Below are positions 1 to 64,000 of a DNA stretch of 64,000 nucleotides, in pieces. The notes under the pieces were generated by a model. That model saw nothing but the letters and a program-made list of their open reading frames with translations, was not told the DNA's origin and did no database searches. Location: NCBI GenBank assembly GCA_921293015.1, contig OV121097.1, positions 16,119,924-16,183,923 on the forward strand. The letters are read 5' to 3'. Position numbers and translations under genes: made by a program. Source of the stretch: Phorcus lineatus (Eukaryota; Mollusca; Gastropoda; Trochida; Trochidae). The stretch's first letter is position 1; every line of letters begins with the position of its first letter.

Positions 1-99
1 AATGTCTTTAGCATTCATGATATGTAATAGATATAACAGTTGTATTTGCCTTTTTGGGGTCAAAATATCTGCAATAGTACAAATTTGAGTTTGTTGCTG

Positions 100-180
100 G
101 ATTCAAACCCACCCTGTCAGGATCAGGCAACACCGTCTGCATTGACCATATCAGCAGCTAACCAACCAATATCACCTTAT
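100..180 (-). repeat. Decayed tRNA-derived SINE fragment
   Basis: On the minus strand a B-box-like sequence (GGTTTGAATCC) lies downstream of a tRNA-like stretch with a GGTTAGC core. The A box is poorly preserved. The rest of 1-600 shows no exon: the next UBR4 exon must lie left of the window. Confidence 0.35.
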
Positions 181-657
181 TCATATTTATAAGAGCTTGT
201 TGATCTAACCCATTAAACAAAGACAAACATATCTTTTTTGATAGAAAATACATGCTGCCACATTAGGAAGTATCTATTAACGAAGATCCTACAACTTGTG
301 ATTGAATTCACTGGATTTCTCTGTTATCACCTTTAGGAATGAGCAAATGAATGTTTTCAGCTAGAGCACTAACAGTACAAGGGCGGGAGTACTGAAAAAC
401 ATCCTCATGCTACAAATAGCTATTGATAACCAGCTGTTACAATGGATACAAACAATATCTAGTGAAGGCAATCTAGTGATTGAAGTAGCCTTACAAAATA
501 TCCGCTGATGTTGATAACATTACTTTCAAAAAACCATTCCTGGATGGCAGAACTGCAGGAGTCACATGTTTACATTACAGTTTGTCATAAACATTGGTAA
601 AAGGATTATTTCTGTTTGATATAGCACTCTCGTAATTTTATTGTTGAAGATGCATAC

Positions 658-3600
658 CTAACATAGACACTGTAGGCCTTGACCAGTAGAAGAATGGCGG
701 GGATGAGGTCCTGTGCAACATCCATTGTCTTGTGAGGGTCATTCTCAGTCTGTAAAGTGCAGAGCAAGAATGTTATTGCTTTGACTTTCTTGTACATATT
801 TCAGCCATTACAGGTGTGAAATTAATTACATGCCCATGTGATTTATTACACAGATTAAATTATAAATGAATAAATTTGTTCATATTATATATTTCATAGA
901 TTTTGTTCATACTAGAAAATAATTAGGATCATGAAGTCAATTTTAGTGATATGCAACTTCTTTATTCTGTCCATCAAAGAACTCATTGGAAATATCATAC
1001 TTCATCTTTTACATTTACAAGAGGAAGAAAAATAAGGACAAACAAAGCAGCATTGTTCTTATTTGAGTTGTGCCACACATTTCTCATAAGAATGTACCAT
1101 TAATAAACAAGTGCCCTGAGCTTTGTCATAGCCTACGGCACAAAAAGTGGTCATTGACTGTTGCAGTCCTGGGAATTCTGCACAGCTTTTTTGTTTGGTG
1201 TACATTTATATTTTGAGAAGTAGGATAACTTGAACAATGTAAAAGATGCCATATTTTCCAATTGGCCAAAATGACTCCCTTCTCTGATTACCCAGGATGA
1301 ATACCTTTCACTTGTCTGATATTAGTATTTTCTGCAGTTTTTAACAAGATCAAAAGATGTTAAATATCAGAATACACACCATTGGCTTAGAGAAAGCTTC
1401 ATCTAGCCCAACCTCCACCTTGGCTACCACGGCATCAAGCATAAGTATAGCCGAGAGTCCAGGCAGGTCCTTCATTGGGAGAATTTCATTCTGGTCCACC
1501 ACAGGCAGCTGTGCTATCTGTGAACAGTGCACAAATAGGGGCAGGGTCATTCAGATGACAAGCGGTAAAGTTACAACCAGTCGAAGACATGGGCCATTAC
1601 TTTAGAATTATTAAATAACCCATTTATAAAAAAAGAAATTGTTTATACATTGGTATGTCCCTTATGTTTGTGACTTTGATGCAAGAATTGCTAGGACATC
1701 CTGTCGCCATAGTCTTCTCACATGACCAGATTTGACTGGGTGTAAATATCTTTTGCCATTGGTAATCTGCCAACATGGTTTACTTGAGTTTGTCTGTTAG
1801 CCAATCTGAATTTCAAATCCACTTACCTGATCCTGTATGAAGCTCATGGAGAGTCTGACATCATAATTGATACAGTTGGCCGTCTTGCTGGCAGATGTCA
1901 AAAGGTTCTCAGCCTGTTGGGTCGTCATGCCCTGCTTCACCAGCCAGTCCTTAGGACGACAGAATTATATTGTTTGAACAAACAAAAAACTATATTTCTT
2001 TGATAGTCATAATGGATTAAAGAACCTATTCCCCCAAATGTTTAATTATGAAAATCTTCAATACTTCATCCAATGACAGAAGATCCTAACTTTATAGTAA
2101 CTTCATTTTCAAATATATTAACCAATGTCATAAATCAATAGCAATTAACAAGTAACAGTAGCACAACCGACATGTCACCAGGGGCTTTGTAACAATTGTT
2201 TTATGATTTTACAAATGACAAAATAATAACTTGAGTTGAAACAACATTGTTAGTGATAAGTGCACATTAGCACATATGGCAATTATGACACTACCTTGTC
2301 TATAATCTACTAAGTATAATTCTATATATCTCAACCCACCTTGACCCAGCTGGTGAAGGCCTTGTGAGAGAGCCTGGGAGCCCAGCGTAGTGTGTGGAGG
2401 ATGTGTCCGTTGCCCATACTGAGCTGAGAGCTCTCTAGCAGCTTGATGTACTGTACAGACGGAGGCAGACACGCCAGTAGCCGCCATAGGATCAGGAAGT
2501 GGTAGTGCATTGCTGATGCATCCTGAAAATATACATCATATGAACATACTAGGCCAATCTTACGAACAGTGAAAGACAATTACACTTCGAACTGCCAAAA
2601 AATGCTGGAATACTAAGAGTGAAATATCTAAGAGAACAACAGGCTTTTTGTGGATCAATGAGGTATAGATATATAGATATAGCATATATATGTACATTGT
2701 CTAAATGCATGTTTGGGAAAATATAATAATAATAATAGCATTCTAATACCCTGCATATATACATGACAAAGTATGCTCAAAGCGCCATGAGTATTATTAC
2801 CCTGGAGGGAGATAGTATGTTCAGTGCCGCCGATTAACAAGCGCTCCGTGCGACCGTATAGGTCCATACTTCCCCCTTTACTTGTTCAGGTACCCATTTG
2901 TACAGCTGGGTGAACTGAGTGCAAAGTGGATGAAGTGTCTTGCCCAGGGACACAACACAGGATGAGACCCAAGTCACAAATTTTTTATGTCTCCACCGGG
3001 ATTCGAACCCGGGTCTCTGGCGTGAGAGGCAATCATGCTAACCACTACACCACTGTGCTCCACAAAATGTATAAAGATTTATACTCAGGGGCTCATAGTG
3101 ATTGAAGAAAACGTTAAGAATTTTTAGTAGGGCATAGCAAAGTCCAAAGGTTGTAAGAAACTGAAGGAATTTATTTAATACCGAAATTATGTAGTCCCAG
3201 ATAGACTTTTATTATTTATAACAGTTCAAATTCATGACATCTGACAAAACTCACCAGAAGAGTTAGCTTCTCCTTGGTCTTGTCGCATCGAGAACCTGCC
3301 ATGAGGAGAGAGATACATGCGTCGTACAACTGGTTGTAGTTCAGAGTCTCAGGGTTTGACAGCAGGAAATTCGAGGCCTGAAATTGACAAAGTATAAATA
3401 TTAAAGGACAAAGCTAGGGATTGTTAGGGAAAAAGAAAATTTAGATGCCAAACATAAAAAATCTTTAAGTGTTCTTTAGATTACATTGTTTGACAAGCAG
3501 AAGAGGAAAAGTATCAAGGAGGTCATAAGTCACTGAGTCTCAGTTCAAACAATAGAAAAGTCATTTAAAGTTTAAAGATTTGTCATGTCAGGGGTAAATT

Positions 3601-6600
3601 TTGGACTCCTCTAATACAACATGTAACACAGTTCAAATTTACTTATAACTACAGAATGAAGTCACCTCTACAAATAAAAGCCAGAAAGTGAACTTACCAG
3701 TCCATCAATCTTTGGCGAGTCCTGGTTATTAACCTCCCCTGGGCCAAGGCTGTAGAATCTCGGCTTCATGTGACCTACTGATTCAATAACAACATCTTGT
3801 TAGATAAGTTAATAACCTATACAGGGCATAAAAGAATCAGGCTTCAAGAGAAGTAGGTCTAAATCTCATATATTCACACAAAAAATAGCAAGAAAGCAAG
3901 AATAATTGTTGTTACTAACAAATAAATAAGCTGTTAACACATTAATCAGAAATCTAAAGCCGAAGAATCAATACTGCCAAAAAATTCTGTGAGGTCAATA
4001 TACAGGAATTAATTTTCTTAAGAAAAGGGATAGTTCAAGATATGTCAATGATAAAAGAAAATCATAGCCAAAATACACCTGAAAGGAAGACATGAAATCA
4101 TTTAAGTTAAATTTTGCAGGTATATTTCATGCATACTTGTAACTGACAAAGATCTGTTTTGTGTTAGCCATAAAGACTGAACTATGAAACGAGTCATTAC
4201 TTGTCCAGATTATGAGACAAAATGAGACTGTATACAAGAAAAGTGGACATTTATGTTGAATCTTGTGGGCATTTTTCTTGCATGTTTGTAACCAACCAAC
4301 CTTCATGTGTCTCCTGGGTGGAGAGGTTTTTGCGAAAGTTTTCCTCCACCTCTCTACAAGGGAAGTACTGACTGGCCTTGGTAAGTATCCCAGAGTCTCG
4401 GTCACCCGACTGGGTCAGTGTGTGAACAGTGAACAGATTCCACTGTACCTGAAGCGGAAGAAAGATAGAACTTGAAGGGAGTTTGGTATTTATTACTAGA
4501 AGAATGTTTTTAATTGGGATGATTTTTAAAAAAAAAATCAACAAAATTGTTTTTAATGGTTGATATTTGAAAATAAATTATGCTAACATAAGAATATTTC
4601 ACCCCATAATAACAAACTGTTGGATAAACCATGTAAGGGTGAATTTGAATGTTTATTGTTCATATGATGATTAATTATTACCCAATAAAAAAATAATTAA
4701 TATCAAAAGGTAGTTTTCATATCCCTTTGATTAAGCTGTTATCATGATGTAACCAAAGGGGAAGCATTGTGTTTTCAATTCAGATAGTGATCACTGGTTA
4801 TCAACATTACATCCATCAAAGTTCTTATACCCATGTTAAGCATGCACTGATCTGGTTCATGTACCGCAAGGGAGATCACTCTCATCACTTTAGTAATGGA
4901 ACACATGTGATAGACAGAGGACGTTAGGTTGCTTGAGAATGAAATCTCGCATTAAGCATCAGGTCTTTTGTCCTTTATGCTGCAAAACACATTAACTTCA
5001 AACAAAATTGACATTTATTGAAAACCAAAAAAAGGTTAGTGTGAGGATAATACCTGATCAATGAAGGCAGCTGGAGGATCATAAAAGTAGTGCAGTAGAT
5101 AGTCCAGTATCAGCATCACTCGACTCAGAGGCAGCGGCACCATCGTCTCCAGTTTGCTGCAAATAGAGAGGGATAGTATCATTTTATCAACTTTATTTCT
5201 GCATTACAACCTGTATCTGTGTTATCAGAGTAAATCCTCAGTCATTCAGAGACAAATGTTCTGATGATCTAAAAACACTTTTTCCCCTTTTACTTTAAGG
5301 GATCAAGAATAGCATTTCTTTTTCCAAATTTGTCAAAATCATATTTGGAAAATCCAAACACAAATAAATGAATGTAAGTTGTCGTTGAGGGCTAGAAATG
5401 AGTCTTGAAAATCAGGGGAAGGGAAAAGGCTCCTATAAGTGTATGCAATCATATCAAATCACATCTGCCAGCCCGTAGCCTTGCTACTTTTTGGCCGAGC
5501 TTGCATTTTTGGAGGTTTTATAAAAAACATTCCCATAATTGACAAAATCATACTTTTTAATGGTAATTTTCGGGCTCATTTCATACTCTGCTTTAAACAG
5601 AGTTTTGAGAGAATGCACTTACTCCTTGTCTGTGTTGGCGAGCGTGACGACACACTCTGCAATACGAAGGAGGAGAGACTTCTTCTGCATCAGCTGCAGA
5701 CTGTGGAAGAGGAACAGGAGAAGCTGCATGTGCTCCACGTTCACGTCTGAAACAATAGAATGTCAACACTCAAATATCATATACACAGGAAAGGGACAAA
5801 CATATCACCCAAGTTTATATTCAACAGGATATCTCTTGTCAGAGATTCAGCAACAATTATTTCAAAGGTAGATTCTTCATAATGCATGGTCATCAATGAC
5901 AGTAGAAATATCACTGTACTATTGTGAAATGTCAAAGATGATAATAATAACAAACCCAAGTTGATCGATAACAATCTTTACAAACATAGCACATAAAAGC
6001 AAACATTTCAGTATCGTTTCAGTAAATCTTTAATTTTTCCTTGCCTCTATAGTACATTATACATATTTATTGCACATGAAATAATGGGTTCATATTTACA
6101 TAATAAAGTGCTCTCTTATCCAAATTGCTTAGTTTTGTTGTCAAGATGACATACCATTAGACATAAAATCAGATATGAAAAGACAGAAAAAAAATTCCGA
6201 TCAACAAACTTAACAAACCTAGCACAAGAAGCCTTACAGTTTGAAATGTCCTCTCTTACCTTCAAACTGTTCAGTCTTGTTATCAAAGTTGAGTATGGCA
6301 GTTTTGAGAGTGACGATGAAGCGGACCCAGATATTGATGACTGCGTTGTCCGACTGGCTCTTGATTGTCTTGGCTTCCCTCTCCTTCTGTTGTTTGAGCA
6401 ACAGAACCTCCGCTAACACAGCCAGAGTTCTTGGGTAGACGGTCAGCGGCCAGGGGTCAACAGAGTTGGGGGAAACTCCTAGCTGAACCAGGAGAACGTC
6501 CTGTAAAAAAAAAAAAAATGATATGCACCTGCCATGATCAAAGTTACAAATGTTTATCACAAAAAAGCCTTACTACACAGCTCTTCCCCAAATCTCTTCC

Positions 6601-9600
6601 CAAACACACTTATACAGTGATAACAGTAATTCATAAACCATGTGCAATCAAAATGTTTGATCCTTGACATCCAAGTAAGACTTGCAACAACTGAATGCCA
6701 TACATTAAAACAGACATAAAGGTGCGACAGTTAGGTAAAGATGCAAACAGAATTATCAAGCATAACAGTGTTAAAATCTTCACCGCAATCATCAAACATT
6801 TCAAAAGAAACATTTCTCATTTTCTCGCCAACTTCTAAATCTTTTCAAAGAAGGAATCAATTGCAGTTATGTATTTATTTATTACTTTAAGTTCTTGAAC
6901 AGTTAGAATAAAGTTCATACCAATTATCCTTGCAAAGTAAAAGATTATCAAAAATAATAATAGGTTGAGGGATCTACATATTTTTCTCTTCCAGGTAAAT
7001 TTCAGATCCTTACCTGCAGATTATCAGAGAGACATCCAGTAGCAATCAGACTGTGGTTCAGTTTAGCCAGGGACACAGATATCTCCTCATAGATCTTGTC
7101 AGCTGGAAGGGATATGTTTTTCTTATCACAATCAAAACTTGAAACAAATACTATCATTACAATACAATTTACATAAACACTGCAGAATCATGACATTTAG
7201 AAAACAAATCATTCAACTTGAATACCCTGGCATATTTTCAAAAAGCTCAACTAATGCTTAACCTTTAGATATAACATGGAGTTACTATCATCATAATGAG
7301 AGCTTTGTATTATTTGGCTCAGATGTGTTGGTGAAAACATAAACTAATCATAATACAAGTATAAAAGACTAAAGCATATGTAAAAGGGCTAAAAATACAA
7401 AAAGAAGGCTAGAGAGAGTGGTCATTCAATAACAGTTGATAGTAAGAGGAAGGCCTGTGACACCATATGGGCAATGCATATAACTATAAAGGCCATTTGT
7501 ACAAGCTATCAAAACAATGCAAACAGATACACTGTAGCAGTAATCCCTGCATGTACAGCAGCTCCACAAGAGGATCCATAAGAAATCATTTTAGAAAGGG
7601 AGAAAACTCACCATTCCCAACTTTGGCACACTCTTTGTCCAGCTCTCTGATAAGGATGGCCAGGTTGCTTGCATGTTCTTCACTCAAAGAGGATCTGGAA
7701 ACATATAAATCATGCTTTAGTTAGTGACATCCTTTTGTTAATCTCTGTCTACAATCATATAGGAACCATTTACGGGTTTCTATTTGTTATGTGTCATGAG
7801 GACAAAATATTCCTTTGGCTATGTGACAGGCATCATAAACAACGCTATGATGTCATGTTACATAACACATTCTAGGCATTTCAGGTAGCCAGTCTATACT
7901 CAAAAGTAGATTTTTTGTATTCTCCTCAATTAAATGACTTCAGTAATAAACAGTATAAATGTTTGTGTCCATGTCATGCCTATGATACCAATGTATGGCT
8001 ATCAGTATATCCAAAGATTGACCAGATGACCAATATTCTGGCATTTGTATAGTAAACTTAGCGTGAAATTGGCAATAAGTTATTTCATGGCATAATAATC
8101 AAAAATAATTCAGCATCCCAAAATCAATATCATTTATGGTAGTCTAGATTTTTAACTACTTTAGAGTATTGGGATTCATTTTTACATATAAAAAAATATT
8201 TTAGATTAAAATGTGATGGTAACATATCTATTTCAAGAGTTAATAATAATAATAATAAAGTAAATTTATATAGCGTATAAACTCCAGGCACTCAGTGTCT
8301 GCTCATAGCGCTGACATACAAAATATTAAGTCACTGCAGAATAGATGGGGTTTTGGGGCATAGGATTACAGACTGTAGAATTTTTTAAAGAGATAGGTTT
8401 TCAAGGAACTTTGAAATACAGCCAAAGATTCAGAATTCTTGATTTTAATGGGTAAGTCATTCCACAGAGTTGGAGCCATGAAGGAAAATGACCTCTGTCC
8501 AAATTTTCTGAGGCGTGTTTTGGGGACTTTGAGGAGGAATTGATCAGCTAATCACAGTGTTCTGGGGGGTTCATATCTCTCAATGAGTTCAGTGAGATAT
8601 GAAGGGGCAATCCGGTGTACACATTTGTACGTTAAAGTCAGAACTTTGTTCTGGACTCGTGCTTGGACTGGGAGCCAATGGAGGGAGGTTAGCACCGGGA
8701 TGATATGTGCAGACTTCTTGCAGAGTTGGTAGCAATATTGTAATGAGGCTAAAAATAATGAGTTGCTGTTTAGCAACATTTGGCCAATAGTTCAGCCATT
8801 AGTGGCATCATGAGGAAATTAAAGAAAACTTATACTTGTCACCTCATAAGCTTCTTGATCTCAGCGTCTGAAGAGTTGACCATGTATACATTGATGAAGT
8901 TCAGGACACTTGTAGCTAGAGCAACAAACTGAAACAAAAGACGTCATTTTCCAGTCCCTTTTTCAACTGTATACTTTGATTAAAGACTATCTTTTTTGGC
9001 ATTTGCGAACATTAGAATAACCGTGATATATGTTAATATTAATTTTAGTAATTATTTGTGAAAGCATGTTTAAGCACATATTTCAATTGTGTAAATTTGT
9101 TAATTAATTAACAATCATAACTAATCACTTGAAGGTAATTACAATTGGTCCTGTAGCTCAGTAGCCTTGCATGACTAACCACTGATGAACTAACCAATGC
9201 TATAATCCTATCTAGCCTGATGAGCTGAAATTGCAGACAAATATTAAATCTCACCCCTTCAGGTTCACGTTTGTCCGGAACAAAGTTAGGGTTGTCTCCA
9301 TTGCTTGGATGGCGTGATCTTTTTGACTCCCCACTGCCATCCACACGAGGGGGGAGGGGCAGAGGGGGCGTGGTCTGTGATGGTTCCTCGGGGGACAGAG
9401 TTTCTTCAAACCAATGGCCCAAGATTGGTTCATAGTCTTCATCTGGACGTCAAAAGAGAAACGAGTTAAACACTTATTTCAGTGATTGATCCCAAATACT
9501 AGAAGCTGGTTCATATGGAAACAGATAAAGTTGTGGTCTTAATGATTTTCCATTGGACAAGCACTTTAACCTGTGACTTTGGCCATATATAGAAAGTGAA

Positions 9601-12600
9601 ACGGAAGGGTGAATACACCTGCTGGATTTATCCATGGCAATATTCTTTATAATGATCAAAGTTAAGGATTTGTTACAGAGTCCTCCCGAAAAGCATTATT
9701 GTTGCCAGCTCTTCAGCAACCTGCACCATAACTTGACAAATCAGAGATCTGGCATATGCTACACACTGCCAAGGAGGGCGTTGAACTCAATCAACAAATT
9801 CTGGCGCAGTGCAGGAAGGCTTGAATTTGCTAATGATTAGACATCTGTGGGAATTTAAAGGCTAATGTCTTCCTGGTTATTTTCACCAAATAAAAAAAGC
9901 CTTGTTATCATTTTCATTTATATACAGTTTCCAACTCACCCTCATCCTCGCTGCTATCCTCAGAGCTGCTGAAGTCATCCTCGTAGAAAGTGTTTGAATC
10001 TGACGTGCTGCTACTACTCGTCTCTGAGTTCTCCGACCCTTGCTTCTGTCTCTTCAACATTGCAGCCTGAACAAAAGAATCAATAAGTGAAAATTGTTTT
10101 ACGGAAGAGATCAGATGTTCAATTCTCAAATGCAGGATAAAACTAAGCTCAGACTGCTTGATCCATGCTTCACATGTTAGCACTGAGCTAACCCGGTTGA
10201 ACAAAAAGACTGCCAAATTTATGAATGAAATTATGCACCTGCATAACAAGAAGGTGGGTATACAAAACAAAAAACATTTTTTGCTCAAAACGAGTTACAG
10301 GATACTAAGTGAGGGCAGACCGATACAAAAGAATGAGATAAGTGAAGTGGCTGTGATGACCTTGGGCAAAAGTGATTGAATAAGCTTTATTACTAGATAA
10401 TCACTGAATGCCAAAATCAATGTCTCATACCAAGTTGAATAAAATGAAATTTGAAGATTATATATATATATATATCATGAATGTACATCTCACAATAAAT
10501 TCTGAAGTTACCTTTTTGAATGTGACAACCACGAGGCTGAGCAACATGTCTGTGAGATTGATCCGAGCCACAAGTTTCTTCACCCTCTTCCATGCAGAGG
10601 CTGATGTCAGAATTGTAACATCCATCCCTGGTTTCACTTCACTTGGTACTGTCTGGAAGTCAATAAAAAGCTTGATTAATTCATTCCTTCCACATGAAAA
10701 GAACAAAGAAGCAAAATCTGCATTACATTTTGATATACAGATGAGTCAATGTACTGTAGGGAGAGAAAGGGGGTTGTTCTAGGGGCTCAACCCTCCACCC
10801 CGACTACATACTACTGCACTGAAAAAGGTAAACCCCTCTCGTTTTCTTTTTAATGATAGGTGACCTCCCTACTTCCCGTTTTAAATAATTCTAAATGTGC
10901 CCCTGCAGAATATTCTGTTATCTGCAAATGAAGGGTTAATGTTTGTTGAAATCACCTTGAGATCCCCGAGAGAGCCTTCTATCTGCAGATCTTCAAACAG
11001 TGTAGTGAGCAGCTGAACAGCATTAGATCCCAGAGCCACTGACAAGACACCAAATCCTTGGAAGGTGCTACAACGAGGGGATAAACTTTGAACTCAGTAT
11101 TCATTATGTATAGTCTATATGCATATGATGAATTTACCAGGCTTTAGCAATGTACAAAGTGAGTTAGTTTTATGACTAAATAATTAAATGATTCATTGCA
11201 CAAAAAGATAAATTTTCAAAAAGAGAACTCTATATGTATATAAGTAAAGACAGTACTCTGTGTACCTCCTCCCGGAGCTGGGTCTGCTGGAGGGGGACCC
11301 CCCTGTTGTTGCTGCTCCCCCTGCGCTGGCCTCCTTCGCCTTCTGACCTCCACTCTCAGACCCCTTGCTCTGTCTTGCATCCTTTCGCTCCAGGATCATC
11401 GCTGGAGTCAGGCTCAGTATTCCCTGTAGACCTTTCAGTAGTACCCAGGCAGCGAGGAGGTTAAGGTTCTGGGCCACCTGGAGAAAAAGGGTATTGTTTT
11501 ATTGGCCGACATGCAAGTCAAATAATTAGATTAGCTAACTCGACTTTGAAGTTGAATAAAGATAATCCCAGATCTTGAGAGAACAATTGGTGTTGTAAAG
11601 TTAACAACTTCTCCCTGGAGATTCAACCCATTTCAGTCGATGAAATAACACCATTAATGATGATTGACATATTTGACCCCAACATCATACTCTGTGACCC
11701 TTTAAGCCAACATTAAAGATTTGAGTACAGCCAAGATATTTCTGTTTGACTTTCAAGTGGTATATAAAATGCAAAAACGTAGCCAGACAAGGATTAGGTC
11801 CTCCAAACCATTCAAGAAAATAATTAATGAATCTCATAACAATCTTGTTACTTAGATAAACATGTTGTTCAAATTCATGTTACTTATTGAATATTTGACA
11901 GAAATTTAACCTTATGATCATTTAGTGGAATGGCCTAATGAAAAACTAAGTTTTAAAGCAACATGAAAAAACAAATCTCACAAGGTTGCTTTATAATACT
12001 TACACTTCCTCCAGCTCTAGTAGAATTTCTGACTGCAGTGCTCACACAGTTAAATATTTCCAACTGAAAAAAAACAACCCAACATAAAATAACCTTAAAG
12101 TTCCCATTTATATCTCATTCAACAATTATTCATTATATGTATCAGGTGTGCATTCAGCCACATCAAATTACAGTATGTGCAAGATTTGAAAAAGTACCAA
12201 TGCCCAAAGAGGTCAAACATGCAAGTCAATATAAACATGAAAACAAGGTCAACAGTTAGGCTCTGAAGCACAAGGCAACAGGCCATGTTCATTGATAAGG
12301 ACCACTGTAAGTGACTTATCAACACTATTATTGTTCACGGCAATGACAACTGATTTGTAACATCACACACAAATTTAAACGGTAAATTAGGGCAGGTGCC
12401 TTTAATATTTTCCAATAACAATTCCTGAATTACAGACATCAACATGAATGACCTTACCGTTTTCTGTACAATATTAGTTCCAAAGCCTTCTATTTCTTCA
12501 TCCTTTGCAGCTGAAGGCTGATTAGCTGCTGTCGGCTTGACCATGTTGACAATTGTGTTGGCCATGGCAACCGTGACAGAGGCATACAGACAACTCAGTG

Positions 12601-15600
12601 TGGCTATCACGATCTTCTCCAGTCGTTTTGGCGTCAGAGGTTCGAGAGACGGCAGGGAGAATGCTCGCCACACTATCGATACATCACTCAGCAATGACTG
12701 GTAACTGTAGATTGAAAGTGGTTGGTGCCGTAAGCAATGTTTGCATGTAAACACTTACTATAAAGAATCTGATAAGTCAAAAGGAAGGAATGTTCAAACT
12801 CTGCATTTCTCTATTTTGGTGTAAACATATTGCAATTGCTTGAAAGTAACTGCAATGATTTGAAGCCTAATTTACATGTCATAAGGTACATTTTGACACT
12901 ACTGGTTGAAATTTCTATTTTTAATAATACCAAAGACTGTCATTCTCCTTTTGTAAAAAAGAAATATTTCTGTCAATAGCTTGAAAATTAAAGGCGAAAA
13001 CATAAATCAAAACCTATTTATACAGATTAAATCTGGGTATGTAAACTTTAAACTAAACATATAAAGATATATATCATAAACATTAACATTACATATTTCT
13101 AGAACTAGAAGTGTATTATTTCAAATTTCATATTCAATCAAGAAATGCTAACTGAAATTTCGAATGAAACTTCAACTTCATCTTTACCTAATTCTAGGAA
13201 TGACATCTTTACTTAGTATCCTCTATCAATAAATGCAAAATAAAAACAACATTATTGTTACCAATTTCTAAGAAAGACTTATGTATATTCCATTCGGAAA
13301 TGCCAACTTAAAATGCTTAAAAAATATTCCAACAGTATCCATACCTATTCCTAGTGGTGAGAGCCTCGGAGAGAGTGCCAGGCATGAGGAAAGTCTTCCC
13401 AGCTACAGCGTCCTTGTATCTCTGAATGTACTTGCCAAGGAACGTCAGCTGAAAGCATGTGTCCACGAGAATATTGGCACCATTGTGTTGTAACAAGTGG
13501 GCTGTGTTCTTCTTTGCAAAGAGGACAGTCATTTCTTCACTCGTGTCACTGACATGGAGAACTGTAGCCTCCCCTTCGGTCCCTACGGTCTCAACTGGAG
13601 TTTCTGTCTTTGGGACTGACCCTGACCCCATTTCATCAAACACAGAGGTCAGTTGGTCAAAAAGGTTACTTCCTGTGTCAAGTCGTGGGCGCTTGATTTC
13701 CTTGGGTTTCATCTCTTCTGAAGATTCTGTAGAAAACATCGATGTCATTGACTCTTTTTGAATGTTTTTTTGTGTCTATTCCTTATATTCATATGCTTAT
13801 GCTTGAAGATGTTGTTGACTACTATTCACACTCATGGACACAAAAGACATTATGTGAGACTATAACAATTTAATGAAATGTTCTTTGTTGTTCAAAATGT
13901 TCAATATGTTCTTGAATACACAATCCCATAAAACTTGTAACTTGTAATTTATAGTTATCAATAGAATATTTTTTGCATTTCATATTCTTAATATCTATAA
14001 TTACTTGATAATATTTTTTAAGATTGGTACCTGGGGAGGATTCTGTTTCTGTGACATGTGGCGGTTTAGTCGCAGACTTCAGCATAGATGCAAATGTTAC
14101 CACATCAGCTTTAGGTAAACATCCACCGCCATTGCACAATCCTTTGATAAGTATCATCAAGTATTTCTGGAAAGAAGTTTTGACTGTGTAGTTCACATGA
14201 AAGGCTACACAAAGTCCTGTCCAACTTTCTTCATCAAATATTATGTTTTCACAAGCACTTTACTAAAGATACATACATTATGTCAAATGTTACAATTTAC
14301 AACTTTCTTAAGTCTTTCAAGTCCAAAATGTATCAGTAAACATATGAAAATATATATATGCTTATACATTATTATTATACATATATTAAATATTCATAGT
14401 AGTGTTAGTGGTCATAGTGACTGTTGCATGAATAGTTCCTTGACAGTTCAGGATTTAGGTCAAACTATTTTTGTTTCATTGACTGTAAGTCTCATGACCT
14501 CAAAGACAGTATATGATGATGTGATAAAAATATTATTAAACAACATATGTCAAACTCTACTTTTAAAAAAATGTGTTTTTGTATTACACAAATTTACACA
14601 TGTATTGTAAATTTCTAAAGGCAAAACAAACTTCTCAAAGTCTTTTCAGTATTTTTCAAAGTAAAACCAAAAGGCTCATTACATCTCTTCCATCTGCTTC
14701 ATAACGTAAGACTATGAATCTATGAACCCACAAGGAATATATGTTTGCTTACAAAAAGTGATATGTGCACATATGATAAACAGGACATGGCTTATGTTTC
14801 ATCTCTCAATGACAAAAAGGCTCTTTCTACCTGTGATATGGTGCAGCTTTCATTATGTTTCTGTAGCCTCAGAAGCATGAAGCGGATCAACACCCTGGAG
14901 GCGCTGCTCGCCTGCGACAGGGTTGTCTTTGTCACTGAAATATTCAAACAATATTTTGAGGACAAGATCGGATAACATTGAATACAGTAACACAAAAGTA
15001 GGGTTAAAACTGTTCAAAACTACATAGTTGATTCGGAATCAAGTTTCTGGCTGAGTGTACTTTTGTTACATCAAGGTATTTTGCTTTTGTTTCGGTGTAC
15101 CGTGCATCAAAGTGTTCATAAATTTTTTAAGTTTACACCTTAACCCTTATATGACGTTATATTTTTATTTTTGAATTGTATAAACTTTAAATATTTTTCA
15201 TATTTTAATGTTCATTTTCAGCCTAATTTTTTTTTGTTTCATTATTTATTCTGTGCCAAACTGAAAATTTTATATTTCAAACAACTCAACCTTCATCTTC
15301 AAGCTTTAATTTTTTAATTTAAGGATAAATGTGTACCTTAATGACCAACACAAGAATTAAGCTACTTTATTTCCTAATCGAAAGCAAAAATACTCACAAC
15401 TGCTGGAGCTGGCACTAAGAAAGTGCGCTGAGAGAGCCACAAACGACGAGTAGAAGGGCTCGAAGTCGTCATCATGTTCCAGAAACTCTCTCTCACTGCA
15501 AGTAGATGAAAAATCACTTTATAATTTGCTATAAAAATTCATTGATGATTGAACAGTAAATGACCTCATTTTCATTGCTTCAGGAAAATAAAGTGGCACA

Positions 15601-18019
15601 ATTGCCCAATTGCCTTGACATCTTTCAGTCACAGGACTTTGTTAGAAAGTCATGTCACTGTAGTAGTTAAAGGTGTAGAAAAAGAGGCAAGACAGTGTTT
15701 CTGAAGGTGATTAAAAGGTGAAATTAGATAAGTCAGTCACTTATAGATTGTTAACCCTTATAGTTAACCCCATGATCTGATTGATTCTCTGAGCATTTGT
15801 AAACTGAAGTCCTATTGTGAACAAGAGCAGGTGAAACAATCATTCATAAACATTTTTTTTCACTTGTCTATTGTCGACCAATTATCACCATTTCTTAATC
15901 TCAAGTTTCATAATGGAAGGTTCCAATGTTAGATAGATCCTGCTTTATGCATGAGCAGGGCTTGCAGAGAATTAATATTTAGAAGTACCCTCGAGTGTTT
16001 GTATTCCGTGATGCTAAGCGAACGAAGTCGAATATTTAAAAACTAATTGGTAACATCGTCTAATAATCATCACTTGTGTAAAAACATTGCTTCTTCCCTT
16101 CAAATGTAAGGTTTCACGGAAGACTCATCATTAAATATTACATTACAAACCGTGTCGAAACTTTATTGTCAAATCAGATGCGGCCGCCATATCGAGCTTC
16201 AAGTTCGTGACGTCATTTTTATAATGCTTTCCTTCCGACAACGTACACAGAAACAAATAACATGCAACCCTCTGCTGATATGGTTAGTTAATAATATTGT
16301 TTTCATCGAAAGTTTGTAATAAATGATATCCTTACCACAAATTTATGGTTTTTGTGAGATTCTTTTGTAAAAACATTAAATAAATGAAAAAAACCACCGT
16401 TTTCACATTTTTTTTAATTTGGTAATTATATTTTCTCTTAAAGGATATAAAAATATTTCACCTATGGATATAACAACTACTTAATGTGGTTATAACAATT
16501 ATTTTATATGGATATAAAAATTATCTTAAATCATCTTAAAATTATTCCATATGGAAATTTTAAATGGAAAGTTGTTAAAAATCATTTATTTTAAAAATCT
16601 GAATATCCATCTACATTCATATTTACTTGTAAGTACATCATGAAAATGTCAGCAAGGCAATGGGAACATTAAAATTTGTCACCAAATCTGATAACTGAAC
16701 TTTGTAAGGTTATTTTCATTTCGTGTTCACCTGGAATAATGAAAATATGTTTTTACCTATAAATAATTTCATGGAAAAATCTGGATATTATTGTTCTATA
16801 ATTTTACACAATAATTGAATTCAAAAATAAATATCAATTAATGTGAATATGTGAGTAAATGTGACAAAATATATTTTGTGTTTTCCCTTTTGAGAACAAA
16901 TTCATTCACTTTTGATTAAGCCAACAGACATCTGTTAGTGCCTGTATTTGATTAGTTGTGCAACTAGTAGTATGCTGCTTTGTTGTGATGACAGCCCTGA
17001 CTCTACGTAACGCTGGTCAGTTGTTATTTTTCAATCGAGTTTGTTTCAGACATTTTTATGAATCAATAAAGTTTGATATATTTTTTACTTAACCTTTTCA
17101 CACATTTTTATCATGTTAAATGTATATACAAGTGAATCTCACCTGTTAGAACATAATTTTTGCTTGTTACCGTGTCCGATGATCGGCTTTGATCTCTTGA
17201 TTGCTTACCTTATATTTAATGATATGTGACCTAAACGGTGTGCGAAATAGCACGTGCTAAAGTGACGTCACGAACTTACAACACTAACGAACTTGCGCTA
17301 TTCGACCATATGTCTCCGTCACTTGTGTTAATGCTATAAAAAGCAGGCCTAATATACAAGGATAAAAAAATAACTAGGAAACAGCTTATATGATTATATT
17401 AAATGTCAGAAATATATCATTTATCACCTTATGATCTTTTTGAGACACTGTTTATATCATCTGTTGTCTTAAAAAATATCAAAAATATTTTTTATACTCA
17501 GTTTCAGTTTCATGACTTGACAATGATGGACCCTGATCATGTGTTTTTCTTTCTGTTTTCTGCATTTAGAATTCCGTTAGACTGTCAATTTTATCCCAAA
17601 GATATTTGTAGACCGATAATAACACAAGTATCTGAGACTTTGTTGATCTTTAACAGTTTAGAGGGTTCGTCTACCGTTAAACTTTCGTATTGCAGTTTAT
17701 TAACAATTATATCCGAAAAGAGAAGTAATCCCCAACACCATAATAAGGGCAAAAACATTATCAAACGAAAGTAGAAATAAATCGCCCGGTTTATATTTCT
17801 GTCGTCAACAGTGTGATAAACAAGGAAATTTGCAAAATCATTGAACGCAGTTTGTTTCATTTGACATAGAAGCAAGACTAATGACTCAATATCACCCCGT
17901 TACCTGTTAAGTATTCCCTTTGTGAGTTCTGGAAGGTCATTTTTGTTGAAAGATGAATATGAAGCCGATAATAATGGCTTAATCGCCAACGAAAGCCCTT
18001 GGCCTGGGCTTGTCGCCAT
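658..18019 (-). CDS. UBR4: UBR4 (p600/pushover) E3 ubiquitin ligase, N-terminal 25 exons, partial
   Basis: UBR4 is a giant cytoplasmic N-degron ubiquitin ligase. The translated exons match the vertebrate N-terminus as I know it: short conserved runs include [57 protein letters not shown] and TENDPHK. Coding exons in transcript order: 18019-17904, 15495-15398, 14934-14831, 14166-14031, 13726-13345, 12704-12458, 12063-12004, 11477-11266, 11067-10956, 10652-10512, 10066-9940, 9442-9255, 8928-8843, 7694-7612, 7102-7014, 6500-6260, 5746-5623, 5156-5054, 4448-4301, 3777-3698, 3377-3255, 2522-2340, 1949-1827, 1517-1380, 749-658. Every junction keeps frame (3,536 nt, about 1,178 residues of roughly 5,180 in vertebrates). 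The segment is helical-repeat protein; exon 11 encodes a Ser/acidic stretch. The UBR zinc finger and catalytic C-terminus lie beyond the left edge. The start at 18019 (MATSP) mirrors vertebrates. The donor after 4301 (gttggt) is weak. Exon 20's 5' edge may be off by one base. Confidence 0.95.
2835..3065 (-). repeat. tRNA-derived SINE in a UBR4 intron
   Basis: Read on the minus strand, a tRNA-like head starts near 3062 with an A box (TGGTGTAGTGG) and an intact B box (GGTTCGAATCC) inside a CCGGG/CCCGG T-arm. The acceptor ends do not pair, so it is not a tRNA gene. It is followed by a body with the TGCCCAGGGACACAACAC-type core (about 2935-2960 on the plus strand) that resembles conserved central domains of animal SINEs. 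It sits antisense to plus-strand numbering but co-oriented with UBR4, in the intron between exons 21 and 22. Confidence 0.65.
8545..8782 (-). pseudogene. LINE reverse-transcriptase C-terminal fragment in a UBR4 intron
   Basis: The minus strand encodes a peptide with an [14 protein letters not shown] motif followed by a KVLTLTYK...APSYL segment. This is the characteristic C-terminal pattern of CR1/L2/Jockey-type LINE polymerases (established family knowledge). Only this tail remains; no catalytic domain is present. It lies in the intron between UBR4 exons 13 and 14. The adjoining plus-strand stretch from about 8245, after a short TAA run, looks repeat-derived but carries no recognisable reading frame. 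Confidence 0.6.
15496..17903 (-). other. UBR4 intron 1, AT-rich
   Basis: This 2.4-kb intron separates coding exons 1 and 2. It is AT-rich with many frame-breaking stops. The only structure I see is an exact 15-nt inverted pair: AAGTTCGTGACGTCA at 16201-16215 and its reverse complement at 17263-17277, each including the palindrome TGACGTCA. A plus-strand open frame at 17403-17774 has no family resemblance and low-complexity composition, and I do not call it a gene. Confidence 0.5.
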
Positions 18020-18103
18020 TTCGTTTCTGATAAGTCGGATGTAGTTAGAGTTCTCTCCCTTGCATTCGTACATATTCGTAAGTATTCGATAAATTTCGTT
18101 CAC
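18020..18103 (-). other. In-frame upstream extension or 5' leader of UBR4
   Basis: The UBR4 reading frame stays open for 28 codons upstream of the chosen start, to an ATG at 18103. Vertebrate UBR4 starts at a MATS-like peptide, which here lies at 18019, so this stretch is most likely 5' UTR that happens to be open. An N-terminally extended product cannot be excluded. No TATA box or other clear core promoter element is recognisable. Confidence 0.4.
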
Positions 18104-19287
18104 CTAGGCGCTCTTTCTTGCCATTTCTGCTTGACATGAAAGATCACCTTGAATTGATTTTTGAAACAAATTTACACAGGATAGGGGGATGAAAAGTTTT
18201 AAAATACCCAAAAATGTGTAATAATTTAATTAAAAGTTATAAAGAATGAGCTAGATTACAACTTTCATCCAAACTTTAATTAAATGTTTTTTAAAAGGTT
18301 TTATCAGCGACATTTTTATGTAATGATAATATCCATTTTTTTAAGACAAAACCTTGTATACAAAATAATATCAAAGTAATAGGAATATAAACAAAATGTA
18401 ATACGTATTTCCCCGAAGAGACTATATATTTTTGCACACACTTAATTATTTCTCAATAAATTAACTCCCAATGTTAAAATACTTGAATGAGGCAAAGATT
18501 TTTCCTTTTTGGTTCTTAAATATTTTTGTTTATAGATATTAGAATTACCCACATCATAAATTCTTGAATAATCGCATGCTTCGAATATTTGCTGCATGGT
18601 TTTGTTTAATCGCCGAATTGGCAATCAATATTACTTTTATTGTTATACTTCATGCTTAAATAACAATTTTGAATGTACTCGATTTCTAATGGTGATGTGT
18701 TCTTTTGCAATTTAAAAATTTTTTTGGGTGGTTCTGGTACTTACGGCATATGGTTACATAGCGCCAGAAAAGCACCAAGGTAAGGTTCTTGAAGATAGTT
18801 TCAGACCTATTAATGGATGTTATCAGTACCGGTATCTTTCAGTATCTTTTGGTTCCTTGTTCTTATACAGTGAAGCGTTCATTTTAATCTTCTCCGTTAA
18901 TAGATTTGAAATTAGGGGTTATTTTTCTGTACCCTTTGAAACTTTTGAAATGCATAATTACATAAGAAAAGGTTTTTAGAAAATAAATTGCTGGGAATAT
19001 CAGTTTCAGATGATGGAGATAGCCATTTGCTAAATCGTAAGATAAACATATGTGATTACGGATAAGAAAAATGTCAAGAAATTTCATTTCTGTCTTGAGT
19101 CATTGGAGTCCCAGACGATTTGTGGATTTATTTTTCGAAAAAGAGTTTTGTTTTGACTCATTAAATAAATTTACTCATATAAATTCAGACTTTAAAATTA
19201 TGTGAAATGGACTTTTCTGGTTGGACTTAACAAGCTCTTTTCATTCCGGTATTCATTGTAATGAACCTAAACTGAAGTTCACAAAGT
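18104..19287. other. Intergenic AT-rich DNA upstream of UBR4
   Basis: No convincing coding region or RNA gene is visible. The short open frames present (for example 18728-18979) lack recognisable motifs. The UBR4 promoter should lie at the left end of this interval, but no specific element can be assigned. Confidence 0.4.
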
Positions 19288-19315
19288 ATGAATGAATGAA
19301 TGAATGAATGAATGC
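19288..19315. repeat. (GAAT)n microsatellite
   Basis: About six to seven perfect GAAT tetranucleotide copies lie just upstream of the first foldback MITE. Confidence 0.9.
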
Positions 19316-19355
19316 CTTTATTTTCTCCGACAAACGAAGATCACATAAATAGAGA

Positions 19356-19725
19356 TTATTACCCGAGGAAGTGTGTCATATGACTTTTACGAAACGAGTG
19401 TGAATTTTTGTATTACCCGAGCGAGAGCGAGGGTAATACATTTATTGGCACGAGTTTCGTTAAAGTCATATGGCACGCTTCCGAGGATAATAATTTCTTT
19501 ATTACCGATTCTACTCCATTTCAAAGGCATGGAAATATTCAGAAAACGGCGCCCTTCCCTTCCGCCGGCCGGCTACAGTAACGTCACGAACAATGATTAT
19601 TTGACGTCACAGACGACGAAATACAGTAACTCGCGCTAAGACAATCGTTGCTAGCCAAAAGTGATGTGCACATGTGCTCATATTGAAAATATGACACCGC
19701 TTATGAATAACCATATGGGTAATAA
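19356..19725 (+). mobile_element. Foldback MITE, copy 1
   Basis: The element is bounded by TTATTACCC and GGGTAATAA. Its left 140 bp (19356-19495) form a long imperfect palindrome with arms of about 63 nt around a GAGCGAGAGCGA centre. The right part carries two TGACGTCAC-like sites and ends CATATGGGTAATAA. It has no coding capacity. Copy 2 lies 146 bp downstream in the same orientation. Both are preceded by AGAGA and followed by ATG, so the true ends may be a few bases further out. Confidence 0.7.
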
Positions 19726-19871
19726 ATGCAATTACAAAGTCATTGACAAAGGCAAAAAAATAAATTAACAGAAAGCACATCAGAAACTGTACATCAGAGA
19801 TGATTTCAATGTAGATAGGTACACAGCAAAATATAATACAATGTTTTCCTTTGTTGGTACAGTTATAGAGA

Positions 19872-20233
19872 TTATTACCCGAGGAAGTGTGTCATATGAC
19901 TTTTACGAAATGAGTGCGAATTTTTGTTATACCCGAGCGAGAGCGAGGGTTATACACAAATTCGCACGAGTTTCGTAAAAGTCATATGACACAATTCCGA
20001 GGGTTATAATTTCTTTATTACCAATTCTATTTCATTTAAAACACACGGGGAGCGGCCTGCTTTCTTTGCGGCGGCCCGCTTCAGTGATGTCACGAACAAT
20101 GGTTTGATGACGTCACAGACGACATAATACGGTAACTCGCGCTGAAACAATCGTTGCTAGTCAAAAGTGATATGTGCACATATGCTCATATTGAAAATAT
20201 GTCATCACTTATGAACAACCATATGGGTAATAA
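19872..20233 (+). mobile_element. Foldback MITE, copy 2
   Basis: This is a direct repeat of the element at 19356-19725, with the same termini, palindromic left half and GC-rich middle. Substitutions are scattered throughout (for example around the ggcggcccgct segment). The 146 bp between the copies is unrelated DNA, so two insertions or a duplication with a spacer are both possible. Confidence 0.7.
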
Positions 20234-20520
20234 ATGTCAGGTATTACATTAGCGCCACTGAATAGAGCTATAATATCATCATCATTATCAATCATTTCAA
20301 TTTGAACATACAATTCAATATCGGTTGTATCAATAAGGTTACCGCAAAAAGTGTTTCTTTGGTTCATAAAGTGCTCGCAGTGAAGAATAACATGACAATC
20401 ATAATCAAAGCAGTGTGTTTGACAATGTATACATTCTCGTGAGATTTTACTTCGAGAGTTTACCATTATAACAAGTTGTATTTCAGTTCTATATTCAGGG
20501 TTATCATACATTTAATCATA
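20234..20520 (-). pseudogene. Possible LINE C-terminal fragment
   Basis: A minus-strand open frame (to 20511) encodes a Cys/His cluster (C-x2-C, then CHVILHCEHF) followed by an acidic tail. The spacing resembles the C-terminal knuckle region of some LINE polymerases. Its 3' end overlaps the right end of MITE copy 2. The assignment is weak, and 20521-20921 shows nothing recognisable. Confidence 0.3.
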
Positions 20521-20940
20521 CAGACTATGCATGCGTAGCTGAGTTTGTACTTTAGCATATCTAGCCATATCCTGTCTGGCAGACAAAATTGTCTTCTGCT
20601 GATTTTCCTCTGAGGATGTAATAGCTTTAAGCACAATATCGTGCCATGCTAATTTTGGGGGAAAGTAACCATAATGTACATAATCAATAACAAATCTATG
20701 TAAATCATATTTTCTCGCTGTGCTTAAGATACAAGCACATATTTGAGTGGATGTAACAAGGTCACAACTCTAGGACTACTTTAGCAATGTAGTATTAAGT
20801 GACGAAACCACCATAAAATGCTGTTTTCACAAAAATATTTTTGAAAGTGCTATTACAAGACTTAATAATCATAATAGATTTTAAATTTTCATTAAAACAG
20901 TTTATGAATAATATATATTTCCTATTATTTAAATACATAT

Positions 20941-21105
20941 CTGTTGACTAGACCTACTATGCCTGCCTCCTCTAGGCATGCTTTATTTCAACCTTATTAC
21001 CACAGACGAAACTTGAAACAGTGGAGTAAGGGATGCGTAAAATCCCCCTCCAAGGGCGGTAAGTCAGTGGTCTCGTGACGTCACTCCCAGAAGCCTTCAC
21101 TCTCC
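20941..21105 (+). repeat. DIRS left inverted terminal repeat
   Basis: It begins CTGTTGACTAGACCTACTAT and ends in CTTCACTCTCC. It reads as the exact reverse complement of 26859-27023 over all 165 positions compared by eye. Outside it, 20922-20940 matches only the internal complementary region. Confidence 0.93.
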
Positions 21106-21578
21106 TCTCAGTTGCAGAGCAAGACAGTTGTTTATGTTTTCGCTTTGACTCTGGGCTTTTCTAGCGTTATTCTTCGCTGCTTTTGCTAACCTTACTTCGT
21201 ATTCAATTAAAGGGTTTGTTTTTACGCCTTATCTACACGCTCGGCGTTATATTTGTTTGTTGTTTATTGTAGGTTTGAGTGAGTGAGTGACCTTGTTGAC
21301 ATGTGCTAGGCTGGGCGCTACCAAGCTTGAAGCTGCACGCTCTGCACGTGCAACTCGTGTCTCTTGCTTTCTCTCTCCTTCGTCGGGTGACTGCTTGGGT
21401 CGTACGGCCTCCACCCTCCGCCCTCCGGCTTCGTCGGGTGACTGCTTGGTTCGTACGGTCTCCGGCAGTTCTTTCGTCGTCTAGTGTCAGGTGGGTCTTC
21501 CGACAGCTCGTCGTCTGCTTCGGTTGGCTTTCACCTTCGGCTGACACTAGTTTTTCGTCTTCGGGGGTGCTTCGATTT

Positions 21579-21755
21579 CGGACCCTCCGGTAGTCTGATC
21601 CTACGATAGTCGGATCCTCCGGTAGTCTGACCCTACGATAGTCGGACCCTCCGGTAGTCTGACCCTACGATAGTCGGACCCTCCGGTAGTCTGACCCTAC
21701 ATTAGTCGGACCCTCCGGTAGTCTGAACCTACGATAGTCGGACCCTCCGGTCGTC
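21579..21755 (+). repeat. 32-bp minisatellite in the DIRS leader
   Basis: About 5.5 tandem copies of a 32-bp unit, each containing CTCCGGTAGTCTGACCC and CTACGATAGTC. Copies differ at single positions. It lies between the left terminal repeat and the gag-like frame. Confidence 0.85.
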
Positions 21756-21867
21756 TAGACTTGCGTGTTTTCTCACTTAAGCGTCTCGTCGTTTCTACGT
21801 TTTGTGAGTTTACTCACTTGTTGTGTTTTGAGTGGTTAGTTATCGGAAGGGTTTGCTACTACTTAGT

Positions 21868-22045
21868 GTCAGGGGCTCCACTGTCGCTCACCTCGTCTAG
21901 CTCGTGTCAGTGACTCAACTGTCACTCACCTCGTCTAGCTCACGTCAGTGCTAGCTCACGTCAGTGCTAGCTCACGTCAGTGACTCGACTGTCACTCACC
22001 TCGTCTAGCTCACGTCAGTGACTCGACTGTCACTCACCTGGTCCG
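21868..22045 (+). repeat. 38-bp minisatellite in the DIRS leader
   Basis: Tandem copies of a 38-bp unit built from TCGTCTAGCTCACGTCAGTG and ACTCGACTGTCACTCACC, with one internal run of a shorter subunit (about 16 bp: CTAGCTCACGTCAGTG). It sits directly before the gag-like frame. Confidence 0.85.
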
Positions 22046-22128
22046 GCTTTCATGCGTCGTTGACTCCGGTCTTCACTCGCTGGTTTCGCCTTGTTCGTCT
22101 TGTCGGCTACCTCCGTATTAGCTTCGCC

Positions 22129-23873
22129 ATGTACTCTGCGTTTTGTACACAATGCGGAGGTCGGAAGTCTGCTAACAAGGACCCGCACTTGCTGTGTAGG
22201 AAGTGTAAGGACTTGTGTGAGGAGGGGTTTCGTTGCAACGAGTGTGCCCCTCTCTCTCTTCTTCAGACTTCAAGGCCTACGTTTCGGTCATTCGCAAGTC
22301 CGTTACTGATAGGGCTTATGAGTTGAAGCGAGCAGCTCCGACAGGTGAATCGGGTCGCGATCGAGAGTTTTCTCCTATTCGTCGCCCCTCTCCGGAGGAG
22401 AGGGTGGATGAGTTTGACCGGAAGTTTCCGGAAGAGCAGAATCCGGTAAAGGTTCGAGGGACTCCCTCTCACCTCGTGGTTCTTCCTGCTCTCGCTCTGG
22501 GGCTCGTCGCTCTCTGTCCCCCCTTCGTGTCGGGAGGGTGAGAGGTGTACGTCTCCGCTGAGGCTTAAAGTCGTCGAACCCACTACTCCCAAGAGCAAGA
22601 AGAAGATGAAGACAGCTAAGTTTGACAAGTTCAAACCGGAGCTGCTTCTTGCGTCCGTCAAGGACATGGTATCTTCTCTGCTGGACGCTCGATTGGGAGG
22701 ATGTAGTAATCACCGAACGGACCGATGAGTTTCACAGGTAGTTTCCGGAAGAGCAGAATCCGGTAGGGGCTCCCGCTACTACGATAGGTCGAGACTCAGA
22801 GGGGGACAGCTTGTCACATGACTCGTGTCACGCTCTCTTAAGGGCCTCCGGGTTGGCTTTGTCTTCGCGTCCCTCGCACACCCCCACGCGTCGTGTCACG
22901 GTGGTGTCACCGACTCGTGACTGCTCTCCGGACTTGGATGGCTGGGAGGCCCGCTTTGGGACGTATCCGACCCTCCATTCATCAGTATATTGTCAGATGC
23001 GGAGGTACGGGGTCATCGGACGACCCTCCGGCTGTGGACTTAGTCGCCATGTTGACTGAAGTGGCTTCATTCGCGGAGGGACCACTCAGTCAGGTCCGCG
23101 TCTCCGGACCTCGCTCATCGGTGGCCAGGAGGGTTTTCTATAGTGGGATGGGGACACACCTCCCATGCGACTCGCTCTTCCTCCTTACAGGCTCCTGCTG
23201 GACGCCGTGGAGGATATGAAGCATGTCATCTCGTCTGCTGATCCTAACCGTCTGCTACCACCGTTAGTAGTGTCTGACAAGCGCCGGCGTCAGTTGCCAC
23301 TGCATCCGGCTCCCTTTCAACTTGTCCCGCCTGCTCTCGATCAGGGTTCGTCTTGCTTGATTTCCCCCGACGCACCCCATCGCGTTACTGATACGCAGCT
23401 CACGCATCTCGACAGAGAGGGCTAGCACAGTGTTGGGGTTGGGGAATCACGTGACGTTCACCTGTCAGGCGATGCTCAACTGCGCCAAGCGGGCAGACAT
23501 GGAGTCGGGTGACCTGGTGCTCCTCAAAGGCTTCAGCAATGTGGCCGCTGACCTCGCGCAGATCATGCTATCGGCGTCGCGTTTAGCGTCAGGGGGTACG
23601 AGTCTGCATAGGGACAATCACTTGCATCTTTCTGCCCCGACCAGAGATCTTTCCTCCGGCAGGCCCCAGCCAACTCGGAATCTCTCTTTGGGGGTCGTAT
23701 CCCCGATGTACTTAGAACGCGACAGGAGGCTCAACAACAAGACCTTACGAGTCGGCTCGCGGGGAGTCAGAAGACGACCAAACGTACGGCGGCTAACTAC
23801 CATTAGGGTCAATCTAACCCTAAGGAAGCCAGGACTGACTTTCGGCGGGGAGGTCGTGGCCGCGGATCCATAA
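22129..23873 (+). pseudogene. DIRS gag-like region, frameshifted
   Basis: A frame opening at 22129 encodes a cysteine cluster (C-x2-C...C-x2-C...C-x2-C in the first 40 residues), as seen at the start of many DIRS gag proteins. Continuations lie in other frames: 22265-22470, 22560-22725 (Lys-rich), 23165-23425 and 23430-23600. At least three frame changes are therefore needed. A direct repeat (22427-22447 and 22742-22762) suggests an internal duplication. The product would be a nucleocapsid-type protein; this copy cannot make it intact. Confidence 0.6.
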
Positions 23874-23990
23874 GTCAGCAATCTCCCAAGTCCCCCCATC
23901 CTGGGGCCGAAGGCCGTACCCCTCAGGAGGGGAAGCGGAGGAAGTGACCCGTGGTCACACCCTCAGCTTTCTCCTCCGCTCGTTCCGACG

Positions 23991-24969
23991 GTGGGGGGTC
24001 GGCTTCAGTGCTTTGTCAGAATCTGGGAGCATTTAGGTTTAGAACCGTTCGTTTGTCGAATACTGCGTCAGGGCTTCCGCATTCCCGTCTCGTCTCCTCC
24101 TCCTCTTACCGGTGTTCCAAGGGAGCGTCCCTTGTTACGGGACCGGCTCCAACTAACCTTGGAACATTGGAACGATGGGCTCGCTCACAACCGTTCTCCC
24201 GTCGTTCTCGAGGCACAGCTCAGGTTCACGATAGACCTGTTCCGTCGTCTAGGATGGTAGGTGAACTTAGAGAAGTCGGACTTAATCCCGGCGACTCGTC
24301 AGAAGTTCTTAGGGGCTCTCCTAGACACTAAGCTTTCCGATTGTTTGTAACGAGGGAACGGAGGGCTTGTGACAATTGGTTAATGGATCTCACTCTCGAT
24401 GCGTCACTCTCCCTACGTCAGTGGCAGAGAGTGTTGGGGTTGCTAACATCAGCTCAGGACCTGACCCGCAGGGGGAGGTTATTCATCCGCCAGTTACAGG
24501 TGTTCCTGAGCCCCCACATCAGTGAGGCGCGGTGTCGTCACGCCATAGCTCTGACTCCAGATCTGCAATGCTTCCTAGCTTGGGGCGGGTAGACGAGAGT
24601 GTTTTCTCCGGGGTTTCTCTTCAGCCTCGTCCCCCCTCAGCTCACCTGTTCGTGGACGCCTTCACTCAGGGGTGGGGGCGCATCTGGGTCACGAGCAGGT
24701 GGCGGGAGTCTGGTCTCAGTCAGAGAAGAACTCGCACATCAACGTCCTCGAGTTGGATGCAGTCCGCCTAGCCATTCAACATTGGCTAGTCCCCCTGCGA
24801 AGCCCCTGTCTACTAGTCCACACGGACAGTTCAGCGGGGGTCCACGAAGGCCGAGGCTCTGCTTCGCGTGTCGCTCCGGCTCTTCGAGCTAGTGGATGAT
24901 ATGGAGCTGGACATCCGACCAGTCCACATTCCAGGGGCCAAGAACATCTTGGCGGACGCGCGGTCGTGA
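23991..24969 (+). pseudogene. DIRS reverse transcriptase/RNase H remnant with RT core deleted
   Basis: 23991-24150 encodes the pre-RT segment (IWEHLGLEPFV, then a SPPPL motif), as found just upstream of DIRS RT. At about 24150-24190 the frame passes directly into the post-catalytic RT segment (HNRSPVVLEA...LFRRLGW), so most of the palm domain, including the YxDD motif, is absent. A stop follows at 24258, and the continuation (NLEKSDL...FLGALLDTK) ends soon after. RNase H traces follow at about 24640-24960: FVDAF, LELDAV, HTDS and VHIPGAKNILADA, spread over at least two frames. It is a dead polymerase gene. Confidence 0.8.
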
Positions 24970-25305
24970 CCCGATGCCCCTCCCCCAACGGAGTGGCAAC
25001 TGAATCGCGACGTGTCTCAGTCATCAGCTACCGACTTATGTCTCCCCAGTACCAGACCCTCGAGCGATGGCCTTAGACGCGCGCTCGTTAGGGTGGGAGG
25101 GGATGGACGCCTAGGCTTTTCCGCCGCCAGCCATCCTCTCTCAGGTGGTAGCCAAGATAGGGACAACTCGGGTCTTTCGACTTCTTCTGGTCGCCCCCTG
25201 GTGGCCAGCCCGACCGTGGTTAGTTCCTCTCCGGCGTCTCTGTGATCAGTACCCTGTTCTGATTCAGTCACGGAGAGATCTGCTCCTCAGCAGGCCAAGC
25301 GGAAG

Positions 25306-26401
25306 GTGACACGAGAACCCTCAGGTGTTCTGCCTTCACACGTGGCTTGTATTAAGAGAGGGTTAAGGAGCAGTGGTTACTCTAGGTGTGTCGCCAATGC
25401 CATAGCTACCTCTAATAGGAAGACCACTAGGAAACTCTATGACTTCCAGTGGCAGGCCTTCGCCTCCTTCTGTGCTCAGCGGGGTTTCGTCCCGGCGGAG
25501 GCCTCCGTTTCTCAGGTAGGAGAGTACTTGGTGTACCTACGCAACACCAGGCATCTTAAGGCGTCATCAATTAACACCAACCTGTTGGCTATCCTCTCTG
25601 TACTTAAGAAGAGGTCGCCGGGTTTAGATGTGTCGGTCCTCAAGCGGGACGGCAGGATTAAGCTTCGTCCACCCGAGTGGTACTTAGCTGTCGTGCTCAG
25701 CCACCTTCGCTCCGATAGGTATGAACCGCTCTCCGACGTTCCCCTCCTCCCTCTCACCATCAAGGTCATTTTTCTGGTGGCCATGGCCTCCGTAACTCGG
25801 GTTTCAGAAACCCATGCGTTACAGGCGGACCTTCTACGATTGAGGTCAGGAGGGGGGGGTTATCAGCCTTACTTGGTTTAGCTCCCTACTTCGTCTGCAA
25901 AAACCAAGCAGCTGATGAGGCGGGCCGTACACACTCTATTCCGGCACTGGGGTCTGAATCGGGAGAGATAGATCTCTCTCTCTGTGTCCGGTTAGAGCGT
26001 TGAGGGTTTACGTGCAGCGTACACGCAGGCTGAGGGGTGGCAGGCGTCGTCTGTTCTTGCCTCTCTCGCCGTGGAGCACACAAGAGATGGACAAGCGAGC
26101 GTTGGGTGTATACCATAGGTCAGCAGTCATTGACGCGTACAAGGCCTCTGACCTGCCACCCCCGTCGCGTTCCAACCCGCATGAAATCCGAGCAGTCTCA
26201 GCCACGATGGCTTACCACTGTAACATCGCGGTCTAGGACGTCATGGCGGGGTGTTGTTGGCGTTCTTCAGAGGTCTTCGCCAATCATTACCTACGAGATC
26301 TCTCCACATCAGATCTCGAAGGTATCTCAAGGCTGGGTCCGCAGGTTTTCGCTCAGGCGAAGGTGGTCCACCCGATCAGACCGAGAAGGGGACAGTCCTC
26401 T
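25306..26401 (+). pseudogene. DIRS tyrosine recombinase, nearly intact but interrupted
   Basis: The catalytic tetrad is recognisable: Arg in the VTRVSE motif (codon 25798-25800), His (26180-26182) and Arg (26189-26191) in PHEIR, and the nucleophile Tyr in NHYLRDL (26288-26290). The N-terminal core-binding part is open from 25306. The frame breaks at 25881 and resumes at about 25985 (VRALRVYV). A TAG at 26234-26236 separates the HxxR box from the Tyr box. In DIRS elements this enzyme inserts the circular DNA without making target duplications. Confidence 0.88.
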
Positions 26402-26701
26402 TAGGAGGAGGGTCCCGTGTGTCTTTCGATGCTCCTTGCAAAACTTCGGTTCGCATCGTTTGTTCTTTGTCGGTTATTCCTATTTACACTTTCCCCCATA
26501 GGGGTCGGGGACAGTGTTAATCAGGAGTTGAGTGGCTGGGTTGTCTCTTCGATCCGCTTAGCGGTAGAGATAGTGTCTCCCGGGCTGTACCTTGTCCTCA
26601 CCACAGGGTGGAGGACTCGTAGGTTAGCTTACACTCAGGGCTTGTCGCTGGTCTCGTCTCTCCCATATATCTACTGACCCACCTCCGTGCAGTGGAATTC
26701 T

Positions 26702-26796
26702 AGGCATAGTAGGTCTAGTCAACAGATATGTATTTAAATAATAGTACGTTTTTGATTAAACGTAATTATTTATACTTACCTGTTGACTAGACCTAC
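26702..26796 (+). repeat. DIRS internal complementary region
   Basis: The first half (26704-26744) is the reverse complement of the element's left end (20922-20962). The second half (about 26739-26795) is the reverse complement of its right end (27007-27064). The halves meet at AATAATAGTACG. In DIRS elements this region is thought to template joining of the two ends during circle formation. Confidence 0.92.
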
Positions 26797-26858
26797 GCAC
26801 TAGTCCCGCCCATCCTCCCCGCTTGGTCTGTCTTGCCTTGCCTTTTATGGGCCTGTTC

Positions 26859-27023
26859 GGAGAGTGAAGGCTTCTGGGAGTGACGTCACGAGACCACTGA
26901 CTTACCGCCCTTGGAGGGGGATTTTACGCATCCCTTACTCCACTGTTTCAAGTTTCGTCTGTGGTAATAAGGTTGAAATAAAGCATGCCTAGAGGAGGCA
27001 GGCATAGTAGGTCTAGTCAACAG
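26859..27023 (-). repeat. DIRS right inverted terminal repeat
   Basis: This is the inverted partner of 20941-21105. The right terminus extends further, to about 27064. That extra stretch has its complement inside the element at about 26739-26780, as expected for DIRS replication through a circular intermediate. Confidence 0.93.
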
Positions 27024-27428
27024 GTAAGTATAAATAATTACGTTTAATCAAAAACGTACTATTATATTTCCCAAATAACGTATATGATTGACAACCCGAG
27101 TTCGGGTCGTTAGTGAATAGTGATATAGAGATATCTGTTATCTGATCATTTTTTATATTTACGTAATACTGGTGTATTTTTGCATAACAAAAAATAACAT
27201 TATCAGACATGATTATTAATAACAGACCACAGAAGGAACACATATAAAAATGTTTGTTATGAAATAAACAGGGGAGTCTATGTCAATATGCACCTATTAA
27301 CTTTGGGAAGCGATCGTGATTAGCTCTACACTGCCCATAAACTAGTTCTTTAACTTCAAGTCACTATATGTTTTGAAATGAAGGGTTAATGAAAGTAAAA
27401 GATGTGCTAGAATAAAGTGTCGTTGGTA

Positions 27429-27524
27429 CAATCTCATTGAAATGAATCTACATGCTCCACTACATTACGCCTTTAATCTGCGTAATGTAGTGCAGCAATG
27501 TTAGATTTTATTTTAATGAGATTG
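27429..27524. mobile_element. 96-bp foldback MITE with 9-bp target duplications
   Basis: The element starts CAATCTCATTGAAATGAATC and ends AATGAGATTG; it is almost entirely two inverted arms around a short centre. It is flanked by exact 9-bp duplications TCGTTGGTA (27420-27428 and 27525-27533). The same termini and 9-bp target duplication length are found at 61214-62108, so this is an internal-deletion derivative of that family. A 9-bp duplication suggests Mutator-like mobilisation. Confidence 0.9.
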
Positions 27525-27533
27525 TCGTTGGTA

Positions 27534-28350
27534 CATACTTGCCCTTAAAATTAAATTAGTTGATGATGAAAAAAATCCCAACTTGCAAAAAATAAACCAT
27601 ATTTTTTGTTCATGTTATTAAACACAAATCCAAAAAAATCAGTCAAGACACTTGGTTAAGAACTAACACTTCGATTCTACATATTAAAAATCCATTTACG
27701 AAGACATAAAACTTTACCTCATTTGCGTGTCAAGGGGGCACCCCCGCACCTCCCCGAAAATGTTCCAAATATAGCAAATGTGAGGGGGTATTTCTCATAC
27801 ATGATGAAAGTATACAAGGAAATGTTGGTCACTAGTTAATAAAACTTGTAACAACCATAGGGCGCACCCCACCCAAACGAAAATCCAATATCTTTTTTTG
27901 CCAATCATTATTTATTTTAACTTCAAATACTAATAAAATCAACACTACTACACTGAGAAATTGTATTTGTATATGAACACTGTCCTCCGCTAGCTACATA
28001 TCATGCATCTAAAGGTCTATTTCAAAATAGAAAAATAAACAGTTTTTGTTCTAAATCGTTTCTTAAAAAGAAAAATTCATTGAACACTTGTTTAAATGTA
28101 TCAAACATGGTTAATTTATTCTGAAAATTATAACTCGACAGCAGATCATCTATTCACGCTCCAAACTCTGTGCTCAACATATCTTTGCTAATGAAAGGGC
28201 AGACTTTATTGCTGTTTTATAGACTTCGTAAACTGAAGCCTTCGACTTACATGTAATAGGCAGGGGAAATGCTGACTCTGCTGCTTAAAAAGGTCGTCAT
28301 GGGAAACTTTTATCACTTCTTAAAATGTTTTATTCAATCAAGTGTTGAGT
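27534..28350. other. Non-coding AT-rich DNA
   Basis: No coding region, RNA gene or clear repeat is recognisable. A short G-rich patch (27735-27790) has no identifiable role. Confidence 0.4.
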
Positions 28351-28800
28351 CACAGTACATGGAACTACAACCCAATATTCACAACATCTGCAGAGGTCCG
28401 ACAAGGCTGAATACTCAGCCCACTATTATCGATTATACTAGTATCTTATATATACATGAACTAGCTACATCCATGTATAAATCTTGTACTAGCGAGGTAA
28501 CTGAAAACGTGATTCTAATACATTTTGTGAATTATCTTGTTCTATGTGCATTTACAGTTATCCAAGAGATATCTTGACATACTGGAGTTATATTGCTCAG
28601 AATCAAACCAAGATTTTTTTTTTAAAAATAGTTGGAAATTAACACAGAATGAAAAATGTACAAACGCACAAAGGATTACCTATCGAAACAATTACCTACT
28701 ATAAGTACCTTGGACGTATCTTCTCATCTCGACAAATCTGGACTAAAACATGTAACAATCGCAAAACCATTGTGGCTATGCATTTGCGGTGAAACCTGCT
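28350..28800 (+). pseudogene. LINE reverse-transcriptase remnant
   Basis: Scattered in all three plus-strand frames are pieces typical of LINE RT. A segment after 28385 resembles the VRQG...LSP motif. A segment at 28640-28740 reads like LTQNEK...YYKYLGRIFSSRQIW, the palm/thumb boundary of LINE polymerases. Many stops and frameshifts make it a relic. Orientation is plus; family assignment beyond LINE is not possible. Confidence 0.55.
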
Positions 28801-28883
28801 AGCATCGACTGGAACTAGTTAACCATGGGTGACTGTTTTTCAGTGAAGCATTGCATCAAAACCTTACTGCGTGGAGAACAGTT

Positions 28884-28966
28884 CTCTACTGTAGACATAG
28901 GGATTCGAACTCCTGAGCTCTTGATCCAAAGCCGAACTCGCTAACCACTGCGCTATCCCGGCCCCT
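28884..28966 (-). repeat. tRNA-like SINE head
   Basis: The minus strand has an A box (TAGCGCAGTGG) and a B box (AGTTCGAATCC) at tRNA spacing, with a tRNA-Gln-like anticodon-arm stretch (GGCTTTGGATC). The acceptor stem does not pair properly, so it is probably the head of a SINE or a tRNA pseudogene and not a working tRNA. Confidence 0.55.
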
Positions 28967-29239
28967 AGGGCTTTCATGTGTATTGAACTCTCAACATGTG
29001 TGAGATATACATATCTATCTCTGTCATGGCATGACCCAAATAGCTCGCATACTTTACGGAATTCAGATAAAACATCTTTTTCATCACTATACTCCATACA
29101 GAGACTAAAGATTATTTCCTCTCCTTATTGAATGAAATTGTTACGAAATGGTTAAAGAATATCTTTATATGTATTTACAATTTACCTAAATGACAGCCTT
29201 ATTTAAAACATTAACTATGTAAGTGTACACTTGGACCAA

Positions 29240-29400
29240 AATCTACATTCATACACATCGGAATATACCTTTATTGCCATACAATGTGTAGATGTGTCAG
29301 GTAAGTTCTCATTTGTCTTTCCTATCAACATCTAACAAATAAGAATTAATTTTATGTGATCTAGATCGTCATGTCATGTAGAACGTGCATAATATTTACG
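29240..29400 (+). repeat. Divergent donor-bearing repeat, isolated unit
   Basis: This unit shares with the 31.6-34.4 kb family the order ACATCGG...TATACCT...ACAATGTGTAGATGTGTCAGGTAAGTTCT...CTTTCCTATCAACATCTA. It lies about 2.3 kb away from the main cluster. Confidence 0.55.
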
Positions 29401-29804
29401 CTTTCATTCAAAAACATCTGTTACTCTCATAGCCTTCACGTCTTGATGAACATTGGTGGCCAATTATAACGTTATGCCTGTAAAGCTAAACCATATCATT
29501 AAAAGTTATGGGTATTACAAAAAAACAGGCAAAATTATTTCGTACAGCAGAATAACAGGAGACTAAAATCCCCCCTAAATGCTTTTTGCTGAAAGCGTAC
29601 GTAAGCTTTAGCATGCACAATGCACGTGTAAACATATTCGTTATGAATCATTTGCATTCCCACAAATTTGGGCACTTTGATTTAAAATTCCTTGATGATT
29701 TTGTCGGTGCTAAATATCACAACTCTTTAACGATTATAACCGAACTAGGGATATTGGGAGGATACTTGAGGGTTTAATGAATCGTAAGATTGCTTGACGT
29801 TTTC

Positions 29805-30430
29805 AGAAATGCACATCGGTGATGAAGCGACTAGTGGAAACGTTCCAGAAAACTGGGACGCTGCACATTCAGAGGAGCCCTTTTCAAGGTCACCGTGCTG
29901 ATAAACGGTACATCATGACGTCGGCAACAAACGCTCTCGGGATGTAATTTAGGAATGGTACCAATGTAAGAGTCTGTGGAAAAACGATTTCTATGTATTT
30001 ACGTGCCGCTGGCGCAACCTTTACTTCGTCGCCACCAAAGAGCATGTGAAGCATGGTGTCTGGTCCATTTACATGCTCAGTTTTCAGAAGGCGAAGAGGA
30101 TGCTTTAATGACGTTACCGTCAGTATATGTGAACGGTTTGTTGCTTTATCCGTATTGGACTGGGATGCCTTCAGTGTTAACCAAACTGGTTGACAGCATA
30201 AAGAAGAGGTTGTTGGACCAAGGATTTTTATTGGTTTATAGAAATCCTTGGTTGGACCAATTGTCAATCCATCATCAACATCATCGGAACCAATCTATTT
30301 TACAGGAACGGGAACAGGTCTATCCAAACCGACTTTCTCAATTATAGGGGAGGTTTCAGGTTGGAATGGCCAGCACATGCTACAGATCTTGCTTCCATCG
30401 CACTTATCTTGGCTGACCCTTGTAGTAAAA
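29805..30430 (+). pseudogene. Tc1-like transposase remnant
   Basis: The plus strand from 29815 resembles the N-terminal linker of Tc1 transposases (a VKTFQKTGT-like run, then QRSPFQGHRADKR). A segment at 30362-30420 resembles the region around the last catalytic motif (EWPAHATDL). The DDE core is not intact and no terminal repeats are visible. A short inverted repeat (CCAAGGATTT/AAATCCTTGG, about 30216-30251) lies inside. Confidence 0.4.
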
Positions 30431-31023
30431 TAATATTCGTTGATTTTTGTTGGCAGTGAGTGTTTTGAGTTGTCAAAACTTAAATGAGTGTTCCAAAACA
30501 TTTCTGGAGAAGTATATATACAGCTGCATGCCAAAAGTTTGTTCACATACCTGAATATACTAGTGCAAATATTATGTAATTTGAGATGCTTTTGAGGTAT
30601 CGTAGCGTTGCAAAAAAAAAACGTATAATATTGAATTTTCAATACAGGTATGCAGATCCATTCTTCTTTAAGGCAAATGTTTATCGTACCCCCACAATTA
30701 CCCGTAATAGTTTTGGCAGGCCATTGAAGTGACCAGGGGTAAAAATTTCGAAAACACTCAATTTTATTTTTCTCCATAAAATCAAGTCAATGTGATTATG
30801 TTGGTTTTAATCTCAGAGAGTCGATATGGAACATTTCAAATGACATTTAACGAAATCGAAACTTCGAAAATATGACCCCTTCTGTCTATCTCAATATGCC
30901 AAAATTCGAATTTTTGCACGAGAGAGCAGACGTTCCCAAAATGAGTTCAAGATGATATTTTACATGATATTTGCACTATGATCCAGTGGTAAGTGAACAA
31001 GCTTTCGGTATGCAGCTGTACAG

Positions 31024-31150
<127 letters not shown>

Positions 31151-31439
31151 TTCTATCTCTCTCTTTTTACCTCTTTCTCTCCCTCTCTCTACCTATCTCT
31201 CCAGTGGGCTAATCCCACCATCACACTTTTTTATGTTTTAATTTTTCATAAAAAAATATTTATATAAGATAAATTGTAACGTAGGCGGCAGGTCGAATTC
31301 TCGTAGATTTTAATATAGTTAACGTATCGTTTACAATGTAAGAATTTGTAACATCGTTCACATATTTAATGCACAAGATGAAATATATTTAGAATTGCAT
31401 AAAATCTCGCTGGTACCTCCCTTTACCTAAAGTACCCGC

Positions 31440-32860
31440 CCTGTACCTCCAACAATAACAGAATTAATAAGGTACATGTGCACGTGGTTGTGATTCGGCG
31501 TTTTACGAGAGACGAGCTCCAGGCATGTGGTGTACTTAAAGAGTTCAGCCAAGCAGAGCCATTTCATTCTGTCAACCAGCATAAGATGATCGCCTGACCT
31601 GACCTAAAACCTGTACTGCATTTGCTCTTAAACTCATCTATGTCCACAGACATCGGGTATATCTATATGTGTTGGACAATGCGTCGTTATCTCAGGTAAG
31701 TCACAATTTATTCTTTCTGTCATCGGGAAAAGGATGACAGACTCATTAAAAACATGAACTAAGTTTACACTTTGACGATTATCTATAAACACAGACATCG
31801 GGATACACCTATATACTTTATGACAATGTATCGTTGTGTCAGATAAGTTGTCCGTTATTGGCGTTCTTACTAATAACTTACGTATAACAGCTCACGGTAT
31901 GTGGTTGAAAGAGGTATGACCGCCTACATCTAAAACGCATATTACCATTTTTACATTTTGACTACTGTTGGGACTACTGTCAATATACATAGTCATTGAG
32001 GTAAATCTATATGTGTAGGAGAATGTGGCGATTTTTCGGGTAGGTTCTTATTTCGTCGTCTTTCTTACTAACATCTATCTTCATTCAACTTATTATCTGT
32101 CTTTGATTGAAGAGCGACCGCCTAAACTCAGTATCTATAAGTACGGAAATGAATTTCCTTAAGGACAAACTATCCACAACGTGTACACTATTTAGAAATC
32201 AGAACGGTAAAATATCAGCAAAAAAATTTTCAAGCGTGGCCTTATCGATGTCCATATGTGCATATTTGTGTAGCACAATATGTAAATGCGATTTCTTTAA
32301 GTATGTCCTTAATGAAATGTATTTTCTTATTACATCCAACTATCATTGTATACTAACCTTGTCCTACAACGCGAGCAAGGGACTATGTTGTGTTTTGTGT
32401 ATATTGAAATGTTAGGAAATATCCTGGATCATAAATACCATGCACAATAAGGGCAGTTCATACTCAATGTTCAGTCAGAATGACTTCAAAAGATTAGCCT
32501 ACATTTATTCATCGTCGTAAGGAGGGTGACTGCCCAACCTACAGTGTACAGGTTTGCAGTGTTTACACTTTGACTACTGTGTACATGTATATAAACGGTG
32601 ACATCGGGATATCTGTATGAAAATGTGTCAATGTGATTTCTGCCGGTACGTTCTTAATTGATTGTCTTCCCTGCTAACGTCTAAACAACATGATATATCA
32701 TGCCTGTCCTAAAACGCGAGAAGTGATAATATCGTGAATTATGTTCACGCTTTCACTACTACCTGTAAACAAAAGCACTGGAAAAGATTTTTTAGGACAA
32801 TGTGTCAATGTAATTTCTTCAGGTATGTTTTTTCTTACACATATATCTAACATGACATAT
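31440..32860 (+). repeat. Cluster of divergent ~190-bp repeats carrying splice-donor-like motifs
   Basis: Units centred near 31,680, 31,820, 32,010, 32,630 and 32,800 share the order: TTTACACTTTGAC..., a TATAAACACAG-like stretch, ACATCGGGATAT..., GACAATGTGTC..., then CAGGTAAGT or a variant, then CTTTCTTACTAACATCT. The first unit is preceded by a stretch (31471-31640) duplicated at 34015-34180. Units diverge strongly and have no shared long reading frame. They could be an old tandem array or relics of tandemly duplicated mini-exons. Confidence 0.6.
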
Positions 32861-33019
32861 CGTACAAACGAGAAGACTGGAATATATCAACTGTCATGTA
32901 ATGTACACATGATGAAAACATTTCGTTATTCCAACTTGTCAATAAGTGTAGGTAAATCGAATACTGTGCGTTTATCCTGTCTTAAAGTGACACAGAGTAT
33001 GTGTTAGGTTTTTTATGGT

Positions 33020-33400
33020 CCTAAAATTAGAGCCGAAGTAACCTAAGTCATCAATTAAGTTCAAATCGCCTATCTAATTCGCACCTTTATGTCCGAAATT
33101 CCAAAATTTTCATGTTTAATGATAAATGAAAAACAGCCATATAAATGTCAGGACGTCGAAATTCTGCGAACATTTTACATTTATATTAGTAAGAAGTCCT
33201 ACTAAATACTACAAATCCATAATTACATTTGTGTCTGCTGTAAATAAGTTTCCAAAATTACGTTTGACTCATTGACGCGCGTCATTGTCCGGTTTTCGAT
33301 CACAAATCGAAATTTAACAATTTTTTTGTCACTATACTGATTTTATAAGCACTAAGATGCTAATTTTTGGAAATAACAACCACTTCTCGACAAAATAACA
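33020..33400 (+). mobile_element. Degraded third copy of the TTAA-flanked MITE
   Basis: The core AAATTACGTTTGACTCATTG followed by a GCGCG stretch and TCCGGTTTTCGATCA matches the two better copies (43854-44321 and 48970-49439). So does an upstream AAAACAGCCATATAAATG stretch. Termini are not recognisable. Confidence 0.55.
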
Positions 33401-33420
33401 CCATTTATGAAGTTTGACGC

Positions 33421-33975
33421 ATACGTCCCACTTCACTTAGATATCATAGTGAATCCTTAATTAGCTTGTAAACGTTCCCGCTTCACTTGGATATCTTAGT
33501 GAAGCCGTAGCTTATACGTTCCCGCTTCACTTAGATATCTTAGTGAAGCCGTAGTGTATACGTTCCCGCTTCAGTTAGATGTCTAAGTGAAGCCGTAGCT
33601 AAACGTTCCCGCTTCAGTTAGATATCTTAATGAAGCCGTAGCTTATACGTTCCCGCTTCACTTAGATATCTTAGTGAAGCCGTAGCTTATACGTTCCCGC
33701 TTCACTTAGATATCTTAGTGAAGCCGTCGTGTATACGTTCCCGCTTCAGTTAGATATCTTAATGAAGCCGTAGCTTTTACGTTCCCGCTTCACTAAGATA
33801 TGTAAGTGAAGCCGTAGGGTATACGTTCCCGCTTCAGTTGAATATCGTAGTGGACCTCTAGCTTTTTCGTTCCCGCTTCACTTAAATATCTAAGTAAAGC
33901 CGTAGCTAAACGTTTTCGCTTCACTTAGATATCCTAGTGAAGCCGTAGTTAATACTTTACCGCTTGAGTACCTTC
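33421..33975 (+). repeat. Palindromic 43/44-bp satellite, array 1
   Basis: About 12 units of ACGTTCCC plus the palindrome core GCTTCACTTAGATATCTTAG and a GTGAAGCCGTAGC tail. The core of each unit is a near-perfect 26-bp palindrome. Units alternate 43 and 44 bp, with substitutions (for example CAGTTAG for CACTTAG). The spacing sequence is the same in every unit, so it is a satellite and not a CRISPR array. Confidence 0.95.
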
Positions 33976-34466
33976 CCTTAGAAAAAAGACCTACCTCGTA
34001 CCTAGACCGATTACAAATGTAGGTCCATGTGCATGTGGTTGTGATTCAGCATATTGCGAAAGAAGAGTTCCAGGCAGGCAGTGTACTTAAAAAGTTCAGT
34101 TAAGTAGAACCATTTGATTCTGTCAACCAGGAAGAGATGACGGTCTGACATAAAACCTGTACTGCATTTGCTCTTTAACTCATCTACATATATATGCGTA
34201 GGACAATGCGTCGGTATCTCAGGTAAGTCTCAATTTATTCTATCAATCGTCTGGAGAAGGATGACAGGCTCATTAAAAACATGAACTAAGTTTACACTTT
34301 GACGAATATCTATAAACACAGACATCGGGGTATGTCTATATTGTAGGACAATGTATCGATGGATTGGTTAAGTTCTCAATTATTGGCTTTCTTACTAACA
34401 CCTCACCATCAACTCACGGTATGTAGTGGAAATAGGGAATGACCGCCTACATCTAAAACGTGCATA
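33976..34466 (+). repeat. Segmental duplicate of the 31.44-31.96 kb region between the two arrays
   Basis: The stretch from the GTGGTTGTGATTC motif (34035) through the CTGTACTGCATTTGCTCTT motif (34158) and two donor-bearing units (34190 and 34330) parallels 31480-31930 in the same order and orientation. The duplication therefore carried the donor-bearing repeats to a position between two satellite arrays. Confidence 0.75.
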
Positions 34467-35447
34467 CTCAGTTGAATATCGTAGTGGAGTTCTAGCCTTT
34501 TCGTTCCCGCTTCACTTAAATATCTAAGTGAAGCCGTAGCTAAACGTTCCCGCTTCACTTAGATGTCTTAGTGAAGCCGTAGCTAAACGTTCCCGCTTCA
34601 CTTAGATGTCTTAGTGAAGCCGTAGCTAAACGTTTCCGCTTCACTTAGATGTCTTAGTGAAGCCGTAGCTAAACGTTCCCGCTTCACTTAGATGTCTAAG
34701 TGAAGCCGTAGCTAAACGTTCCTGCTTCACTTAGATATCTTAGTGAAGCCGTAGCTAAACGTTCCCGCTTCACTTAGATGTCTTAGTGAAGCCGTAGCTA
34801 AACGTTCCCGCTTCACTTAGATGTCTTAGTGAAGCCGTAGCTAAACGTTCCCGCTTCACTTAGATGTCTTAGTGAAGCCGTAGCTAAACGTTCCCGCTTC
34901 ACTTAGATGTCTTAGTGAAGCCGTAGCTAAACGTTCCCGCTTCACTTAGATGTCTTAGTGAAGCCGTAGCTAAACGTTCCCGCTTCACTTAGATGTCTAA
35001 GTGAAGCCGTAGCTAAACGTTCCCGCTTCACTTAGATGTCTTAGTGAAGCCGTAGCTAAACGTTCCCGCTTCACTTAGATGTCTTAGTGAAGCCGTAGCT
35101 AAACGTTCCCGCTTCACTTAGATGTCTTAGTGAAGCCGTAGCTAAACGTTCCCGCTTCACTTAGATGTCTTAGTGAAGCCGTAGCTAAACGTTCCCGCTT
35201 CACTTAGATGTCTTAGTGAAGCCGTAGCTAAACGTTCCCGCTTCACTTAGATGTCTTAGTGAAGCCGTAGCTAAACGTTCCCGCTTCACTTAGATGTCTA
35301 AGTGAAGCCGTAGCTAAACGTTCCCGCTTCACTTAGATATCTTAGTGAAGCCGTAGCTAAACGTTTCCGCTTCACTTAGATATCTTAGTGAAGCCGTAGC
35401 TAAACGTTTCCGCTTCACTTAGATATCTTAGTGAAGCCGTAGCTTGA
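34467..35447 (+). repeat. Palindromic 43-bp satellite, array 2
   Basis: A degenerate leading unit (to 34501) is followed by 22 units of exactly 43 bp (34502-35447). These are far more uniform than array 1; most carry GATGTC instead of GATATC at the palindrome centre. The leading unit matches a late unit of array 1 (the GTTGAATATCGTAGTGGA variant), showing common origin. There is no coding potential. Confidence 0.96.
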
Positions 35448-36555
35448 CAGGATGGTGTCTAAAATGTGTATGTAGACCTATAAACGGTTGGCTTTGGGCC
35501 TATTTCATCAGACTGAGTAATGATAATTTCATTGACAATAATTTCAAACTTTATGCATGTCCCTCCTTTTAACCATGTCATTTTCTAGTCCTGTAAATGA
35601 TGGAATGATATGGACGAAATACCTTACGTCACAAAGGCATTTGATGTTGATCGTTCATGCGATTATATTTTGCATAATCTGTTTGATGGTCGATAGTCTG
35701 AATTTGTGAATCCATTGAAATATCCCTCCAGGCAAACTAGATGTAATGTGGCTCGATATCGGTTCTGTCTGTTATATTATCAAATACCTATCACTTGCAT
35801 GGCGCTTACGGCCTCACACATATTGTTCAGCTACAGAGTCTATACAGGGGGAAATTTCACCTGAACGACTCTGAATATGCCCAGATATACTCACATAGAA
35901 GAAGTTGATGAAAATGAACTCTTTTTATAGCCAAATAAAATATAAAAAGTACAATCGTCATTTCTTTTGGAGCCATTGCGTCGTCATTGATTTGAATTTA
36001 CGTTTTGTTTAATTTACAGATCTTGGTCCGTTGTATCGGCTTCGACTTCGTCTCGTACCAGTACAACGGACCCGACCCTGTAGAAGGCCAATAAGAAAAT
36101 ACTTCGTTAAGTTACACCCCCTAAATTCCTTGAAGATGTGTCTAACTATACACTGTAACTGGAAACATAGCAATTTTCTGTAGATAAATATCGAAATAAT
36201 TATTTGAATCGGTAGGGGGTATTGGGTTACCGTTTGCTTTACCGACATTTTAGTGGAATTTCTACAGGTAGTGTAAGGGGATAAATTCGTTCTGCCCCAG
36301 TACAGCTGTATTCAGTATTCACGCATCATATGGATCATTACATACAATTTGATATCTATATAGAAAATTTGGATGGACCGTAACTTATTACGTTCAGTAT
36401 ATAAACGAAGGTGAGTAAAGTGATAATATTGAATAATTTTCATTTTGTTTTGATTTTTTCATAAACGCGTAAATTAAAGATAAGAAACCCTTTAGACGTT
36501 TACATAGACGTTTACAATTCAGAGATGTACAATATGTATATGTTTGTTGTAAACT
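35448..36555. other. Non-coding DNA
   Basis: No gene is recognisable. A small inverted repeat (GGTCCGTTGTA at about 36026 with TACAACGGACC at about 36061) is the only structure noted. Confidence 0.4.
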
Positions 36556-37935
36556 CCCAGGCAAAAGAAAGATTCCAGTTTTATTTGTTTTTCATGAAAA
36601 TATTAAGAGGGCTGGTCCGGGTTTGATTCTAAGCAGAAAATGCTAGTATTACTGTATCGTTTTCCCCTATACGAACGCATCGCATCGAACGCAGCCACTG
36701 AAATTGTGCATTTACAAACACGTGCAAAACGTATTTTTGAGGCATGATTTGTGATGCACGTGCAGCAATGTTGCATAAATACTCTTATTGGAAAGAGCAG
36801 ACATTCAGTAACATAAAAAACACAAAAAGTATATCAAGACTTACGCAAGCGCAACGTCACCAAGCGATCGGTATGTCCACTATCGGGGCTTCCCAACGTC
36901 AAATTGCAAGAACCTTCAGACCACAATCAGAAGGCTGTTAAATTGCTAAATCAGGCAGATTTACCTCAAAAACCGATTCGTAACGGCGACATCAATAGCG
37001 GCTACGGCACTCGGTCATGTCAAACGCACAAGAAGAACCCTTCGTAGACTTTGTTTGGCTGGTATACGAGCCTACCGCCCCTTCCGTTGAATGGCTTTGA
37101 CCCGGGAGAGGGTACTATTTACAGACGAGAGCAGGTTTTGCTTATTAAGAAACGATGGCGGGGTTCGAGTTTATCGACGAAGGGGCGAGCGTCTCGCGCC
37201 AAACTGCATTAAAGAAGTTCAACCTTTATAAGGCGGAGGCATCATGGTGTGAGGGAGGGGTTTGTGGCCAAATGACGTCGCCGCTTGTTGTTCTGTTGAC
37301 TGGCCAGCGATACATTGATGAGGTACTGAGACCTAACGTCGCTCCTTTCATCCAAGAACAGCCAAGAATGTTGATAAAGCAACACGAAAATGTGATACCT
37401 CACACTGCTCGAATTATTAGATACTATACCTCAAGAACGCCAACGTCATTGTTTAGCCGTGGCCAGACAACTCACCAGATATGAACCCCCACTGAACACC
37501 TTTGGGATCACCTTGACCGCAATTTGAGAAAACTGGTGCCACCTCAAACAACTAGCAAGCTCTGTTAAACATATGGAACAGGATCCCTGCTGACGTCATC
37601 CGACGCCTGACGACTTCAATGAGGAGGCGTGTACTTACTTGCATGTTGCCCAGGGTGGTCATCCTCGCTACTGATGAAAGACTCCGTGATTCCTTTGACT
37701 ACTGAGAGTTTCTGTGCACTCGTCTTTTAACTCCACATTTACGATACATTTAATATTGACGCTCTGTCTCTTTCCTTGTGTATTTGGGCAAATTAAATAC
37801 CGATATTTGGAAGCTTTTTAAAGTGAATATTGGAAAATGATTTCTGTATATAAACCAATCGTCATAATTTTCATATTTACGTTAGTTTTTATTTTATAAA
37901 CTTGAAAAATGAGTGAAACTTTTCTTTTGCCTGGT
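36556..37935 (+). mobile_element. Decayed Tc1-like DNA transposon
   Basis: About 1.38 kb, bounded by inverted terminal sequences CAGGCAAAAGAAA (36558) and its complement TTTCTTTTGCCTG (ending 37933). The interior carries a transposase relic: an HTH-like segment with GASQRQIARTF (about 36,880-36,920), the first catalytic Asp in FTDESRF (about 37,115-37,135), a VCGQM...RYIDEVLRP segment (37,260-37,350), and an IPHTARI segment in which the usual catalytic Asp is replaced (HEN). A DMNP trace lies at about 37,475. Frameshifts and stops throughout make it inactive. Confidence 0.85.
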
Positions 37936-38255
37936 AGTTGATAACTCGTCTGCAATTGTATATGATGAATCAGAACATTAAAGTTTACTTTTATGTATCT
38001 TAATTGACTTCTTTTAGTAGGAAGTAGGTGGCATAGTTCTACATATAAGCAAGGAATAAGCGATGGGTTTTAGTAGGTAGAATCCATAGCTTTCGAGGTG
38101 TAGTTAAACGAACAATTCAAACGAAACTGAATCGATGTTATGGGGACATAGATCATCCATATGGTTCTGAGCACAATATGATGAAAGACCCTTTGGGATT
38201 CGAATACACACAAGCAGATGTGAAAGTGGTATGTTTTGAGAGTTGTTAAAGAATG

Positions 38256-38914
38256 GTTCACGACTATTCATTCAGGTATATAATCATAGTTATCCTCATA
38301 GAGGATCTTGTTTGGAAATGGCACGATATACCTCTTGCTGAATGAGTTGAACTATAAACTATAGGTCATGTCGGTGTAGGGCTTTTCCACAAATTTTAAC
38401 TTTTTAGTAAATGTCTTAAAATTTCCTGACCAAAAGAAGAGAGAAAATAATTATAAGTATGACTATGCAATGATGCAGTCGCTACATATTAACAACAAAA
38501 CTAACTTTTGCATCCAATCAGGCTACTAAATTTCTAGACCGTGAAACGTTTGTATTGAGACAGAGGATGCAAAGGAATTCATGACGGAGCTACCTCTGTT
38601 GGGAGAGTGTAAAAAACTGGGACATCTGACTGTTTCATGGGTGTTTGGGTCTGCTAAAATTAGATATTGTTTTGAGTCATCGGTCAAAAACTAGGACGTC
38701 TAATTCTTTCTTAGGTCGACCAGGACTATTCATTCAGCTGTATAATCATAGGTGTCCTTATAAAGGAGCATATTGAGTAATGTAACGTTTTACCGCTTGC
38801 CGTATGATTTGAACTATGAACTATACGTCCTATGGTGTAGGGCTTTTCTGGTAAGAGAGTAACCACAAATTTAAAGTTTTAAGTGAATGTCTCGATGTTT
38901 TCCTGACCAAAATA
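38256..38914 (+). repeat. Tandem duplicate of about 200 bp (spacing about 460 bp)
   Basis: 38256-38440 and 38714-38914 share the order GACTATTCATTCAG..TATAATCATAG, TGAACTATRAACTATA, GGTGTAGGGCTTTTC and TTTCCTGACCAAAA. The second copy is interrupted by the LTR element at 38923. Nothing else is recognised in 37936-38922. Confidence 0.75.
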
Positions 38915-38922
38915 CATGTAAG

Positions 38923-39795
38923 TGTGACAGGGCATATTTCATATATACCTATCATTGATTCAATTTCATCATTTTCATTATATGTTGAATGTTCATATGT
39001 TTACTGTTGTATTTGTTTGCCGTTGAACGCCACCCCTATACATTTTTCACCTTTACTTCTTCAGTCTCTGGAGCCCTGTCAACAGGGATCTCCCTTCACT
39101 TCTATTCTATTTTTAGCTCTGTTGCCTACTTCCTGGGCTTTCCTTATTCTATTAATAGGTCACATCAAAGGTTTCCTTTGATGTTACCTGTATTCTAATT
39201 GGCTATTGTAGTCCTCTGTACTCACTTCCTCCACCTACCTGATTTCCACCTCACTCCAATTTCTGTTGCTGAGGTGGAAACATCATTTTCCATTTACAGG
39301 TATGGTGATGTTCTAATCTGTTTCCATCTGCCTCATTACTTTATAAAACTCTTTTCATAAGGTGCATTATGTCTTAGAAAGGATAATTAAAAACTACTAA
39401 AGATAATATTTCATATGTAATTTTATAATTTAATCCAATAAACTAGTATTCAAAGACTTAGTAAATTAAACATGGTCATGCCATGTGCTTTTAATAAAGT
39501 GCCATATTTCTATCTTGTACAATTAATATGAATAAGGATATTATATAACCTTACCTGCAATATGAATGTGATATTTAAATGAATTATATTGTTGAAATTA
39601 TTATTTATTTGATTTTATATTTTATGACTCCAATTTCTGTTGCTGAGGTGGAAACATCATTTTCCATTTACAGATATATACCTCAGCAACAGATTCATCA
39701 ACTCATCTACAATAAATCATCAAATCACCACCATATCTTTGTTGTCTCGTCTTGACCAAGCGGCCCAGTGCCGAACAAGTAGACACCCGGCCACA
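38923..39795 (+). repeat. 5' LTR
   Basis: 873 bp, starting TGTGACAGGGC and ending GACACCCGGCCACA. Differences from the 3' LTR noted by eye: near 38962 (CAATTTC against CAGTTTC), 39293 (TTTTCCATT against TTTTCAATT), 39475 (GGTCATG against GGCCATG) and 39560 (GCAATATG against GCAGTATG). Confidence 0.95.
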
Positions 39796-39798
39796 AAT

Positions 39799-39812
39799 TG
39801 GCGCCCAACGTG
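39799..39812 (+). other. Primer-binding site of the LTR element
   Basis: TGGCGCCCAACGTG starts three bases after the 5' LTR, the usual position for a tRNA-primed minus-strand start. The priming tRNA was not determined. Confidence 0.75.
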
Positions 39813-41822
39813 ACCCCCAAGCGTCAAGACGATCATCCCTCATCCTACATATTTCATCTGGAGTGCCTTCATAGGATCGCAAAGAATACTGTGACTTTTC
39901 ATTCATATATTTTGTTCATTCATGGACTATACTGTGCTCTATTTCAACAAACTCTTACATATATTGCTGTGAACTCTTATCACCCATTTATTGATGATTC
40001 ATGTTGTTTATATTTGAATGAATTTGTTATTGATCCTATAACTTGAATTGATGTCATCCTAGAAAAAAACCCCAAACAATTTATCATCTGAATCACGATT
40101 TGTTTCATTTAAACACTGTTATCATCCAAAATACTATTTACATAAGATTTCTATTTATACAACTTTAAGCAAATTTCTATTTCTACATTACATCTATATA
40201 TATTTACAAATTTATAAATTTGATAGTGTAACTGTGATTTTCATTTTCTCATTGATTTTATTCTTATCAAGTAAATAATAGTAATATTATAAGGTAACAA
40301 TAATAATATCACATTTATGAGGTAATTTGTAATTGCAGTAATTAATATTCTCTTTCATCAATAACAGTTATTCAATAATGTAGGGTAAATTTAGTGCACC
40401 TTATTCTGATTCTGATTTCCGGTACTTCTTCTATCGGCGTTCCGGCTTATTTTTCGCATTCTCCGTTGCCTTTTCAGTCTCGTTGCTGGAGACTCTTCCA
40501 TTCAGTCGTTCTCTCGCTTGAGATATTCATTCCTCGCATAAAAAAAAAATATCATCGCGTCTCGTCCTGTGTTGTCTTGTTTCTTTCATCATTTGACAAT
40601 CCATATATGACAAACATAATCATATTTCAATTTCAGCTTGTTTGAATTGGTTTCCGTTGACAGTTTGTAAGTTGCTGTTGACTTCTCCGAAATCTTTTAG
40701 TGTTTATCCTAGTATTTTGGGTTTGCTTCTTGACAGTTGTTGTTGATAGTTTCTTGTCAGTCTAAGTTAATCATCTCAGTTCTTGATTGTCATTTTTCTG
40801 AAAAGTTTGTTTATATAACATACTTCCGTACACTTCCCAATATTCATAAATTTTGCAATCACATAGTTTAGTGTTACATTGTGTTACACTTGCATATCAC
40901 AACAGTTTAACATTTAAAATGTTTTGTGGAGATAATATTACATTAATACTATTAAGTTAACTTCTGTCATTTATACATCCATAGCTCACATCTTACTGAA
41001 TGCATTTCATAAATTACATGCCAATAATTATGCACACTTATACATAGTTATATTTCAACGCTGTTGTTGACATTCTGTTGTTGACATCCTGTTGGTGACA
41101 TCCTGTTTACATTCTGTTGTTGACATCCTGTTCACCTTTTATCGTTGACATCCTGTTGTTAACATTCTGATTTGACATTCTATTGCAGAAATTCTCTTTG
41201 CATTTGTCATAGATACTTCCTTGTTGACATCTTGACATCTTGTCTACACTTTAGGATTGACATAATGTAACATCAAATTGTTGACATACAAATTGTGTAT
41301 ACATTACTTGCTGCTGTATTCTCTTAATTATATGCATGTGACATCCCTTGACACACTCTTGTTTGGAGCACATCCTTATATATCACACTACCCCTGAACA
41401 GCTACATAATTTAATTACTGTTTACTCTTCTTCACTTTTGTACTTGCAGTTCACATAACTGTGTCCAGTTACTACTCACTTACAGATAATATCTGTTTAA
41501 CATTATTTGATTTAACTAGGTTATCAAAAAAATACTGTACTTTGCAAATACCTTAACCCTTATCATATCCTATTGACATTTCCCTGTATTGACTTATGAC
41601 ATTCTGATAGATTTCATACCGTCTTATCTTTGTCAAAATTATACATTGAAATCACACGCATCTCATCTTGTATCCTTTTCGGAGGAGTTACATTGTTCAA
41701 ACCTTTTGATAACATTTGCTATTTCTAGATTTAGTTAGTAATGTTATAAATTGTTGAATCTTAACTTGTGAGATTCTTTTTGCCTTTGGTTAGGGTACAC
41801 TTGCATACTTTCATCAATTACA

Positions 41823-42196
41823 TCACCTCTTGTTGACACTGGTGATGCCGTCCTCAGAGATCACATGACCCAATCTTTCAACGTTTGCGGAAGAATGGGC
41901 TGAAGCTGAAGCCTTCAAAATTCCAATTCCAGTGTTCAAAGTCCGTAAGGAAGGTACTGCTGAATGTCGTGTTCTCCATCGCAACATGCTTCTTCCGATT
42001 GGTTCAGATAGTAAACCAATTCCCAAGCCCCGTGGTCTGTCGCCGCAGCTGAATGTGTCTGACACATCGGTTGATTTGTCTCAGTCACTTCTGGAGTCTT
42101 CCTCGTCCGAATTGACCATTTTCCAGTTTTGACGTTTAGAGTTATCTGCCCTTGACCGCGGGCAACGTCACGCTTAGCGTCAATGGTGAGAAACAT
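41823..42196. pseudogene. Scrambled Gypsy pol fragments, both strands
   Basis: Plus strand 41884-41940 encodes an RT-like segment (LRKNGLKLKPSKFQF). On the opposite strand 41823-41885 encodes the segment that normally follows it (LGHVISEDGI). The two halves of one RT motif therefore lie head to head. From 41941 the plus strand switches to a piece of the pol C-terminus (LHRNMLLPIG). 42114-42180 is an inverted, diverged relative of 45163-45241. No functional protein is possible. Confidence 0.65.
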
Positions 42197-43853
42197 GGGA
42201 GCCTACTTACGGGTGTTGAGAAGTTGGCTTTATAGCATAAGAAAATCGTAGTTCAAAAGGATAAACTAGTATTTAATCTTGTTTAACCATTAATTTGTAT
42301 ATTTCAATTCTTTCTCTCACAATTAAAAATCAAATAAGCCATTTATTGTGATAGCGCCTAACCCTACGTAGGCCTACTATAGGGATATAATACCGAGGTG
42401 GGATCATGTGTAGGCCTACTTGATAATTCTTTGCCAAAAACAAATTTAAGAAATGATGAACGGGGAAACTGCTTTTAAATATTACATGGTTACTTTCATT
42501 CCGATTGGGTTTAAATTATCTAAATGCGTTAAATTATTTCCAACGATTGAAGACGTTCATAACATTCCTTGACGATTTATATATAAATTATCCGAAAAAT
42601 ACATTCATTGCGCATTTTGAGAAACAGATTAGCATGGCCATGACTCGTTAGTTTTATAACATTCATTTAGCATGGATAGCCCTACATTGCAGCGGGGAAT
42701 ATTTATCATACATATTTTTGTTATTTGTAAGAAGATTGATTAATTTCAAATCATCCGACACACAAAAAGAAAATTAAACCATCAAATATTTAAAGTAGAA
42801 ATACACGTTGCATATTGTTTACGTTGATATTCATATGACTAACATCAATTATTTATTTCACTAATATTATAAAAATCATTAATTGTGCAATCGGTTTGAC
42901 AAACCATGGATTTAAGTAAATATTCCATTTCTTCACACATTGGCAGTTGTTGCGGAGAATGGACTCGTCTGTATTACAATATGAGTATACCGTTGGCCGT
43001 TGGTCCGAGTGTTATGAATAATACTGAAAACTTATTCTCCAGAATTTGAGATTGTGATTATTCTTTTAAAATTGCAACTGGCCATTATTTATCCATACTT
43101 TGATATTGTAGCGAAGCAAACCTCGTCATGACATTCTCCACATCATATCAACACTTGCGGCGAACTGTCGTCATTCGCAAACCATATGATATTATAATTA
43201 ATCATTATCATTTCAACATATAAGTTAATATTTATTGTGATGTAAGGGTGAATGTTTATTACTATGATTATAATTATGTCCGTCGGTCAACTGTTTCACA
43301 AACGGATTAACTTTCCAGATTGGTGTAGAAATGAAGGTCTTCTTACTGACGGCACTAATGGCTGAAATATTGCAAAAGCTTTACATTTGCAAACATTTAC
43401 ATTTTATCAACAGGTTATATAATTAAGACCACGATGATGCCTATAACAGGTCTAACTCATGCACGAAACCAGATTTGCTATTAGTGAAGCAAGTTTTTTT
43501 TCTATAAAACTCAAATTTAATTCTTTGCATGTAGACTGAGTTTCACATTTTTTATTTTTTTGAAGCAAGTTTAAACTGCGACAGGTTCATCATCACCACT
43601 AGGTAACGTTCGGCGTTTAAAGTGGAGTGGGCGATTAAAGCTAGTTTATCCGTATGCTCAACTCCGTGGTAAAACGTAAAGCGTGTTAAAATAATTAAAA
43701 TAAATCATGAAAGTGATTATTTCCAACTTTAATCTTTAATCTCAACTGCGTCAATCGATGTCCGAATTAAGTAGAATGCAGTTTGTTTTTGATTAGTCGG
43801 ATGCAGAATATAGTAATGAAATGAAGAAAAGTGTTAAACCTTGACAATGTCAA
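42197..43853. other. Non-coding filler inside the LTR element
   Basis: AT-rich DNA without recognisable coding or repeat content, lying between the scrambled pol pieces and the MITE. 44326-45112 is similar. Confidence 0.4.
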
Positions 43854-44321
43854 AGAGCCACTCCGTGAGTTGTTGGAGTCATATATGCCAAACTTAATCC
43901 ATAGTGCCATTTGATCGCGAAGTATCGACTGTCACCAAAAAGAGACATTTCAAAGCTTATTGGTTTTTTACAGTGTCATTATGAAGGTAGAACGTCGCAA
44001 TTATGATCGAAAACCGGACAGTGGCGCGCGTCAAATAGTCAAACGTAATTCTCGAAACTTATCTAAAACAGCCAGGATGGCAGCTAGGAGTTGATAGAGT
44101 TTGTTAGGTTATATAAATAGTATCCATTTATATTTGACGTGATATCTACACCTCTGTGCAATTATAAGGCTGTTTTAGATTTTCGTGGAAAACCAGTATT
44201 TGCCATATCTATGTCTTTTAGATATGAAAAGTTAAAATGTTTTGATTTTGTATCACTACATATGACATTTAGGTTCGTATCAAAGTTAAATAATATGTTA
44301 TGAAACTCACGGAGTGACTCT
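43854..44321. mobile_element. TTAA-type MITE, copy A (inside the LTR element)
   Basis: 468 bp with inverted termini AGAGCCACTCCGTGAGTT and AACTCACGGAGTGACTCT-like. The right flank is TTAA (44322-44325); the left flank is TCAA, probably a mutated TTAA. It has no coding capacity and lies in inverted orientation to copy B. Confidence 0.85.
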
Positions 44322-45112
44322 TTAAACCTCTTTCATTAATTTGGGCCTATGAGTCTTACTTTTTTCTTACTTTTATGATCGTCAAGGGGAGTACATTACT
44401 GCTTTTGTGAATATGGCCAGTATATTTCTTTCATTACCGTGCACGCAAAATCTACAATCGCTTTGAATATTCTTTGCAGATTGCAGAATCTGTTCTTTTA
44501 TAAAAATCCAGAATTATTTTTCTCATAGCATTGCATTGTAAGCGATTGTTATAAAGGGCCGAATCTTCTCTATAAGCTTTCAATGCGCTTGATACGTCGA
44601 ATAAGTTGATATTTTCTATCCAGATCAAACGTGTTTGTAAAATAATTAAAGCTCGTTCAAATGATTTAATTACTTGAAGAAAATTAAATGAAAGCTTGAA
44701 AAAACATCTGTAACGTAAGAAAATATTATTATTATTATTTAATTATTTAATTTATTTTATTTTCAGCCTATAAGTTTTAAAATGTAGAGAAGCCGAATTT
44801 TTATTCTGGTCGGATCGTTTGCTTTATCCTTATACACGTTTTAATATTGGTCTGATTATTGAAAGTTTAACACAAAACCACACCATGTCTTTTAAAAAAT
44901 ATTATTTAATGTTTTTTGCACCAGTAGTTTAATTAAAAATGTGACATGTACCATGGCTCATGTCAGTACCACTCTAAATAACAGTTAACCATTTAATAAT
45001 TATTACGAACATATTCGCCTTCATTGATTTTTCATGTTAGCTTATACTGTTTTCAATCATTTTTGACCTTCTACAGTTCGAGGGAATAAGATAAGATAAG
45101 GTCTAAGCGAGC

Positions 45113-45507
45113 GTGAAAAGTAGACCAAAACAACGTTCAACTGAACGTAAGCTTGGACAGCTTGCCCGCGGTCACGTGACTTTTCAAAGGGACGTCACTC
45201 TAAACCGACTCGTTTCGCGAAACTGGAAAATGGTCAATTGGACGTTGGAATTTCAAATCCTTCAGAGACTGAGCAGTCAACAACCCAGCAGTCAGACATT
45301 TCCCTGGATTTGGATCTGGTACAGCCTGACGACCAGATTCCAACTTCACCAATAACAGCTCTGAGGCAGGAAGATCCAGCTCTTCTAAACCTGACCGAAA
45401 CTGAACCAAGTTCCTCTTTGGTGCGCCGTCCACAGCGCTCTCGTTCAAAACCAAAGTGGATGACTGATGGTCAGTGGGAGGTCAAGGAGAATGTTGTCTG
45501 GGTTTAA
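45113..45507 (+). pseudogene. Gypsy pol C-terminal tail
   Basis: The frame ending at 45507 (TAA) is rich in Pro, Gln, Ser and Asp and closes with a basic RRPQRSRSKPKW-like motif, as in Gypsy pol tails behind the integrase. Stops and a frame change upstream cut it off from any integrase domain. It lies directly before the polypurine tract. Confidence 0.5.
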
Positions 45508-45673
45508 TTCTTCCCTATGGTCAAGTCTTGTTGAACTCTTTTGATGCGACGTGTGTGGTACTTCAAGGATTTATGATAAACTTCAGTGGTTTTTGCTTCA
45601 GATCTTTTTCACCCTGACTTATCAGTCAGATTAGTTAATGGCGAGGACGCCATTTCCCAAAAGGGGGGGTGAA

Positions 45674-46546
45674 TGTGACAGGGCATATTTCATATATACC
45701 TATCATTGATTCAGTTTCATCATTTTCATTATATGTTGAATGTTCATATGTTTACTGTTGTATTTGTTTGCCGTTGAACGCCACCCCTATACATTTTTCA
45801 CCTTTACTTCTTCAGTCTCTGGAGCCCTGTCAACAGGGATCTCCCTTCACTTCTATTCTATTTTTAGCTCTGTTGCCTACTTCCTGGGCTTTCCTTATTC
45901 TATTAATAGGTCACATCAAAGGTTTCCTTTGATGTTACCTGTATTCTAATTGGCTATTGTAGTCCTCTGTACTCACTTCCTCCACCTACCTGATTTCCAC
46001 CTCACTCCAATTTCTGTTGCTGAGGTGGAAACATCATTTTCAATTTACAGGTATGGTGATGTTCTAATCTGTTTCCATCTGCCTCATTACTTTATAAAAC
46101 TCTTTTCATAAGGTGCATTATGTCTTAGAAAGGATAATTAAAAACTACTAAAGATAATATTTCATATGTAATTTTATAATTTAATCCAATAAACTAGTAT
46201 TCAAAGACTTAGTAAATTAAACATGGCCATGCCATGTGCTTTTAATAAAGTGCCATATTTCTATCTTGTACAATTAATATGAATAAGGATATTATATAAC
46301 CTTACCTGCAGTATGAATGTGATATTTAAATGAATTATATTGTTGAAATTATTATTTATTTGATTTTATATTTTATGACTCCAATTTCTGTTGCTGAGGT
46401 GGAAACATCATTTTCCATTTACAGATATATACCTCAGCAACAGATTCATCAACTCATCTACAATAAATCATCAAATCACCACCATATCTTTGTTGTCTCG
46501 TCTTGACCAAGCGGCCCAGTGCCGAACAAGTAGACACCCGGCCACA
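45674..46546 (+). repeat. 3' LTR
   Basis: 873 bp, the same length as the 5' LTR and nearly identical. It follows a purine tract (AAAAGGGGGGG, 45659-45669). Confidence 0.95.
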
Positions 46547-46550
46547 TAAG

Positions 46551-48299
46551 CGAGAAAATAATCATAATTACTTGCCAAGCAATGTTAATCATGACGTTAA
46601 GTGAAAGTTATATTTTCTGTTAATATAAGTTATGAAAACCCATTATCCGTGGAAAAACGAACAAGGGATTATATTTGCCCTTTGGTAATGGTTTGAAACA
46701 ATCGAACAAACTAAGTTTTCATCTACGTTTGATCAGATTTAAAGTGATGGGTTAAGGTAATACTATAGATATATATTTCTTGTTCGTTTATGACTTTGTT
46801 TGAACATCATTCAAACCACAAAGAGACCTCACCCAGCCGGGAAAATCGTTTAATGTGTGTTCTAATGGATGTATGTCGGCGGGTCGATGAATAACTTCTA
46901 CGTGTATAAGACCTGTAAATGCACTCATTACTTTTATTCTCAATAGAGGCAAATCGTGATTATTAATTGTTGAAATTATTTGTGTTACCAAGAAAGATAA
47001 TGGTAGGAACAGGTTGAATACAGAAACACACCAATGGAGAATACACCAATGATTTCTAGTAACAAGTTCAAGGATATATATATGGGCTCGACACACGTTT
47101 GAAGACACACAGTGCTTTTTTAAAATAACATTCATTTTATGGTACATGTACATTAAATCAGATATCAATATTGGAAAGAAATTATTTGTTCTTGGATGTA
47201 AATGTTACAGAAATAGAGGCATTGCTTTGATTGGTTGTGTCGTAACGCGTCCGTATAAATGATTACATCAGCCCTGTCTTTGATGGTTACAAAATTTATG
47301 AAACTAGACATTAGTGATTCTTCAGTTGCAGTGGACTAAGGATGCCATTACAACATATAAAAACCAAATATTCAATCATTTTAGAAAAGTAGATGACGAG
47401 TCGACAAGAATTTTATACATTTGCGAAATTACAAGATTGAGCATGTGTTGTAATTTTATCAGTGTTTTATCCGTTGTTGATGTCTTACTACAACTAAAAG
47501 TTGGTGCTAACCCGATATTCTATTGCTTTTTTTCGGAAATCCGAGATAAATAATTCTTTTTGATATTTCTATCTTTCGCTTGTAACATCTTTTAAACATT
47601 CTTTGATGTCATTCCAACCTACTGACAATCATGAAACAGAATGGTTAAAGTTTATAATAATAAATAAACAATTATTGATTTTACAGGGCAAGTAACTTGG
47701 AGGAAGTACACTTTACTGAGCAGCTTTTATCTTCAAATATCTCATAAAGTGACGTTTGGTTACATCAAAATACGAATTCAATTTTTTTTCAAAATGTTTC
47801 CATCTATTTTTGTTTTTCATGCTACTTTTTGAAATTTAAATCCCAACTTTCATTGGGGGCGCATATAGGTTTTTTCTCTGCCTTAGGTCACCTTACCATT
47901 AATGGGTATTTAGATTCTTTTTGACTATAAAGGATTTTTGTCGTATATAAAATATTCATAGTAATGATGCAGGGATTCCTGTTTGGTTTCTAATTATCCA
48001 TTTCCTAATCCTATCATTTAATAAATGTTAATAGTCAAGGCAGGATAGTTAAATGGACAGCTCCTCCAGGTTTGCTTTCCAGAGATTGTATTGGCCAATG
48101 TGTTTTTTTGTAATCAGATATTCCACATGAAATAACAGATTAAAGGGAAATTGGTATTTATTGGTATTCAGTACAGGATCGACCGTGGTTTGTTAGTTCC
48201 TGGTAAGCTCTCTGTTTCACTGCAATATCCTGCATACAGTTCATAGAAGTGAATAATGATACACCCCTGATTTACATTATTGTTTATGTGAAGATAGGC
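46551..48299. other. Non-coding AT-rich DNA
   Basis: No gene is recognised. The minus-strand frame at 46788-47168 and the plus-strand frame at 47314-47553 show no family motifs and are probably chance. Confidence 0.4.
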
Positions 48300-48329
48300 C
48301 AACTCGATCATTTACTTGAGAAAACACAT

Positions 48330-48965
48330 TTCTGTTGAAAACGGGTACCAAACTGTAAGTTCTAAAACTGAGCTTCGTGCGGTTACCAAATTTCTCACGA
48401 AAGAAGGGTCGAATGCCACCGAAATACATAAACGTATGACCAACGTGTATGGGAAAGAAACCCCTCAATATTCTTCTGTTGCAAATCAGCAAGTCAGCTG
48501 AGATTAAGCAGAGTCGCAACTCCTTGGACGATGACCCACGGTAAGGAAGGACTGTTGAAGCCATTACAGAGGATATTTCTGTACGGGGTTCAGGGCTTAG
48601 TCACGACCGATCGTAGAATAATGGCGGACAGGATATCTTAGGAGTGTGGCATTTCTCATGGAAGTGTTAGCAACATAACTTATGAGCAATTGTACATGTC
48701 ACAGGTGTCCATTGGAAGTATAAGCACCCTCCTGCACCCAAAAAGGTCAGAACTCAGCCTTCTGCTGGCAAGATCATGCCGACCATATTCTTGGTTTCAA
48801 GAGGCGTGATAATTGTAGACTATAAATCACCCAAAACTATAATAACAGGAGCCTAGAGAAACAATTGAGAGCGGTGAGATAAGAAGAGGCCGACATGATG
48901 ACTGCTGGAGTTATGCTTCTTCATGACAACGCTTCAGTGCAGAAAATTCGTATTGTAGAGGCTGC
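48330..48965 (+). pseudogene. Mariner-like transposase relic
   Basis: 48360-48500 encodes a typical mariner N-terminus (an LRAVTKFL-like run, then ATEIHKRM and YSSVAN). 48510-48545 continues with a SLDDDP-like motif in another frame. Further pieces are a HGSVSN-like run (48655-48680), KWKYKHPPAPKK-like and PSAGKIM-like runs (48712-48780), and an HDNA motif (about 48,925). Frameshifts and stops are frequent. The 3' end is cut by the TTAA-flanked MITE at 48970. Confidence 0.7.
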
Positions 48966-48969
48966 TTAA

Positions 48970-49439
48970 AGAGCCACTCCGTGATTTTCATGACATATTA
49001 TTTGCCTTTGCTACGAACCTAAATGTCGTAAGTGGTGGTATTAAATCAAAACATGTTATCTTTTTATGTCCACAAGACATATATATGACAAATACTGGTT
49101 TTCAATGAAAATCTAAAAACAGCCTTATAAATGCACAGAGGTATAGATATGACGTCCTATATTCATGGATACTAGTTATATAACCTAACAAACACTATCA
49201 ACTCCTAACTGTCCTCCTGCCTGTTTTAGATAAGTCTCCAAAATTACGTTTGACTATTTGACGCGCACCACTGTCCGGTTTTCGATCATAACTGCGACGC
49301 TCTACCTTCATAATGTCACTGTAAAAAAACCAATACGCTTTAAAATGTGTCTTTTTGGTAACAGTCGATACTTCGCGATCAAATGACAGCTCTGATTAAG
49401 TTTGGCATATATGACTCCAACAACTCACGGAGTGGCTCT
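48970..49439. mobile_element. TTAA-type MITE, copy B
   Basis: 470 bp with termini AGAGCCACTCCGTGA and TCACGGAGTGGCTCT, flanked on both sides by TTAA (48966-48969 and 49440-49443). Its sequence is the inverted counterpart of copy A. A perfect TTAA duplication suggests piggyBac-type mobilisation. It sits in the mariner relic. Confidence 0.9.
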
Positions 49440-49485
49440 TTAAACAATGTGACTGTGAACAAATTAACCATCCCTCTACAGTCCA

Positions 49486-49602
49486 GGGGTCCGTTGCACA
49501 AAGCAACTTAACACTAAGGTTAACCTTAGTACCATCCTTTAACATTGCACTAAGGCTACCTTAGTGACTTAAGGTCACCTTAGTGTTTTGTGCAACGGCC
49601 CC
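49486..49602. mobile_element. Short MITE with GGGGYCGTTGCACAAA termini
   Basis: 117 bp. The ends GGGGTCCGTTGCACAAAG and TTTTGTGCAACGGCCCC are inverted repeats, and the interior is also largely self-complementary (CTAAGGTTAACCTTAG and similar). It lies 127 bp before the start codon of the temptin-monooxygenase gene, so it may fall in its promoter or 5' UTR. Confidence 0.8.
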
Positions 49603-49728
49603 AGATCTAGCCACAAGCAACTTCTATCCCTTCATTTTCATGATAGTTTGAATACGGAATATATGTAACTATTCACAATTCGTATATTGTTCTACATCAT
49701 TCATCCAAGATATTTCTAAGATGTTACG

Positions 49729-52700
49729 ATGCCTTTTTGTTCACATTACGTACAATGGTTAAAGGTTTTTAATTCATTTTCCAGACTAGTATTTGCAACA
49801 ATGGTGTTGCTGCAGTCTTCTTCTGGCTATCCGTACTTCCCTGGTAAGATCCCAAACGGAGGGAATGTGCCAAATCCTTGTAAACCGGAAGAGCTTTGGC
49901 CGGGTGTTGGACACAAACTGCAGGGCGGAAATGGCGCACGCAACCCCTTTGGTCTAGACTTTGCTGCATCTGGGAAGGTTTGTGTGTCAAAAAAATTAAA
50001 ATTGAATTGAAAAAGTTTGAGTCAAAAGAAGATAGAATATAAAGTGAAAGGATATCATAATTTCAACTTTTTCACCATGTAATTATTCATATTTTTATCA
50101 AAAGAAGAACTAGCTAAAGGGCCAAGGATAAGATCAGGGCTGAATTAGGAACATTTAAATATATTAAAAGGATTCGGACTTACGCTTTTATTTTTGTCTT
50201 TGATAACAGTATCTTCAGATAGTAAAGACGATATATCATTCCGAAATGGCTTCGTTTTCAATCCAATTTGAACAAGATCGCTTCGAATTTTCCTAAACGA
50301 AGATATGTCATATTCAATAAACACGATAACCAAAATATCTAAGGATATATTTTATGATGATCAGATGTGGACCACTGAACTATGCCAGATGGACTCGGAC
50401 GGAGATGGACGCCACAATGGATTCGAACTCGGAGACCCCAATTGTACCTGGACACCTGGAAGTGAACTGTCTACTGGCCTAACTATTAGCCATCCAGGTA
50501 TATATAAAACAAAAAATATTAATTCACAATCATCCTGCCATCAACCTGACCATCACTCATCCAGGTTACAAATACGCGAAATGATAATTCACAATTTCCT
50601 ATCCATCAACCTCACCATCACTAATCCAGGTTACAAATACGCGAAATGATCATTCACAATTTCCTTGCCATCAACCTCACCATTACTCATTCAGGTTAGA
50701 ATTACTCCAAATGATAATTCACAATGTCTTTGCCATCGACCTCACCATTATTCATTCAAATTATCTAAACGCAAAATGATAATTCACAATGTTCTGGCCA
50801 TTAACCTCACCATAATTACTCATTCAGGTTATGAATACACAAAATGGTAATTTACAATGTATTTGCCATCACTTTCACCATTAGCAATTCAGGTAGACGT
50901 AAACCATAAAAAATATTTAAAATATCGATATCCCCCTTGACCAATATTCATTTATCTAGACAAATTAACACAATTGAAATAATGATAAAAAAACCTCACG
51001 AATTTACATTTATTTAGTCATATATAAATCACAAAGTTCTCATAAGTAAAATCTTTTGGCGTCAAACTCATCTATACTCATCCAGATAAACATTAGAACA
51101 CGAAGTAATAATTTAGAATGACCTTTGTCGTTGAATTCACCATTTACCACCCAGGTCAACAAAATAATACAAGTCTTAAACATCCTTAAGCTTCCTTAAG
51201 CGAAACGCCCCGTTTGTCATCAAGGAAGACTTAAAACACAGTCACCATTTATAATGTCTTTTGCCGCAAAAGTCATCTTCATGTTTGCATTTTCTTTTTT
51301 TTTTATACATATTATTGAGATGATATATAGATTATTGGTCGTCTCTCTATTCTCGACAAATGTCAGTGAACAGTGATTCAAAGAAGACATCGAACTTAGA
51401 AAATTCATCTGTCATTTTTTAATTAAAAGATCGACAAATCATCACCATAATGTAATATTTCAGGTATCTGCGAGCCTTGGAACGACCCCAAATGTCTGGC
51501 CCTGGACCAGGACTGGGTGATGGAAGCATGTCAACCTAAAGAGTTCGACTGTCCAGCTATAAACCAGCCAGGTACAAACTGATCATTTTCAAACGTAAGA
51601 TGTTTGGAGTGTGTGTGGGAGGGACAGTTTTTAAATAAGCCTTCTCGAAACTTCATGTTCTTCAAACAGAAATAGCTCCATCATGAATTTCTAAACAACC
51701 TCTGCCGTAATACGAGCTATAATCGGTCCAGAAGTGTAGAAGTCTGATTGGATGTAATGAAAATTAGCTGTGCAGTCAAGGACTATTTTTCAAAACGCCT
51801 TGTTATTTCCCTATGAACACATTCGCTTTGATAAGAGCCTGAATCATTGCCCGTTTGACAACAAATATGTCATCCATGCATGCAGTGTTTTCATAATTTT
51901 AAATATTACAAGGTAATTCATGTTGAAAGATTTTCCCGCTAGGGGAACCTGTCGGAAGCCCGAGTAGAGCTCGTATTAGAACAGAGGTTGTATTGCAATT
52001 AATGACGGAGCTACATAATCATATGCTTGCCTATGGTCATTTGCATCAGCAGAGAACCAGGTTGATTTACCACACAGTAATAATGCATACTAGTCAGTTG
52101 AGTGTATATCATTAGGTCAGAGGGTCAGCTTAATCAAAAATGTTATTTTGAGATTTTCACGATTGTGAACAAGTGTACTTGAGGTTCGTGGTTAGTGTTT
52201 GAGATTTGTTTCCAATATTTATCATACCTATAAAGAGAAATACCTAAATCTCCTTTGTAGTTTAGCGAAATTCGTTAAGTGCATGTGTTAAGAGGGTGGC
52301 AGCCATAAATCGCAAAAATCTTGATGTGCTGAAAATAGTTAATTCATGATAGTGACCATGCCCATTTTTCATTTTACGTAGTCTTTTCCAAATCAATGAG
52401 GTCTTCCTTAGATATTTTCATCATTGATATTTTTGTTCAGTTAAACTGCTATTTAATTCTAATTCAGTACTTTAAAGCGAATGCTCAGGAACTCGAATTT
52501 AATTTTAAATGGAACCTTACCCTTGTCTGGATACCAGAGAATGTGAGCCTAGAACTGGAAATGCAAACCGATTTCCTCGATATATTACGAAAGCGTGTTG
52601 ATAGACGTGTATTTAGGTAGGCACATCGACCTAGTAGTTTCATTGGGTTATCCATATCGAGGGCGGGAAATTTCAGTACGGAGAAAAGTCCAAGGAATGA

Positions 52701-55700
52701 TACAATGAAGAGCACCTGAACGTTCATCTCTGGTTAACAAAGATGACTACCGCCTGCAGTCCATATTATGACAATCTTTCATTCTTCACCAACAGATGTC
52801 ATTGACATAGAAGTTCGTCTGCCAAGCACTCAAGTTCCCGCCAAAGAGACAACTTACATGTGTCAGATCTTCACTATGCCAGTAACTGACAACCACATGA
52901 TCGCCACCACACCGATCATCAACAACACAGACGTTGTCCATCACATCGTCCTCTTCGGATGCGACGGCGGTATTGAGTTACCTCCTTTTGAAATACATAA
53001 TCGTCTTTTGAAACTGTAGTAAGACTCAGAATCTCAGTCGGTCTTATTCTCTAAATGGAGTATATTAGTACTACAAACACAAAACTTATTTAATGACTAT
53101 TTTAAGGATTGAAAAGCAATCGCATCTCCGATCTCAAGATCTTCGCCTGCCTCTGTGGTAAATGAGTTACCTCCCTTGGCTATGACTTACTTATGACTTT
53201 GCAAAATGTCAGTAAAATTTTAAACTAAAGACCCCATCTTGATCTTCAGATTCATAAATGTATACACTTTTCATCCCTAAAGAAATTAGACAATATGAAA
53301 TGTAAGATTCATGGATAAATAATTAATATCGAATAATACTTTTCGACTGCATCGGCGGCAATGGGTTACCTACCTTTGTACTGAATGAGTACTGAACTAC
53401 TTTTGCAAGGCATAACCCGTGCTAGACACAATAAACTGGCTAATTTAAGCCTCACTGCTTAACACTTAAGAAACAGAAACTCAGATTTAGCCATCATTAT
53501 TTTTAAAGTATTTACCGATCCACGGTGAAAGTAAAGAAATATATATTGTGTTCCATTACAAAGGCCACTCAAATAAAACTCTAACTATTAACACGGACTG
53601 AAAAACTTAAAGAAGGTTAAAACGGACAAGGGCGTTTCGCTTTCGAACCCTTCAAAGATGGCATGTCTAGTCGATTTGACATCCCCTGGAAGATTTATGT
53701 TGGTATTTTTGTTTGAAAACAGATGCCCCCAAAACAAAGAATCCTTTTATTTGTGGGATGGTCCCGAGTTCGAATTGCTCCAATATCATCAGTGTTTGGA
53801 CACCGGGTAGTTCCGGCGAGTGCTTGCATCAAACCATGGGCTTCAAAGTTGGCGGACATGGCTTCAAGGAAGTTGCTTTGCAGGTACTGGAATATCAACA
53901 TATATCGATGTTAATTTCTGTTAAAGGGCGATGTTGAAATCTCTTATTTCATATGAGAGAATAATGAGTTCGAAGGCTTCAAGTTAAGGGACATTGATAA
54001 ACGAATATTGCTTGGCAGTTGATAATTGTCGGTGAACGCAATATTTACCCATTGGATTCACTTACGATTTACCTATTTCCTCTAAAAACCAATACTTGGG
54101 AGTCAAACAATGCGTGTTTTTAAGTTAAGTCATGGATGGAGAAAAATTGCTTTCCTTTTGCTGGAAATATCCAGTTAATTTTTATTCACGCCAATTTCAA
54201 TCCCTTGATTCGCTTACGTTCTAACCTACTTACTTACTGCGTTTCAAGGCTTCAAATTAACTACCTAATTGATAGAAATTGGTTATGCGTTTGCATATAT
54301 TTGGTAAATGTATATTTATGGGTTCACTCGCACTTTTGTATTTCTAATGTTCATATTAGAATGAATACATGTGGCTTCAAATGAAGCCATGTTACATAAA
54401 TTGTGCTTGACATGTGCTGATTATAATCGGTAAATGTATATTCACGTCAAAAGTCATCCATTTAATTTCCTCGTCCTCGTTGCCTATAACCTATTCCAGA
54501 GAGCAAATATTCTGTCCAAAGACTTCAAGCTTAGCCTCGCGCATACAGCGTATTTGTTTGGCTGAGGGATGAAACTAATTATCTTACATTTAACTGATGA
54601 ACATATATATACCAAACAAAAAAAGTTAAGGACCACACCAATTTTCAGTAGGAAGATTTACTCTAGTGAATATAATGATGCTTTAAATCAAGTATTGGGG
54701 TGGTCCTGAACTTTTTACGTTGAATTTAATACAAGATTAATGGATGTCAAACTTCTTCATTTAAAGAATTCTCTCGTTTCGGTAGATCCTTATTCCGGAG
54801 GGGATATCCCAATTTTGTTGACACACCATAAAATCTTGTACCTACTTCTTTAACATGTTCTAGAAACCCGCTCAAACAGTGTTCACAAGCTCTCATTCTT
54901 TACTGATAATTCGTGTCCTCTTATGTTTCAGATTCACTGGAACAATCCTATTCGTCGAAGTGATTATTCTGACCAATCAGGAATGGTTATGTACTTGACA
55001 CCGAACCTTCGAGACAGCGATGCTGGCATCCTAACAACAGGTCAGAGCTATTTGTGGATCCCTCCCAAGGAACGCAATGTTGTAAGGGAATCTATTTTGC
55101 CAGTGGAGTGCAGCCAAGAGGTTTTCACAGGAAACATCTATGTCACAGCTGTGCTTAACCATATGCACTATCTAGGTAGGTTTTGAGATAAATAGAGAAA
55201 ACTAGAATAACATTTTTATGAAACGAGTAAGTGGTTTCGTATTTAACGAGCGTAAGCGAATCACGAATTTCATAATAAAAAATTATTAATCGGGACTTCG
55301 TTTCGAGTTCAAAGTTTAACTCTTGGAATAAAAACGTGAGTGGTTTTGGTATTAAACGAGGGATTAAAAATAAACTAAATAAGCGAGTAAAATGCCAAAA
55401 CCGTTTACGAATTTCAAAGCCAATGAGATGTAATAAAACGGGATTGATTTCCGAATTTTAATTATCACTCGTTGTGATGTGTAATATCAAAGCGGAATCG
55501 TTACAGGCAACTAATATTTTGACTTTAAGGGGATCTGCAACCTTAATTTGAGCCATGACCATTCGAGCGGGGTATTTTTTGTGGATTATTGTTTTTGTTT
55601 CCTGTTAACATATATATATGATTTTTATATGATTCTTTTCACACTTTTCAAATATGTACATGAGGTTAACATTTCAGTTGTTCAAGATTTAACAATTTGA

Positions 55701-58700
55701 CAAAGAATAAAGTGTATCGATCAAAAAAGAAAAACTTCGTGAAATGAAGCCAATCATCGTGGCAACGAATGTGGAATGCATTACTACGTCAAAACATTGT
55801 CGTAACTGACAACTTTTATTATGAATTATTTCTAAATATGCTCCTCTTCTATCAATCTTTTAGTTATCTCTTAATTTTGTCAATGAATTAGCATTATACA
55901 GCACATTTGATTCCTAGCAATGCTAACATTTCAAGATGGCGGATGAAAGCCGCTCGAATGGTCCTATTTAATCGGCAGTATGGTTAGCCGACCGGCTATG
56001 CTTTAGTGACACTGGAGCTATAGGTATATTATCTATCAGAGACAACTTAAGTTATCTTTTAAGTGTTACCTATGTCACAAGTTGGTCAAAATTCCAAATG
56101 TAAATTTGCCACACGGATATCGTCCTAACTTTAAAGCATCAACTACCGTTTTACCAACTGACCCCTGTCTTGTGACGAAATGTTTGAATCACAGTAAGTG
56201 AACTCAATTATTCCCAATATGCAATAGTTACGGCGAATAACACGTACTTGTAATAATAAGAGTTACGTTTGCTACAGGTTAAGATTTAACATTTTCCCAT
56301 GGAACTTGACATCCTTTTTACGTTCAATTGAGGGGCAATCGCAAATGAAAATATAGTCGCAAGCGACGACGACAAGATTCAGCGCTGTAAAAGCACATTC
56401 AGTACAAACATAGTCATGTTAGCAATCAACCCTGAAAGTTTCATGAAGATTGGCTCACGCATTAGTCCACAGCAGCATGTTTTATGTGACCAAGTTTCGT
56501 AACCAAACTGCGATTATTGCAAAGAAGTTGATAATGCTAAAAAAACCATGACACATACGAATTCGTCATGATCTACTTTTTTGTTTGAATTGATATTACG
56601 TTTCTTTCAAAACAAGTTTCAAGTCTCTAAGTCAATTTTGAAAAAATACCCCATGTTAATTTTGAAAAAGGTATTTTTCCCGATTTTGATCGATTATTGT
56701 GAACGAAAATGACTGTTCGCGACCAATGATTTTATTGATTTGTAAAGTGCCCATAGTGGTTTCACATTCCTGAGAAAATGGTGCAGTTGTGAGTCTAACT
56801 TTTTGAGTTATCGCCCCTTGAACATGCTCACATGTGCTAAGTCGCCCGACTTCGAAGGGTTGCTGAGTAAAAAGTATTAAAGTTTGAGCAAAAATTTCAC
56901 TAACTTTTTCTCCTCAGTACTTCAGCTACAACATATGTAACTTTCAGCTCTGAGATGCTAGTATCTTCGGAGGAGAAGATTCTCAACAACAAAAAAATAA
57001 TAATAATAATAAAACACGCCAATAACAATAAGGATTCAGCAAAATTGCTGAATCCTTAAATATAAAATATTTGGGTTGAAAGGAACAATCCTCCATCAGT
57101 GATAACAAATCTGCATGTACTGATGGCCAGATTTATAGACACTTTGACAATATGTAATATATAGACAAATGTGAGAAGGGGCAGAAGCACGTTTGTTCTC
57201 ACACAATCTTATTTCTTCAAATTTTCCCCAATAATCATTAGATTATGACAAAGGTATTAACTTTAAGGATCAAAGATCTAATTACTCAACCCGGTCAACC
57301 GTATTCGTGAGAAAATGTTCAAGTATGAAGCAAAAATGACTGGGGTAATTTATACGTGAACACCTTTTAATCATTTGAGATACGGAAATGGATTCGCATG
57401 GCTTATCTGAACTGCTTTTTCGGATTATAAACCATTGTCCTGCAATTTGAAATATTTACATTCGGTTCCCTGAGATCACTGTATTAAAAGGTCTATCCAA
57501 AAAATTCGCATACGAATTGACAAACTTGCTTTAAATACATATTAACTTTCGATGAAAGTTTGCATCTCAATTTAAAGACCGAAAATGAAAGCCTGTATAA
57601 AGTCATGCCTTTCCTAATTTTAGAAAGCAATGTCCGTCGCATTAGTATCTTATTCATGCATGATATGTTCATGTCGTTTGACTCGTTTCGGTCGTCTCAA
57701 CCTTTATAGATTTGATTAGAGAAATTTGAAAAGATTGCTTTTCTATTGATTTAAAATAAAAACAAGTGCATATGACTCAAATCACTCCGATTCCGATTTG
57801 GAAAGTGGATGATTTTGCCTATGTGAAGCCAAGCTACAGAAAGAACATAGAACTGTAAGGATTACAATACCAATAGTTGAATTCTTTCTTAAATTTCATA
57901 CGGAATTTTTTCAAGTATTTTTTTGGAAAGATTTTTAAAAGAATAATTTTAAAACCTTTATGGGGAAATGAAATTATAAAATGTTTGACAAAATATACTG
58001 TGAAACCTCTTTAATCGCACTTCTATCCCAATAGGAACATCCCATTCGTTGATTCTCTACAGAGGCGGGGTCAAACTTCGCGAGATAGCTGTTGATGAAT
58101 ACTACAACTACGATAACCCAAAGTTACACGTGTAAGTTACACAGAATATGGATCTCACAAGGTCCATTACGTCAAGCCGTCAAGCACTTTTGACGTCATA
58201 ATCTGACTGACCTAAAGCGGAGAACTTCGACCAGTCACAATACACGTACCTGAGAGCCTGGCCTATAGATACGCCAATGAAGAGTCCACTTATGTCTCAG
58301 CCTTTGGGGGAAGTATTTCAATTAAGAAAATATGTAAATTTTCAGTAAACTACGTTTTTACGGTACCTTCTGACACAATTTATTCATAAATACATATTTT
58401 ATTGTAGCTTTGACGAGCCTATAGAAGTGAGACCCGGGGACGAGCTGAAGACGACATGCGTCTACTCCTCGCTTGACAGAAACTTCACCACTCAATTCGG
58501 AGACGCCACATCAGATGAAATGTGTTTCTCCTTTATAACCTTCTACCCTCTTCAGAACCTTAAGAGATCTTTCGTGAGCAGCTACAAGTCCATAGGCAGC
58601 TGCCACATGAGGGACACAAACTACCAGGGCTGCAACATGAGAACATTTCCTGATCTCACGGATCCTGTCATCACTCGGCACCTAACTGACGTCACGAGAG

Positions 58701-59284
58701 ACTGTGTCCTGTTCGAGACATGCACCCAGAAATGTTATGACACAATCCAGGCTGCCAAACAGCATAGCTGTCTTAAAGGAGATGTGTGGGATTTTCTCAT
58801 CTACAGGATGTTTAGTACCATCGAAGGCGTCAACTTCCTACTACGTCTTCAGTCCTGTGCCTGTGGACTCTCATCAGAAGCACCTCCAGTTCTGACGCCT
58901 ATACCTGGATCAGAGTCTTCCTGCGACTGGCCTGGTCTCGTGAAAAGAACAACGGCTCATCCCCTACTAAATCTCTACAGCAATGTCAAGGCCAGATGTG
59001 TTGCCATCGGACTCTGCTTGAAGGAGTGCATTCCAGCAGTGAAGGAGGCAAGGAGTCATCGATGTTTCCAGGGTTCTGAGTGGCACTATGGGCGAAGATA
59101 CATGCATCAGAGCCTGGACTCTATTGCGTTGGAATTCCTTATGGACTTTGAGTCTTGTAACTGTGAAATCTCGGCAACAAACCCTGAAACTACAACCCCC
59201 GTGACAGGAACGGCTGCCATCGCTTCAAGTTTTGCAGGAATTTCGACAGTGGCAATGTCGTACACGTTTTTGTTCCTTTTCTAA
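49729..59284 (+). CDS. Temptin-domain DBH/MOXD-like copper monooxygenase, GPI-anchored
   Basis: Exons: 49729-49977, 50365-50497, 51464-51571, 52796-52969, 53723-53883, 54932-55175, 58035-58131, 58408-59284. All join in phase: 2,043 nt, 680 residues. Residues 1-33 look like a signal peptide. Residues 34 to about 160 form a temptin-like domain (PNGGNVPNPC, GVGH, CQMDSDGDG, GDPNCTWTPGS). Residues 164 to about 440 form a copper type II ascorbate-dependent monooxygenase. The expected ligands are all present: His212/His213 (VVHHIV), His277 (IHWNNP), His352/His354 (NHMHYLG) and Met427 (SDEMC). Known relatives hydroxylate phenylethylamines; the substrate here is unknown. Two cysteine-rich modules follow. 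The last 20 residues are hydrophobic behind a TTTP-rich linker, suggesting a GPI signal. The first Met is chosen because the frame opens there; Met25 is an alternative. Confidence 0.92.
50498..51240 (+). repeat. 65-bp tandem repeat derived from an exon-intron junction
   Basis: Starting right after exon 2 of the temptin-monooxygenase gene, AATTCACAAT-anchored units begin at 50521, 50586, 50651, 50716, 50781 and 50849. They decay in recognisable form to about 51240. Each contains CCATCAACCTCACCAT..CTCATYCAGGTT, which matches the exon 2 end plus donor (CTATTAGCCATCCAG|gta). Most units thus carry a copy of the splice donor. Confidence 0.85.
52970..53722 (+). other. Intron 4 with possible donor-junction duplicates
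   Basis: The GAGTTACCTCC stretch just behind the exon 4 donor recurs at 53163-53176 and, altered, at 53363-53376. Each is preceded by sequence resembling the exon end (TTCGCCTGCCTCTGTGG and TTCGACTGCATCGGCGG against TTCGGATGCGACGGCGG). The spacing is about 190-200 bp. It is a weaker case than in intron 2. Confidence 0.5.
54612..54721. mobile_element. Short MITE in intron 5 of the temptin-monooxygenase gene
   Basis: About 110 bp with inverted ends AAAAAGTTAAGGACCACACC and GGGGTGGTCCTGAACTTTTT. The interior has no coding capacity. Target duplication is unclear. Confidence 0.7.
55200..55440. repeat. Two foldback modules in intron 6
   Basis: 55208-55277 folds back on itself (TTTATGAAACGAG against CACGAATTTCATAA, with ACGAGCGTAAGCGA in the centre). 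55328-55425 is a second, related foldback (GTGGTTTTGGTATTAAACGAG against GCGAGTAAAATGCCAAAACCG). The style resembles the foldback half of the MITEs at 19.4-20.2 kb. Confidence 0.55.
57030..57058. repeat. Perfect 13-bp stem hairpin in intron 6
   Basis: AAGGATTCAGCAA, a two-base loop, then TTGCTGAATCCTT, directly after an (AAT)n stretch and ACACGCCAATAACAAT. It looks like the structured 3' end of a dispersed repeat whose body may reach back to about 56,330. The family is unknown to me. Confidence 0.6.
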
Positions 59285-60300
59285 AATTTAACGCACAACT
59301 GCAAAAAGATGCTATAAAACCGAATCAGCGTACTGGAAAGAAACATAATATTTATCAGTAATAAGCTTATTATGATGAACAAGTAAAATTTATCAATAAG
59401 GAATTCCTTGAAACCTTTAAGTCATATTGTGTAGTACTTATATGACCTATCAAACATTACCAACAAATAATTTTCTTTTTATTGAACAGAACAGATTCTG
59501 AAATTATGTTTAAGCCGCTCAACAGACGTTAAACAGTGTTTGGATTTCGATGAAAATATTATTAAAACCGGTTTATTCTCACTCTACTGAGACAAGAGGT
59601 ATCGAATAGTAATTATCAGCAACAACCTCTTTTTGAATAATATAACATCATTGTTAGCGTTTTATATGATTGATCAAAAAGTCACTGAATTTGCATAATC
59701 TAGCTTACCCGGTGTTTTTAAAACATAAACACACAAATAATAAACTTAAAGTAAACTAACAGGTACCTAAACGGATTTTCTTATATCATTATCTATAATT
59801 ATTTATATTATTTCTTTTATCACTAACATCATGATATACTGCCTCCGCTTTAATAATCAATATTCAAACATATCCTTTTAGTTATCCGATCAAAAGAGAA
59901 CGGAGAGAAAAGCTTAACATCCCCATGCTGAATATCAATAATAACCTTAGTCATCTCAAAGACACGCGATTAACCCGTTGTTTCATGACTTACCACTCTT
60001 GCTACTGATAGATGATGTTCATCTCCACACAACGATTTCACAAAAAAAGGTGTTCCTGATGTATTTCGTAGTATATGTCACCTAATCATATATATCAGAT
60101 GATAATCATTATTTCGTGCTTTATTTTCATATTTCTATCATAGAAATCGATTTATTCCAGATTTTTTCCTCTGTAGTAACTTACCTTGATGCCTTTAATT
60201 TTCACTCTTTTTTAATGTTTTATGTACATAGTTTTACATTTTTTTCTTTTAGACATAACGACGATCATGTATATTCAATAAAAATCTAATAAACGAAAAA
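59285..60300 (+). other. 3' UTR and downstream DNA of the temptin-monooxygenase gene
   Basis: No further coding sequence is visible. An AATAAA hexamer at 60277-60282, in AT-rich context, is a plausible poly(A) signal about 1 kb after the stop; the true cleavage site is unproven. 60300-60697 shows nothing recognisable. Confidence 0.4.
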
Positions 60301-60697
60301 CTAATTTTTTTATTGACACCATATATGTGAACATATTCTCATCGCGATTAAAATCGATTCTGCTGATTATCTGGATATGAACCATCTCGATGCTTTCCTC
60401 TTGAAGGTTTCTTACAGTTCACAGAGTCATATGTTTCCTAGAGGTAATTTTACAACACTTATTTTTCGGAACAGTATATATTATAAACACAGAAGATTTT
60501 CTAAACAACATATAACCACTACATTCTCTCGAAAAAAGAGGCCATACAGCACACATCTTCTCACATGACCTCTGTTACTGGTATCCTTTATTTCTTGTTT
60601 TTTAAAAAATATCTTTAAAGTGAAAATCTACAAAAGGATGTCCATCCTAATTGTTATCCAATCAAATATCGTCTGAGATATCCAATTGACGCTTGTC

Positions 60698-60812
60698 TTG
60701 TAATAATTATAATGGGTTTAATTGTAATAATCATAATGGGTTTAATTGTAATAATTATAATGGGTTTAATTGTAATAATTATAATGGGTTTAATTGTATT
60801 AATTATAATGTT
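60698..60812 (+). repeat. 24-bp AT-rich minisatellite
   Basis: Nearly five tandem copies of TTGTAATAATTATAATGGGT plus TTAA (24 bp). Only single substitutions separate the copies, which suggests recent expansion. Confidence 0.93.
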
Positions 60813-61213
60813 CGCTCAACACACTAACTTAAAGGCACTAGCGCATGCCATTTCGTAAATACAACGAATGCACAGAATGTAGACCGGAAGTAATGAACGC
60901 AGTGCTGCATTAAATCTCCATGAACTACGTTACAGAAATATTCAAATTTTGCCTACAGCCAGAAAAGCGAAACGGCAGCCGCTAGCCAATAATCGAATAA
61001 AATTTCTATTACTATGGTATGAAATCGGTTAAGTTACAAGATTGCTTGCTGAATAAACATTCTAACATGACACGAAAACTAGAATGAAGATACTGCTTTC
61101 TGATTGGTTACCACAATCAATTTTGGAGTGATTATTTCTCTAATAATCACCTCTAAATATTTACGACCGATTCACATTCATACGCGCACGTTTACAAACT
61201 CCATTCGCTGAAC

Positions 61214-62108
61214 CAATCTCATTGAAATGAAATCTACATGCTCCACTACATTACGCCTGTAGATCTCACCAGGCTTCGTTACGTGAGCCGTCAGGTTTGC
61301 CTCTGACACTATTCAAATCAGCCAATCAGCGAATTCGCCCCGTAATCTATGGTGCGGGCGAGTTGCATTTTGCTTGTACGCTTTTCAGATCTCGGAAACC
61401 ACAAATATCCGAATGTTTTCCGAATGTCAAACTGCCTAAATACCCGAATTAATGTATTTTGTGTACATTCAATTTACCCTAGCTTGGTCTGTTGGACAAA
61501 CAAGTTAAATCGAAGCTATGGAGTTACCTTTCGCAAAGCAAAAACTGCATTCCTCAACGTTATCCTTTAGTAGACCGTATCAATCCAAATGTTTTTCTGG
61601 AAACAGTTACGTTGAATAAACGTTTCGTCTTTTAGTTTGTAGTAATCGTTGAATAATTTAAAATTTCGTAAAACAAATTAATCATAAACATGCTGAGAAA
61701 CAAAAACAACCAAAACATGTACAAATACCAATATTAGGTTTCTTGATAATTATATATTAGTCATATGCGACGTTTATATGTTAATGAGATTGACCCTTGT
61801 TTCGTCAAAGACTGAAATGTTATAACTAAATCTGCTGGGTTAAATGGTATTAATAGACATATGCAAATGACTTTAACTTGTTCTCTGTAAAATCGAAAAT
61901 TTATAAGAGTTTTAACTTCTTCTTCAGTTATTACCTGCAATCTCTTTGAAGGCAACCAAGAGACGCGCATTTTGATTGCTTGTTAGGTATCTGCAGCAAG
62001 CCAATGACATTTTGAGGTCAACCTGATGGCTTGAGTAAGGGAGCCTAGTAAGATCTATAATCTGCGTAACGTAGTGTAGCAATGTTAGATTTTATTTTAA
62101 TGAGATTG
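61214..62108. mobile_element. 895-bp relative of the 96-bp MITE, with 9-bp target duplication
   Basis: The termini CAATCTCATTGAAATGAAAT and ATTTTATTTTAATGAGATTG match those at 27429-27524. The inverted repeats extend imperfectly for about 120 bp (TAGATCTCACCAGGCT against TAGATCTTACTAGGCT). Exact 9-bp duplications TCGCTGAAC flank it (61205-61213 and 62109-62117). The interior encodes no recognisable transposase, so it is itself non-autonomous. A 9-bp duplication with long inverted repeats suggests a Mutator-like family. Confidence 0.9.
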
Positions 62109-62210
62109 TCGCTGAACTTACTGTTTTCATCGCCTTAGACAACAGCAAAATGAATTTTAAATCAATTCTATACAGACATTGAGAATACCGTATTTTTTTT
62201 ATGAAATTAA

Positions 62211-62288
62211 GAAGATAAATCCATTCTCTGGTATATTTTTTGCCGAAGTAGTTTATTTTTTTATCACTAAATTTAATTTCAAACCGAG
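62211..62288 (+). repeat. Diverged relative of the hairpin arm at 62839
   Basis: It starts with GATAAATCC and ends with CTAAATTTAATTTCAAACCG, in the same order and at the same spacing as the left arm of the 62.84-63.02 kb hairpin, with a diverged middle. It may be the older copy from which that arm derives. Confidence 0.55.
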
Positions 62289-62838
62289 CTCGCTTCTTAC
62301 CGTAACGCACGGTAGGTAATAGCGATTCGTCAAGTGAACAGAGGGGACGTACGTTATTCTTCAACTTTTCTTCCCTCTCATTCATAAGTGACCAGACAGT
62401 GTATTCAACCATGACAAACTATAAAGCTTTCTTGATCGTTTATTCAATCAGTTCACATCTTGCGTGAGAAGTTAGCGCTAGCATTAAACAAAATACTTTT
62501 AGAGTAACGTCCCTTGATTTGGTCAGTCCTTGTTGGTATTGTAGGGGTGATAGGTGTCCTATGTATTTACGTGAAAAACGTTACTCTGACGGGATAAAAA
62601 AAATCTGTCTTTTGTTGATTTTATCGTCAATGAAATAAATACTTAAGGGGTTTTTTCAAAACCTGTTGGTTTATGTTTTGATATTTTTTTTTATTATCGA
62701 AGCGTGTTCTTTGAAAATGAACTGTACTGTAGTTTCGAAAGCAAGTGGAACCGGTCTGTACTGGTTCGACCATATCACATTGTTGTTGCACAAGGCCAAT
62801 TAGTTCCTCATTATATTTCTAATTAGTCATGTTAGAAT

Positions 62839-63021
62839 GGAGATAAATCCCTTCTGTTTTTTTATTTTGGGGGTTGTATGTCGTGCATTTTTCACCCCTA
62901 AATTTAATTTCAAACCGAGGTTTGAAATTAAATTTAGGGGTGAAAGGTTTGAAATTAAATTTAGGGGTGAAAAATGCACGACATACAACCCCAAAATAAA
63001 AAACAGAAGGGATTTATCTCC
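62839..63021. repeat. Near-perfect 76-78-bp inverted repeat with an extra partial arm
   Basis: Left arm 62839-62916 and right arm 62946-63021 are reverse complements apart from two homopolymer length differences. Between them lies a 27-bp partial second copy of the right arm's inner end (62919-62945), which also pairs with the left arm. A minus- and a plus-strand open frame cross it only because of its composition; I do not call a gene. Confidence 0.92.
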
Positions 63022-64000
63022 TAAATATCTCATCCTCTGTTCTCATTTCAGAGTTTAGGTAAATCGAAACTCAGCACACATTAATTTTACCTCATATGCC
63101 TTAGAAATAGCCAATTTCATGTCTTTAAGGATGCATAGGATGTGACAGGAGAAGACAATTTGTTTATTTCTTTATATTATTCTTTAATTACTCCAAAACC
63201 AACAAATCAAGAAAAATGGTGTAGTTTATGTAAAATAATTGTATAATTGCGTCGACACAGTACTAAGTCTATGATTATGAAATTATAAATGTAAACGATT
63301 TTCCAATAATTTACAACACACAGCATGAGTAAAAAAAATTATTCATGACGTATAACGTCAATAGCACAGTTGTCATGGTAACGCACCTTCAAAGTGTATC
63401 TTCTCGGCTTGATAAATCTGCGCTGATTGTGACGTAAATATTCTATACATGTTTCAAAATGCATATATTATTAAAGTTCCGTGTTTCTGCAACCTAAATG
63501 AAAATCGTAGTTATTTCACATATTTCTTGATTTAAACTCTTTCGCAAGAGACGAATAGATAAACGCCAAACTAATTTTATAACTATTTCTGTGACTACTG
63601 TAGGAAGTAAATCCGAGGCCCAAATGGAGAGGGGTCAATTATGTCGGTTTATTTACGAATACAACCATGTACTGAGTACTTTACAGGTCCGTAGGTCAAC
63701 GAGACTTGAATAGTTAGGGTTTACATGGCCGAAATGACGGCAGTCATAGCTGATCAAAAAGTGAGAGGACTTTTCCAGCATGAGGAAGTTCATATTGATG
63801 TCCTTATCCATCTTATGTATCGAAAACAACGTTAAAGGTTTTGTATCTTAGAGGCTCTGCGTGTTGTAGAATGTTAAGATGTATACCAATTAAATGATAA
63901 ATACAGATATATTTGTGGCTTATGATCCTTTAAATTCATTTAAGACTATAACGTGTTTGAATTACCCGTCAAATATATCTTAAACTTATTATCGGAAGTG
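63022..64000. other. Non-coding AT-rich DNA at the right edge
   Basis: No gene, RNA or clear repeat is recognisable to the end of the window. Confidence 0.4.

Follow-up and report, generated by a model that had tools for sequence, protein, structure and literature searches.

A window of 64,000 nucleotides of the Phorcus lineatus genome (G000:C39:16119924-16183923 of a 958-Mb assembly), the whole stretch of DNA analysed here, harbours what is likely to be one gene of the lophotrochozoan temptin/monooxygenase family, encoding a probably secreted and probably GPI-anchored type II copper monooxygenase with temptin in the place of DOMON. The fusion is not new, its domain order having been in print since 2009, and judging by its domains the window gene belongs to that kind.

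The gene lies on the + strand at positions 49729-59284 of the window, where eight exons with GT-AG introns join in phase into a frame of 680 amino acids followed by a stop. AG/GT borders are present at 7/7 introns and the phase is kept across each, in agreement with the eight in-phase exons of the initial annotation; the two junctions that it had singled out for verification, 50497/51464 and 51571/52796, are identical to those of the spliced model. The features of the gene are as follows.

49729..49977, + strand: exon 1, leader of residues 1-33, resembling a signal peptide by eye, followed by the first half of the temptin domain, with C51 and H62 of C-x7-GxGH
50365..50497, + strand: exon 2, remaining half of the temptin domain, including DSDGDG (which starts at residue 93) and ELGDP
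51464..51571, + strand: exon 3, linker with cysteines leading from temptin to the CuH domain
52796..52969, + strand: exon 4, start of the CuH domain, ligands H212 and H213 at 52939-52944
53723..53883, + strand: exon 5, CuH domain
54932..55175, + strand: exon 6, CuH ligand H277 (54935-54937) and CuM ligands H352 and H354 (55160-55168)
58035..58131, + strand: exon 7, CuM domain
58408..59284, + strand: exon 8, last part of the CuM domain, where M427 lies (58520-58522), then both cysteine-rich repeats of the C-terminus, the stalk, the hydrophobic tail and the stop
58601..58876, + strand: cysteine-rich repeat 1, residues 454-545
58922..59173, + strand: cysteine-rich repeat 2, residues 561-644
59213..59281, + strand: hydrophobic tail at the C-terminus, residues 658-680, with hydropathy averaging about 1.5-1.6 per window

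The leader is weakly hydrophobic and, unlike the C-terminal tail, stays below the hydropathy cut. Since two paralogues of the gene (c3 and c5, see below) have a stop in or before the leader part of exon 1, a first exon further upstream is possible and the start of exon 1 is uncertain. Intron 2 holds a minisatellite of 64-65 bp units (50520-50883), the units of which contain a stretch resembling the end of exon 2 with its GT; the alignment score of the unit against the exon-2 end was no better than that of shuffles.

The search of the 680-residue protein against Pfam with the temptin and copper monooxygenase profiles, which had been suggested as a check, placed both families well over their cut-offs: Temptin_C at residues 32-129 (122 bits, cut-off 27, E 1.5e-35), Cu2_monooxygen at residues 169-282 (78.5 bits, cut-off 30, E 6.6e-22) and Cu2_monoox_C at residues 305-442 (83.5 bits, cut-off 23, E 1.4e-23). 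No DOMON was detected in the protein at E values up to 1, and no lyase domain appears in its Pfam list. The temptin domain has the DSDxDG-type motif in the form DSDGDG; the CxxCH motif is absent from it, 10 residues separating C51 from H62 and a glycine preceding the histidine. The copper site announced by the initial annotation (HH, H, HxH, M) proved to be complete: all six ligands (H212, H213 and H277 for CuH; H352, H354 and M427 for CuM) are present and align with those of human DBH (chain 4zel), the DBH ligands being the ones named in the available text of PMC4846438. In phmmer searches residues 163-441 matched human DBH 4zel with E 5e-35, while the core matched PHM chains with E 8e-25 to 2e-23. 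With both Pfam domains above cut-off and the full ligand set, the protein has the features of type II copper, ascorbate-dependent monooxygenases; it is predicted to bind copper and to carry out O2-dependent hydroxylation, possibly of amines. As far as sequence analysis can establish it, the locus is thus confirmed as one real protein-coding gene in which temptin and a copper monooxygenase are fused.

The window gene stands in a tandem array of 14 genes (14 temptin exon pairs and 14 CuM exons). Within 307 kb of joined sequence, tblastn revealed five A-type copies (the window gene plus four similar to it) alongside three divergent types, B1-B3, the matched stretches of which are 27-70% identical; the gene order is A B1 B2 B3 A', A B1 B2 B3 A', A B1 B2 B3. 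In all nine B genes the matched stretches retain HH, H, HMH and DEMC. Self-alignment of the array at an offset of 75-115 kb gave blocks which sum to 102 kb with a mean identity of 96.5%, a mean biased upward by the filter applied (blocks of >600 bases, >=85% identical), the longest block being 33.7 kb at 99.0%; blocks at an offset of ~185 kb average 89.9%. According to these blocks a unit of ~90 kb was copied, at least partly in recent time, and through such duplications the array exemplifies how a probably secreted oxidase has recently been amplified. In the profile search of the genome, temptin matches are missing from the list for 16.42 to 17.46 Mb and also for the stretch from 15.71 Mb to the window gene, so that this gene seems to form the left end of the array.

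Copies c2 and c4 have intact frames of 712 amino acids with no internal stop, and their exons 1-7 agree with the window gene in size and splice sites, beyond what chance would produce. The stalk of both (L010/L011 and L014/L015) carries 32 extra residues of a Thr/Pro repeat, three units versus one, before the hydrophobic tail. Copy c3 (L012/L013) is disrupted in exons 1, 4 and 6, yet its exon 8 is 97% identical to that of the window gene; since c3 is disrupted and c5 has no clear start, not every copy of the array is active. The dN/dS ratios calculated by the Nei-Gojobori method over residues 84-650 were 0.19 (c1-c2), 0.17 (c1-c4), 0.24 (c1-c5) and 0.32 (c2-c4). For c1-c2, c1-c4 and c1-c5, respectively, they amounted to 0.29, 0.25 and 0.17 in the temptin part and to 0.16, 0.16 and 0.24 in the copper core, the highest regional value (0.43) being that of the C-terminal part in c1-c5. 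By this comparison both domains are under constraint.

Several other features were recorded in the window. Part of a UBR4 gene adjoins the array, four ORFs at 9917-14259 on the - strand corresponding in order to the N-terminal part of this E3 ligase (PF19423). A GC-rich island (21000-26600, up to 57%) includes an ORF (25246-25881) with a weak match to a tyrosine-recombinase N-terminal domain (23 bits, cut-off 27), and is possibly a recombinase-bearing mobile element. Two arrays of 43-44 bp tandem repeats are located at 33472-35444, the second of them 98% uniform with 21.9 copies. A tRNA-like Rfam match (32.4 bits) was obtained at 2996-3052 on the - strand; ARAGORN found no tRNA in the window.

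The two cysteine-rich repeats behind the copper core (residues ~454-545 and 561-644) are 26% identical, and their alignment score was reached by 0/1000 shuffles. The B-type genes possess a single such domain, spread over two exons and followed by a hydrophobic end, although B3 matches the repeat profile weakly (E about 0.2). In an alignment of 11 repeat rows, eight of which come from four near-identical A copies, seven columns are invariant and five of these are cysteines. The AlphaFold model of the repeat built with this alignment consists of four helices (pLDDT 71, core blocks 77-87). No Pfam family matched the domain over cut-off, and a new fold is not claimed for it. The two repeats contain 8 and 7 cysteines, that is, fewer than the 10 conserved disulphide cysteines per domain of GFR-alpha/GAS1, and comparison by hhalign with single-sequence templates gave a probability of 1.6 for GFR-alpha/GAS1 and, for the C-terminal region against the dimerisation region of human DBH, of 0.1.

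The profile search of the whole genome yielded at least 49 Temptin_C exon matches (26 of the second half and 23 of the first), 32 of Cu2_monoox_C, 27 of Cu2_monooxygen and 12 of DOMON, all lower bounds; the four families gave no match in 14 control genomes. Manual pairing, in which a CuM exon had to follow the temptin exon on the same strand at <=12 kb, placed 22 of about 26 temptin domains upstream of a copper-monooxygenase exon; splicing covered the window gene and its A copies, and the remaining pairs rest on proximity. Fourteen of the pairs lie in the array, where a Cu2_monooxygen match is listed between the partners in 10/14. The eight others are located on C39 (2.38, 9.29, 15.71, 17.46, 41.01 and 41.06 Mb), C1 (50.33 Mb) and C29 (42.65 Mb), with a Cu2_monooxygen match between the partners in 7/8, none being listed at C39 9.29 Mb. 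One large contig, G000:C39, thus holds 20/22 pairs. On C13 there are four temptin matches without a CuM match nearby, three of them being represented by the second half only. DOMON matches occur beside temptin-less copper genes (C39 22.68-22.74 Mb and near 19.39 Mb) and also on C5 and C19, while none was obtained in the array; since the profile finds DOMON elsewhere in the genome, its absence from the window gene is not a search failure.

Taken together, the product of the window gene would be secreted and held at the cell surface, its CuH/CuM pair hydroxylating some extracellular substrate in an O2-dependent manner. The temptin domain may be an accessory module to the enzyme, stabilised by disulphides and calcium, and the C-terminal domains with the stalk as a spacer or dimer contact keeping it at the surface. 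Surface anchoring had been assumed in the initial annotation. The cysteine-rich protein with its hydrophobic end is in line with that assumption, and the tail, judged by hydropathy alone, may be GPI-signal-like; a tail of this kind is, however, no proof of anchoring.

A narrower version of this explanation, concerning the role and not the mechanism of the enzyme, would have it act in the mantle or shell matrix and oxidise matrix proteins or catechols. The available text of the respective reports lists a protein "similar to tyramine beta-hydroxylase/temptin" in abalone nacre (PMC6003135), Temptin-1/2 together with a DBH-like gene in an oyster shell gene set (PMC11464482) and mantle-specific temptin-like genes in zebra mussel (PMC9210306). 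All of them, however, come from other species, and the abalone table row, as available, has no monooxygenase domain listed, so a matrix role, although it deserves serious consideration, is on balance somewhat doubtful. Temptin and DBH-like monooxygenase genes are also named among copper-response markers of mussel larvae (PMC8696127, available text), and for Biomphalaria temptin attraction is reported with other roles noted (PMC10075465 and PMC5685644, likewise in part). In view of these mantle, shell, copper-response and attraction reports, an extracellular oxidase in mantle or mucus seems, to our reading, no less likely than a role in signalling.

Temptin might alternatively be a former or present redox module, which passes or once passed electrons or metal to the copper sites. 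A scan of 84,980 prokaryote species (one genome per species) with exact peptide patterns from the window temptin domain resulted in 13 pattern matches and a single relative, a Temptin_C protein (48 bits) of Polyangium, a member of Myxococcota. In this phylum Temptin_C was found in 33/235 genomes (80 matches), over cut-off in 32 of them. CxxCH is present in 13/13 of the loci read among these 80 matches (L001 (= L038) and L039-L050), which were chosen by profile, mostly best first, and are not a random sample. Alignments of animal temptins (5 rows, A and A c2 being nearly alike) and bacterial ones (12 rows, L044 left out) were matched by hhalign with a probability of 99.9 and E 7e-32, and the bacterial C-x-x-C-H aligns with C-x7-G-x-G-H in 5/5 animal rows, the histidine standing in the same column. 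By these alignments animal temptin is homologous to the myxobacterial CxxCH domain, and the motif suggests that the latter binds haem. It is likewise in favour of a redox module that temptin occupies the DOMON slot of DBH and that 3/6 of the bacterial Cu2_monooxygen loci read (L052, L053 and L056) have a CxxCH there, N-terminal of the copper domain, albeit in a stretch unlike temptin; Cu2_monooxygen itself was over cut-off in 91/235 genomes of the same set. Against it, the cysteine next to the histidine is gone in animals and the other is separated from it by 10 residues, so that covalent c-type haem is not expected in animal temptin; moreover, CxxCH is absent from the other three copper loci read (L051, L054 and L055), no fusion of temptin to a copper core was seen among the Myxococcota loci read, and haem binding by the bacterial domain is itself deduced from the motif. 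We therefore regard a redox module as unlikely. Equally speculative is the broader scenario in which temptin did not originate as a pheromone: a secreted bacterial domain of c-type-haem-like kind, of which temptin would be the animal form, joined a copper monooxygenase as its N-terminal partner, replacing DOMON as a redox or regulatory module, and the stand-alone pheromone temptins branched off later from this enzyme family.

The initial annotation had read the temptin module as a sign of chemical signalling; in such a role the enzyme, or a fragment shed from it, would take part in a pheromone complex. Temptin is indeed active in attraction in Aplysia and Biomphalaria, according to the available text of the published work, but the position of most temptin domains of this genome upstream of a copper-monooxygenase exon, the presence of the domain in bacteria, the published mantle and shell ties and the anchor-like tail of the window protein make the signalling role improbable, and the step from a temptin module to signalling finds no support here. 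Temptin owes its name and most attention to its role as a pheromone, yet in this genome it stands mostly beside exons for copper monooxygenases, and the bacterial proteins related to it have the motif for haem attachment. Should the same be true in other molluscs, "temptin" hits of expression studies might have to be reinterpreted as copper monooxygenases, and it would become possible to test what the domain does (binding of haem, metal or calcium; effect on the activity of the copper core).

That two neighbouring genes or a dead copy were mistaken for one fusion is very hard to maintain, the broken copy c3 notwithstanding, in the face of the phase unbroken over all seven introns, the structure shared by c2 and c4, dN/dS values well below 1 and an annelid EST clone with the same fusion, described as fully sequenced in the available text of PMC2762978.

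The preferred explanation, a probably anchored copper monooxygenase with temptin in place of DOMON, has its closest counterparts in that publication (2009), according to the available text of which temptin and both monooxygenase domains occur together in an annelid cDNA (Pomatoceros lamarckii GQ381308), in the DBH-like Aplysia protein AAY42041 and in a Lottia gene, the hybrid lacks DOMON and is called a lophotrochozoan synapomorphy. The window protein, uniting a temptin N-terminus with both monooxygenase domains, falls under the same definition and has the same order, temptin first and then the two monooxygenase domains without DOMON; it differs in its doubled C-terminal cysteine-rich domain, of which the available published description of the hybrids, the basis of this comparison, makes no mention, and in its 13 tandem relatives. 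The Myxococcota proteins share with the window temptin the IPNG-type start and the RNxFG-type and DSDGDGxxNGxELGDP-type motifs, but have CxxCH instead of C-x7-GxGH and, as far as the fetched loci reach, continue into EGF-like, aspartate-rich or low-complexity stretches, several long frames running off the locus. Aplysia temptin has the Temptin_C domain in common with the window gene, but is a stand-alone pheromone protein, while in the window gene the domain belongs to an enzyme that also has a copper core. PHM shares the catalytic core (E about 1e-24); the arginine before its HxH, a peptide-binding residue, is replaced by leucine in the window protein (yrvhthhlg in PHM versus vlnhmhylg). Human DBH (4zel) aligns over the CuH/CuM core and all six ligands, but possesses a DOMON and a dimerisation domain, and where DBH carries DOMON the window protein carries temptin.
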